Positions 1 to 43,492 of a DNA stretch of 43,492 nucleotides are shown here, piece by piece. A program made the position numbers and the translations under genes. This DNA is from a virus. Every line of letters begins with the position of its first letter. The first letter of the stretch is position 1. Where the stretch lies: positions 1-43,492 of IMG/VR virus record IMGVR_UViG_3300021171_000003; one strand, written 5' to 3'. Under the pieces are notes generated by a model, which was given only the letters and a program-made list of their open reading frames with translations, had not been told where the DNA came from and ran no database searches.

Positions 1-124
1 CAGATGGGAAGACGAATAGGTTCGGGTCCACGCCGCCCCGGTTCTTCACGAACTGCCTCAGTTGCTGGAGGAGCTGCGAGGAGAGGGCCGCGCCGCCGAC
101 GTCCTGCAGGTACGATTGCCAAGC
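1..124. repeat. Direct terminal repeat, left copy (circular closure)
   Basis: These bases are identical to 43369-43492. The reading frame of the major capsid gene runs cleanly across the joined ends, which shows that the contig is a circle of 43,368 bp opened inside that gene. The overlap is most simply an assembly overlap of a circular or circularly permuted genome. A true packaging end inside the capsid gene is unlikely. Confidence 0.95.
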
Positions 125-895
125 TGGGAATACGCCCGGATCGATGCCCTGCACGACGCCCGATGAGTTGATCAGGTTCTGGAAGCCGTTGGCGGTGAAC
201 CACCCGTCATTGGCGATCGCGACCTGAGGATATTCACCGGCGAGCGCGATTGCGTGTCCGGCCACCGCGACGCCACCAGCCAATGTTACGGCGTTCGTGG
301 CATAGTTGATGGCCGTGATCTTCTGGTTGGTGAAATCGGGAGCGCCGCCACCGACCGGGATTCCATCGACCGGCATACCTACCCGAAGGTAGATGGAGCC
401 GGGCAACAGTCCGGTGTTGTCAGCCGTGAACGGGTTGCCGCCACCGGCGGCCTTGACCTGAGCCAATTGGCCTCCGGGTTCGGCACCGACTACGACTACG
501 TTCACGTGGCTCACGATGTCCTTCATGTCAAACTTGGCTTCAAGGGCCTTAGCCTGCATGAAGGCTCGAGATTCGCCTTTGGTCAGGTTCTCCGCCTGCC
601 CGGTAATGGTGATCGGGACGTACGCGTACCGCAAGGTCACGGTGGAGTTGGTCAAGCCTTGGTTACCGGCTGCGCCAACGCCAGTCGTTCCCTCAGGTCG
701 GTATCCCATATTCCAGTTGGGCTGGACGCGGGCCAAGAACACGTACCCACGGATGCCGATGTCATTAATCGGCTTGCCAAACTTGGAACCGTCCCCGAAC
801 AGATTCATTATCGCGGCAAGCGTAGACACCTGCTCTTGGATAGCGCCATATACGATCTTGGCGTCAGCCAAATAGGTCGTTGTGTCTACGCCCAT
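1..895 (-). CDS. Major capsid protein, N-terminal part (gene crosses the contig ends)
   Basis: The ATG at 895 is preceded by AAGGAGG eight bases upstream. The frame runs off the left edge and continues at 43368 down to a stop at 42968, giving 1,296 bases and 431 residues. The protein starts MGVDTTTYLADAKIVYGAIQ and is compositionally a typical coat protein: no signal peptide, mixed alpha/beta, Ala/Gly/Val rich. It lies directly after a scaffold-like gene and before the connector genes, the classic head-gene position. The length is close to the P22-type coat (about 430 residues). An HK97 fold is inferred from position, length and composition, not from a clear motif. Confidence 0.85.
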   Translation of the reverse strand, partial: MGVDTTTYLADAKIVYGAIQEQVSTLAAIMNLFGDGSKFGKPINDIGIRGYVFLARVQPNWNMGYRPEGTTGVGAAGNQGLTNSTVTLRYAYVPITITGQAENLTKGESRAFMQAKALEAKFDMKDIVSHVNVVVVGAEPGGQLAQVKAAGGGNPFTADNTGLLPGSIYLRVGMPVDGIPVGGGAPDFTNQKITAINYATNAVTLAGGVAVAGHAIALAGEYPQVAIANDGWFTANGFQNLINSSGVVQGIDPGVFPAWQSYLQDVGGAALSSQLLQQLRQFVKNRGGVDPNLFVFPS

Positions 896-1019
896 TCAAT
901 GCCTCCTTACCGAGATTTTCCCTGCTCACCGGGGACGGGCCGGTTCCTGATACGTCCTTTTGCGGTGGCGGGCCGCCTATTCGCCTGCGGTTGACGGGGC
1001 CGCAACAGCCGTCATAAGG

Positions 1020-2006
1020 TTAAACTTTGGCTGCGTACTTCGGGTTAATCTTGCCCGGATCATCAATCATCTCGTCGAGCGTGAGGCCCTTCTTGGCCCC
1101 ACCTGCGCCCGCCCCTCCCGCTCCGGGTGCCCCTCCGCCTGCTCCTCTTCCCGGGGCTACGATCTTGTTCCGCTCCCGGGTGCCCCGAGCCACATAGTAC
1201 GATTCGAACAGATTCTGCGCCGTATTGAATGCCTTCTGGACGGCAGCAGTCTTTCCTTCAAACTTGAGCGCCTTTATGCCGTCCGCGTCCCACTTCATGA
1301 TCTCCCGGGTAGCCAGAATGAGGCACTCGATCTCGTGCTTGGCAACCGGATCGTTGCGGAGAGAAGCAATGTCCGCGCCCTCCTTCTTGAGCGCTTCTCC
1401 GATCATGCCGTAGACCGTCCGGTCGAACAGGGCGTTAGCGTTCTCCGTGCGGGTGACATTCTCCCGCTCGTAGACCGGTTGCAGGCCCTCACTAACCATG
1501 GCCTCAACCTGAGCACGGAGATCTTCCTGACTAACCTCACCCTCCCCGCCCCCCGCCCCGGACTCCGCCTCCGCGTACTGGCGGCGTAAATAGTCCAAGG
1601 TCTCTATCGGGGCCTCGCGCATGGCCTCCGCGATCTCGTCCTCCGGATACCCGAGCGCGGTGCCAATTTCCGACACTTCGGCGAACACCTTCTGATATGC
1701 GCCGTAACCACCGGATACCTGCTCATATTCCCCTAGCTTCTCGTAAGGCTCGTGCTTGGCCTTGAGGGCCTCATAAGCAGTTCTAAGTTGCGCGATGTTG
1801 TCGGGGGCAGCGCCTGCACCGGCAGCGGGAGTACCCGAGCCAGCACCGGGGCCGGGAGCACCTGCGCCGGGTGCGCCTCCCCCCGTTCCGCCTGCTGGAG
1901 CGCCTCCTCCCGAGTCACCGGGGGTGGACCCGGGTAGTGAGGAACCCGCTGAGGCGAAAGCCATAAAGGGCCTTAGTGGAAACCAGATGCAAAGTTTGCT
2001 GTTCAT
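1020..2006 (-). CDS. Probable scaffolding protein
   Basis: This 328-residue protein has a Gly/Ala/Pro-rich N-terminal third (about residues 20-70), then a long charged, mostly helical region, and a second Gly/Ala linker near residues 290-310 before a short C-terminal helix ending KINPKYAAKV. A helical, hydrophilic, low-complexity protein encoded just upstream of the coat gene is the usual picture for a scaffold, whose C-terminal helix binds coat subunits. The ATG at 2006 has AAGGAGAG seven bases upstream, which supports this start over the internal Met at residue 15. A 124-base gap separates it from the capsid start. No protease motif was seen. The function is inferred from context. Confidence 0.6.
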   Translation of the reverse strand: MNSKLCIWFPLRPFMAFASAGSSLPGSTPGDSGGGAPAGGTGGGAPGAGAPGPGAGSGTPAAGAGAAPDNIAQLRTAYEALKAKHEPYEKLGEYEQVSGGYGAYQKVFAEVSEIGTALGYPEDEIAEAMREAPIETLDYLRRQYAEAESGAGGGEGEVSQEDLRAQVEAMVSEGLQPVYERENVTRTENANALFDRTVYGMIGEALKKEGADIASLRNDPVAKHEIECLILATREIMKWDADGIKALKFEGKTAAVQKAFNTAQNLFESYYVARGTRERNKIVAPGRGAGGGAPGAGGAGAGGAKKGLTLDEMIDDPGKINPKYAAKV

Positions 2007-2045
2007 CGGTGCTCTCCTTGGGTGCGGTGCTAACTGTTTCTCCTA

Positions 2046-2972
2046 TTACTGCTGTACATAGGTGATAATTCCCTGAATGTTGACCGTGGTGCCAGCGGCG
2101 ACGGCGCAGACCCCGGAGCTACCCGCCGCGCTGAATACCGTACCCGTGGCGGGAAGCGTAACCGCCAGCGGGCCGGTCGTCGTCGTTAGGTCCCCTGAAC
2201 CGAAGGTACCGGTCTTGGTGACGGTAGAGCCGCCGCATGTCGCACCGGTTCCCGTAATGAACTGTAGAGAGTCGGCGGCAGTACCGGACGGGGCGATGGT
2301 GAAAGACCCGCCGCAGACGTATACGGACGAAGCGCCGGACGGAGCGACAAGCTGAGTGGTGCCCGCAGCGGCGATGGAGATGGCGACGGACGACTTGACG
2401 ATGCCGCTGGACATGCAGGGGTCGGCGGCACCGGCAGTCTGTCCGACGACGGTTACGGTACCTCCTACGACGGTCGTCCCGTTTATGGTTACGGAGTTTG
2501 GGGCGACGTTGGCATCCTGCAGGGGACCGGGACGCCAGCCGTATGCCTTAAGGAGAATACGCCCGTTGCCGGTTACGGAATTGACGTTGATGGATACCCA
2601 CGGATAAAATTCGTAAGCCGTAATCTGGTCCTGCGTCGCCGTAGTCATCGGCAGCGTGTTGGACGCGATATCGATGGAAGGCCATACTACCCATGAGCCG
2701 GGCTGGCCGTTCGAATCGGGGGCATTATCGAGTTCGACCGATACGGCGGAATAGCCCGTGACCGTATAGTACAAATGCCACGTGGTGCAGCCTAAATTGC
2801 GATTATCGAACCCGATAGTACCACCGGGAGTCTGAGCAGCGGGGAAGCGCTGGGCGGTCGTGCCGTTGTAGTCGGCGGCGAACACGCAATCCGGGGCAGG
2901 AGTGACCTGCTGCTGAGCGAGAGCCAGCCCCGGGGTTAGTAATAGCGCCAGTGCCAGTAAAAATTTCTTCAT
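2046..2972 (-). CDS. Secreted beta-rich protein, probable virion surface or fibre component
   Basis: Of two in-frame ATGs, the one at 2972 is chosen because AGGAGG lies six bases upstream; the ATG at 2978 touches the AGGAGG. The 308-residue product begins with a signal peptide (MKKFLLALALLLTPGLALAQ). The rest is Thr/Ser/Gly/Val-rich beta-sheet sequence with several Cys, including CMSSG and VYVCGGSF, and ends in ITYVQQ. The C-terminal half resembles, from memory, a family common in environmental phage contigs, but no enzymatic motif is visible. It sits in a row of three signal-peptide proteins between portal and scaffold. It may be a receptor-binding or decoration protein; the exact role is unknown. 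Confidence 0.6.
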   Translation of the reverse strand: MKKFLLALALLLTPGLALAQQQVTPAPDCVFAADYNGTTAQRFPAAQTPGGTIGFDNRNLGCTTWHLYYTVTGYSAVSVELDNAPDSNGQPGSWVVWPSIDIASNTLPMTTATQDQITAYEFYPWVSINVNSVTGNGRILLKAYGWRPGPLQDANVAPNSVTINGTTVVGGTVTVVGQTAGAADPCMSSGIVKSSVAISIAAAGTTQLVAPSGASSVYVCGGSFTIAPSGTAADSLQFITGTGATCGGSTVTKTGTFGSGDLTTTTGPLAVTLPATGTVFSAAGSSGVCAVAAGTTVNIQGIITYVQQ

Positions 2973-2982
2973 GTTCATCCTC

Positions 2983-5826
2983 CTAATTGAGCGACACCTT
3001 AGTCACCGCCGACGCCGCCAGCGGTGCCGCCTTCGTCCAAGTCACGCCGTCCGAGGAAACGTATAGGCCATCCCCGGCCATACAGTAGGTGGTGGTGCCC
3101 GGAATATATTTGCAACCGGTGTGCGCCATAGTGGTAGGGACGCTCCACGTAAATATTTGGCACTGCGGGCAAGGGGCAGGGGGAGGGGGCGGCGGCGGGA
3201 TAAGCCCCGTCGTCCATAGCAAGTTGGCTGCCTTGACTCCATTATTGCCCCCGGGGCCATGAATTACATCGCCGAATGGTCGGATAGCGTTAACCGGGGA
3301 GCTACCCGGATTGTGCTCCAAACCGCAAAGGCCCGTAGCGAGGGACGGGGGCGAACATGATATGGCGGCTACGGCAGCCTCGCGCCCATCATAGGCGTTA
3401 TTCGACGTGACGGATGAAGAGTTAATTCCGCCAGTCGCCGTGCCGCCGCAGGATTTGAGGCCCCAATTATTCGGGTTCCCCGGATCGGTGTCACAATCAT
3501 TCAGCGACCACCAAGTCAGCCCCACCCACTGCAGGACGCCCGTGAATCCGGGCAGAGTAAGCATCTCATTTATGGAATTGAACCACTCTAAAGCGCGGGC
3601 ACCCTGAGTGGTGGAACAGACCACGGAGCCTTGGCAGCTCGTGGCAGTGTTACCGGCAATATTCGCCACGGCAGAATCGGGACTAGCAGTACGGAGCATC
3701 CCGGAGATCATCGGCCCTGAGTAGAATTTGGTATAATAGGCGAGCATGGCGGCCCGCGTGGCGACGTCCGGTAGCCCTGCTACATAATCCGTGGCATAGA
3801 GTCCGTCCGCATAGAGATTTGCGCCAATCAGCATCGACTTCGGCGGGGGCATCGTCTGAGTGCCGGTTGTCTCAGGGGATAGATACATCAGGTTCGGGGT
3901 CGCCGCCTTGAATGCTGTACGGACGCTGGAGAAGTACGCACCGAAATACTGAGGTTCCCAGCCATCCACCATGTCCGAGGCGAAGGTGGTATTGGCATTC
4001 GGCGCAGCAAGGCCCGTAGGGTTGGCTGGACGACATACGAAGCTATCCGTCCCGGGAAGATGTGATGGGTCAACCGGCTTTAGGCATACCGGATTGGTGC
4101 CAAACCACGAACCACTGCCATCCTCATCCATGACGCCGTGCCCGCCACCGCCCGGACCGTTCTTAGGCCAGCCGCCCCAAATCAGGTTAGCTTGAATGGA
4201 AGATCCGGTCGGGGGAGCATTACCGGCAGTAAATGTAACGGTGAGGGCGCCGGTCGCATAGTTGATCGTGCCACCGGCAAGGGTAGCACCGGAAATTTTA
4301 CCCAGCCCCGCCCCCGGAGTACCGCAGATGCCGCTCTGCATAAACTGTGGACAGTCGCCGCCGATGACTACCCCGTTCAGAAGTATCTGCACCGAGAACG
4401 GATCGACATTGGCATGAGTAGCCGTAGTATAAGTGAGAACGGTGTTGTTGCCGACACCGACCGTGCCGGATGGGAGCGTAGCTGCGCACCACGTGAAGGA
4501 ATAGCCGATACACGTGCCATCTGACCCGAACGTAGAATAGTTAGCACCTCCCCAAGCGGCGTTGAGGGCGGCAACGGTGCCATACTTTTTCTGTAGAAAC
4601 GTCGGGATGGGGCACGGGGCAACCGTGGGCGGATTGGAAACCACAGTGCCGGAACAAGTCGTAGGTGGCGACGCCATAAGCGTCTTCGTATATACGATCG
4701 GGTCCGCGTATAGCCACGCGGCGGACGTAGGCCCGCTGTTCCCCGCCGACCCCCGGTCCGTCCGTGGGTTATAAGTCTCAATCGGGGAAATCGTAAACAT
4801 GATGTAGGCAATGGCATTGGCGTTGTGATCGATGGGGTAACTATCAAAATCCGGACCGACCGAGGAACAGGCGGTCTGGTCGGCGCTATCGATCGACAGC
4901 ATCGCCTGATATGGACTCTTGCGTATGTTCGGGTTCTGCGAAACCGTCAAGTACCCCTGAGCGAACGTCTCAAACTTCGGATCAAATGCATCGATACAGC
5001 CAGCAGGGTTACCGAAGCCCCCGGTAGTGACCGTGGTGAACACCGGACTAATAAGCTGGCGGGGGTCCTTGATGGCGTTACCGGCAGGAAGGATGCCATT
5101 GAGATTGTTGGAGGAATAGAGGCCAACAGTAGTAGTATCGAGAGCGGCCATGGGGAACCCATCGGTGCACGTCCAAGTCTCCCCGAATCCATTGAAATTG
5201 ATGTTGCTGATGAAGGCAATAGTATCATTGGCAGCGAGCTGGGGGTTGCCGCCGTACTTGTTGGCGAGGAGCGATCCCGCGCCACCGGAGGAGGGGCAAG
5301 TGCCTGCCGCGATCCCCTCAAAAAACATTCGATTACCCTGATCGTTGCACAAATACCAAGCCTGAGGGGATAGGGAAGTCTGGAGCTGGAAATACCAGTT
5401 ACCGGGAACCACGAATCCGCCGCTGGATGCCGTATGGGTGCCGGTGCCGGGAAAGGTGAATGTGGAAGCACCGGTCTTGGTGATGGTGACCCCGAGTGTG
5501 GAAAGGGAAGTATTATAGAATGAATCGGTGACCTGCGTGAGGTAGACGACCTGACCGGAGATGAGCGTGGAGGTGCTGGGAACCGTGACCGTATTAGTAC
5601 CGGAGGCAAGGACGACGTTAGTAATGGGGAGACGGTAGGTAGTGGTGCCCCCGGGAGTAGTGACGGTCGCCGGGGGCCAAGCCGGATTGACGCAGGGCTG
5701 CCCCTTGAACCCACCGAGAATGTCCGCACCCGGAGGGGGATAGTTATAAGAAGGGGGCGTGGCCTGCCCGAACGCGGAGGCGGCGGCCAGTAGGACTAGC
5801 GGTAACAGGCGCTTAAGAATGATCAT
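2983..5826 (-). CDS. Secreted glycoside-hydrolase-like protein
   Basis: This 947-residue protein starts at an ATG with GGGGAGG six to eight bases upstream and has a signal peptide (MIILKRLLPLVLLAAASAFG). After a Thr-rich beta region it shows segments typical of TIM-barrel glycoside hydrolases: FLQKKYGTVAALNAAW (coded near 4555-4605) is like the KYG..AALN.AW box of GH42- and agarase-like enzymes, and LQWVGLTWWSLND (near 3495-3530) looks like a late barrel strand. It ends in a Pro-rich linker and a small C-terminal module (CKYIPGTTTYC). The likely role is cutting a surface polysaccharide, as a tail depolymerase or released enzyme. The family and catalytic acids cannot be fixed by eye. Confidence 0.6.
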   Translation of the reverse strand: MIILKRLLPLVLLAAASAFGQATPPSYNYPPPGADILGGFKGQPCVNPAWPPATVTTPGGTTTYRLPITNVVLASGTNTVTVPSTSTLISGQVVYLTQVTDSFYNTSLSTLGVTITKTGASTFTFPGTGTHTASSGGFVVPGNWYFQLQTSLSPQAWYLCNDQGNRMFFEGIAAGTCPSSGGAGSLLANKYGGNPQLAANDTIAFISNINFNGFGETWTCTDGFPMAALDTTTVGLYSSNNLNGILPAGNAIKDPRQLISPVFTTVTTGGFGNPAGCIDAFDPKFETFAQGYLTVSQNPNIRKSPYQAMLSIDSADQTACSSVGPDFDSYPIDHNANAIAYIMFTISPIETYNPRTDRGSAGNSGPTSAAWLYADPIVYTKTLMASPPTTCSGTVVSNPPTVAPCPIPTFLQKKYGTVAALNAAWGGANYSTFGSDGTCIGYSFTWCAATLPSGTVGVGNNTVLTYTTATHANVDPFSVQILLNGVVIGGDCPQFMQSGICGTPGAGLGKISGATLAGGTINYATGALTVTFTAGNAPPTGSSIQANLIWGGWPKNGPGGGGHGVMDEDGSGSWFGTNPVCLKPVDPSHLPGTDSFVCRPANPTGLAAPNANTTFASDMVDGWEPQYFGAYFSSVRTAFKAATPNLMYLSPETTGTQTMPPPKSMLIGANLYADGLYATDYVAGLPDVATRAAMLAYYTKFYSGPMISGMLRTASPDSAVANIAGNTATSCQGSVVCSTTQGARALEWFNSINEMLTLPGFTGVLQWVGLTWWSLNDCDTDPGNPNNWGLKSCGGTATGGINSSSVTSNNAYDGREAAVAAISCSPPSLATGLCGLEHNPGSSPVNAIRPFGDVIHGPGGNNGVKAANLLWTTGLIPPPPPPPAPCPQCQIFTWSVPTTMAHTGCKYIPGTTTYCMAGDGLYVSSDGVTWTKAAPLAASAVTKVSLN

Positions 5827-5829
5827 CCC

Positions 5830-8800
5830 CTACCTCCCCGAACAGCTAAGAGTGAATGCGTCAGTGCCGGTGCCGGTAAGGACCACGGTGGTAGCCGTGA
5901 ACGTACCTAGAGTAAGAGCATTGGCCGGTGTCGTGGTGTCGCGCGGCGGCAGGCAATTATAAGAGGATGAGGAACTGAACCCGCCAGCCGGGAACGTAAC
6001 CGTCTTGGTTCCACCAGAGAGGGTGCCGGACAGTGTAAATGAAGTATCCTGAATAGCAGAATTAGTGCCATTGTCGGTAACCCTCGTGGTTACCCCGGCG
6101 TAGGACTGTATGCCCACCTTGGCATTAGTTACCCCTGAATCGTTGATTATCAGACCGTTTGCCAAACCGGCATAGCTGTTAAGACCGATGAGCGGACTAT
6201 CCATCGTACCGCCGTTTGCGGTCTCGAATTTCGCGCCGATGCCGTTGGCAGTGCCAGTCTCAACCGCTTTATTTCCGTGGAACAATATGTTCGGCATCGC
6301 GGTAGTGTTGATGTTGCTCTTGAAGTCGTAACACGTACCCGAACCGCTAGCGGGTAGAAAACAATTATTACCATGGAAATTGACGTCACCACCGGATTGA
6401 GCGGTGACGTTGGTAAATAGATAGGCGAATTCTCCGGCATTGGACCCGCAGCCCTCGGACGTGTTGTCGCCGACTTCCAAACGGGCATTATCAACGAAAT
6501 TGTAAACGGTTTGACACCCACCACCGGAAGTGATGGTGGTGACGTTATGTCCGAAATAGCCCCCAAAATTGTCGCCGATGGTCCAGATCGCGCCGCCCGG
6601 GGTGATGCCGTTGTCGATAACCGTGTTGTTGTCGGTGACGCAGGCACCACAGGATGCCTGCCGGAATGCCTGAGGGTTCCCGCCTACAAACTCACAGTCA
6701 TTGTTGGTGGTATGAATGCGCTGGACGGTATAAGGGAGCGTGCCGTTGTTGCCTCCCGTGCCCTCCCAACAATAGGAATTGCCAGTTCCACTAAGCCATC
6801 GAGCGGTATTGTTGCTGATCAGGCCGCCAAGAATGCCCCCGTTACCCAGACCGTGGTACCCTACGCATGCGTCGTTGCTGGTAGTGCCGACCGTCAGTTC
6901 GCACCAGTTGCCGTTGGCCTGAAACTGGTGGATAGCGGCAGTTTCGGAGATATACACGCATACATCGTTCAGGGCAGGACATTGGTTGCCATTGGCCTGA
7001 TTGTCGATGCCCGCCGAGATGCGAATTAGACCGGTCTGCGAAGTCGTAGTGGCGTTCTGTAGGAAATTGTTATTGGCCCGGTCATGGTTCCCGGTCATTA
7101 CGATCAAGTTATTGACCGTGCCACCATTCCCGTCAATCTTGCAGCCGATGATCTGGTCGTTGTTCCCCTGTAGGTCGAACCCATCATTCGTACCGGTGGT
7201 GCGTTGGAGGATAGCCGAACCGTCCAAACAGAAAAGAGTAACGTTATCGTTAGTGATGACGTCAGCGGCAGCGAACGTATAAGTGCCCGGATTACTGAAA
7301 CAATAGGTACTGCCAGCGGTGTTGGTGGTGCCGACCGCACCCGGGGTGAAGCTGACCGTGCATAGAGCATTGGAACCACCCCCTGCTGAACCGGCAATGG
7401 ACAAGCCGAGAGCGCTGCGAGTCAAAGTGATGTTGGCACCGGCGACGAGGGCGGTCTCGACGACATCCGCGTCCCAGCTAGTCCCCGATGCGTCCACGGA
7501 TATCGAGGCGGCCTGACCATTTAGCAGGACAAGAGTACCCGAACCGTTGATCTGGAAGCCACCGGCAGGGGTGATGGTGACGCTGTTGACGGTGGACAGG
7601 TTGTTGACGATCTTAAAATTGCACTTAGTAATTCCCAACGTAGCGGGGGTCGGGAGGGCCTCGGAGGCAGCCACGGCCCCGGAGAATCGAATACGATTAG
7701 CGCAGTCGGAGGACAATACTGTATCACCATTGGCCGCCTCACGATTGAGAAGACCGTAGAGCGACCAACCTTGAGCGGTAGCAAGGCCTCCTGAGGGCGT
7801 GGATAGAAGTATTTCGGGTACACCATTAGGGCCGGTGGGGCCAGCTAGACGGGTAGGAACGCCGGATGCACCGCCGACAATGGAATCCCCGAGTAGGGTC
7901 ATCGGGCTGATAAGAAGGCCAACACCGTTGAATAGGAATGCATCGGAGGAATTTTTGGTGATGCAGATGTCGCCGGATGAAGCAGCATTGCGCCAGCAGA
8001 TCGCCTCGGAAGTAGCAAGGCGATATGCGCCGGACGCCGCACCGGTAGATGACCCACCGAACGTATTATTGCCACTGGCGAAGAACTTAGCAAGGACCGG
8101 GGTATCGAAGAACCTGCTAACGTCGGTGGTGGCGTCGGAGTAGGTGTCCTGTCCGAAGCGGTTATCCCCGGTACCGGCTTTGTTACGCCACGCAATAAGG
8201 TCGGTGGAGGATACCCGGAATGCACCCACGGATGCCGGGGCACCGTTGGCATCAATAAATTCAGCCCCGTACCAGCCCCCAAGACCAGCATTAGCCACGA
8301 ACAGATCGGCTGGGAGGGTACCGGACGCCGCTTGAGACTTGGACAAGGTTATGTCGGCACTGTTGGCGGCATTGCGCCATGCAATAAAATCGGTTGTGGC
8401 TAGGCGCATAAACCCGGAAGAACCCGGATTGAGGGTGGAGGAAGTAATGAGGTTGAACGTCTCGTTGCCCGTATGAATGTTGTTGCCAGAAAATGTGTTA
8501 TTGAGGGGGAGGATGCTGGTGCCGCCGCCCGAGGATGGGGCAGGGCCGAGGATGGCGGGCGGCGATGCACCGATGGGACCGGTGATGTCTTGAAATGGGC
8601 CGGTGACGGTGATGGGGGCGGTATTGAAACAGATGCGGACCGGAGTGACGGCGGGTCCGAGGCCCACAGATTGCGCACAAAGGGTAAAGATATACCCGGA
8701 CCCGGGCGGGGAGATGACGGAATTGTCCCCAAGGGGGAAGGAGAAGGTGCCAAGGGCGGTCATCGGGAATGGACCGGACGACACCGGGGCAGGAGAACCG

Positions 8801-8967
8801 GATAACTGGTACTGGATGCCGGAAGCGCCGGTCAGGGTCGCGGATACGGTTCCGTTCGCGTAGACGTTACCGTTCGGGTCGACGACCGTGCCCGTAACGG
8901 TAGTCTGCCCCAAGGCAGGGAGGACGAACATCAATAAGGACGCTAGTAATAGGGCTAGTTTACGCAC
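5830..8967 (-). CDS. Secreted tailspike-like protein with beta-helix region
   Basis: The start is taken as the GTG at 8967: GGGAGGT precedes it and the product then begins with a signal peptide (VRKLALLLASLLMFVLPALG). Longer upstream frames would lie inside the portal gene, which it overlaps by 8 bases. The 1,045 residues comprise an N-terminal carboxypeptidase-regulatory-like beta domain (VTGTVVDPNGNVYANGTV), three repeats of an xxIxWRNxAxSGD type (coded near 7980-8400), a long region rich in short Asn/Gly turns such as GNNDQIIGCKIDGNGG that looks like a right-handed beta-helix (pectate-lyase-like), and a C-terminal domain shared with the 11210-12019 protein. Host surface recognition is likely. 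Confidence 0.7.
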   Translation of the reverse strand: MRKLALLLASLLMFVLPALGQTTVTGTVVDPNGNVYANGTVSATLTGASGIQYQLSGSPAPVSSGPFPMTALGTFSFPLGDNSVISPPGSGYIFTLCAQSVGLGPAVTPVRICFNTAPITVTGPFQDITGPIGASPPAILGPAPSSGGGTSILPLNNTFSGNNIHTGNETFNLITSSTLNPGSSGFMRLATTDFIAWRNAANSADITLSKSQAASGTLPADLFVANAGLGGWYGAEFIDANGAPASVGAFRVSSTDLIAWRNKAGTGDNRFGQDTYSDATTDVSRFFDTPVLAKFFASGNNTFGGSSTGAASGAYRLATSEAICWRNAASSGDICITKNSSDAFLFNGVGLLISPMTLLGDSIVGGASGVPTRLAGPTGPNGVPEILLSTPSGGLATAQGWSLYGLLNREAANGDTVLSSDCANRIRFSGAVAASEALPTPATLGITKCNFKIVNNLSTVNSVTITPAGGFQINGSGTLVLLNGQAASISVDASGTSWDADVVETALVAGANITLTRSALGLSIAGSAGGGSNALCTVSFTPGAVGTTNTAGSTYCFSNPGTYTFAAADVITNDNVTLFCLDGSAILQRTTGTNDGFDLQGNNDQIIGCKIDGNGGTVNNLIVMTGNHDRANNNFLQNATTTSQTGLIRISAGIDNQANGNQCPALNDVCVYISETAAIHQFQANGNWCELTVGTTSNDACVGYHGLGNGGILGGLISNNTARWLSGTGNSYCWEGTGGNNGTLPYTVQRIHTTNNDCEFVGGNPQAFRQASCGACVTDNNTVIDNGITPGGAIWTIGDNFGGYFGHNVTTITSGGGCQTVYNFVDNARLEVGDNTSEGCGSNAGEFAYLFTNVTAQSGGDVNFHGNNCFLPASGSGTCYDFKSNINTTAMPNILFHGNKAVETGTANGIGAKFETANGGTMDSPLIGLNSYAGLANGLIINDSGVTNAKVGIQSYAGVTTRVTDNGTNSAIQDTSFTLSGTLSGGTKTVTFPAGGFSSSSSYNCLPPRDTTTPANALTLGTFTATTVVLTGTGTDAFTLSCSGR

Positions 8968-11203
8968 TGGCTGGGGGACCTCCCGGCCCCTTCTGCTCGG
9001 ACTTCTTGGGCGGCGTGGCGGCGGAAGCGGTCGCGCCAGCCGACCCGTGTATCTGGGCGTTGGACTTCCCGGCATCCTGAGTCTTCTGCTGCATGGCCGC
9101 CATCTGGGCCTGCTTGATCTGCTGCTGCTCAAGCGCCTGATTGGTGAGCTGGATGTGCTGCATGAGGGCCTGCTTGGCCTCGGGCTTCCATTGATCGAAT
9201 TCAAGGGATTTGACGCGGGATGTATGAATGAATAGGTGAATACCCAAGTCCTCGATGCCCACCATGGGCTGGAGAACCTGGCCGTTCTCCTTCATGGCTT
9301 GATTCTCAAGACGGGCGCGGGTGGCGTCGAGATTGAACGACTTCATCATACCCGTCTCGCCGAATAATTCGTAGATGCGCTGCCGGACGTCCGGCTGATT
9401 GATGTCCAGAGCACCTTTATCCCACATGGTCATCATCTCGGACTTTCTTTCATCGCGGGTGCGGGGCATGCCGTGTTGCGATGCGAGTACCGTGATGCAC
9501 TTGTCGAGGTCGGCCTTCTTGAACTGCATGATGTCGGCGGTGGACCCGGGGCCGCAGATGGCGACGAGCTGCACGTTGGTCAGGTACTTCTGCGCAAACT
9601 TGAGTGCCTTTCTGCCGGTCTCCTTCCAGAGGGAGGACCAGTTCTCCTGCGGCTTGGAGAACATCTGCTCGGCCTGCCCCCGAAGCTGCTGGATGGCGGA
9701 GGCGGCGACGATGGCACCTTCCTGCTCGCCACGGAACGCATTAACCGCCATAGAGATGTTTTGGAACTCAGCATGGAGGTTATCGCGCTGCTTATAAACG
9801 CCATCATCGAGGTGCCCGGACTCCATGCGGTGAGGCTCCTTGCTATTCGGCGAAACGGAGCGCCACTTGATAAATTTGTCGGCACGGCCAGTGATCTCCC
9901 CCACGAGCGTATTGGCATCAATGACAATCGGGTCGCTCGCGCTAGTCATGGCATGAAGCTTAATGATGGACTCATAGGCATTAAGCTCGCGCTGAATCTC
10001 GGCCAGATCGAAGGCCACGGAGCGGGCGACAAATAGGGTGGGCATATCCAGATAGCCGCCGATGGTGATCGGGTGTTCCGGAAATTGCCACTCCTCGTAG
10101 TGAGCGGCCTTATCATTGATGGAGACGCAATAGAAGCCATTGGGGAAATCCTTGACATGACTCGGGGGCACGTACATCTGCAGAGTCATGCAGGAGTCCT
10201 TGGCGACTATCGTGGACGAGGAATAACCCGTATACCAGAAGTTCAGGGCGTGCTCGTAGGTGACGGAATAACCATCGGGCCAAATGGAATCGGCGGAGGC
10301 ATCGAACCCGTCCCAGCGGAAGAAGATGTCGTCCAAGGTCTTGCGCTTGGCAAGCAGGAAGTAGGGGGAATCATCGAGATCGAGAGCGCCCGGGCGGGGA
10401 ATTGCGTATAGCATGTTCTCGATGTCGCAATGAATGCAATACTCGTACTGATCCTCAGTCTTGGGGTTGCCGTCCTCTCCCAATTCCGGTTCGCCGGGTA
10501 TCTGAGTACGTTCGACCTGTAGGGGGCCGCCGCACTGCGGGCAAGTCTCGGGAGGACTCATGCCCTCGGGGGGAGCAGGCATCGGGGTAACGGTGTCGCA
10601 CTTGGGGCAGGTGGCGGAAATGCCCGGAACCGGAGCGCCGGGGACGGGCGAAGTCCCGATCTTCTTGCGGAACGGGTAAACGTTCGTCATGACGCCACCG
10701 GCCAAGACGAACAATTGGGCGGCGACACCGGACTTGTCCTTGACGGTCTTGTAGGGACCGTGGAGGCCGTTGGTCGTGAAGAAGTAATCCAGATACTTAT
10801 TGCAGACGTTGGTGACCTGCATCGCTACGGGATCATCGTCCGGGGAAGGCTCAACGTCTACTTCTGGGATCTTGAAGAAGTTGGAGCACACGGCATCGAC
10901 GGTGGGGGAAAACCGATTAATGCGCGGGCGGGGCACCCAATCGTCGCTTGGCTGCTGGGGCTGCCAGACCTTGCGGGCGTCATCCCACTCAATCCAAGTC
11001 TGGTTGGCGTACATGAGGATGGCCTGCCAGATGGACTGGTGGTAGACCACGTAGGCATTCTTGAGGTCATCCCACATCCGCTGCGTGAAGGATAGGGCAT
11101 TTGTTTGCCCCTCATCGTCCTTGCCCGTACCGTTGCCGGACAGACCAAGGGCCGACCCGGCTTTCCCGAGTAGGCCCTTGACGCTCTGTAGGAGGGAAGA
11201 CAT
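8960..11203 (-). CDS. Portal protein
   Basis: This 747-residue protein has the size and composition of podovirus-type portals. The N-terminal part (LKNAYVVYHQSIWQAILMYANQTWIEWDDARKVW) and the helical C-terminal half, ending in a long Gln/Ala-rich helix (about residues 690-725), fit the dodecameric connector through which DNA enters and leaves the head. Inserted at about residues 199-224 is a four-cysteine zinc-ribbon-like element (CPKC...CPQC), with a further CIHC near residue 255. It lies in the leftward head-gene block after the terminase genes. No strong ribosome binding site precedes the ATG. The assignment rests on overall resemblance and context. Confidence 0.8.
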   Translation of the reverse strand: MSSLLQSVKGLLGKAGSALGLSGNGTGKDDEGQTNALSFTQRMWDDLKNAYVVYHQSIWQAILMYANQTWIEWDDARKVWQPQQPSDDWVPRPRINRFSPTVDAVCSNFFKIPEVDVEPSPDDDPVAMQVTNVCNKYLDYFFTTNGLHGPYKTVKDKSGVAAQLFVLAGGVMTNVYPFRKKIGTSPVPGAPVPGISATCPKCDTVTPMPAPPEGMSPPETCPQCGGPLQVERTQIPGEPELGEDGNPKTEDQYEYCIHCDIENMLYAIPRPGALDLDDSPYFLLAKRKTLDDIFFRWDGFDASADSIWPDGYSVTYEHALNFWYTGYSSSTIVAKDSCMTLQMYVPPSHVKDFPNGFYCVSINDKAAHYEEWQFPEHPITIGGYLDMPTLFVARSVAFDLAEIQRELNAYESIIKLHAMTSASDPIVIDANTLVGEITGRADKFIKWRSVSPNSKEPHRMESGHLDDGVYKQRDNLHAEFQNISMAVNAFRGEQEGAIVAASAIQQLRGQAEQMFSKPQENWSSLWKETGRKALKFAQKYLTNVQLVAICGPGSTADIMQFKKADLDKCITVLASQHGMPRTRDERKSEMMTMWDKGALDINQPDVRQRIYELFGETGMMKSFNLDATRARLENQAMKENGQVLQPMVGIEDLGIHLFIHTSRVKSLEFDQWKPEAKQALMQHIQLTNQALEQQQIKQAQMAAMQQKTQDAGKSNAQIHGSAGATASAATPPKKSEQKGPGGPPASA

Positions 11204-11209
11204 CGAGGT

Positions 11210-12019
11210 TTAGTTAGGGTTCCCTATGCAGAAATACTTAATGACGTCCGTACCGGTGCCGGTGAGGGTGAGCGTGGTGACCGGAGGGCCGCCCGACGTG
11301 ATGGCCGTAACTGTGTTGGCGATGGTGGTCACGTCCTGAGCAAAGCAATTGGGCGTCGCCTGATACGGGATGACGAACGTAATAGCCTTGGTGCCACCGG
11401 CAAGCGTGGCGAGGCCGGTAACGTCCTGGTTGGTGCCAGCGGCAAGAAGGTGTGCACCAACAGGCTCGCCCACAGCCCACAGGGCGGGGACGCGCTGGTC
11501 GGTGATGGAACCGTTGCCGCCGTTGCCACAGGCCGTGGCATTGCATACCACGACGGCAATAAAGATCTCGCCGCCCTGCGGTTGGAGGACGGTGGAAGGG
11601 ACGCCGGGCTGTCCGGGAGCGGACCCGGGACCGACTACGGCGGTCCGGGCGTAGGCGGCAGGGGCAGCACAGTTGTAGAAAATGCCATAGGTGGTGGAGG
11701 GAAGCAGCGTGATCTGTAACTGGCCCATGGACTGAAACTCGCCGCTACAGAACACGGTGCCAGCAGATATCTGAACGACGAAGTTGGAGGCAGGATTGGT
11801 GACCACGCCGCCGACCGCCGCCATCTGAGCGCCTGCGGTGGGGGCAAGGTAATTAGTCGCTAGAACCTGCCCGACCAAAGCGGACGGGGATTGCTGGGCA
11901 TAGATGATGGTACCATTCTTGGCGATGCGGTTGCCGGTAAGTCCCGCGATGAGCAGGGAGACCGCCAGCACCGTAGTCAGCCGGGCCAACGTTGACCACT
12001 TATTCAACCTCTTATTCAT
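11210..12019 (-). CDS. Secreted beta-rich protein sharing a C-terminal domain with the tailspike
   Basis: This 269-residue protein starts at an ATG with AGGAGGG eight bases upstream; the ATG overlaps the stop of the preceding gene (ATGA). The N-terminus is a signal peptide or membrane anchor with a basic stretch followed by LTTVLAVSLLIAGLTG. The body is beta-rich. The last 65 residues (TLAGGTKAITF...LTLTGTGTDVIKYFC) match the pattern of the last 65 residues of the 1,045-residue spike-like protein, including the spaced Cys, N.TAIT and LTGTGTD motifs. It may be a head fibre, baseplate or receptor-binding protein. It sits directly upstream of the portal gene. Confidence 0.6.
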   Translation of the reverse strand: MNKRLNKWSTLARLTTVLAVSLLIAGLTGNRIAKNGTIIYAQQSPSALVGQVLATNYLAPTAGAQMAAVGGVVTNPASNFVVQISAGTVFCSGEFQSMGQLQITLLPSTTYGIFYNCAAPAAYARTAVVGPGSAPGQPGVPSTVLQPQGGEIFIAVVVCNATACGNGGNGSITDQRVPALWAVGEPVGAHLLAAGTNQDVTGLATLAGGTKAITFVIPYQATPNCFAQDVTTIANTVTAITSGGPPVTTLTLTGTGTDVIKYFCIGNPN

Positions 12020-12309
12020 TGTGTTTTCCCTCCTAAGGGACTTACCTTGACCTGAACTTGTGGTGGCTTGGGATCAAACCAGCCCGGGGAAGGCTCGAGA
12101 ACAGCCTGCCGGGGCTGGGGAAGGACTAGATCGACCTTTCCCGACCGCGCCAGAGCCTCGGTGAGCCTGTCGCACCGCTCCTGAACGTCTATTCGCGCCT
12201 GTTCCGACGCGAGGAGAGCATTTTTGTACGCGGAGTCCCGAAAAAACAGGACTAGGGCGACGACTAGGACGCCTAGAAACAATACGCCGAGTATGGCGAG
12301 GACGATCAT
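12016..12309 (-). CDS. Small membrane protein with short coiled coil
   Basis: This 97-residue protein has one strong N-terminal transmembrane helix (MIVLAILGVLFLGVLVVALVLFF shortened: VLAILGVLFLGVLVVALVLF), a charged helical segment with coiled-coil character (SEQARIDVQERCDRLTEALA) and a Pro-rich tail. The start ATG overlaps the previous stop as TAATG, which suggests coupled translation. The topology resembles inner-membrane spanin or holin-accessory proteins, but its place between terminase and portal is unusual for a lysis gene. The function is not known. Confidence 0.55.
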   Translation of the reverse strand: MIVLAILGVLFLGVLVVALVLFFRDSAYKNALLASEQARIDVQERCDRLTEALARSGKVDLVLPQPRQAVLEPSPGWFDPKPPQVQVKVSPLGGKTQ

Positions 12310-12716
12310 TAACCCTTCAAGCCCCCCGAACCGTGTATGCCCATGCCGCCGACGTGCACGCCGTGGGTCCTCCCGCCTTGGAACATGCGGGAGGCATTAC
12401 GGACTTTCCCGAGAAGGCGTCCACCGCCCCCTAATCCGTGTCCAGCACCCCCGCCGCCCGAGTGCTGAGACTTCATGATGGCATGGCGGAATCCATGCAT
12501 GGAGTGGGGATTGCCGGGGAGGGAAGAAGACTCGATGTCACTGGTTCCACCGCCACCGGGAGCGCTGCCGGGGACGCCTTCCTGCCCGGAATGGCCGAAC
12601 CCGCCGCGCTCCAGAGGATCGACGACGGAGCCTATGGCGCGGTCGCCCGTGCCTCCGCCGCGACGGGTGGAAAGTTCGTCGGCGGTACGCCCTAAACCGT
12701 TAGTGCCGCTGCTCAT
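12309..12716 (-). CDS. Gly/His/Ser-rich small protein
   Basis: The product has 135 residues and is dominated by Gly, Ser and His with little predicted secondary structure (e.g. HSGGGGAGHGLGGGGRLLGK, then GGRTHGVHVGGMGIHGSGG). It is placed by overlap on both sides: its ATG overlaps the stop of the upstream gene (ATGA) and its TAA overlaps the ATG of the downstream gene. That tight packing and the same style as the 13469-13900 product support real coding. No known domain is recognised. It could be a flexible head-completion, DNA-binding or decoration protein; this is speculative. Confidence 0.5.
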   Translation of the reverse strand: MSSGTNGLGRTADELSTRRGGGTGDRAIGSVVDPLERGGFGHSGQEGVPGSAPGGGGTSDIESSSLPGNPHSMHGFRHAIMKSQHSGGGGAGHGLGGGGRLLGKVRNASRMFQGGRTHGVHVGGMGIHGSGGLKG

Positions 12717-13150
12717 TGGGGTGGCTCCTCTTCCGGCTCTTCTTCGCCGGGTTCCTCAGGCTCTTCCTCGCCCTCTTCCTCCGGTTCTTCGCCTTCGGGC
12801 TTGGGAGGGGGCATTCCCCCGCCCGCGCCTCCCGCCGTCAATTCGGAGTGGACGCGGCAGAATCCGGCAGCGGTGATGGGGGCTGCGACCTTGGCGCAGG
12901 GCTGCCCCTCTCCTTGGAAGGCGGCACAATTGCCGCAATTGAGTCCGTCAGGAGCGTATCCAGCGTCTTCGGGGGTAAGCAAGCCGCCCGGCGCTCCTCC
13001 CGCTCCCGGAGGACCGACTTGCGGACCTCCAGCTGCAGCCGAGTCATTGGGGCTTGGAGGAACTGGCGGTCCCGCAGGATCGCGTCCAAGGATCGAACGT
13101 ACGAGAGCGTGTTTGTCAGCCACGCCGAAAGGTGCTGAGCCTTGAGCCAC
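12713..13150 (-). CDS. HiPIP-like four-cysteine protein with acidic tail
   Basis: The start is the GTG at 13150, preceded by AGGGGGTGA; an ATG two bases upstream opens another frame without homologous content. The 145-residue product has a central cysteine module: CGNC, nine residues, Cys, twelve residues (AKVAAPITAAGF), Cys. This spacing and the hydrophobic pattern resemble the high-potential iron-sulfur protein fold seen in some phage structural clusters. The C-terminal 30 residues are almost only Glu, Pro and Gly, a strongly acidic tail. Metal or Fe-S binding is inferred from the cysteines. A virion or assembly role is suggested by position between terminase and portal. Confidence 0.5.
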   Translation of the reverse strand: MAQGSAPFGVADKHALVRSILGRDPAGPPVPPSPNDSAAAGGPQVGPPGAGGAPGGLLTPEDAGYAPDGLNCGNCAAFQGEGQPCAKVAAPITAAGFCRVHSELTAGGAGGGMPPPKPEGEEPEEEGEEEPEEPGEEEPEEEPPQ

Positions 13151-13153
13151 ATG

Positions 13154-13468
13154 TCACCCCCTAATGGTAGAAATCATAAGCTCGCCCGGAACGGCGGTAG
13201 CATGGTAAAGATCCGCGAAGCTACGCATTCGCATGTTGGACGGGGAGATTAGAAATACTGCCTCGGTGATGGTGGGGAAGCGTGACAGTGCGTCGGCCAT
13301 GGCCCTGTCGGTGAGGCGGATGGCGACCTTGCGCGAGACGATCGACGGGGCGATATCGACGTCGGTGATCAGGGCGATGGGACGCCAGATCAGGCGGCCA
13401 CGAGGACGGTCGGGGGGTCCCTCGATGACCACCACGTCCCTCTTATCGATATGGCGCTCGGGGAGCAT
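13154..13468 (-). CDS. Conserved-looking hypothetical phage protein
   Basis: This 104-residue protein has balanced composition and likely folds as a small alpha/beta domain (VVVIEGPPDRPRGRLIWRPI, then ITEAVFLISPSNMRMRSFAD). Its ATG follows the stop of the upstream gene directly (TGAATG), indicating coupled translation, and its TGA lies just upstream of the next start. No family is recognised. The ordinary composition stands out against the low-complexity proteins around it. A head-assembly role is possible from position only. Confidence 0.5.
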   Translation of the reverse strand: MLPERHIDKRDVVVIEGPPDRPRGRLIWRPIALITDVDIAPSIVSRKVAIRLTDRAMADALSRFPTITEAVFLISPSNMRMRSFADLYHATAVPGELMISTIRG

Positions 13469-13900
13469 TCAGTCGTCGAGTCCCACGGGACCCTTACCGA
13501 ATCCAGTCGGCAAGGAGGGAAGGTTGTGGGGATGAGAACCGTGGGCGCGATGGGCACCGTGATTCTTGAACCCCTTACCGGCATGGGACTTGCCGCGAAT
13601 GCCCTCGTGGCCACCGTGATGGACGCCCGCAAAATGAGCACGAATGCGGCGATCGGCACTGCCGCCGCCCTTTCCGCCGCCGTGGGCTATCTCCGTACTC
13701 TTATGGCCGCCCGGGAGCATGCCGTGACCGGAAGTGCCGTGGCTGGTCGCGACCCGGTGGCCGGAATGCTCGAATCCGCCCCGGTTGGAGTTAGGGATAG
13801 AGGTACGAAGAGCGCGGCCTGTGTTGACGCCCCCGCCCCCGTTATTGCCCTTCTTGTTGTGAGCCGGGCTGACCGGCCCCTTACTGAATCCACCCTTCAT
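13469..13900 (-). CDS. Gly/His-rich basic protein with KGPV motifs
   Basis: The ATG has AAGGAGG six bases upstream, a strong signal for such a low-complexity product. The 143 residues are rich in Gly, His, Lys, Arg and Asn. The protein begins MKGGFSKGPV and ends TGFGKGPVGLDD, so a GF(G/S)KGPV motif is present at both ends. The same motif closes the 69-residue protein at 14212-14421. The protein is basic and probably disordered. A DNA- or capsid-binding role is conceivable but not shown. Confidence 0.5.
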   Translation of the reverse strand: MKGGFSKGPVSPAHNKKGNNGGGGVNTGRALRTSIPNSNRGGFEHSGHRVATSHGTSGHGMLPGGHKSTEIAHGGGKGGGSADRRIRAHFAGVHHGGHEGIRGKSHAGKGFKNHGAHRAHGSHPHNLPSLPTGFGKGPVGLDD

Positions 13901-13911
13901 AAGCTACCTCC

Positions 13912-14211
13912 TTAATAGCCGGAATAGTTACCTCGAACGGAATCGTTAGGCGGCTCGAGTTGGCCCGCCGCACCCGCTTGGCGCATCGCTACTCTGTTTC
14001 GTAACGGCGGGGCCGAGTGTAGCATAGCCTGCCCAAGCCCGTCAATGGGGGGCTGGGGCACCTGTGGCGTAGGCATCACCGGGGGGGCTGCCTGAGCAAC
14101 CGGGGGACCGGGGGGAGGAGGCGTCACGGGGGGCACTGCTCCCATGCCTCCACCTGCACCGGGCCTTCTCACTACGGGGGGCTGCATCGCTGACGGGGGC
14201 ATCATGGCCAT
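13912..14211 (-). CDS. Proline-rich small protein
   Basis: The 99-residue product is rich in Pro, Ala, Gly and Gln with a run of Pro-rich turns in the first 60 residues (PPVTPPPPGPPVAQAAPPVM) and a more ordinary C-terminal 40 residues ending RGNYSGY. Its ATG directly abuts the TAA of the upstream gene, so translation is probably coupled; two further Met codons at residues 3 and 4 are alternative starts. No domain is recognised. A leftward promoter-like pair lies inside it. Confidence 0.45.
   Translation of the reverse strand: MAMMPPSAMQPPVVRRPGAGGGMGAVPPVTPPPPGPPVAQAAPPVMPTPQVPQPPIDGLGQAMLHSAPPLRNRVAMRQAGAAGQLEPPNDSVRGNYSGY
14016..14045 (-). promoter_or_regulatory. Candidate leftward promoter inside a late gene
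   Basis: On the minus strand TTGACG (14045-14040) and TACACT (14021-14016) are separated by 18 bp, the same spacing as the four rightward promoters of this genome, and the -10 resembles theirs. It would serve the genes from 13900 leftwards. The spacer lacks the shared GTG core, so this is only a candidate. Confidence 0.3.
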
Positions 14212-14421
14212 TTAAGCAACCGGTCCTTTGCCGAAACCGTGAGCGGCCCCGGCGTGCTTCTTATTAATGTGGCCCGGCAAATGCTTCGTCGGGGTTGAAG
14301 CGAAATCGTGAAGCTGTCCGTGGGACATTTTCAATAGCCCCCGGTTGCGCTTGTATAGCTTGGACGGGTTATGCTCCGCTATAGCCATTGCGGCCTGTTC
14401 GGCTTTAGATACGCTGGGCAT
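14212..14421 (-). CDS. Small basic DUF3008-like phage protein
   Basis: The start ATG at 14421 overlaps the terminase stop as TAATG. The 69-residue product begins MPSVSKAEQAAMAIAEHNPS and continues LYKRNRGLLKMSHGQLHDFA, a pattern seen in small phage proteins of the DUF3008 type (S.K.QQ..M..A, then a K-rich middle and an LHDFA box). It ends HGFGKGPVA, the motif shared with the 13469-13900 product. It is basic and probably helical. The family has no established function. Upstream in-frame codons would lie inside the terminase gene and are not used. Confidence 0.6.
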   Translation of the reverse strand: MPSVSKAEQAAMAIAEHNPSKLYKRNRGLLKMSHGQLHDFASTPTKHLPGHINKKHAGAAHGFGKGPVA

Positions 14422-16043
14422 TATTGTATTCTGTCCCCCCACCAAGTGTTGTCGTTGGTGCCGGTGTGCCCAAACCTCTTGGCCCAATTGTCGTGGGTAC
14501 GCATCAACAATTGATCTTGCGTAGAGAAAGATAGGAGATCGCGTTCCGTACGGGCGGGAGGCTCCGGTCTAGACATAAGGATATAGCGCTTGTTGTCTAG
14601 GCCGTGGTCTTCCCCGACATACCGGACGGTCCCCCGTTCGGTGATCGTCTTGCGGAGTCCGATGATGTCCCGAATGAGGCCCGGACAATTCTTCTTAACG
14701 ATAAAAGTGGAAGGACTGCCAAGAGCGCCAGTAACAGGATGGCGATGTAGGGGTTTGGGGTGGAGATACTCAGCCACCAAATTAATACCAGACTCCAGAG
14801 CGTTATAGGCAGGGATAGCAGGGATGCCATTGCGGCGGTACTCGTCGATGTTAGCGAATAGCTCAGTTTTGCCCTGATTGACCTTAGCAGTGGTCGAGGG
14901 GTCGATAAGAATATATTCGAACCCGTAAAATGATGGGACGATACCCGGGTCCTTCTTAGCATTGTCCACCGCCTGTTTTTTGCCGCAGAGGAGCACCGCC
15001 CGGTCCATTAAGGCCGCCATCCCCCGGGCGTGTTCGCTGATAAGCTTGTTCTTCTCCCGATATTCAAGTAGGCTTACCGTGTTCCCGTCCGGGTCGATGC
15101 CTTCGATAAGCATGTCCGTCGTGCCGGTAGAGCCATGATCGATCGAGGCCACAAGTATAAGGGATTTAAGGTAACCTTCCGGCGGGACGTCGATGCAGTG
15201 AATTTTCTCATCGAACTCCTTGAATACCTGCCCGGTGGACGTCTTCCATGACCCTCTTAAGTACTTCTCCACCCACTCCTTCGGAGCGTCCATCTCCTGA
15301 TCGGCCACCCAATTCGGCGGCAGGTATATATTGTCCTCAGGGAGGAATTTGATGAATATCTGGTGCCCGTTGCTGACCACTTTTAGTTCGGGGTCATTCT
15401 CGGTCGGCTCAATGATCGGCCAGAAGCGGTCGTGGACCCATCCCGGCTCCGGGTTAGACCCCAGCATGGCCATATATGGAGGACGGGACCCGTTGGGGAG
15501 CACCCAACAGAGCTGCGCAAGTAGCTGGCGATAAGACTCTGGAGATATTTCGGACGGCTCATCGACCGCGAATTGGCCAAACTCTTTACCCTTGGACGAT
15601 TCCGCGTCATGCTCATCCCCCAGCCCGGTATAGTGCATTATGGACGGCTTACCGGAGGTCCGGATAGTGATCAGCCGGTCGGTCTTGTGATGATTGAGGA
15701 TCAGCTCCTCGGGCACCAGCATGTCCCAAGTCACCATAATAGATTGTTTCAAGTCCGTGAGGTCCTGCCGGAACATGCCCAGACGGTTGCCGGGGAACAG
15801 GCAGGCCAGCATAGCCAACTTCTGGCATAGGCTGGCGGACTTGGCACCGCGCTTCGCCCCGCCGCACAGCTGCTCCCGCTCCGTGGCGTTTATAAAGGTA
15901 GACTGCTGAGGACCCACGGGATTGCCAAGGTAGTACTCCGACCGGCCAATACTGATGATGATGGGGGTCCCGTAGGCCGGATCGCGGCCCGTCTCGGCGA
16001 AAATGCGGGTATCACCGTTATGGGCAACCTTAGTGATACTCAC
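14421..16043 (-). CDS. terL: Terminase large subunit (packaging ATPase/nuclease)
   Basis: This is the DNA packaging motor. The 540-residue protein has an N-terminal ATPase domain with a variant Walker A (GGAKRGAKS, residues 61-69) and Walker B followed by the catalytic Glu/Pro pair (FGQFAVDEPSEIS, Asp161-Glu162). A C-terminal RNase H-like nuclease domain starts around residue 298, where VASIDHGSTGTTD supplies the first catalytic Asp (302). The start ATG overlaps the end of the TerS-like gene by four bases. The order TerS-TerL at the head of the late block is standard. The length is in the normal range (450-600). The packaging type (pac, cos or headful) cannot be read from it by eye. Confidence 0.92.
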   Translation of the reverse strand: MSITKVAHNGDTRIFAETGRDPAYGTPIIISIGRSEYYLGNPVGPQQSTFINATEREQLCGGAKRGAKSASLCQKLAMLACLFPGNRLGMFRQDLTDLKQSIMVTWDMLVPEELILNHHKTDRLITIRTSGKPSIMHYTGLGDEHDAESSKGKEFGQFAVDEPSEISPESYRQLLAQLCWVLPNGSRPPYMAMLGSNPEPGWVHDRFWPIIEPTENDPELKVVSNGHQIFIKFLPEDNIYLPPNWVADQEMDAPKEWVEKYLRGSWKTSTGQVFKEFDEKIHCIDVPPEGYLKSLILVASIDHGSTGTTDMLIEGIDPDGNTVSLLEYREKNKLISEHARGMAALMDRAVLLCGKKQAVDNAKKDPGIVPSFYGFEYILIDPSTTAKVNQGKTELFANIDEYRRNGIPAIPAYNALESGINLVAEYLHPKPLHRHPVTGALGSPSTFIVKKNCPGLIRDIIGLRKTITERGTVRYVGEDHGLDNKRYILMSRPEPPARTERDLLSFSTQDQLLMRTHDNWAKRFGHTGTNDNTWWGDRIQ

Positions 16044-16834
16044 TGGACGGGTCCCTTAACCTTCCTATCCTTATGGACCTTTGCCGCGAGCCTACTAGTA
16101 CTCTTGATACGTTTCGTTTCCTTCGGGGGCAATTTCGGAATGGTTGACTCGCGTAGAGAACCCGGTGCGGGCTGGTTCCCGCGATTACTTGTTCCCACGA
16201 TGCTACTAGTACCCTTCGCTTCGGTTTTGCTTTGCTTCATCCAGCTTGGCTCAGCAGAGCCAAACCGAACCGCCACGCCGACGGCGACCTGCTGAGCAGG
16301 GGGCGCGCCTTCGTTCCGCTCCCCACGGGCCAGACGCTCCAGCTCGACGCCCGTTCGCGCGACCTTGACCAGCGCATCGACGTCCAGCTCCTCGGGCAGG
16401 AGGCGCGACGCTCGCTTTGCCGCCGTGGCGACCAGACTTTGCGCGAGCTGAGCGTGCCGGTCAGCCGCCATGAGCCTCGACTCGACCGACCGAACTTTGG
16501 CGAGGTCGAGTAGCGCTAAATCGCTTGCCTCGACTCTGCCTCGCCAACCAAAGTCACGCGCCAAACGAACGAGCTTGTGCAGAGCCAAACCAAGCTGCAG
16601 AGCGACACGCTCAAGGCTTCGGTCGGTGCCCATGTCGCGATAGACGCAGAACGCTCGGAAGGCGGAGGCTGACTCGCGAGGACGGCGGTCCCACGGGGTC
16701 GGAGCAGGGGAGGAGCGGACGGCAAGAAGAGTCTCGGGGGCTTGGCTGCTGGACACGAAGGCAGGGGAACACGCCGAAGCCAAGCCTGTCAATCTCCCTT
16801 GACACCGTGTGCGGGTAGACACACTTTGAGGCAT
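16040..16834 (-). CDS. terS: Probable terminase small subunit
   Basis: This 264-residue protein directly precedes TerL. Its middle part (ESASAFRAFCVYRDMGTDRS, then LERVALQLGLALHKLVRLAR and DFGWRGRVEASD) has the pattern of phage terminase small subunits of the phBC6A51 type: a helix-turn-helix in which a RS.E.VA..L....V.R...D..W..R...D box recurs. The C-terminal third is basic and Ser/Lys-rich, suited to DNA binding. The N-terminal start is uncertain: the ATG at 16834 has no clear ribosome binding site, and a TTG about 45 bases downstream has AAGGGAGA before it. It is the first gene of the leftward arm. Confidence 0.7.
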   Translation of the reverse strand: MPQSVSTRTRCQGRLTGLASACSPAFVSSSQAPETLLAVRSSPAPTPWDRRPRESASAFRAFCVYRDMGTDRSLERVALQLGLALHKLVRLARDFGWRGRVEASDLALLDLAKVRSVESRLMAADRHAQLAQSLVATAAKRASRLLPEELDVDALVKVARTGVELERLARGERNEGAPPAQQVAVGVAVRFGSAEPSWMKQSKTEAKGTSSIVGTSNRGNQPAPGSLRESTIPKLPPKETKRIKSTSRLAAKVHKDRKVKGPVQ

Positions 16835-16874
16835 AAAGCGCTTTGCCGGGAAGTAATCAAGGCGATACCTCTAT

Positions 16875-16888
16875 TGGCGAAGTCGCCA
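16875..16888. promoter_or_regulatory. Palindrome upstream of the first rightward promoter
   Basis: TGGCGA-AG-TCGCCA is a perfect inverted repeat with a 2-base centre. It abuts the second palindrome that touches the -35 box of the promoter at 16905. It may be a protein-binding site in the divergent control region between TerS and the early arm. Confidence 0.35.
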
Positions 16889-16905
16889 TACAGCAAACGC
16901 TGTAT
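16888..16905. promoter_or_regulatory. Candidate operator overlapping the first early promoter
   Basis: ATACAGC-AAAC-GCTGTAT is a perfect 7-bp inverted repeat with a 4-base centre whose last base is the first T of the TTGACA box. The symmetry and position are typical of a repressor site. The operon it would control encodes an HTH protein (17440-17820), a natural candidate for binding it. Confidence 0.5.
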
Positions 16906-16934
16906 TGACAGACAGTGCGGGCCTGTGGTAGACT
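16905..16934 (+). promoter_or_regulatory. Early promoter P1
   Basis: TTGACA and TAGACT are separated by 18 bp. The spacer contains the AGTGCGG and TGTGG elements shared with the three other promoters of this arm. The first start codon lies about 40 bases downstream of the predicted transcription start. Confidence 0.7.
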
Positions 16935-16982
16935 GAGGCATGGTCGGGAGCGAACGAGCTGAACGGCCAAGGAGCGACACCG

Positions 16983-17420
16983 ATGGACACGAACAAGCAG
17001 ATGCAGGAGCAGGGCACAGCAGCAGCCGTCCCGCTGCCCGGACTTAAGGCGGCGCTGGCGCGAGCGGCCAAGGGCAAGCAGGCGGCAGAGCTACCCAAGC
17101 GGGCGAAGAAGGTAGACGTGCGGGCAGGTGCGAAGGCGATAGCCAAGGCCGTAGCCAAGGGCGTCGTCAAGCACGCACCCAAGGCCGAGACTGAGCAGGA
17201 GCGGCAAGCGAGGCTCGCCAAGCTGCGCGTCAACAACTGCCTGTGCGGGTGCGGCACGAAGGTCAAGGGGCGCTTCGCACAGGGGCACGACCAGCGCGTG
17301 CGCGGGATGATTGCGCGCAACGAGCTGAACAACACGCTGAGGCAGGCCATCGGCAGGCACGTGGTTGTGCCGGAGATCGAGCGCCCGAATCAGCCCGTGC
17401 TGCTCGGGGTGGGGGCATAA
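16983..17420 (+). CDS. Small basic protein with CxCGCG...GHDxR motif (paralogue 1)
   Basis: This is the first gene of the rightward arm. The ATG follows the leader AAGGAGCGACACC. The 145-residue protein has a Lys/Ala-rich N-terminal helix region (residues 20-65) and a short metal-site-like motif, CLCGCGTKVKGRFAQGHDQR (about residues 86-105), in which three Cys and a His could bind zinc. The same motif occurs in the 17771-18514 protein. Motifs of this kind are seen in many small phage proteins, but their role is not established. The basic composition suggests nucleic acid binding or action on a host protein early in infection; this is inference. Confidence 0.65.
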   Translation: MDTNKQMQEQGTAAAVPLPGLKAALARAAKGKQAAELPKRAKKVDVRAGAKAIAKAVAKGVVKHAPKAETEQERQARLAKLRVNNCLCGCGTKVKGRFAQGHDQRVRGMIARNELNNTLRQAIGRHVVVPEIERPNQPVLLGVGA

Positions 17421-17439
17421 GGGCAAAGGCGGTGCAGCG

Positions 17440-17820
17440 ATGACCAAACGCAAACGGCGTGGCGGTGTCGCGAAGGGCGTAAGAACCGCCAAGTCACCGG
17501 GCATCGGCGGGGGGCTGTTGAACCCGCCGACGCCCCTAACCACGCTCATGGGCACGATCACGCTGGGACAGCTCAGCAGGAAGCTGGGCGTGTCCATGAG
17601 CATGCTGAGCAAGGTGTTCAACGGCAAGAGGACTCCGGGCATGAGGCTCGGGCGGGAGCTGGCGTTCGCGCTCGGAACGACGGTGGACCGCCTGATGCTC
17701 GTGCTCGATCTGGTGCAGGAGCAGCGCAAGAAGGAGCAGCAGGAGCAGGCAGCACAAAAGGAGCGACACGATGACGTCAGTAATCAGCCGGATTCCACGG
17801 ATACCGGGACAACCCGGTAA
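17440..17820 (+). CDS. Cro/CI-type HTH transcription regulator
   Basis: The start at 17440 is chosen because AAAGGCGG precedes it; longer upstream frames run through the previous gene. The 126-residue protein has a Lys/Arg-rich N-terminus and a helix-turn-helix of the Cro/C1 type at about residues 40-85 (ITLGQLSRKLGVSMSMLSKV, then FNGKRTPG, then a third helix ending TTVDRLMLVL). A charged Gln/Glu/Lys-rich helix follows. It overlaps the next gene by 50 bases. A likely target is the palindrome at 16888-16905 next to P1, which would make this an autoregulatory early switch. No integrase is present, so a lysogeny role is not implied. Confidence 0.75.
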   Translation: MTKRKRRGGVAKGVRTAKSPGIGGGLLNPPTPLTTLMGTITLGQLSRKLGVSMSMLSKVFNGKRTPGMRLGRELAFALGTTVDRLMLVLDLVQEQRKKEQQEQAAQKERHDDVSNQPDSTDTGTTR

Positions 17821-18514
17821 GCCGAACTACGCGTACGGAGCGCCACAACACAACCTGCCACGCGATCAAGAAGTGCCCATAAGACAACTCAAGCCCGGAG
17901 AGAGGTTTCGCTTGGACCTGCCCATCGCCAACAAGATGCACTTCGGCACGCTCGTCCGGATAGGGCCGGGCACAGCCATGGTCATCATGGACGGCCACGA
18001 GCAGGAGCGCCACTTCAACACCAAGGAAGGATCGGTATCGTTCGTGCGGACGACGGGCGGGCCGACGTACTGGTCAACCAGCACGCCCGTGGTTCCGGTC
18101 GGCGAGACGCGAGACGTAACGAGGTTCCTCAGCGCACCAGAAGCGGCAGTGACAAAACCACAAGCACCACCAAAAGGAGAAGCACAGATGACAGCACAAG
18201 CGGTAGGACTCCCGGGCATCGGTAAGCACACGAAGACGGCGGCACAGACGGCCAAGGCCAATGCGGCAGAGCGCAAGGCGAAGGCCAAGACCGCCCCTCG
18301 CGTCAAGAAGGAGGTCGTGCTCAACGACTGCCTCTGCGGCTGCGGTACGCAGGTGAAGGGCAGATTCTCGATGGGCCACGACGCGCGGTACTACGGCTGG
18401 CTTCGGGCGATCGTCAACGGCGACGAGAAGAAGCTCGCCAACGTGCCCCCGAAGTTCAAGATGGGGCACCCGAAGGCCAAGGCGGCGGCAGAGCTGAAAG
18501 CGTCCGGGCACTGA
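17771..18514 (+). CDS. Protein with CxCGCG...GHDxR motif (paralogue 2), with an internal start
   Basis: The ATG follows AAAGGAGCGACACG. The 247-residue product has an unassigned N-terminal domain (about residues 30-115, containing RQLKPGERFRLDLPIANKMH) and a C-terminal region with CLCGCGTQVKGRFSMGHDAR, the motif also present in the 16983-17420 protein. An in-frame ATG at 18188 has AAAAGGAG eight bases upstream, and the 108-residue product it would start has the same layout as paralogue 1. The gene may thus encode a long and a short form, or be a fusion of two former genes. The function is unknown; a zinc-binding role is inferred from Cys and His. Confidence 0.65.
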   Translation: MTSVISRIPRIPGQPGKPNYAYGAPQHNLPRDQEVPIRQLKPGERFRLDLPIANKMHFGTLVRIGPGTAMVIMDGHEQERHFNTKEGSVSFVRTTGGPTYWSTSTPVVPVGETRDVTRFLSAPEAAVTKPQAPPKGEAQMTAQAVGLPGIGKHTKTAAQTAKANAAERKAKAKTAPRVKKEVVLNDCLCGCGTQVKGRFSMGHDARYYGWLRAIVNGDEKKLANVPPKFKMGHPKAKAAAELKASGH

Positions 18515-18544
18515 GGCAGGGCCGGATCAGTGACCTCGGATGGA

Positions 18545-18579
18545 CGAGGCCCGCTCCAATTCCCTTGCGGCGGGCCTCG
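18545..18579 (+). terminator. Perfect 10-bp hairpin, possible terminator or processing site
   Basis: CGAGGCCCGC pairs exactly with GCGGGCCTCG across a 15-base loop, between the stop at 18514 and the next start at 18604. There is no T-run after it, so it would be a non-canonical terminator or an RNA stability element. Confidence 0.4.
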
Positions 18580-18603
18580 ACATCTCCCTTAAGGAGCGAC
18601 ACC

Positions 18604-18711
18604 ATGAGCGACTCGTACAGCAACTTCCGTGAGGCCCGGGCCGTCATCCTCTGGGCCGCAGTAGCAGCCTTAGTCCTCTTCACTGCCCTCGCTTGGGTTC
18701 TCGATTTTTAG
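18604..18711 (+). CDS. 35-residue single-pass membrane protein
   Basis: The ATG is preceded by TAAGGAGCGACACC, the same leader that introduces the genes at 16983, 17771 and 29797, which is the main reason to accept so short a gene. The product MSDSYSNFREARAVILWAAV continues into AALVLFTALAWVLDF: a short polar N-terminus and one transmembrane helix of about 20 residues. Nothing more can be said of its role. A small early membrane protein could modify the host envelope. Confidence 0.6.
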   Translation: MSDSYSNFREARAVILWAAVAALVLFTALAWVLDF

Positions 18712-18743
18712 CCCGCCGAAGTCCCCGCCATCGGGCCGCACTA

Positions 18744-18773
18744 TTGACAGGCTGTGCGGCCCCGTGGTACAGT
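18744..18773 (+). promoter_or_regulatory. Early promoter P2
   Basis: TTGACA and TACAGT are separated by 18 bp, with the shared spacer elements GGCTGTGCGG and CGTGG. The predicted transcription start, near 18779-18781, coincides with the first base of the long helix in the structured element downstream. Confidence 0.75.
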
Positions 18774-18778
18774 AGCCG

Positions 18779-18889
18779 TACGCTAGTGACGGGGCCGGAA
18801 ACGTCATAGGCCCAATAAGCGGTCGAGCGTCTGCGGATGCTGGCCGCCCCACCGGGCAAGTGTCGCTCCGCCCGGCCCCGTCCAGCGTA
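18779..18889 (+). ncRNA. Candidate structured leader RNA or small RNA
   Basis: Directly at the predicted start of the P2 transcript, TACGCT (18779-18784) pairs with AGCGTA (18884-18889), and after a small internal loop GACGGGGCCGG (18788-18798) pairs with CCGGCCCCGTC (18872-18882). Inside this closing stem GCCC (18810-18813) pairs with GGGC (18854-18857), GCGGTC (18819-18824) with GGCCGC (18842-18847), and AGCGTC (18826-18831) with GGTGCT-type partner bases 18836-18841 around a TGCG loop. No open frame with a ribosome binding site covers the segment. It could be a free small RNA or a cis-acting leader of the gene at 19023. No known family is recognised. Confidence 0.5.
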
Positions 18890-18965
18890 GGAGCGGCAGC
18901 CCCCATGGCAGCAGTGCGCAGTACAAGATCTTCTGTAGAGCACAGCATAATCCCCCCGTGGCCGC

Positions 18966-19007
18966 GTAGCACACGGTGTAGCACACGGCTACGTGCTACC
19001 GTAGCAC
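18966..19007. promoter_or_regulatory. GTAGCAC operator-like repeat cluster
   Basis: GTAGCAC occurs at 18966-18972, 18978-18984 and 19001-19007, and its inverse GTGCTAC at 18993-18999. The last two form a perfect palindrome GTGCTAC-C-GTAGCAC ending just before the AAGGAG of the next gene. Together with P2 and the structured RNA this accounts for the 311-base stretch 18712-19022, which has no protein gene. Confidence 0.55.
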
Positions 19008-19022
19008 AAGGAGATGCCCCGG

Positions 19023-19559
19023 ATGGCCAAAGACGATCGAGTGATTCCCCTGCCCGGCAAGTCTACGATGTCCGAGTTCATGGTGCCCGCGCAGGACAAG
19101 CTGGGGCACTCCGCGACGGTGCACTGCCGCGTGCCCCCCGGCATGCTGCGCGACATCGAGAAGCTGATGGTCCACAAGGAGGTTTTCGGCTGGGAGACGC
19201 AATCGGACTTCCTCAGGTGGGCGATAAGGTACGGATTCGACTACGCGGCCAAGAGGTCGAACGACAAGCAGATACTCAACTACGGCGCGGAGAGGCGGGC
19301 CATGGAGGAGGCGCTCATCGAGGAGCAGCAGCACATGATGTTCAAGACCGACATGGAGAAGGTGGAAAAGACCGTGCAGATGATGGAGAGCGACGGGCAC
19401 CGCGACCGGATAGTGCCCCTGCTGCTGAGGATGAAGGAGAGGATAGCGCGGATCGAGGAGAAGTACTGGCGCGAGCATTGGAGGAAGGAATTCACGCGGA
19501 AATTCAACTACTACTTGAGGCCGGTGAGCCTCACGGACTTTGACGACGGGGATGGGTAG
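19023..19559 (+). CDS. Ribbon-helix-helix-like regulator with long helical tail
   Basis: AAGGAG lies nine bases before the ATG at 19023, but touches the in-frame ATG at 19014, so the later start is preferred (178 residues). Residues about 30-75 (ATVHCRVPPGMLRDIEKLMV, then FGWETQSDFLRWAIRYGFDY) have the strand-helix-helix pattern of MetJ/Arc-type DNA-binding proteins: a TVHCRVP strand, a helix, and a SDFLRWAIRYG helix. The C-terminal 100 residues are helical and highly charged, possibly a coiled coil. The GTAGCAC repeats just upstream are suitable sites for such a dimeric binder, so autoregulation is likely. This is inference; no structure match was run. Confidence 0.6.
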   Translation: MAKDDRVIPLPGKSTMSEFMVPAQDKLGHSATVHCRVPPGMLRDIEKLMVHKEVFGWETQSDFLRWAIRYGFDYAAKRSNDKQILNYGAERRAMEEALIEEQQHMMFKTDMEKVEKTVQMMESDGHRDRIVPLLLRMKERIARIEEKYWREHWRKEFTRKFNYYLRPVSLTDFDDGDG

Positions 19560-19587
19560 GGGGATAGGGGGAGATAGGAGGACGCAA

Positions 19588-19860
19588 ATGGGCGACACGG
19601 AGACGGGAAGCTGGGGCAGCAGGGAGCTGGGCGGGTACATCAGACGCGAGGAGGCAAGGAAAATGGCTGGAGAACATCGGCAGGGAGAATTGGAAGTCAG
19701 CTTGAGGATGAACGGTGCGGAAGTGGCGACGACGAGAATAGGGTGGCCGAATCCGTACGAGATCGAGCACGGGGGAAAGAAGTGGTGGTTCAGCGGGGAA
19801 ATGGACGGGAAGGGAAGGCCGATATACACGGACAAAGAGGCCAAGGTTGACTTCCGATGA
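19588..19860 (+). CDS. Small hypothetical protein
   Basis: The start is the ATG at 19588 with AGGAGG seven bases upstream; longer frames lack such a signal and read through the previous gene's end. The 90-residue product contains RMNGAEVATTRIGWPNPYEI and KKWWFSGEMDGKGRPIYTDK, suggestive of a small beta-rich fold. It overlaps the next gene by four bases (ATGA). No family is recognised. Confidence 0.6.
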   Translation: MGDTETGSWGSRELGGYIRREEARKMAGEHRQGELEVSLRMNGAEVATTRIGWPNPYEIEHGGKKWWFSGEMDGKGRPIYTDKEAKVDFR

Positions 19861-20210
19861 CTGAGGGCAATCGGGAACGGCTGGAAGCTGCGCTGCGCGA
19901 GTTACCCGGAGTGGACTTGTATTACGAAGATGGACAGGTTGTAGGGGCTATCAATTTCCCTCACGCTGGCGAATACGTGCTACGCAAAGACGCGCTAGCC
20001 GCCCTCGCCACCTCCGTCACTGAGCCGGATGGCCTAAAGAACGCTCTTAGGTGGGCATTGCGTGAAGGACGAAAAGGATTCTATACGGTCTCAGAAGGCG
20101 CTGGAGTTTTTTACCACTGTCGCTTCTGTCATGCAGTTTCAGAGAATCCCGATAAACTGAATCACGAGGATGCTTGCGAATATTTCCACGCTAAGAAGGA
20201 GGCCCAGTGA
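19857..20210 (+). CDS. Small protein with a Cys/His zinc-finger-like motif
   Basis: The ATG overlaps the preceding stop (ATGA). The 117-residue protein ends in a segment with HCRFCHA, fifteen residues, then HEDACEYF: Cys-x2-Cys followed by His and Cys, a likely zinc site used in many small phage proteins. The N-terminal half is an ordinary alpha/beta sequence (ERLEAALRELPGVDLYYEDG). Its stop overlaps the GTG start of the next gene (GTGA). The role is unknown. Confidence 0.6.
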   Translation: MTEGNRERLEAALRELPGVDLYYEDGQVVGAINFPHAGEYVLRKDALAALATSVTEPDGLKNALRWALREGRKGFYTVSEGAGVFYHCRFCHAVSENPDKLNHEDACEYFHAKKEAQ

Positions 20211-20845
20211 CGCCGGACTTATGCCAACGAATCACAGATTATCTGACATGCGGAGGGTTGTTTAACCCGGAATCTGCGCTGCACGAAAGAGTGCGAGATT
20301 TGCTGATTGAGTGCCGCACAGAACTTGAGGCGCGGGCCGTCGCAGAGAAGGCTCCTGCGCCACTTCGTAAGCAACTTGAAGACCTAGTAGCGAGAGCGGA
20401 ATGGCACCGTGAGCAGGACGCGGCGCTGGCCGGGGTCGCGCAGGAAGTCCCAAAAGGAGGTGACACTTTGCCGGAACGATTTGACCGGCTTCACAAGCAA
20501 GAGTGGGGGAGCACCGAGCCGCTGAATTCAACGAGTGCGGCCAGTCCACTGAACGCGGATGAGATTGTGGATGAATGCCTAGACCTATTCCCACAAGACC
20601 CTATTTTTGATGAGAACGTGTTGACCAGTATAATTCGTAAGAAACTTCTGGCGCTCAAGGGCCGCTTCACATTAGCTGCACCACAGGTGCGTGAGGAGAC
20701 GGTTCGACTGGAGGAAGCGCGTTGGTGGAGGGGCCGCACCGATGGGATACACATGGGCGATTGCCGATGCAATTTATGCGACCATATTCACGAACTGGAG
20801 CGGGCCGCGCTGGCCCCGCGCGAAACGGAGGAAGGGAAATCGTGA
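20207..20845 (+). CDS. Hypothetical protein with C-terminal Cys/His motif
   Basis: The start is a GTG overlapping the preceding stop. The 212-residue product is mostly helical and charged. Its C-terminal 45 residues contain EEARWWRGRTDGIHMGDCRC followed by NLCDHIHELERA, i.e. a His...Cys-x-Cys-x2-Cys-x-His cluster that could bind a metal. AAAAGGAG occurs at about residue 85 before the codons for LPERFD, a possible internal start. It is the last gene before the helicase, which begins within its stop codon (GTGA). No known family. Confidence 0.55.
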   Translation: MTPDLCQRITDYLTCGGLFNPESALHERVRDLLIECRTELEARAVAEKAPAPLRKQLEDLVARAEWHREQDAALAGVAQEVPKGGDTLPERFDRLHKQEWGSTEPLNSTSAASPLNADEIVDECLDLFPQDPIFDENVLTSIIRKKLLALKGRFTLAAPQVREETVRLEEARWWRGRTDGIHMGDCRCNLCDHIHELERAALAPRETEEGKS

Positions 20846-22494
20846 GCACCTGCCCCACCAATGTCGGCCTCCCTGCCCGCTTCAAGTATTGGCGTCCGGG
20901 CCAGCAGCTCGCCATCGACCGCGCCCTCAATAGCCCGGCAAGGTTCATGGCCATGTGCATGCCCACGGGCAGCGGCAAGAGCCTCGTGTACGTCGCCCTG
21001 TCCCGGGCATTTGGGCGTACGTGCATCCTTACCTCCACCAAGGGGCTACAGGACCAGCTCATCCGGGACTTCCGCGAGATCGGCATGACCGACATCCGGG
21101 GCATGAATAATTACGAGTGTCTCGCCGTGGGACAGGAGGGCGAATTCCCGTTCTTCAAGGACGATTCTCAGCCGGTCGCCTGCGACGAGGGGCCGTGCAC
21201 GGGAGGATTCCGATGCGAAATGAGGCAGGCGGGGTGCACGTATTTTGACGCCAAACGCACCGCCACCCGGTCGGAACTGGTGGTGACGAACTACTCGTAC
21301 TGGCTGAGGGTCATGAATACCGGCAAGGAGGACGCCGGGCTGGGGAAATTCGACCTGCTGGTGCTGGACGAGGCACACGGTGCACCGGACGAGCTGAGCG
21401 ACTACCTGAGCGTGGAGGTCGGGGCGGCAGAGCTGGAGCAACTCATCAGTGAGGGATGGCCGGGGGAGCATCCGGAATTCGATTGGTGGCGCTCTTGGGC
21501 CGAACGAATATCAAGCGTTGTAGGCGGCCAGATAGCGGAGGCGGAGGAAGATCGGCAGCCGACCCGGGCGGCATTGCGCCACCTCAAGGCCCTAAGGAGC
21601 CTGCGCGACCGCTTGGGACAGGTCAAGGACGCTAAGGGGGAGTGGGTTCAGGAGAGTTACCGGGATATGCGGGGCAGTCGCAAGCTTAAGTTTGATCCGG
21701 TCTACCCGAAGGAGTACAATGGAGCGCTATTTGCAGACGTACCTCACGTGCTTATGGTGTCTGCCACAGTTCGACCTAAGACTCTTGACCTGCTTGGACT
21801 CGGCCCCTCGGGAGCTGGTGGACAGCGCTTGCACGATTTTATGGAGTCAAATGTGGCCTTCCCGGTCGCTCGTCGGCCCGTTATTTATGTCCCTACAGTG
21901 AGAATGAAGCACGGCATGGACAACGGCGACATGATCTGGTGGGTGAACAGAATAGACCAGATCATCGACAAGCGCAAGGACCGGAAGGGCATCCTGCACA
22001 CGACCAGCTACAAGAGGGCGGAATTCTTCATGGCCCACACGAGGCACGGGGAGATATGCGCCCTGCCCCGTGGCCCCGCAGTACGGGGGGCCGTCGCCGC
22101 ATTTAAGGGAGAGGCTCCGGATGAATCGGCAGGGCATCCGGCGCAGCTATCTTATGTGCGACTGCTGGTATCCCCCAGCCTGACGACCGGCTACGACTTC
22201 CCGGGGGACTCCTGCCGGTACCAGATCGTGGGGAAGATTCCGTTTCCAGACACAAGGTCGAAGGTGCTCCAAGCCCGGGAGGCGCACGACAAGGACTACG
22301 GGGCGTACGTGGCGATGCAAACATTGGTGCAGACCTGCGGGCGGGGCATGAGGTCGGCGGACGACTGGTGCGAGACCATCATCGTGGACAGCAACTGGTC
22401 GTGGTTCCTGCCGAGGTACAAGCATTTTGCGCCGGACTGGTTTATTAAGGCGTGCAGCACCAGCAATCTGGTGCCGGACGCGCTTAATTTGTAG
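20842..22494 (+). CDS. XPD/DinG-like SF2 helicase
   Basis: The start is the GTG at 20842 with GGAGG and GGGAAA upstream, overlapping the previous stop. The 550-residue protein has Walker A PTGSGKS (residues 41-47), a DEAH box (LLVLDEAHGAP, 176-179), motif III-like VSATVRPK, and a C-terminal motif VI-like QTCGRGMRSADD with catalytic Arg. Between motifs Ia and II lie Cys92, 114, 119, 125 and 132, the place where XPD/DinG helicases carry a 4Fe-4S cluster. Such helicases unwind DNA 5'-3'. In phages this type sits with recombination genes, as here. A role in replication or DNA-end processing is likely. Confidence 0.85.
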   Translation: MSTCPTNVGLPARFKYWRPGQQLAIDRALNSPARFMAMCMPTGSGKSLVYVALSRAFGRTCILTSTKGLQDQLIRDFREIGMTDIRGMNNYECLAVGQEGEFPFFKDDSQPVACDEGPCTGGFRCEMRQAGCTYFDAKRTATRSELVVTNYSYWLRVMNTGKEDAGLGKFDLLVLDEAHGAPDELSDYLSVEVGAAELEQLISEGWPGEHPEFDWWRSWAERISSVVGGQIAEAEEDRQPTRAALRHLKALRSLRDRLGQVKDAKGEWVQESYRDMRGSRKLKFDPVYPKEYNGALFADVPHVLMVSATVRPKTLDLLGLGPSGAGGQRLHDFMESNVAFPVARRPVIYVPTVRMKHGMDNGDMIWWVNRIDQIIDKRKDRKGILHTTSYKRAEFFMAHTRHGEICALPRGPAVRGAVAAFKGEAPDESAGHPAQLSYVRLLVSPSLTTGYDFPGDSCRYQIVGKIPFPDTRSKVLQAREAHDKDYGAYVAMQTLVQTCGRGMRSADDWCETIIVDSNWSWFLPRYKHFAPDWFIKACSTSNLVPDALNL

Positions 22495-22496
22495 TA

Positions 22497-22526
22497 TTGA
22501 CAGGGTGTGTGGCAGTAGTGTACGAT
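22497..22526 (+). promoter_or_regulatory. Early/middle promoter P3
   Basis: TTGACA and TACGAT are separated by 18 bp; the spacer starts GGGTGTGTGG as in P4. It lies in the 55-base gap after the helicase and directly precedes the run of recombination, Z-base and polymerase genes, none of which has another promoter before P4. Confidence 0.75.
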
Positions 22527-22549
22527 CATCTCACAGGAGGGCACTAAAC

Positions 22550-23431
22550 ATGCCGATTCAAATGCAGAAGAAGGCGGGGCAGCAAGCAGGAGCGGGGGCA
22601 GGGAAGCAGTCGGGGGCACCGGCAGGGCAGCGGGGCGCAATGGCGGAAGGCTCACCGGTGTCGCTCAGGCCATCGGATCAGGTTTCCGAGGGCCTGTTGG
22701 ACGATTGCGACGTGACGTTCGAATCGTTCATCTTCACGCTGGAGGCACCGCCGAATTACAACGCGGGGGACGCGGTGCCGCTGTTCGTAAAAGCCTCCTT
22801 AGCGGTGGACGGGGGCGAAACGGTGGAGCAGTGGTGGTCAGCCGGGGACTCCTCGAAATTTCAACCATCCGAGGACGGAGATACGGCGGTAAGGGTCAAG
22901 GGTTCGGGGGGGCTGGGGCAGGGCACCAACGCTGCGGCGCTCTTCCGGTCGATCGTCGATGCGGGGTTCCCCGAGGACAAGATCACTGCCGGTTTATCCT
23001 GCTTCGTCGGAATGAATGCCCACATGCAGCAGGTAGCCATGAACAGGAAGGGGCTACCGGCGCAGGAGGGCAAGAGGCCGTCAACCACGCTGCTGGTGGC
23101 AAAGATCAACCGGCTACCGTGGGAGCAAGCAGGGAAAGTTGCCCCAAAAGGCAAGGCCGCTACGTCCACGAAGACAACCCCCGCGACCCGGACGGCCCCG
23201 GCGGCCTCAAACGGTGACGTCACCGATGACGCTGCGGCCATCATCGCCACCATCCTCGCCAAGGGGCCGTGCAAGTCGGCCTCCCTCCCGGCCAAGGCGT
23301 TCCCGCATCTGGCGGGGAAGGCTAACCGGGCGGACATCCTCAACCTGCTCAAGGACGCGGACTTCCTTGTCGCGGCATCCGAGGCGGGCCACTTCCAATT
23401 CGACGGCGAGACAGTCAGCGCCAACGAATAA
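22550..23431 (+). CDS. Unassigned replication/recombination-cluster protein, possible ssDNA-binding protein
   Basis: The ATG at 22550 has CAGGAGGG seven bases upstream and lies just after P3, so it should be highly expressed. The 293-residue product has a Gln/Gly/Ala-rich N-terminal 35 residues, a folded beta-rich domain (about 45-185; DVTFESFIFTLEAPPNYNAG, then FVKASLAVDGGETVEQWWSA), a Lys/Thr/Ala linker (200-230) and a C-terminal helical domain (230-290) resembling a winged-helix or similar small domain. High expression, a linker and position before the nuclease and RecA-like ATPase fit an ssDNA-binding partner. That is inference; no OB-fold signature is certain. Confidence 0.55.
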   Translation: MPIQMQKKAGQQAGAGAGKQSGAPAGQRGAMAEGSPVSLRPSDQVSEGLLDDCDVTFESFIFTLEAPPNYNAGDAVPLFVKASLAVDGGETVEQWWSAGDSSKFQPSEDGDTAVRVKGSGGLGQGTNAAALFRSIVDAGFPEDKITAGLSCFVGMNAHMQQVAMNRKGLPAQEGKRPSTTLLVAKINRLPWEQAGKVAPKGKAATSTKTTPATRTAPAASNGDVTDDAAAIIATILAKGPCKSASLPAKAFPHLAGKANRADILNLLKDADFLVAASEAGHFQFDGETVSANE

Positions 23432-23436
23432 CCCTG

Positions 23437-24030
23437 ATGGACCTGATAGAGTTGCGGACGGACGAAACGGTCTTTAGGCCCAAGGGGCCGGGCCGTTCGT
23501 CCGGGGTCCACGTCAGCGAGATCATAAGGAGCATCGAAAATGAGGTCACCAAACCCGGTAAGCGACGACCCTACGACAGCCTCACCAGCGATGAAAAGAG
23601 GCGGATGGGGGCTTATGTTACCGGAGGTTTTGCATGGGAAGAAGTTATCCGGGAGGCTGTGGTTGCGATGCATCTCGCCAGTAGCGATAGATTTATTCCT
23701 CCCGGGGAGCTTGAACTCGACGGCATTCATGGTACTCCCGATTGGTTCGATACTGAGGATTGGTGCATCGAGGAGTTTAAAGCAACGTGGCGTAGTAGTA
23801 GGCGGCCCATCACCCAAGACTTCTGGCACTGGTGGGTGCAGATAAGGGCATACTGCCACATGCTGGGGGTAAGGACGGCGAGGCTCCGGGTGTTCTTCGT
23901 AAACGGGGACTACCGGAATAGCGGCCCTCAGATCAAGATGTGGCAGGCGACATTCACACCGGAGGAATTGATTATGAATTGGGCAATGTTGCACCAGCAC
24001 GCAGTGGAAAAAGGATGGCTGCATGGCTAA
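23437..24030 (+). CDS. PD-(D/E)XK nuclease, Cas4/RecB-like exonuclease
   Basis: The 197-residue protein carries the PD-(D/E)XK core: an early Glu (GGFAWEEVIRE, about 68), the motif HGTPDW with Asp102, and EEFKAT with Glu113-x-Lys115, followed by a Gln-containing helix (WWVQIRAYCHML). This is the layout of phage exonucleases of the RecB/Cas4 group that resect DNA ends. It is co-transcribed with a RecA-like ATPase overlapping its stop by eight bases, a usual recombination pair. No Fe-S cysteine set is evident, which argues against a true Cas4. Confidence 0.8.
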   Translation: MDLIELRTDETVFRPKGPGRSSGVHVSEIIRSIENEVTKPGKRRPYDSLTSDEKRRMGAYVTGGFAWEEVIREAVVAMHLASSDRFIPPGELELDGIHGTPDWFDTEDWCIEEFKATWRSSRRPITQDFWHWWVQIRAYCHMLGVRTARLRVFFVNGDYRNSGPQIKMWQATFTPEELIMNWAMLHQHAVEKGWLHG

Positions 24031-24778
24031 GAGTAGCGGGTTTGTACTGGCGGAGTCCCGGGTCAAGCCCCGACTCATCGCATCCATCGATGGCCTTGAG
24101 AAGTGCGGCAAGGACCATTTCTCATTCACAGCACCCGGCCCCATCGCCGTCATCTCCATCGATACCGGCCTTGAGGGCGTCATTCAGAAGTTCCAGAAGG
24201 ACAAGAAGATTTACGTGTCCGACCACCAGTTGCCCCTCACCGAGGGCATGACCATAGAGAAGGCAGCAGAACTGTCGCGCGTAGTGTGGAAGGGCATCCG
24301 GGCCGACTACGCGGATGCTCTGGCGACCCCGGACATAAGAACGATAGTGTGTGACACCGGGACGGAGATGTGGGAGTCGTGCCGCATGTCGTGGTTCGGC
24401 AAGCTGACCGAGGTGATGCCGCACCACTACGCCAAGCCCAACGGGGAGTGGAGGAATCTGGTGAGGATGGCGTTCGACGGGGACAAGCAGGTGCTGTTCC
24501 TCCACAAGCTTAAGGATGAGTACGTAGGCAAGAACCGCACCGGGGAGTTCAAGCGGTCGGGAATGAGCGATATGGGATTCCTAGTGCAGATGGCGGGAAG
24601 GTGTTGGAAGGATGCGGCGGTGCAGGCCGTGCCGGACAAGTTCCACTTCCTGATTACGGACTGCAGGCACAAGCCCGAACTGGAGGGGCTAGACTTCCCG
24701 GGGGAGGAGTGCAACTTTCCGACGGTAGCGAGCTGGGTGCTGTACGGAGACGATCAGCACGTGAAGGAGTTCTTATGA
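24023..24778 (+). CDS. RecA-like phage ATPase (Sak4-like), variant Walker A
   Basis: The 251-residue protein resembles the small P-loop ATPases of phage recombination modules (AAA_24/Sak4-like). SIDGLEKCGKDHF (residues 21-33) is at the Walker A place but has Asp after GK instead of Ser/Thr. Walker B is IRTIVCDTGTEMW (Asp111). The KDEYVGKNRTGEFKRSGMSD stretch and the segment FLHKLKDEY are typical of the family C-terminal core. Such proteins anneal or pair single strands. The ATG of the next gene overlaps its stop. The altered Walker A may reduce Mg-ATP use. Confidence 0.72.
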   Translation: MAKSSGFVLAESRVKPRLIASIDGLEKCGKDHFSFTAPGPIAVISIDTGLEGVIQKFQKDKKIYVSDHQLPLTEGMTIEKAAELSRVVWKGIRADYADALATPDIRTIVCDTGTEMWESCRMSWFGKLTEVMPHHYAKPNGEWRNLVRMAFDGDKQVLFLHKLKDEYVGKNRTGEFKRSGMSDMGFLVQMAGRCWKDAAVQAVPDKFHFLITDCRHKPELEGLDFPGEECNFPTVASWVLYGDDQHVKEFL

Positions 24779-25329
24779 ACCGGAAGCAGCTGTACTACCA
24801 CCACGATAAGCTGTGCGCCAACGCCAAGGCCCTGATGCAGGACAAGAACGCGGACTATGGCGAGAACGATGACCCATTCCGCAACTTCCGGGAATTCGGC
24901 CAGCTGGGCATTCTCGTCAGGCTGAGCGACAAGCTGGCCCGGTTGCGGACGTGGGTCGAACGGGGGGTGTACCAAGTAAAGAGCGAGAAGGTCGAGGATG
25001 TAGTACTGGACGTAATAAATTACGCCGTGCTGTTTAGCGGCTACGGGGAGGATGGGCATGCTGGCATTGTCGATATCGATGGCTGGGAAGATCGAGGCCG
25101 AGATAACGAAGTCCGTAAAGAACCACGGTCCTTTGCCGATGGACCTATGCCGAATCTCGGCCATTCTTTCGGCGGAGTGCGGAGAGGTAGCCGAAGCGGC
25201 GCTGGAATACACAAGGGAAAAGGCGGATTCGGCAAGGAGTGCCGCAAACCGGGCACATCTGGAAGAGGAGATAGCACAAGTCGCCGCAGTAGCCCTCCTG
25301 TGGCTCGCAAGATTGGAGGGGGGCGCTAA
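24775..25329 (+). CDS. DUF1599/NMAD1 protein (nucleotide modification associated)
   Basis: The ATG overlaps the previous stop (ATGA). Residues 1-92 match the DUF1599 pattern, also called nucleotide modification associated domain 1: KNADYGENDDPFRNFREFG, then a DKLARL helix and KVEDVVLDVINYAVLF. The fold is related to all-alpha NTP pyrophosphatases, and the E/D residues of the last helix fit metal binding. From residue 95 to the stop at 184 the frame is Gly/Arg/Ser-rich and overlaps the MazZ-like gene completely in another frame, so this tail may have arisen only because that frame lacks stops. Placement next to MazZ and PurZ points to nucleotide-pool work for modified DNA. Confidence 0.7.
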   Translation: MNRKQLYYHHDKLCANAKALMQDKNADYGENDDPFRNFREFGQLGILVRLSDKLARLRTWVERGVYQVKSEKVEDVVLDVINYAVLFSGYGEDGHAGIVDIDGWEDRGRDNEVRKEPRSFADGPMPNLGHSFGGVRRGSRSGAGIHKGKGGFGKECRKPGTSGRGDSTSRRSSPPVARKIGGGR

Positions 25330-25342
25330 TGGCGGTACCTAA
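25058..25342 (+). CDS. mazZ: MazZ-like nucleotide pyrophosphohydrolase (MazG fold)
   Basis: The start is taken at 25058 because GGGGAGG lies six bases upstream; the ATG at 25052 touches it. The 94-residue protein has the MazG-type core: helix SAECGEVAEAALEY with Glu40 and Glu43, then HLEEEIAQVAAVALLW with Glu69-71. The usual final Asp of the ExxD motif is Gln74, as in many phage MazG-like proteins. MazZ converts (d)GTP to (d)GMP, the substrate of PurZ, in 2-aminoadenine phages. The gene overlaps PurZ by 14 bases. The name rests on this neighbourhood as much as on sequence. Confidence 0.7.
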   Translation: MLALSISMAGKIEAEITKSVKNHGPLPMDLCRISAILSAECGEVAEAALEYTREKADSARSAANRAHLEEEIAQVAAVALLWLARLEGGANGGT

Positions 25343-26570
25343 GCCCATCGTCCTAATTCAGGGGGCGCAGTGGGGCAGCGAGGGCAAGGGTATGGTGGCG
25401 GCGGCCCTGGGCGCACGAAGGAAGGTAGACATCTGCGTCCGCACGGGAACCGTCAATGCGGGCCACACCGTATATAAGGACGGTGTGGCCTACAAGATGC
25501 AGCAGCTCCCGGTGGGCTGGGTGCACGGCGCGGATCTGGTGATCGGCCCCGGGGCCTACATTCACCCGGACATTTTCTACGGTGAATTGAAGATGGTGCG
25601 GAACGCCGGATACCGGGGCCGGGTGATGGTGGACTTCCGGTGCGGCCTGCACCTGCCCGAGCACACAGGCCGGTCCACTTTGTCGGGACGACATTATTCC
25701 ATGGGGGCTACCGGGAAGGGCTGCTCCGAGGCCATCATCGATAAAATTCGCAACCGGGGTAGCGGCGGGTTGGTGTTCAGGGACTACCCGCAGGAACCGC
25801 TACCCACAGGTGAGGGATGGGAGTTCAATGACACCGTAGAGGTGCTCAATGGAGCGTACGATGCGGGGAAGCAGATTCTCGTGGAAGGCACGCAGGGAAC
25901 TATGTTGGATTTACATATCGGCCCTTACCCTTTCACTACTCACAAACAGTGCACTGCTGCTGCTTGGGTCACTGAGGCCGGATTATCTCCGTCCTTGGAC
26001 TACGAAGTGGTGCTGGTGGCTAGAACTTATCCTATTAGGGTTGCTGGGAACAGCGGACCTATGGATGAGGAGATTACGTGGCCAGAGCTGGCGCGAGAGA
26101 TCAATGAGAAGTTGAAGGCGAAGGGCCTGCCCCCCCGAGTGGAGGAGTGGGCGCTAAGAAGGTTCGACACGGCATGGGCCGTAGCCGATCGGATGGACTA
26201 CGCCTCGGAGTATGAGAAGTTGAGCGAGCAGAATAGGCGGGCGTTCCAGCAGCTCGATGAGGCGACGGTGGCGGAGCTGGGTAAGCTATTCGAGTTCACC
26301 ACGGTGACCAAGAAGTTGAGGAGGGTGGCGAGGCTGGACATACCGCTGCTCAGGTACAGCGTGATGATAAACCGCCCGGATACTCTCTGCCTCACGTTCG
26401 TGAATTACGAATTCCCCGAACTGTGGGGGGCCAAAGAGTTCCCCCCATACCCCCGGGCCACGGACCCGGTATGGGATTACTTGTTGCATTTGGGCAATTC
26501 GTTGGGTCATGACGTGAACCTCGTAACGACCGGCCCCGAGGCCGCCCACTTCCATGATATTGGTCGATGA
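25329..26570 (+). CDS. purZ: PurZ-like succinoaminodeoxyadenylate synthase
   Basis: The 413-residue protein is an adenylosuccinate synthetase homologue with GAQWGSEGKGM (residues 12-22), NAGHT with catalytic-type His46, GATGKGCSEA for the phosphate loop, EGTQGTMLDL and VARTYPIRVAG. In PurA the loop reads GDEGKGK with catalytic Asp13; here Ser17 stands in that place, a change reported for phage PurZ. PurZ joins dGMP and aspartate, with ATP or dATP, to form the precursor of dZMP, which host PurB and kinases finish. A very strong GGAGGGGGG precedes the ATG. It lies between MazZ-like and polymerase genes, as expected for a Z-genome phage. An alternative is a plain PurA paralogue, which is less likely. 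Confidence 0.88.
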   Translation: MAVPKPIVLIQGAQWGSEGKGMVAAALGARRKVDICVRTGTVNAGHTVYKDGVAYKMQQLPVGWVHGADLVIGPGAYIHPDIFYGELKMVRNAGYRGRVMVDFRCGLHLPEHTGRSTLSGRHYSMGATGKGCSEAIIDKIRNRGSGGLVFRDYPQEPLPTGEGWEFNDTVEVLNGAYDAGKQILVEGTQGTMLDLHIGPYPFTTHKQCTAAAWVTEAGLSPSLDYEVVLVARTYPIRVAGNSGPMDEEITWPELAREINEKLKAKGLPPRVEEWALRRFDTAWAVADRMDYASEYEKLSEQNRRAFQQLDEATVAELGKLFEFTTVTKKLRRVARLDIPLLRYSVMINRPDTLCLTFVNYEFPELWGAKEFPPYPRATDPVWDYLLHLGNSLGHDVNLVTTGPEAAHFHDIGR

Positions 26571-27279
26571 TAGGGTGGGCAGTGCCGACATCGCCGGGTA
26601 CTTGAGAACTTGGCGCGTCCCTTGTGAGCTGACCCGCCTCGAATTCGGGGATGCGGCGTTCATAGGGAACGGTAAGAATGGGCCGGTCGCCATCGGAGTT
26701 GAGGTCAAGGCCGTCCGCGATGCGCTGGCCTGCATGACGGATGGCAGATTCGCGGGCCACCAATTGCCCGGATTAATGAGGACTTATGAGAGAATATGGC
26801 TTATCCTTGAGGGTTATGCGTACCCGCGATTTAGTGATGGGGTGTTACTTTCGGGTAAGCCCGGACACCGCGATGCTGCTGAACTCGGGGCCAGAAGGTT
26901 TATGTACCGTGACCTTGATAATTGGCTTACGACTATGGAGATTTGCGCCGGGGTACGGCTTCGCCGCACCGCTGATAGGATGGAGACAGCTCGGGTCGTG
27001 GCCGATATTCATAGTTGGTTCTCTAAGCCATTTGACGAACACAAGGCCCACCTCGCCTTCCACGAGGATGGACCCGACGTGGCACTTCTCACAAAGCCAA
27101 GTCTCATTCGACGAGTGGCTGCGCAGCTACCGGGCATCGGTTGGGGAAAGTCAATGGCAGTTGCGGCGAGATTTGGAACGGTGGAGTCGCTCCTAGCGGC
27201 AACGATGGAGGACTTGATGTCGATACCGGGGATAGGCGAAAAATTGGCTTGGGAGATCTGGCATGCTTTCAGAAGGTAG
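26554..27279 (+). CDS. ERCC4/XPF-type nuclease with tandem HhH
   Basis: The 241-residue protein has an ERCC4-type nuclease domain: VDDRVGS (residues 4-10), FGDAAFIG with Asp33, and IGVEVKAVRDAL with the Glu50-x-Lys52 pair that corresponds to the ERK motif of XPF/Mus81. The C-terminal 50 residues are two helix-hairpin-helix elements (LPGIGWGKS and IPGIGEKLA) for DNA binding. Such enzymes cut branched or flapped DNA. It overlaps PurZ by 17 bases and the next gene by 17, all in one unit. A role in resolving replication or recombination forks is likely. Confidence 0.8.
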   Translation: MILVDDRVGSADIAGYLRTWRVPCELTRLEFGDAAFIGNGKNGPVAIGVEVKAVRDALACMTDGRFAGHQLPGLMRTYERIWLILEGYAYPRFSDGVLLSGKPGHRDAAELGARRFMYRDLDNWLTTMEICAGVRLRRTADRMETARVVADIHSWFSKPFDEHKAHLAFHEDGPDVALLTKPSLIRRVAAQLPGIGWGKSMAVAARFGTVESLLAATMEDLMSIPGIGEKLAWEIWHAFRR

Positions 27280-28330
27280 GTACGTAGCAGGGGAAGGCCC
27301 GTGCCCCGCTGACGTCATGTTTATCGGGGAGGGGCCGGGGTTCGATGAGGACCGGATAGGCCGCCCCTTCGTGGGCAAGACCGGGCGGGAGCTTAACCGT
27401 TATATCGAGCGCACCCTCGGGATGAACCGATCCGAAGTGTACGTGACCAACCTTATCAAGCGCCGCATTCCTAATGACGGTGACCCCACCGAGGAGCTAA
27501 TTCGTGACTACACCTTCACCCTCAACCGCGAGATTCGAGCAGTTCATCCAAAATTCATTGGTGCTCTTGGTCGCTTTGCAGTTAGGTTCCTGCTTGGCGA
27601 CGTGGATATGGAAGTCGTACACGGCATACCTGTTTCTCATAATGGCGGATATACTGTTTGCCCCATCTTTCATCCTGCTGCTGGCCTGCATAGCACAGAG
27701 GTTCAGGCGAAAATAGCATACGACTTCGAGCAGATGAGCATGTGCATGAAGGGAAAGATCAGCCCCGGGATGCCGGTGGACGAGCACCCGGACCCGATAT
27801 ACGCCCTAATTGAGGAGAATCGGAAGGCGGGTCCTCCAACAGAGGATATGGTGGCGGTCGATACCGAGGGAAGCATCGAGAACCCGTGGGGTTGGTCGCT
27901 GTCTGGAGCACCCGGGACTGCTTGCGTCGTTGCTCCGCCCACGGAGTCCCACAAGTTTCTGAATCGGGTCATTCTACACAACAGCATGTACGACCTTGGC
28001 GTCCTCCGAGCCATGGGTATTGAGTTGGCCGATGACCAGTTTGAGGACACAATGGTCATGGCGTACCTGCTGTGCGTCGAGCCTCAGGGCCTCAAGCCCC
28101 TCGCCCGGCGTCACGCGGGGATGGAGATGCACAGTTACGAGGAAATTATTAGTGCCGCATCATACAAACACGCAATGGACTGGCTATTTGGAGCATATGA
28201 ATGGCTAAGCAGCCAATCGACAAGCGAATCGCCCGAATCATCACCGACTGCGGGAAAGAAGAAGGTTGCGATCCCCGCAAAAGGTGGGAAGCGGTCCGCG
28301 AAGACCTCCCGGGAGACGCGGCGGCGCTAG
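27263..28330 (+). CDS. UDG-fold domain fused to the first part of a PolA-type 3'-5' exonuclease
   Basis: Residues 1-150 are a uracil-DNA glycosylase superfamily domain of the family 4 type (GEGPGFDEDRIGRPFVGKTG, then VYVTNLIKRR and CPIFHPAAGLHS). The cysteines that hold the family 4 Fe-S cluster are mostly absent; only Cys14 remains near the N-terminus. Residues 195-315 are the start of a DnaQ-like proofreading domain with ExoI (VAVDTEG, Asp200 and Glu202) and ExoII (HNSMYDLGVL, Asp244). ExoIII is not here but in the next gene in the -1 frame. After residue 313 the frame overlaps the polymerase start and turns into a Ser/Lys/Arg-rich tail. It is probably half of a split polymerase. Confidence 0.78.
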   Translation: MLSEGRYVAGEGPCPADVMFIGEGPGFDEDRIGRPFVGKTGRELNRYIERTLGMNRSEVYVTNLIKRRIPNDGDPTEELIRDYTFTLNREIRAVHPKFIGALGRFAVRFLLGDVDMEVVHGIPVSHNGGYTVCPIFHPAAGLHSTEVQAKIAYDFEQMSMCMKGKISPGMPVDEHPDPIYALIEENRKAGPPTEDMVAVDTEGSIENPWGWSLSGAPGTACVVAPPTESHKFLNRVILHNSMYDLGVLRAMGIELADDQFEDTMVMAYLLCVEPQGLKPLARRHAGMEMHSYEEIISAASYKHAMDWLFGAYEWLSSQSTSESPESSPTAGKKKVAIPAKGGKRSAKTSRETRRR

Positions 28331-29733
28331 AGCGGGCGATAGGGCGGATGCCCGTAGCCACGCTTAACGACGTGCCTCCTGATGAGGCGGTGGCCTATGC
28401 GGCGAGGGATGCGGACGCCACCCTAAGAATCTACCCCAAGCTGTGGGACCGGATAGTGGCGATGGGGCTGGAGGGGTGCTACCGCATGGATATGGCGGTA
28501 ATCCCCGTGGTGGAACGGATGCAAGCGACGGGCATGGCGGTAGACGTGGGGCATTTCGAGAGGCTGGGCCATGAACTCCTTCACCATATGGACGTAATCC
28601 GGGGCGACATCTCGGTTATGACGGGGTTCGACATCAATCCGGGCAGCGGTGATCAGACCGCCATGTTGCTCGCCGCACTAAATCTGTTCTCCGATCGCCC
28701 GAAGATGACCATGGGAGGCTCCCGTGAATCAACCAACGATAAGGTCCTCGAATCCCTACGCTTGGCCCATCCAGTCATACCCCTTATACTTGATTGGCGT
28801 GAGATGGCTAAGCTACGGAATTCATTCTGTCTCACGCTACCCGGAGCAGTGGACGGTGATGGACGGATCAGGTGTAATCTCCGTATTACCCGCGTCAGCT
28901 CCGGGCGGCTTTCGGCTACTGGACCTAATCTTCTGGCCATACCTGTACGAACGCCCTTGGGTAGGCGAATCCGTGAAGGTTTTGTCGCACCTCCTGATTG
29001 CGTGCTTGGTGATTGGGACTTGGATCAAATCGAAATGCGGCAACTGGCGCACGAATCGGAAGACCCGACCCTCTGTGCGCTATTCAACCGGGGGGAGGAC
29101 ATACACCGGCAGACTGGCGCGTATGTTTTTGGAAAGAATCCTCAGGACGTTACCACCGAGGAGAGATACGCGGCCAAGCGGATCGGGTTCGGCGTCATAA
29201 CAGGAATCACCGAGGTCGGACTCGCGGAGCAGATGGCGCTGGCCGGAGCAACCGGCTGGCCGGAAGATCGTTGCAAGGAGGTCATCGATGAATGGTTCGG
29301 AGTGTATCCGGGCGCACGATCCTATTTGGAGGCGTGCCGCGCCGAGGCCCGGCGCAACGGCTACGTGCGTGACATGTGGGGTAGAATACGTTATCTGCCG
29401 GGCGTGCATTCAGAAATACCACGGATTCGTGAGGAAGCGCTCAGGCAGTCCCACTCGTTCAAAATTAGTGCTGGGGCACAGGGCACGTTGAAGAGGGCGA
29501 TGGCGGTGATATGGCGGGACATGAGGGCGCTGTGGCCGGAAATCAAGGCGTTCCGGCTAGAGCCACTACTGCAAGTGCACGACGAGCTGCTGTTTGAGCT
29601 GACGGATGACAAGTTCCTCAGGGAATATTGGGACGCGCTGGTGGTGGACAGGTTGTGCAACACAACTAAGTACCGGGTGCCGATAAAGGCGAAGGGCGGA
29701 TACGCGGCCAATTGGGGGGCGCTGGAGCACTGA
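28201..29733 (+). CDS. dpoZ: Family A DNA polymerase (DpoZ-like), second part of a split gene
   Basis: The ATG at 28201 directly follows an in-frame TGA and has GGAG seven bases upstream. The 510 residues begin with the rest of the exonuclease domain, including ExoIII (Tyr66-xxx-Asp70 in YAARDADAT), and then a polymerase: motif A DLDQIEMR (catalytic Asp273), motif B RYAAKRIGFGVITG (Arg322, Lys326, Phe330), motif C VHDE (His460-Glu462). Thr334 replaces the Tyr of the usual FGxxYG motif. In 2-aminoadenine phages a PolA-type enzyme called DpoZ prefers dZTP; the gene cluster supports that name. The preceding gene carries ExoI and ExoII, so both products are needed for proofreading. Confidence 0.85.
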   Translation: MAKQPIDKRIARIITDCGKEEGCDPRKRWEAVREDLPGDAAALERAIGRMPVATLNDVPPDEAVAYAARDADATLRIYPKLWDRIVAMGLEGCYRMDMAVIPVVERMQATGMAVDVGHFERLGHELLHHMDVIRGDISVMTGFDINPGSGDQTAMLLAALNLFSDRPKMTMGGSRESTNDKVLESLRLAHPVIPLILDWREMAKLRNSFCLTLPGAVDGDGRIRCNLRITRVSSGRLSATGPNLLAIPVRTPLGRRIREGFVAPPDCVLGDWDLDQIEMRQLAHESEDPTLCALFNRGEDIHRQTGAYVFGKNPQDVTTEERYAAKRIGFGVITGITEVGLAEQMALAGATGWPEDRCKEVIDEWFGVYPGARSYLEACRAEARRNGYVRDMWGRIRYLPGVHSEIPRIREEALRQSHSFKISAGAQGTLKRAMAVIWRDMRALWPEIKAFRLEPLLQVHDELLFELTDDKFLREYWDALVVDRLCNTTKYRVPIKAKGGYAANWGALEH

Positions 29734-29741
29734 TTTGGATA

Positions 29742-29771
29742 TTGACAGGGTGTGCGTGGGCATGGTACAAT
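29742..29771 (+). promoter_or_regulatory. Early/middle promoter P4
   Basis: TTGACA and TACAAT are separated by 18 bp; the spacer GGGTGTGCGTGGGCATGG shares the core of P1-P3. It lies just after the polymerase stop and precedes the AAGGAGCGACACC leader of the 29797 gene, so the last two genes including DatZ have their own transcription. Confidence 0.78.
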
Positions 29772-29796
29772 AAGGGTGCGGTTAAGGAGCGACACC

Positions 29797-30153
29797 ATGA
29801 CAAAGCAAGAGGCAGAGAAACTTGGCATTACCCCCCCGGTGCCTGACTTCCGGGAGGTCGGTCTAGACAAGAAGTTCGCCAACCGGGTCATCCGGTATGC
29901 GACCCTGGGCGAACAGATCAAGGTCCTTGAGGAGGAAAGGAAGGAGCTGTCGGGCGAGATCGGTGCGGACATTACTGCGGTCGGGGAGACCGTTGTAATG
30001 TGCGACAACCGGCGCGTGGCGGTCTGCGAAGGCAAGAACACGACCATCAACAAGGAGAAGCTGCTTGAGCTGGGGGTGCCGGTCAAGACCATTCTCGCGG
30101 CGACGGTCATCAAGCAGTACACCTACGTTCTGGTCGGAAAGGAGAAACTATGA
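29797..30153 (+). CDS. Hypothetical protein co-transcribed with datZ
   Basis: The ATG at 29797 follows P4 and the TAAGGAGCGACACC leader. The 118-residue product has a helical, coiled-coil-like segment (LGEQIKVLEEERKELSGEIG), a beta part (TVVMCDNRRVAVCEGKNTTI) and INKEKLLELGVPVKTILAAT, a pattern met in small proteins encoded beside phage polymerases. The function is not known. Its stop overlaps the ATG of the DatZ-like gene (ATGA), so the two are translated together. Confidence 0.65.
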   Translation: MTKQEAEKLGITPPVPDFREVGLDKKFANRVIRYATLGEQIKVLEEERKELSGEIGADITAVGETVVMCDNRRVAVCEGKNTTINKEKLLELGVPVKTILAATVIKQYTYVLVGKEKL

Positions 30154-30770
30154 GCGCGAACAGACTGGCGGACCTTCTCAGACTCACCGAAATTCGGCGG
30201 TGGGGCATCAACTGGATGTCAAGAACCCAGTCAGTCGCCGAGCACACGTTTCGGGTGATGGCGATAACCATGGACCTCTGCGAGTGGCTGGCTAAGGAGT
30301 ACCTCGGGGCGGAGCCGATCTACATGCTGGACTCCTTGCGCTGGGCGCTGGTCCACGACGGCCCGGAATGCTTCACGGGGGACATCCCGGCTACTCTCAA
30401 GGACCAGTTGAACAGAGCAGAGCTGCGCGACATCGAGGAAGGGGCGTGCCCGTGGTACTATAAGGAATCAAACCTGCCGGACGATCAAGCGGTGGCGATC
30501 GTGGACATCGCCGACAAAATTGAGGCCGCTTGGTGGGCACATTGCCAGTGCGAGGATTCGGGAACTTACTCGATGACGGTGGCCCGCCTCGACAAGGCCG
30601 TTGCCGAGGCGGTCGCCCGTTACGCTTGGAAGAAGCTACCTAGCTTTATTTCTGTTTTGGTGACCCAGCCACCTTACCGTCCGGGGCAGATGTCCCAGCA
30701 GCGACAATCTGCCGCCGCTCAACACCCGACCTCCGATCCTTCTGGCCTGACGCCAGAGGAACAAGCTTAA
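30150..30770 (+). CDS. datZ: DatZ-like HD-domain dATP triphosphohydrolase
   Basis: The 206-residue protein belongs to the YfbR/DatZ type of HD phosphohydrolases: SVAEHTFRV with His32, the HD pair in WALVHDGPE (His69-Asp70), and IVDIADKIEA with Asp119. DatZ removes triphosphate from dATP so that adenine is kept out of the phage DNA. Near the N-terminus RRWGINW has Trp and Ile two apart, as in the S-2L enzyme where such residues shape the adenine pocket (from memory). Residues after about 165 form a Gln/Pro/Ser-rich tail that overlaps the converging late gene. With PurZ and MazZ it completes the Z pathway; a YfbR-like 5'-nucleotidase is the alternative. Confidence 0.8.
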   Translation: MSANRLADLLRLTEIRRWGINWMSRTQSVAEHTFRVMAITMDLCEWLAKEYLGAEPIYMLDSLRWALVHDGPECFTGDIPATLKDQLNRAELRDIEEGACPWYYKESNLPDDQAVAIVDIADKIEAAWWAHCQCEDSGTYSMTVARLDKAVAEAVARYAWKKLPSFISVLVTQPPYRPGQMSQQRQSAAAQHPTSDPSGLTPEEQA

Positions 30771-31332
30771 CGCGCCTCTGGGCCACCCTGCGGTCCGGCC
30801 CCGTCCACGGCATCTGCGGGTTGGCCCCGCTCACGCCCGGCACTGCTCCTGCCGGGGCTGAGTTGGGGTCGCCCGTGGTATGGAGGATGTGGGGGGCGGC
30901 CAGAGCTGGTGACGCGGTGACGCCGGTGCCAACGCCCGAACCGATTATCGGGGCGTTGGCAAGGCTAGGGTTTGCGGGGGTACTCCCCGGACCTGAACCT
31001 GCTACCGGTGGGGCAGTGGCCGGGGGTACCAGCGCCGTCAGGGTCGCCTGCGCCCCGTTCAGCGTCTGCGCCAATTGTTCGAGTTGAGCATCCGTAACTT
31101 CCGTTGCCTGAGCCTGCAAGGCGGCGATCTGCGCCTGCAGGGCCTTGAACGCCGCCACGATCTGTGCATCGAGCGTCGTTTCGTCGGCTACGGCCTTCTG
31201 CAGGTCGAGTAGCCCTTGATTCACTGCATTCATTTGTTCCTCCAATCGATCGAGTTGATTTAGCACTATTTCTAGCGCCCGCTCGATGTCGATGTCCTCC
31301 ATGTCGCCGCTTTCGCGGTTCCTGTGTCTCAT
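30646..31332 (-). CDS. Coiled-coil protein at the end of the late arm
   Basis: The 228-residue product is the last gene of the leftward arm. It has an N-terminal helical coiled coil (about 15-105; ALEIVLNQLDRLEEQMNAVN, then Gln/Ala-rich heptads), a Pro/Ala/Gly linker (105-170) and a basic C-terminus with GPDRRVAQRR and DRRSGVERRQ. AAGGCGG precedes the ATG; the Met at residue 11 is an alternative. The last 125 bases are antisense to the end of the DatZ-like gene. The role is unknown; a virion, tail or lysis-accessory protein is possible. Confidence 0.55.
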   Translation of the reverse strand: MRHRNRESGDMEDIDIERALEIVLNQLDRLEEQMNAVNQGLLDLQKAVADETTLDAQIVAAFKALQAQIAALQAQATEVTDAQLEQLAQTLNGAQATLTALVPPATAPPVAGSGPGSTPANPSLANAPIIGSGVGTGVTASPALAAPHILHTTGDPNSAPAGAVPGVSGANPQMPWTGPDRRVAQRRVKLVPLASGQKDRRSGVERRQIVAAGTSAPDGKVAGSPKQK

Positions 31333-31353
31333 TGTACCGCCTTGTAAGCCTAC

Positions 31354-31623
31354 TTACTTTGCGGGGGCTGCCGGTGATGCCGGTCCTGCCGCGTCGAGCG
31401 TCGCTATCAGCGTATTGTATAGAGCGTCGTTCGCACTGGTGAGCTGCTGGGCCTGCGCCAGAATCTGGTCGTCTGTCATGCCGCCCTGAGACTTGACCTG
31501 CGCGATGATTTTCAGGATTGCATCCAGACCGAGCAGTGCTAGGTTGACTATCGCCGTTGGGTCCACTGTACCTGTACCTCCTTTCACTACCGGGGGCTTC
31601 GTCGGTTGTGGTAGTTTGGCCAC
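31354..31623 (-). CDS. Small helical hypothetical protein
   Basis: The start is a GTG with AGGAGGG seven bases upstream, inside the end of the preceding gene. The 89 residues comprise a Pro/Lys-rich N-terminus, a helix rich in Leu/Ile/Ala (AIVNLALLGLDAILKIIAQV) that may associate with membrane, and a polar Gln/Ala helix. It lies in the presumed lysis block. It could be an accessory of that block, but no family is recognised. Confidence 0.55.
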   Translation of the reverse strand: MAKLPQPTKPPVVKGGTGTVDPTAIVNLALLGLDAILKIIAQVKSQGGMTDDQILAQAQQLTSANDALYNTLIATLDAAGPASPAAPAK

Positions 31624-31624
31624 G

Positions 31625-32077
31625 TCACTTCCCTCCTAGCGCGGCAGTTATGCCCGTTACCGCGAGTTGAACGGAGTTGACGATGGTGGTGAGGGTCTTC
31701 TTGCCGCCCACGCTAGTGATGTGAAGGGCCGCCTGCTCAGCTGGGTCAACCAGTCCCGTAGCGAAAGCGCTCGTGCATGATGTGAATGACCCGGATAGGT
31801 CACCCGCTGAGTGGGCCGCCGCCACACAGGTCTGGAACTGGCCATTAAGTTTATTGGCCAGATTGAGGTACGTGAGAGCCGCCCTCTCCTCTGCGGCAGT
31901 CATCGACCCCTGCTGCCTCGCCTGATCGACGCTGTTCTCGCCTGCGCCAATCGCCGAAGCGACGTCCGCAGACCCCTTCACGCAAACGTGATAGGGTGAT
32001 GCGGGGCAAGCGGCCAGCCCAAGCGTCAGGGCCAGCACCAGTGCTACCGATCTAATTCTATTCATACCCCTGTTCAT
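31625..32077 (-). CDS. Phage lipoprotein, possible outer spanin
   Basis: The ATG at 32077 is chosen because AAAGGAGG lies five bases upstream; an earlier Met lies inside the preceding gene. The 150-residue product has a lipoprotein signal peptide with lipobox (MNRIRSVALVLALTLGLAAC), Cys24 being the acylation site if the first Met is used. The mature part is helical and Ala/Gln/Ser-rich with three more Cys. Together with the helical one-TM protein at 32272-32631 it could be an inner/outer spanin pair that fuses membranes at lysis. The length is larger than most outer spanins, so this remains a proposal. Confidence 0.6.
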   Translation of the reverse strand: MNRGMNRIRSVALVLALTLGLAACPASPYHVCVKGSADVASAIGAGENSVDQARQQGSMTAAEERAALTYLNLANKLNGQFQTCVAAAHSAGDLSGSFTSCTSAFATGLVDPAEQAALHITSVGGKKTLTTIVNSVQLAVTGITAALGGK

Positions 32078-32093
32078 ACTGCCTCCTTTCCCT

Positions 32094-32270
32094 TTAGGGA
32101 AGTCGAATTGCATGGCCGCCACCGAACCCGCCCATCAGGTACAGGACGAGCACGATGAGAATGACGAACCCGATAATCCCGAGTCCACCGCCCGCTCCCC
32201 ACCGTGAATAGCCGTAATAGCCGCCACCTCCGCCGAACAGCAAAACCAGAATGATAATCAGTAGTAACAT
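32094..32270 (-). CDS. 58-residue DUF3309-like membrane protein
   Basis: AAGGAGGGTGAC immediately precedes the ATG, and the gene fills an otherwise empty space. The product has two hydrophobic segments, MLLLIIILVLLFGGGGG and GLGIIGFVILIVLVLYLMGG, joined by YYGYSRWGAGG. This Leu/Ile helix - Tyr/Ser/Arg/Trp/Gly turn - second helix layout is that of DUF3309 proteins, which are small membrane proteins without known role, common in proteobacteria. In a phage lysis block it is a holin candidate. Confidence 0.65.
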   Translation of the reverse strand: MLLLIIILVLLFGGGGGYYGYSRWGAGGGLGIIGFVILIVLVLYLMGGFGGGHAIRLP

Positions 32271-32271
32271 G

Positions 32272-32631
32272 TCACCCTCCTTGTGGCGGCTTGCTTAGGG
32301 CCGCGATCTGCCGGTCCTTGTCGGCCAGCGCATCCTTGCTCTGCTGCGCAATCGTATCCTGCAATTTCGTGTTGATGTCGTTGGTCTGCTTGGAAATGGT
32401 ATCGATCTTCTGCGTGACGTCCTGATTGTGCTGATCCACGGCCTGTTTCGCTTGGAGAGCGGCCTGAGCTGCCTGATCGGATGCCAGTTTGGCCGCATCC
32501 CCGCGAGCCTTGCCCTTGGAGGCGTTCCACTGCTGCAGTGCGGCGGCTAGGGCGATCAATAACGTGATCAATGCCGACCAGAAATTTTGCATCGTTTGCG
32601 GGTCAACCATTGCTAGCATCGCTAGGAACAT
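32272..32631 (-). CDS. Membrane-anchored coiled-coil protein, possible holin or inner spanin
   Basis: The ATG at 32631 has GGAGG six bases upstream, better than the internal Met codons at residues 5 and 8. The 119-residue product has one transmembrane helix (about 15-38; TMQNFWSALITLLIALAAAL), then a long helical coiled coil (ASDQAAQAALQAKQAVDQHN to QIAAL) and a short polar end. This topology fits an inner-membrane spanin or a class III-like holin. It lies directly after the lysozyme-like gene with which it overlaps, supporting a lysis role. Confidence 0.6.
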   Translation of the reverse strand: MFLAMLAMVDPQTMQNFWSALITLLIALAAALQQWNASKGKARGDAAKLASDQAAQAALQAKQAVDQHNQDVTQKIDTISKQTNDINTKLQDTIAQQSKDALADKDRQIAALSKPPQGG

Positions 32632-33034
32632 TCGGGGCCTCCGTGTTGATGTTCAAGTAATCCTGCAGCGTATCCTTGTCGGGATCTGCCATGCTCAATT
32701 CTTCCGTGACGATGTGTGCCCACTCGCCCGGGTTGTCCCCACCGGTATAGACTTGGGCGAACTGAGCGAAGGTCATACTAATCTTAACATAGTGGGATTG
32801 CCCTGTCAATACTACCCATGCCTCCCGGTAGGCATATTCCCAGCCGGTGGCGGGGTCCGGGAACACCGTCTTTCCCTTGACCACGCCCCAACCCTTGTCC
32901 CCGATTTCGAGATCTATCGGGTTATTGATTCTAGTCGGGAGGTGGTCCGGTGCCCCCCAGCCCTCCGCCTTCCCTATGGCGTGGGCGAGGTCAATTACCC
33001 TCCTATCGTGCTTGTCCATCATGGCCGCATCCAT
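32603..33034 (-). CDS. Lysozyme/transglycosylase-like protein, probable endolysin
   Basis: The start is the ATG at 33034 (GGAGG about twelve bases upstream; Met codons at residues 5 and 6 are closer alternatives). The 143-residue protein has AHAIGKAEGWGAPDHLPTRI and NNPIDLEIGDKG near the N-terminus, a pattern known in phage lytic transglycosylase-like proteins (sometimes called structural protein P5), where the Glu of AEGWG is the proposed catalytic acid. FAQVYTGGDNPGEWAHIVTE is the later substrate-cleft part. It is followed by a membrane coiled-coil protein and a lipoprotein, so it is the likely endolysin, though a virion-associated peptidoglycan enzyme is possible. Confidence 0.65.
   Translation of the reverse strand: MDAAMMDKHDRRVIDLAHAIGKAEGWGAPDHLPTRINNPIDLEIGDKGWGVVKGKTVFPDPATGWEYAYREAWVVLTGQSHYVKISMTFAQFAQVYTGGDNPGEWAHIVTEELSMADPDKDTLQDYLNINTEAPNVPSDASNG
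32781..32809 (-). promoter_or_regulatory. Candidate leftward promoter before the lysis-like genes
   Basis: On the minus strand ATTGACAGGG, with TTGACA at 32809-32804, and TAAGAT at 32786-32781 are 17 bp apart. It lies inside the lysozyme-like gene and would raise transcription of the membrane proteins after it. The first bases match the early promoters; the spacer is one base shorter. Confidence 0.4.
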
Positions 33035-33035
33035 G

Positions 33036-34304
33036 TTAGTTGCCCACCTCCACGTAGGAACCGAATAATTGCCCGATATTGGACACCGAACCGGCAGAGA
33101 ATGCAATGCCATAGGTCAGGTTATTGGAAATGGTAAGGTTAAGGGTGACCGTAGTGGGCTGGAACTCCTTCTCAATCATCAGGTAATCGCCTTGAGCGGT
33201 GAGCGCCACCGCCGATCCGTGGGTATTGGCCCAGCAGCTCAATTTCCCCGAAGTGCCGATCGCGGTGGTGGTGCATTCAGTGACCTGATACCAGTCGAGC
33301 GGCGCACCGGTGGCGGTGACGACCACCGCCCCGTTGTCCAGCGCGGTTGCGCCTATGGAGGGGGTAAGGCTGACGGTGGTAGGATTGGTGAGAACTTGCC
33401 ACGTTCCCCGGCTGATGATGTGCAAGCGCCGGTTGAGGACGTTAAGAATTCCTGCAGGCAGTACCACGGTCGGTGTCCCGAACGTCTGCAAACTGGTTGA
33501 TGATGCGTTTACGGAGCTGAGGGGGGTCCCGGGCTGTACCCCGGCCTCGCTGTCGATGACTTGGCAGCAAGAGGGATTCCAGCCAGCGGCGGTCGGTGAG
33601 GTAGAGAACAGAGAGTTGAAGTTGTTACCTGCGGGGGCGTCGGTGATGGTGACCCCATTGATGGCTGGAGTAAGGATGGTCGGACTAGTAAGATTGGCGC
33701 ATCCACCCGCGCTGGTGATGCAGACCCCGCCCGCGATGTCCGGGAACTGGTAAGAGCGGTTTGCCGTGTTGGTATGGGTCAAGATCCCTAGGAAGCTTGT
33801 GCCGGAATTCCACTGGAACGCGGTAAACGTCTGCGTCGCAGTCCAAGTCTGCGGGACGTTGATGAATGCAGGGTTCTGGAACGATAATTGGGAAGTGGTA
33901 ATGTTGACCGGGACCGCTTGCCCGATATTGAATGTGGTTCCCGTGATGACGTAATTAGCCTCATAGATGAGGGAGTTGTTCTGGTCGAACACGTCCGCGC
34001 GGTAGTAGGTGCCCCCCGGTTGGCATTGGTCATTTCTCTCCAGCTGGGCGCTGGCAGGGAGCGTGCCGTTGGTAATTTGGTACAGGACCGGCTGCGCGGA
34101 CACGGCAACGTTCAAGGTAGTGTCGGTGCACGGATTGGAAAGAGTGAATACAATAGACCCGTTGACCGGGGTGCCGTCCGGGCCATTGATGGTGCCGGTG
34201 ATGGTGGATAGGGAGGCTGCGACCTTGTGAACCGGCACAAGGAACGCCAGAAGCGCACCCAACAGAACTGCTAGCGATGCTTGGAGCCAAGTCTTATTTC
34301 TCAT
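33036..34304 (-). CDS. Secreted beta-rich protein, probable tail fibre or spike
   Basis: The 422-residue protein has a signal peptide or anchor at its start (ASLAVLLGALLAFLVPVHKV) and then TITGTINGPDGTPVNGSIVF, a carboxypeptidase-regulatory-like beta domain also seen in the spike at 5830-8967. The remaining sequence is beta-rich with repeats of Thr/Asn/Ser and SPTILTPAINGVTIT, typical of fibre shafts. The ATG overlaps the previous gene by eleven bases. A role in host binding is likely by resemblance; the signal peptide is unusual for a virion protein. Confidence 0.6.
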   Translation of the reverse strand: MRNKTWLQASLAVLLGALLAFLVPVHKVAASLSTITGTINGPDGTPVNGSIVFTLSNPCTDTTLNVAVSAQPVLYQITNGTLPASAQLERNDQCQPGGTYYRADVFDQNNSLIYEANYVITGTTFNIGQAVPVNITTSQLSFQNPAFINVPQTWTATQTFTAFQWNSGTSFLGILTHTNTANRSYQFPDIAGGVCITSAGGCANLTSPTILTPAINGVTITDAPAGNNFNSLFSTSPTAAGWNPSCCQVIDSEAGVQPGTPLSSVNASSTSLQTFGTPTVVLPAGILNVLNRRLHIISRGTWQVLTNPTTVSLTPSIGATALDNGAVVVTATGAPLDWYQVTECTTTAIGTSGKLSCWANTHGSAVALTAQGDYLMIEKEFQPTTVTLNLTISNNLTYGIAFSAGSVSNIGQLFGSYVEVGN

Positions 34305-35637
34305 TAGATTCCCTCACTGCGTCGAGTAGCGTCCTGCTCCTTGGCGGCGGGTATCCGGCCCCCTTGGGTTCGTACAGCACCGGCCTCCCCAGCTGTTGCA
34401 GCTGCGTCCCGGCCCCCGGCTTGCCCCTGCCCGCCAATTCCGGTAACTGCCCCTCCCGCTCGACCGACGCCATATAGTTCGGGTTCTCGCCAGGGAAAGG
34501 GGTCCGAGGCTCGGGGATAACGGTGGCGCGGTTTCCCTCTGCCGCCGCCGCCTCGGCATTGATGGATGCTGCCGATCCTCGGCCCGGATGCCACGGCCCC
34601 GGGGCAGTCTGCCCGGCCTCAAGCGCCGCCCGCCTTGGACCACTGGTAGTGTCCGGCATCTTAGTAGGAAGTCTGCTGGCCCGCCCCTCATTGATTGCCT
34701 GCTGTACTTCGTCGATCAGAGCGGCAGGTTTGGGCATTCTGGTAGATACTCTGTTCGCTCTGCCCTCCTTAACTGCTCTATCTAGGTCACTGACCGGCGA
34801 TTCCGGCTTAGGCCCCGTACCCGGCTTCCAAGGGCCGGGGGCATTCCTGCCCGCCTCAAGTGCCTCCTTCTTAGCCTTGTCGATTAGTCGACCCTGTTCC
34901 GCTTCATACAGTTCCGTCTTGGGGCCGACATATGGGGTAACTGGCTCCGTCCTTCTCGGGACCTTTGCCTCCAGTTCCCTCGTCGCCATCGTAGTCGGAT
35001 TAACCGTTACGTCTTCCGCCCGAGTCGGCCCCCGGGTGATGCGCTGCAGTAGGCCCCCCTCCCTCGTCACTCCTTCTGATGGAGCGCCGCCACGGGCTAT
35101 CCCCCTTCCCGCCGCTAGAGCCGCTGCTGCATCTACCGCTCCCCCACCCCAATTTCGCCGCCCAAATTCCTCCCCGGCTTTGGCCGCTGCCGGACCGATG
35201 ATCGGGATGTGGGCCGCCACTTGATGCCCTAAGGATTCCCACCCCTGAGTTTTCCCGGCCTTCTCGTATTCGGCACTCATCGGGCCGGTCACCATGTCGA
35301 GAAGTGATCCCTCAGCCGGGGGCCATTTGCCGCCAGTCACGGGCACCCGAGGGTCAGCTATCTTGACTATTCCTTCGCCCGCTCCACGGGCCAAACTCTT
35401 AACGGCATCCGCCGCGTTCCTGACCTGCCCGAGGAGTCCAGTCCTCGGGGATTCCTCGAACGTCTTACCCTGATTGGCCAGCCGCACTCGCGCTTGGTGG
35501 GCCGCTTCGGCTCCGCCCTCGGGCACGAATCCGGGCGGCGGTGGAGGAGTGCCCCCGCCTTGCGCCCCTGTCTGCTCCGGGACAAACCCCGGTGGCGGTG
35601 GCGGCGTCTTTACTGCGTCTTCGGTGCCGGGACCCAT
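34294..35637 (-). CDS. Probable ejection (internal virion) protein
   Basis: The 447-residue product opens with two copies of TPPPPPGFVPE within the first 40 residues, then a region with hydrophobic Ala/Gly helices (KAGEEFGRRNWGGGAVDAAA) and a long Pro/Arg/Glu-rich, probably disordered C-terminal half with repeats such as AALEAGQTAPGPWHPG and EALEAGRNAPGPWKPG. Such long, Ala/Gly-rich, partly disordered proteins encoded after the tail nozzle are typical of podovirus ejection proteins that leave the head with the DNA. No lytic domain is visible. Assignment is by context. Confidence 0.5.
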   Translation of the reverse strand: MGPGTEDAVKTPPPPPGFVPEQTGAQGGGTPPPPPGFVPEGGAEAAHQARVRLANQGKTFEESPRTGLLGQVRNAADAVKSLARGAGEGIVKIADPRVPVTGGKWPPAEGSLLDMVTGPMSAEYEKAGKTQGWESLGHQVAAHIPIIGPAAAKAGEEFGRRNWGGGAVDAAAALAAGRGIARGGAPSEGVTREGGLLQRITRGPTRAEDVTVNPTTMATRELEAKVPRRTEPVTPYVGPKTELYEAEQGRLIDKAKKEALEAGRNAPGPWKPGTGPKPESPVSDLDRAVKEGRANRVSTRMPKPAALIDEVQQAINEGRASRLPTKMPDTTSGPRRAALEAGQTAPGPWHPGRGSAASINAEAAAAEGNRATVIPEPRTPFPGENPNYMASVEREGQLPELAGRGKPGAGTQLQQLGRPVLYEPKGAGYPPPRSRTLLDAVRESNEK

Positions 35638-35895
35638 TTACCTGTACCCTCTACGGTGCGTGCGTTCCCTGTGGCAATTCGCACAAACGACGTCGCATTT
35701 GTCAATCTCAGCCAGAAGTTTCGCGTGCGTTTTATGCCCGCATGTTCCACCTATACCAAATAGCTTATCACCACGCACATGATCGAAGTCCATCACATAA
35801 GACGGATAGGACTTACCGCAATCCACGCACGGTTTCTCCTTGGCGGCCTGAATTATAACTTTGTTACGTGCGTATGCGAACTTTCCGCCTTTCAT
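35638..35895 (-). CDS. HNH endonuclease
   Basis: The 85-residue protein has a zinc-bound HNH core: CVDC, then DFDHVRG with the catalytic His, and CDVVCANCHRERTHRRGY with the second Cys pair and final His. This layout is that of small free-standing phage HNH enzymes. It sits between two ejection-type genes, a common place for intron-less homing endonucleases; there is only a weak ribosome binding site. A head-morphogenesis or packaging HNH is less likely because it is far from terminase. Confidence 0.8.
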   Translation of the reverse strand: MKGGKFAYARNKVIIQAAKEKPCVDCGKSYPSYVMDFDHVRGDKLFGIGGTCGHKTHAKLLAEIDKCDVVCANCHRERTHRRGYR

Positions 35896-35897
35896 TT

Positions 35898-37334
35898 CTA
35901 TTGAACCTTAGGGGCTGGAACCCAAGCCTTACCGTTCCATCCTATGCGCTCGCCCGTCTTCGGGTTCACGTGGAAATTTGTTAGGGGGGCGGGTGAAGAT
36001 GCGCCTGCACCTGCCCCTGCCCCCCCTCTAGCCGGTACGTTTGTACCTCCTCTAATTGCACCTATGTTCGCATCCGAGGCCGAAGTTGCATATTCATACA
36101 GCATGTCGTGAGTCTCGCCCATCGCGCCCTTGAGAGCATACCAATCCTGACCCGCACCCAACCGGGTCTTGAAGTCGTCGTATATCTCGCGCGACGTTCT
36201 GCCGGTGTGCGCCCTCATGGCCGCCGAACTGGTGTACCCCAATGCCGCCCGCATCTTGCCGATGGCCTCCCTTGCTCGCGGGTCAAGCCCGGGGTCTACT
36301 AGTCCCTTACCGAATATCCAATCTTCAACCTTATTGGCCGGGAGGCTGCCCATCACGCCACTTGCTTCAAGCTGCGCCATCGACTGTTCGGCGCTGGCCA
36401 GCCGGTCGAGGCCCCCCTTGGCGAATACTGCCGTCTGCATCATGGCGGCGGGGGCCTTATTTTGGGAAGCCTGAACGTGTAGCTGCGCGATCCGGGTCTT
36501 GGTGTCGTTGTCCATCTGCTGTTTCCAGCGCCGGTACTGGTCCGTGGACTGGAACTGGCTCAGCTTGTCCCCCCGAGTCTCCTCAAACTCCTTGCCCTTC
36601 TCCGTCCTGTTGGCCCCGGCTATTCCCTCCCTGCTCTTGATCGTATCGATTAGCCGCTTGTTGGCCGCTTCGTCGCGCTGCCCCTGCAGTTCGGACCGGG
36701 ACGTCGCCGCCTCCTGCGCCATCTTCTCGCGGAGGGTCATTCCCCGTTCCGTGGCCGCCGTCCTATCCTGCTCCATCTGGCGTTGATTCTCCATCTGCTG
36801 TTCGGCCTGAATCTTGTTAAGCAGGGTGTCGTGCTGCTGGCGCTGCACGTCCTCTTCGTGCCGGAATTCCCCGCCGACCGCGCCCACGCCCCGATTGATG
36901 CCTTGCGCCGCACCCGCCGCCGCGCCCTGACCGTGGATGAAGGGCAGTGCCGCAAGTGGAGCGAGTGCGCCCCCCATCATGAGGGCCTTCCTCAGATTCG
37001 GGTGCTTCTCTCCCCCTCCCGATTGAACCCGTTGATCCTCAGCCACCAGATCCCGGAGCCTCGACCCTCGGGCAAGATCGTATTCGGTCCCTCCGCCGCC
37101 CGATTCAACCGGGGCCATGGTTGCCGTCCCGGCATTAGTCAAGTTCGGCGTGGCCTTGGTGTCCACTTCGTCCTGCTGGGGGGTCTGCTTCGTCTTCGGG
37201 TCCTTCACCCCTCCTGTCGGGGGTCTGTCCGGGTCCGGGCCAGTCTCCGGGTTATTCCCCATGGCCGCCGCAGCCTTGGCCATGCTCAACAACTTGTCCG
37301 GTTGCACCTCATCAAGTAGCGTCGTGTCTATCAT
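35898..37334 (-). CDS. Probable ejection protein with central coiled coil
   Basis: The 478-residue protein has a disordered N-terminal 100 residues, a Gly/Ala hydrophobic segment (MMGGALAPLAALPFIHGQGA) that could enter a membrane, a long Gln/Arg/Glu-rich coiled coil (about 150-290; EEDVQRQQHDTLLNKIQAEQ) and a helical C-terminal domain (300-430), ending NPKTGERIGWNGKAWVPA. This pattern and its place after the tail nozzle gene fit an internal virion protein ejected to form a channel. It overlaps the upstream gene by four bases. No enzymatic motif was seen. Confidence 0.55.
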   Translation of the reverse strand: MIDTTLLDEVQPDKLLSMAKAAAAMGNNPETGPDPDRPPTGGVKDPKTKQTPQQDEVDTKATPNLTNAGTATMAPVESGGGGTEYDLARGSRLRDLVAEDQRVQSGGGEKHPNLRKALMMGGALAPLAALPFIHGQGAAAGAAQGINRGVGAVGGEFRHEEDVQRQQHDTLLNKIQAEQQMENQRQMEQDRTAATERGMTLREKMAQEAATSRSELQGQRDEAANKRLIDTIKSREGIAGANRTEKGKEFEETRGDKLSQFQSTDQYRRWKQQMDNDTKTRIAQLHVQASQNKAPAAMMQTAVFAKGGLDRLASAEQSMAQLEASGVMGSLPANKVEDWIFGKGLVDPGLDPRAREAIGKMRAALGYTSSAAMRAHTGRTSREIYDDFKTRLGAGQDWYALKGAMGETHDMLYEYATSASDANIGAIRGGTNVPARGGAGAGAGASSPAPLTNFHVNPKTGERIGWNGKAWVPAPKVQ

Positions 37335-37873
37335 AGGTTCAATCCCTTGATGATACCGCCCGTCCCGCCTATAACTTGCCCGGGGATGCCCAGCAGGGCG
37401 TTTGTGAATTGGCTCTGGGCATTCTGGTAGGCATTCTCAAGGGGGACCGCGCCACCGGTGAAGTATTGTGCCCCAAGAGAACCCTCAGTCGCGCCGATGC
37501 CTGCCGTGTCGCCCGCCGCCGTGAGGGTCGGAGCTGTCGCCGCCACCGCCGCCTCTCCGGGCAGATCGCCCAGCGCTGTCGCCTCGGACCCGCGCAACTC
37601 GTTCTCCGCACCTTGCTCCGCTGGCTGGGTGTAATTGATCCCCGCCGCGTTCGCCCGGGCGCGCTCACTAGCAGTAGCAGCGTTATAGGCATTCGACGTG
37701 GCCTCGGTGCCCGACGTCAGCAGGGACTTATAGAACGGCGAGTCCTGAACCGGTCCCTCAAACTGATTGAGGGTGCCCTGCGCCTTATCCTCACTGGCCA
37801 CGGACCTGCCTTGATCGGTCGCGCTGGTTGCCGTTGCCGTCTTCTCAATCGGGCTTCGCTTGGGTCCAGACAT
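37331..37873 (-). CDS. Ala/Gly-rich helical protein, possible ejection or virion protein
   Basis: The ATG has AAGGAGG eight bases upstream. The 180-residue product is Ala/Thr/Gly-rich and helical (FYKSLLTSGTEATSNAYNAA, then EAAVAATAPTLTAAGDTAGI). The segment NAYQNAQSQFTNALLGIPGQ near the end is similar in style to podovirus ejection proteins. It is the first of three such genes after the tail genes, so it may be the smallest of a three-protein ejection set as in P22 (gp7, gp20, gp16). No sequence match is claimed. Confidence 0.5.
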   Translation of the reverse strand: MSGPKRSPIEKTATATSATDQGRSVASEDKAQGTLNQFEGPVQDSPFYKSLLTSGTEATSNAYNAATASERARANAAGINYTQPAEQGAENELRGSEATALGDLPGEAAVAATAPTLTAAGDTAGIGATEGSLGAQYFTGGAVPLENAYQNAQSQFTNALLGIPGQVIGGTGGIIKGLNL

Positions 37874-38362
37874 CTAAGGACCTCCTTGGATCGGACCTCT
37901 TGGACCACGGAATCCGGTACGAGGGTCAATGACGATCTGGTCCCCGGACACGGGCGGCGTCGGTGGCACCACCGGGGCATTGAGGGCGTTGGACGTGGAG
38001 AACACCGGCCCGGCAGGAGTAATGGACCGCCGCCCGTTATCCTTGAATGCATATACCCAATAGAACCGCTTGGTAGCTGCCGCGCCAAAGATGTCCTGAA
38101 ACTGGCCGCCTGTTCCGGGTGACAGCGGGATGGCGTTAGCAAGGTTGGGGGTCGCTGCCCACAGCACCTGATAATAGTCCGCGTCGCTGGTCGTCCACTG
38201 GATCAAGTTTCCCCCGGGGAGCGGCGTGGCGATGAGATTGGTCGGGGGCCGGGGCGGCTGCAATAGGCCTCGGACTTCGAGGACCGACTGCCTGATATCC
38301 TGCAGGAAGTCATAGGTCGCCTTATCAAGATGGGTAGGGACCTCCCTGATTCCCCGAGGCAT
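37874..38362 (-). CDS. FN3-like domain protein, tail-associated
   Basis: The ATG overlaps the previous stop (TGATG). The 162-residue protein has a helical N-terminus (about 10-35; ATYDFLQDIRQSVLEVRGLL) and a fibronectin-III-like domain (PPTNLIATPLPGGNLIQWTT, then YYQVLWAATPNL and FYWVYAFKDNGRRS), followed by a Pro-rich end. Such FN3-type domains decorate phage tails and help in weak surface binding. It follows the nozzle gene and probably sits at the tail tip. Confidence 0.6.
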   Translation of the reverse strand: MPRGIREVPTHLDKATYDFLQDIRQSVLEVRGLLQPPRPPTNLIATPLPGGNLIQWTTSDADYYQVLWAATPNLANAIPLSPGTGGQFQDIFGAAATKRFYWVYAFKDNGRRSITPAGPVFSTSNALNAPVVPPTPPVSGDQIVIDPRTGFRGPRGPIQGGP

Positions 38363-40539
38363 CAGCTTCTTCTATTGGCGGTGCCGATGTATCCCGTCTG
38401 CAGTTCTAGCACCGCGCAGTCGATATCCATATCCGGGAACACGATCTCGATACTGACCCTGTGGGCGCGGTTATTGAGTTCGATAATCTCGGAGTCGAGC
38501 GCCGGAATGATGATGGTCTCCGGGCTGCGGAAGGTGCGCTGCCGGTCATCAACGAACCTGAGCACCGCACCGAACCCCTGATTATCCGCGATTAGCGCCG
38601 CCTGCCGCCACATCTTGCTTAGGTACGGCTGGTCATTGCCGAAATAGCCCCCGCGCCAATAGGCATGGAGGATGCCCCCCGTGGACGTCGGGGCCTCATT
38701 GACGCCGGATGTGGTCGTGGAGGCCACGGGAAGTTTATATATACGGCCCCCCTGACTGATGAGAAGCTGGCGCTGCCCTTGCGGAGTCTGGACCGTAGTG
38801 ATGAAGTCTGCCTGTATGTCGGTCGGGAAGCAGTCGATGGTCGTCTTGTCCGACTGCAGAGCGAAGAACAGAACTTTATTCGGGGTAATGGACCCGTCGA
38901 TGGGAATAGCGAGGGCGTACCAGTCCCGCTCTAAGAAATTGAAGTATGCCCCGATGGCCTGCTGCTCCGCGCCCGGGGTGATGCGGCGAAGGTACGGATA
39001 GACCGCGAACGAGATATCCGTCGGGGCATTGGTGCCGTCAAAGATGTTGACCGTCTTGTCACCGGCAAGCCAGATCAGGCCGTAGGGGGTAGCCTTGACG
39101 GTAAGGTGGCTATATGCCCCCATGGTCCACGGCATGTCCTGCAGGTAGTCGGTCCACACCACGGGGGCGTTGTTGGTGATATCCTGCAGCGCACCACGGA
39201 GCATCCAGAGGTCGCCGGACGAGGAGTAGAATACTACGCCCGGCTGGATAGCACCCACGCCAGCGAGCGATTCCGCGCCTATCGATAGGTGAATGCGGTT
39301 GTTGGACGGAAATGACTCCTCAGGGCGGCCTATTAAGATCTGTTCATACCCGGACCATACGAAGTCCTGCGGAGCGCCGAGCAAGTTCACGATGATAATT
39401 CGGCCTTGGTAGGACACCAGATACTTGCCCACCGGGGGCGGGTTATTAATCAGGGTGGCCTGCGTGGCCTGATCGAGCTGCGGATCGGTGAAGCCGTCCC
39501 GGAGCACCAGACCGCCAGCCGCGATGGGCCAGTCGCCGGTCGCCGTGGCCGGATTGAGGATGCGGAAATAGTTGCCCCCACCGTCTAGCGTCCTGTACCA
39601 TTGGATGGTGTCGAACTGCGGATCGGGCGGCGGGAGCGCGGTGATGACCCGGATGCCGGTTTCCGCAGCAGTAGTGACCGTGCCCGGGGACCTGTTCGTG
39701 ATGTGGCCGGTGACAGAGTTTTCGTAAGCATATGCCCAAGAGTCGCCGAATGCCAGTGCCCCCCTACCCTGCGGGGTCTCGGTCCCTGCGCCCCCCGTCC
39801 CGTTGGGCGTCTGGAAGTTAGCCTGAAAGTGCGTGGCGTCCACGACGTTAAGGACGGTGAGAAGGACGCCATCCGCCGTGGTGCCGTTTCCAGCCAGAGT
39901 AAACTGGTCCCCGGCCACTAGACCGTGGGGGGTAGTGGTCTGGACCGTCACGACGTTGTTGTTGATGACGACGCCGTTGGGAGCGGCAACTACCGCTTTC
40001 TGGCCGATGAGCGCCCCTACTGCGGGTGCCAGTGCCGGACCGAGGCCGCCCCAATTCTCGAGTGCTCCCGTTCCTAGCCACTTTAGCATTCGTACGTTGT
40101 TGGCGAGGAACAGGATGTTGTTAGCCTCCACCGCATCCCACGGGCCGTTGTCCGTGGGCAGGGCCTCAAGGAAGTTGGCGATTAGGGCCGTGCCCGCCGC
40201 GTTCCACGTGAAGAAGTATATGGAATTCTGGAACATGGAAACGATCTGGCGGGTAGGCGTAACGCCACCGGCCAGATATTGGAAGTCCCACATTGACTGT
40301 GGACCGGAGCCAAACAGTAGGTTGGCGGACAGAGCCTGCGGGAGCCTCATCTTCTCAAGGCCCCCGGACCCGGATACGATCACGTTCAGACAATCGAGCG
40401 CGATGTCCGGGCCGGTCTGGTTGCGGCCCGTGAACTGGTTCATGCCCCGAAACCGCTGCACAGCGAGGACCGTGAGGCCGCGCCGGAATAAGGTGAATGC
40501 CGGTGAGCTGAAAAAGTTCTGTTGGGACGCGGAGGACAT
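38362..40539 (-). CDS. Tail nozzle / DNA-stabilization protein (P22 gp10-like)
   Basis: The 725-residue protein is large, beta-rich and lacks a signal peptide. Short repeated blocks such as GKYLVSYQGRIIIVNLLGAP, PGVVFYSSSGDLWMLRGALQ and YGLIWLAGDKTVNIFDG look like blades of a beta-propeller, the core of podovirus nozzle proteins (P22 gp10, T7 gp12). It follows the adaptor gene with a TAATG overlap and precedes the tail-tip protein, the usual order in podoviruses. Its job would be closing the portal channel and carrying the spikes. Identity with a given family needs a profile search. Confidence 0.72.
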   Translation of the reverse strand: MSSASQQNFFSSPAFTLFRRGLTVLAVQRFRGMNQFTGRNQTGPDIALDCLNVIVSGSGGLEKMRLPQALSANLLFGSGPQSMWDFQYLAGGVTPTRQIVSMFQNSIYFFTWNAAGTALIANFLEALPTDNGPWDAVEANNILFLANNVRMLKWLGTGALENWGGLGPALAPAVGALIGQKAVVAAPNGVVINNNVVTVQTTTPHGLVAGDQFTLAGNGTTADGVLLTVLNVVDATHFQANFQTPNGTGGAGTETPQGRGALAFGDSWAYAYENSVTGHITNRSPGTVTTAAETGIRVITALPPPDPQFDTIQWYRTLDGGGNYFRILNPATATGDWPIAAGGLVLRDGFTDPQLDQATQATLINNPPPVGKYLVSYQGRIIIVNLLGAPQDFVWSGYEQILIGRPEESFPSNNRIHLSIGAESLAGVGAIQPGVVFYSSSGDLWMLRGALQDITNNAPVVWTDYLQDMPWTMGAYSHLTVKATPYGLIWLAGDKTVNIFDGTNAPTDISFAVYPYLRRITPGAEQQAIGAYFNFLERDWYALAIPIDGSITPNKVLFFALQSDKTTIDCFPTDIQADFITTVQTPQGQRQLLISQGGRIYKLPVASTTTSGVNEAPTSTGGILHAYWRGGYFGNDQPYLSKMWRQAALIADNQGFGAVLRFVDDRQRTFRSPETIIIPALDSEIIELNNRAHRVSIEIVFPDMDIDCAVLELQTGYIGTANRRS

Positions 40540-41651
40540 TAGTACAGGTAGGGCACCACCCTAGTATCCTTGTTCCAGTTCTCCTGATTCAGTGACATGA
40601 TGATCTCGTTGCGCTTCTGTTCCGCCATCGTTGACCATGCCTGCACCGCGAGGTACTCATCCATACTGAGTTTGCACTTGGCCACGGCGTAGTTGACGAT
40701 GAAGTCGTGCACACCCACGATGGACACGTAGGGAATCTGCGCCTGATCGTACCTTAGGCGGCGGGGCTTGGCGACGTACCAGTAGCGCGGCGTGAAGGCC
40801 AGTCCCGTCTTCGGGCGGATCTCGAACTGGTTGCCGTTGATCAAGTCCCAAGCGTAGGTCTGGTACTGGCTGGCGGTCGGGAACATCTGCGTCAGCCGCC
40901 TCATCACGTTACCGTCGATGTCGTTCTGGTTCCACGCCAGCAGGGTGCCGTCCGGAAGAGGCGTTTCCATATGGGTGATCCACGAAACGTTGTCGGCAGT
41001 AGTGTTGGTGGTGGGGGCCAGTTGCTGCGCGGTCGGGTACGGCTGCGCCCCGGCATTAGGTTCCTGCCAGTTAACGCCAAACGGGACGGGCTGCTGGGAC
41101 TGTAGGGCGAATGGAGTGACGTTGGCCCCTCCTGCCGGGAACGAAGCGTATACATTGTAGCCCACGCACCCGGGGGGAGGAGGACCCCCGCCTTCCTCGT
41201 TTTCAATGTTCGCCGATGGAAACCCCGGGGACGTTAGGACGGCTAGTTGATTGGCGGGGATGTTGACGACCGAACCAGCGGAGATGTTAGTCTCCGACCC
41301 GGACTCGGTGACGAGGGTGTAGGCGAACGTGACCGTTCTTGCGGGGAGGGCACCCCCCGCCTTGGTCGCCACGCCGATGACCGCCGTGGGGTCCTCAATC
41401 GAAATGAGGGTTAGGCGTTCCGTATTGGCGGCGAGTGAGAACGTGACCGGGCTGTCGCTGCCCATGAAGCGATTAAGCTTCCATTGCATCATGGACATCC
41501 AAATGGACCCGATGGCGTCATTGATCGCATCATTGGCCTTACTCGGCCCCTTCCTCGTCTGGAAGTCACCGGATAGCCAGTCGATGACTTGCTGACGCAG
41601 GGACCCGAGGGTGTCGATGCCGCCCGGCCACGCCGCTGGAGGTATACCCAT
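40539..41651 (-). CDS. Head-tail adaptor protein (P22 gp4-like) with inserted beta domain
   Basis: The ATG has GGGGAG six to seven bases upstream. The 370-residue protein begins with helices typical of podovirus adaptors (SLRQQVIDWLSGDFQTRKGP, then KANDAINDAIGSIWMSMMQW) and closes with a helical region (VHDFIVNYAVAKCKLSMDEY). Between, at about residues 95-180, a beta-rich module resembling an Ig/FN3 domain is inserted (VTFAYTLVTESGSETNISAG, then GCVGYNVYASFPAGG). The adaptor ring binds the portal and recruits the nozzle, which is encoded next. The assignment is by helix pattern and order. Confidence 0.65.
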   Translation of the reverse strand: MGIPPAAWPGGIDTLGSLRQQVIDWLSGDFQTRKGPSKANDAINDAIGSIWMSMMQWKLNRFMGSDSPVTFSLAANTERLTLISIEDPTAVIGVATKAGGALPARTVTFAYTLVTESGSETNISAGSVVNIPANQLAVLTSPGFPSANIENEEGGGPPPPGCVGYNVYASFPAGGANVTPFALQSQQPVPFGVNWQEPNAGAQPYPTAQQLAPTTNTTADNVSWITHMETPLPDGTLLAWNQNDIDGNVMRRLTQMFPTASQYQTYAWDLINGNQFEIRPKTGLAFTPRYWYVAKPRRLRYDQAQIPYVSIVGVHDFIVNYAVAKCKLSMDEYLAVQAWSTMAEQKRNEIIMSLNQENWNKDTRVVPYLY

Positions 41652-41662
41652 TTATTTCTCCC

Positions 41663-42295
41663 CTACTTCTTCTTGGCCTTCTTGCCTGCACCGACCTCTT
41701 CCCCTTCCTCCGCCGCCGCAGGCTGATCGGCGGTCGCCAATTCCTGCTCCGCCAGCTCGATGACGTCCCTGCCCAGCGCCTGCTTGATAAGACGTTCCAG
41801 TTGGAGAATCTTCATGTTGGCCGCCGCGAGCGCCTCGTCCCGCTTGTCCTCCAAGGCCCCCATCGGCTTGATGCCATACGCCTCAAGGTTCCACCCGCGC
41901 CGGTTCATGATCTGCTTGATTTGTGGCGGCGGAGGGGGAACGATCTTGTTCTTGCTCACCCGGTCGGTGATCACGTCGTTGACGTACATCTCGAACCTCA
42001 TCTTGTCCATCTGCTCGATGAGGGCGAGGGACTCGATTCGGGCATTGGGAATGTCGAAATCGATCGAATATTTTTGCTTGATGGTCTTGACCTCCACCAC
42101 TCCGTAGTAGGATAGGTGGCGAGTCAACTCCCGGACCGCGACCTCGGGCATCTCGGTAACCTCGTCCGGGGGAACAATGAAAAGGCGTCCCAATGGCCCC
42201 GGGGGAGCACCGTCAACGGTCATCGCAACGATGTCCGGGCCATCGTACGCCGTGTAAACGAATCCCACCCCCTGATACATTCCTAAATTAGCCAT
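41663..42295 (-). CDS. Hypothetical structural-cluster protein
   Basis: The ATG has AAGGAGAG eight bases upstream and lies within the end of the preceding gene. The 210-residue product has an N-terminal mixed alpha/beta domain (GVGFVYTAYDGPDIVAMTVD, then ELTRHLSYYGVVEVK), a central helical part with PPPPPQIKQIMNRRGWNLEA, and a Lys/Glu/Ala-rich tail. No family is recognised. Its position between coat and adaptor suggests a head-completion or decoration protein. Confidence 0.55.
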   Translation of the reverse strand: MANLGMYQGVGFVYTAYDGPDIVAMTVDGAPPGPLGRLFIVPPDEVTEMPEVAVRELTRHLSYYGVVEVKTIKQKYSIDFDIPNARIESLALIEQMDKMRFEMYVNDVITDRVSKNKIVPPPPPQIKQIMNRRGWNLEAYGIKPMGALEDKRDEALAAANMKILQLERLIKQALGRDVIELAEQELATADQPAAAEEGEEVGAGKKAKKK

Positions 42296-42950
42296 GCTGG
42301 TCTCTCCTTATGTCCCGGACGTGCTTGATGGTGCGAACGGTGCCGTTGTCCGGGACTAGTGGTGTGTGCTTGGACTTCTCTCGAAGATTCTCGAGGATCT
42401 TCATGGTCTCGCCGTGAGCCGTAATGGTGTCCCCCGTGGCTACGGCATCTTCTACCGTAATAAACTCCTTCATGCGCTTACTGGTGAGAAGATCCACCGC
42501 TGCCAAGACCCGCTCCGTGCTCCTCCGGTCGTTGGCCGCCTGAACTTTAGCCGCCGCCATCCGCTTCTCACGAAGGATCTCCTCCGGGGGCTTGCCGTTC
42601 CTCCACGTATCCCCGCGCCTCAAGTCCTTATTAAGCTTGGGGCCAAGCTTGTGTCTATGCGCGACCAGCTCCCAGCGACAGAACCCCTCCTCCTCGACCC
42701 ATCGCTCGATGGCCCACATATCCACGATGAAGTCCCAGCGGGCGCGAAGCATGGGGTCGATGTCCTGTAGAGCCTTCTGTTCATTGCCCGGAACCCGGGC
42801 CACACCGGCCTGAGCCGCCTCGCACAATATGCGGATGTTTCGCTTTATGAACGATGTTTCTACGGGTGACCAAAGTCCTCTGTTCAACATGTTCTGTAAG
42901 CATACCACATCCGCAATCGCTTGAGTCGGCCCGGGCGCGGTGTTAAGCAT
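42288..42950 (-). CDS. Hypothetical head-cluster protein
   Basis: The start is the ATG at 42950 with AGGACGG upstream; a longer frame would lie inside the capsid gene. The 220-residue protein is mainly helical: PTQAIADVVCLQNMLNRGLW, DPMLRARWDFIVDMWAIERW and a Lys/Arg-rich helix (EEILREKRMAAAKVQAANDR). It ends with NGTVRTIKHVRDIRRDQHG. It directly follows the coat gene. No family was recognised; it may be a head-tail connector or DNA-binding head protein. Confidence 0.55.
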   Translation of the reverse strand: MLNTAPGPTQAIADVVCLQNMLNRGLWSPVETSFIKRNIRILCEAAQAGVARVPGNEQKALQDIDPMLRARWDFIVDMWAIERWVEEEGFCRWELVAHRHKLGPKLNKDLRRGDTWRNGKPPEEILREKRMAAAKVQAANDRRSTERVLAAVDLLTSKRMKEFITVEDAVATGDTITAHGETMKILENLREKSKHTPLVPDNGTVRTIKHVRDIRRDQHG

Positions 42951-42967
42951 GATCGGTAACCGTCCTA

Positions 42968-43492
42968 TTAGATGGTCGGAGGTGCAGTCGCGAAGTTGGC
43001 CGGGACGCTGAAATTCTGCTCCCTGCCCCACGCCGAGCGCTGCAACATTCCGATGTTGTGGTACCACCGGAGCAACCCGGCTACCGCGTCCGAGATGCCG
43101 TTGGTACCGATTACGCGAGTCCACGTCCCGGCCTCGTCCTCAGCCAGTGACAGTGGGATCGCCTCGAATTTCTTCATCATCTCCGAATCGCCGCAGAAGA
43201 TCCGGTCCGTCCTGCAATCCTTGTCCTCGACGATCGGCAGCCCCGCATAGTCGAAGACATTGAACCCGAGGTCGAGCGCCTTCTTGCCGACCTTGGCCGC
43301 CGGACCCTCATTCGTGATATCAAACCGAAGGGTGGTCGTGGCGATGCCGACGTACTGGTTGATCTGAGCAGATGGGAAGACGAATAGGTTCGGGTCCACG
43401 CCGCCCCGGTTCTTCACGAACTGCCTCAGTTGCTGGAGGAGCTGCGAGGAGAGGGCCGCGCCGCCGACGTCCTGCAGGTACGATTGCCAAGC
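42968..43492 (-). CDS. Major capsid protein, C-terminal part (gene crosses the contig ends)
   Basis: This is the continuation of the gene that starts at 895. The frame is open from the right edge, where 43369-43492 repeats bases 1-124, to the stop at 42968. The C-terminal sequence includes PNLFVFPSAQINQYVGIATT, FNVFDYAGLPIVEDKDCRTD and LLRWYHNIGMLQRSAWG, with the alternating strands and the loop pattern expected near the P-domain end of HK97-type coats. A short start codon inside this part (43417, GTG) is not a real start because the frame is continuous with the upstream half. Confidence 0.85.
   Translation of the reverse strand, partial: AWQSYLQDVGGAALSSQLLQQLRQFVKNRGGVDPNLFVFPSAQINQYVGIATTTLRFDITNEGPAAKVGKKALDLGFNVFDYAGLPIVEDKDCRTDRIFCGDSEMMKKFEAIPLSLAEDEAGTWTRVIGTNGISDAVAGLLRWYHNIGMLQRSAWGREQNFSVPANFATAPPTI
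43369..43492. repeat. Direct terminal repeat, right copy (circular closure)
   Basis: Identical to bases 1-124; see the left copy. The two copies should be merged when the genome is treated as a circle. Confidence 0.95.

Follow-up and report, generated by a model that had tools for sequence, protein, structure and literature searches.

A third PurZ lineage with a predicted base Z DNA pathway in an uncultured phage

Does the replication unit described here equip its phage to build DNA with 2-aminoadenine (base Z) in place of adenine and, if so, to which Z lineage does it belong? The window, i.e., the whole stretch of DNA that was analysed, is an IMG/VR virus record of 43,492 bases from an uncultured phage. 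A single rightward unit on its + strand (24775-30770) carries, as predicted from an initial reading of the sequence, NMAD1, MazG-like, PurZ-like, ERCC4, family A polymerase and DatZ-like genes, all in their places, except that the polymerase consists of two overlapping ORFs instead of a single gene. The same gene order is found again in independent contigs at PurZ identities of 42-60%, so that the gene set is far beyond chance. The unit likely encodes an entire Z-DNA pathway that belongs to a third lineage, with a probability of about 0.8.

The PurZ-like gene (25329..26570, +; PF00709 E=8e-49; phrog_1211 E=1e-66) codes for a putative succino-aminodeoxyadenylate synthase, and its position among related enzymes is well defined. 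When cellular PurA is included in the tree (13 rows taken from genome contigs, together with the proteins of E. coli and P. horikoshii), the Ser-type enzymes all group together (100/100), beside an archaeal PurA pair. The window protein falls inside this Ser-type clade, within a group of 14 sequences (clade III; 100/100) that is separate from both the PurZ clade (phiVC8, S-2L, SH-Ab; 100/99) and the PurZ0 clade (Wayne, Sapo, Hiyaa; 100/98). The PurZ scan returned four related contigs at 57-60% identity and alignment-based scans gave more; the members of clade III found here are uncultured virus contigs only, and a first scan of genome contigs with the clade-III PurZ alignment as query found no cellular relative. 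A 2026 survey recognises two phage PurZ clades only, PurZ and PurZ0 (PMC12884076), and the suggestion that these Z-genome phages may be a new branch holds as far as sequence goes, where PurZ forms a branch of its own.

The residues whose roles have been described for S-2L and phiVC8 (PMC8342488) follow the same division. Specifically, the position of the PurA catalytic Asp13 is occupied by Ser (Ser17 in the window) in 13/13 clade-III rows and by Asp in 15/15 PurA; Thr324 (S-2L T273) is Thr in all 13 rows and Gly in 15/15 PurA; Phe357 is likewise Phe in 13/13, where PurA usually has Lys; and Asn359 (phiVC8 N297) is found in 12/13 rows, at a position where PurA (15/15) and PurZ0 (13/13) have Asp, which indicates an adenine nucleotide as the energy donor. 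Judged from sequence, these residues predict dGMP as the substrate of the enzyme and ATP or dATP as its donor. A phage PurA that boosts the ordinary adenine supply amid general dNTP-recycling hydrolases would agree with the scores, given that the nearest solved structures are archaeal PurA (P. horikoshii, 172 bits, versus 104 bits for phiVC8 PurZ) and that the protein falls under the curated NCBIfam cut-off of PurZ, as it does under that of PurA. However, the Ser in place of the catalytic Asp, the PurZ-specific Thr324, Phe357 and Asn359, and a grouping with PurZ and PurZ0 that leaves archaeal and bacterial PurA outside render this explanation barely credible, and the prediction of a PurZ and not a PurA is well supported.

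Like the PurZ clade (phiVC8, S-2L, SH-Ab 15497), the window has Ser at PurA Asp13, the equivalents of T273 and N297/Q308, MazG-like and HD genes near PurZ, and a family A polymerase (not in S-2L). It differs in its PurZ, which is only about 26-30% identical (tblastn) and contains an insertion of ~60 residues (about residues 252-315), in its MazG-like protein, which is of another type, in the lineage of its polymerase, and in that the polymerase genes stand between PurZ and DatZ. The PurZ0 clade (Wayne, Ghobes-type, Hiyaa; DutZ/DmtZ) shares the Ser-type PurZ with clade III, but has Asp at the nucleotide-donor position where clade III has Asn; its DmtZ/DutZ are not seen in the cassette of the window, and its PurB-like lyase and dUTPase genes are also found beside PurZ in two basal clade-III contigs (L110 and L111).

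In the closest relatives, as far as the contigs reach, the order of genes is NMAD1, MazG-like, PurZ, ERCC4, UDG-exonuclease, polymerase, small gene and DatZ. Conversely, many relatives of the polymerase have the helicase, SSB-like, Cas4-like, AAA, ERCC4 and polymerase genes without PurZ and DatZ, and when ten PurZ-less records of 40-66 kb (those of L077, L038, L041, L044, L081, L025, L030, L036, L027 and L088) were searched over their whole length, they gave no match to PF00709 or to the YfbR-like HD family. It follows that the Z cassette can be separated from the rest, since these relatives carry the same operon without PurZ and DatZ. NMAD1, MazZ and PurZ precede ERCC4, and DatZ follows the polymerase. 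The backbone that remains, kept in relatives with and without PurZ, comprises a DinG/Rad3-like helicase (20722-22494, +), an SSB-like gene (22427-23431, +) and a Cas4-like gene (23437-24030, +), the last two so called by label, with no family test. An AAA_24-type ATPase (24023..24778, +; PF13479 E=1.5e-4, below the cut-off) belongs to the backbone and borders the cassette on its left; in the PurZ-less L025, only 178 bases lie between the AAA match and that of ERCC4. The ERCC4 nuclease with its helix-hairpin-helix (26554..27279, +; PF02732 E=6e-9) does lie in the unit, as originally predicted, but it belongs to the backbone and not to the Z cassette, being present in the PurZ-less L025, L030 and L038. 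Likewise, a small conserved backbone gene of unassigned function (29752..30153, +) is kept in the PurZ-less L025, L036, L038 and L041.

The surroundings of PurZ vary within clade III itself. DUF5664 (PF18909) occurs around the clade-III PurZ of L046; in L110 (8187-11281) a basal clade-III PurZ lies beside a PurB-like lyase and a fused DUF1599-dUTPase, and in L111 (5794-9736) a second basal PurZ is accompanied by a PurB-like lyase and by ORFs that, judged by eye, resemble DUF1599 and dUTPase. No DatZ was found at these two loci. DUF5664, dUTPase and the PurB-like lyase are known parts of the Z pathway (PMC12884076), and their replacement of each other around clade-III PurZ supports the predicted Z function of the clade. 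A record of 42.8 kb (L005, G004) has portal, terminase and many other genes in common with the window, which places the two in one virus group. The loci L005 and L152 are the start and the end of the same contig, IMGVR_UViG_3300021420_000069 (42,838 bases), both ends of which lie inside the PurZ gene; this contig probably represents a complete genome in circularly permuted form.

The candidate for the MazZ role is a MazG-like gene (25052..25342, +) whose start is better placed at 25058, because the Shine-Dalgarno sequence GGGGAGG abuts 25052. Its product has no Pfam match and its PHROG matches are weak (phrog_4856, NTP pyrophosphohydrolase, 5.6e-5), while the structural model (pLDDT 87) is helical and finds MazG-family dCTPases as its best PDB matches, with a probability of 0.95 but E=0.33. 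The ExxE motif is kept and the second motif is ExxQ, not ExxD, in most relatives; the window protein has E42, E45 and E73, followed by ExxQ. The set of four acidic metal ligands (E35, E38, E50 and D53 in S-2L MazZ) is thus incomplete, and the replacement of the second-motif Asp by Gln makes the activity less certain. By its sequence, this is a divergent MazG-like protein to which the descriptions of MazZ-1 and MazZ-2 (PMC8342488) do not apply.

Immediately upstream, the NMAD1/DUF1599 gene (24775..25329, +; PF07659 E=8e-4, below the Pfam cut-off; phrog_1485 E=2e-16) has its NMAD1 domain in the first ~96 residues, and the remainder overlaps the MazG-like gene in another frame. Within 24775-25342 of the window, the two genes share up to 278 bases in different frames, and an upstream ORF likewise overlaps the MazG-like gene in L002, L003, L024, L032 and L033. 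NMAD1 had been regarded as an addition to the Z genes, a description that does not suit a family whose gene or domain already adjoins PurZ in the basal L110, with a DUF1599-like ORF in L111. This adjacency, together with the naming of NMAD1/DUF1599 for nucleotide-modification contexts, would also be expected of a cassette for another purine modification, e.g., a further 2-aminoadenine derivative with NMAD1 as the tailoring enzyme. In L110, however, DUF1599 is fused to a dUTPase, and the low-confidence, mainly helical model of NMAD1 (pLDDT 70), whose weak matches include MazG-type pyrophosphatases and are in no case significant, would rather fit the trimming of the nucleotide pool, so that a different modification is very improbable.

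At the other end of the cassette lies the gene of an HD phosphohydrolase (30150..30770, +; PF12917 E=1e-13), a candidate dATP triphosphohydrolase for the DatZ role. Its R17-W18-x-I20 corresponds to R19-W20-x-I22 of S-2L DatZ, which uses Arg, Trp and Ile for phosphate, sugar and base selection (PMC8065100), and a Lys is aligned at the equivalent of K81; E. coli YfbR likewise has the Arg, Trp and Lys. The phrog_7076 label ("dATP triphosphohydrolase") was rejected as proof of a DatZ, as E. coli YfbR matches it at 109 bits and the window protein at 93 bits. The tree of HD proteins is weakly resolved, with a clade-III DatZ group at 93/91 and YfbR left unplaced, and sequence cannot separate the window protein from YfbR-type dNMP phosphatases. 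The candidate DatZ role comes from synteny and from co-occurrence with clade-III PurZ: the gene is present in nine clade-III contigs with this polymerase and in 0/10 of the PurZ-less records.

The polymerase is made of chain A (27263..28330, +; PF03167 E=6e-20, phrog_17), with a family-4 UDG-like domain and exonuclease motifs I and II, and of chain B (28201..29733, +; PF00476 E=3e-80), with exonuclease motif III and the family A polymerase. Its original assignment as a DpoZ fails, since the tree places it outside DpoZ-1 and DpoZ-2 and the NCBIfam DpoZ models score it at 107 and 50 bits, under their cut-offs of 500 and 350. In this tree of 90 rows, it belongs to a clade of 11 (support 98), 10 of which are PurZ carriers, nested in a large set of UDG-exonuclease-polymerases, and DpoZ-1 and DpoZ-2 are located elsewhere. 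The closest PurZ-less relatives have the same replication operon without the Z cassette, and UDG-exonuclease-polymerases of this type (phrog_17; PurZ-less L025, L030, L038) show the same domain order as the window.

Both DpoZ clades share only one characteristic motif change, in which the steric-gate Tyr of helix O is replaced by Phe (PMC8599892); the residue aligns with Tyr766 of E. coli Pol I and is Phe in 9/11 reference DpoZ rows. Like DpoZ-1 and DpoZ-2, the window enzyme is a family A polymerase that adjoins PurZ genes and has a substitution at this position, but the residue is Thr instead of Phe, the UDG domain is fused or adjacent in the window and its relatives, and the window enzyme is split in two chains. 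Thr is found in 10/10 clade-III polymerases, none of which has Phe, and in 0/68 relatives; some PurZ-less relatives vary at the position (Asn, Met, Phe) and most of the wider group keep Tyr. Since the carriers come close to forming a single clade, the Thr amounts to roughly one event, and there are only 3 independent supported contrasts for a change at Tyr766. As a proven marker of PurZ carriers, the change was rejected, its association (Fisher p=8e-5) not being independent of phylogeny. On two short contigs (L095, L100), a related polymerase that keeps Tyr at 766 is found with a Ser-type PurZ near PurZ0; these are PurZ carriers without the gate change.

These observations bear on how completely adenine would be replaced. 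A phage that makes dZTP but replaces adenine only in part, with a non-discriminating polymerase and incomplete removal of dATP, would be consistent with a polymerase outside the DpoZ-1 and DpoZ-2 clades and with the precedent of S-2L, whose non-selective PrimPol depends on DatZ (PMC8065100), here a candidate only. The co-occurrence of PurZ with the DatZ-like gene, as well as the clade-wide Thr at a position that is altered in both known DpoZ clades, argue against partial replacement, which is unlikely, though less so than the other alternatives. Full replacement is the preferred reading, and the polymerase could tentatively represent a third independent recruitment, in which a UDG-exonuclease-polymerase came to tolerate or to select Z, with a Thr steric gate and, in the window, two separately translated chains rebuilding one proofreading exonuclease, a possibility that is still somewhat doubtful.

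The split of the polymerase lies within the exonuclease domain, where the two genes overlap, and this two-ORF form occurs at seven loci, with chain B always in the -1 frame; in most relatives, UDG-exonuclease and polymerase are fused in one ORF. Programmed -1 frameshifting was considered and rejected: a GGGAAAG heptamer is present in the right frame in the window, but a similar one is found in the overlap of only 1/6 other split loci. Conversely, an NTG start of chain B is conserved at the same position in 7/7 split loci, with a Shine-Dalgarno pairing (mean -7.4 versus a background of -3.8 kcal/mol, sampling P ~0.0008; the loci are related to one another) that is better than background, and for these reasons independent translation is preferred. 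As far as sequence can tell, the likeliest arrangement is that the two chains are translated separately and have one exonuclease domain between them. The split was also rejected as a mark of Z phages, given that the PurZ-less L038 and L040/L041 are split and the PurZ-positive L033, L034, L042, L046, L106 and L108 are not; the split form follows lineage and not the Z trait.

A further group of Ser-type PurZ lies near Bacillus phage vB_BpsS-140 and the PurZ clade (L047, L049, L054-L056, L060, L061, L071). It has related UDG-exonuclease-polymerases with Asn at Tyr766, and PurZ occurs also in L284-L288; six records of the group (L047, L049, L055, L056, L060, L071) contain no YfbR-like HD gene. This group is possibly another Z lineage.

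The recognisable virion genes of the window are portal and terminase only, and neither points to a particular morphotype such as the podovirus type proposed at first. A podovirus with Z DNA would not be novel, because Z phages are already known from Siphoviridae and Podoviridae, including the podoviruses phiVC8 and ZP6 (PMC8342488, PMC8599892, PMC8515928). On the virion side of the window (1020-16834 and 32603-43124, - strand), most proteins have no significant PHROG or Pfam match, among them those of 725, 947 and 1124 aa, and the virion of this virus group is essentially undescribed.

In the proposed pathway, the MazG-like protein, perhaps with NMAD1, would convert dGTP to dGMP, from which PurZ would form dSMP with aspartate and with ATP or dATP. 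Host PurB and kinases would complete dZTP, no gene for either being seen in the unit, the HD enzyme would destroy dATP, and the copying of the genome, with Z substituted for A, would fall to the two-chain family A polymerase of the phage itself, so that base Z is predicted to replace every adenine in the phage DNA. The sequence itself shows the clade and residues of PurZ, the architecture of cassette and backbone, the co-occurrence of PurZ with the HD gene and the lineage of the polymerase; we infer every enzyme activity in this scheme, as well as the Z selectivity of the polymerase and the full replacement of adenine. Because a third PurZ branch is combined with a polymerase of different stock from the known DpoZ, the Z trait was probably assembled independently once more.

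The 2026 survey (PMC12884076) distinguishes PurZ and DpoZ clades in phages, two of each. To the PurZ clades these results add a third, represented by several uncultured virus contigs, whose polymerase stock and predicted pool-trimming enzymes are its own, and they extend the case for repeated assembly of Z-DNA around one synthase. Moreover, operon and polymerase occur in much the same form whether or not the cassette is present, which offers a natural comparison for what makes a polymerase accept Z.
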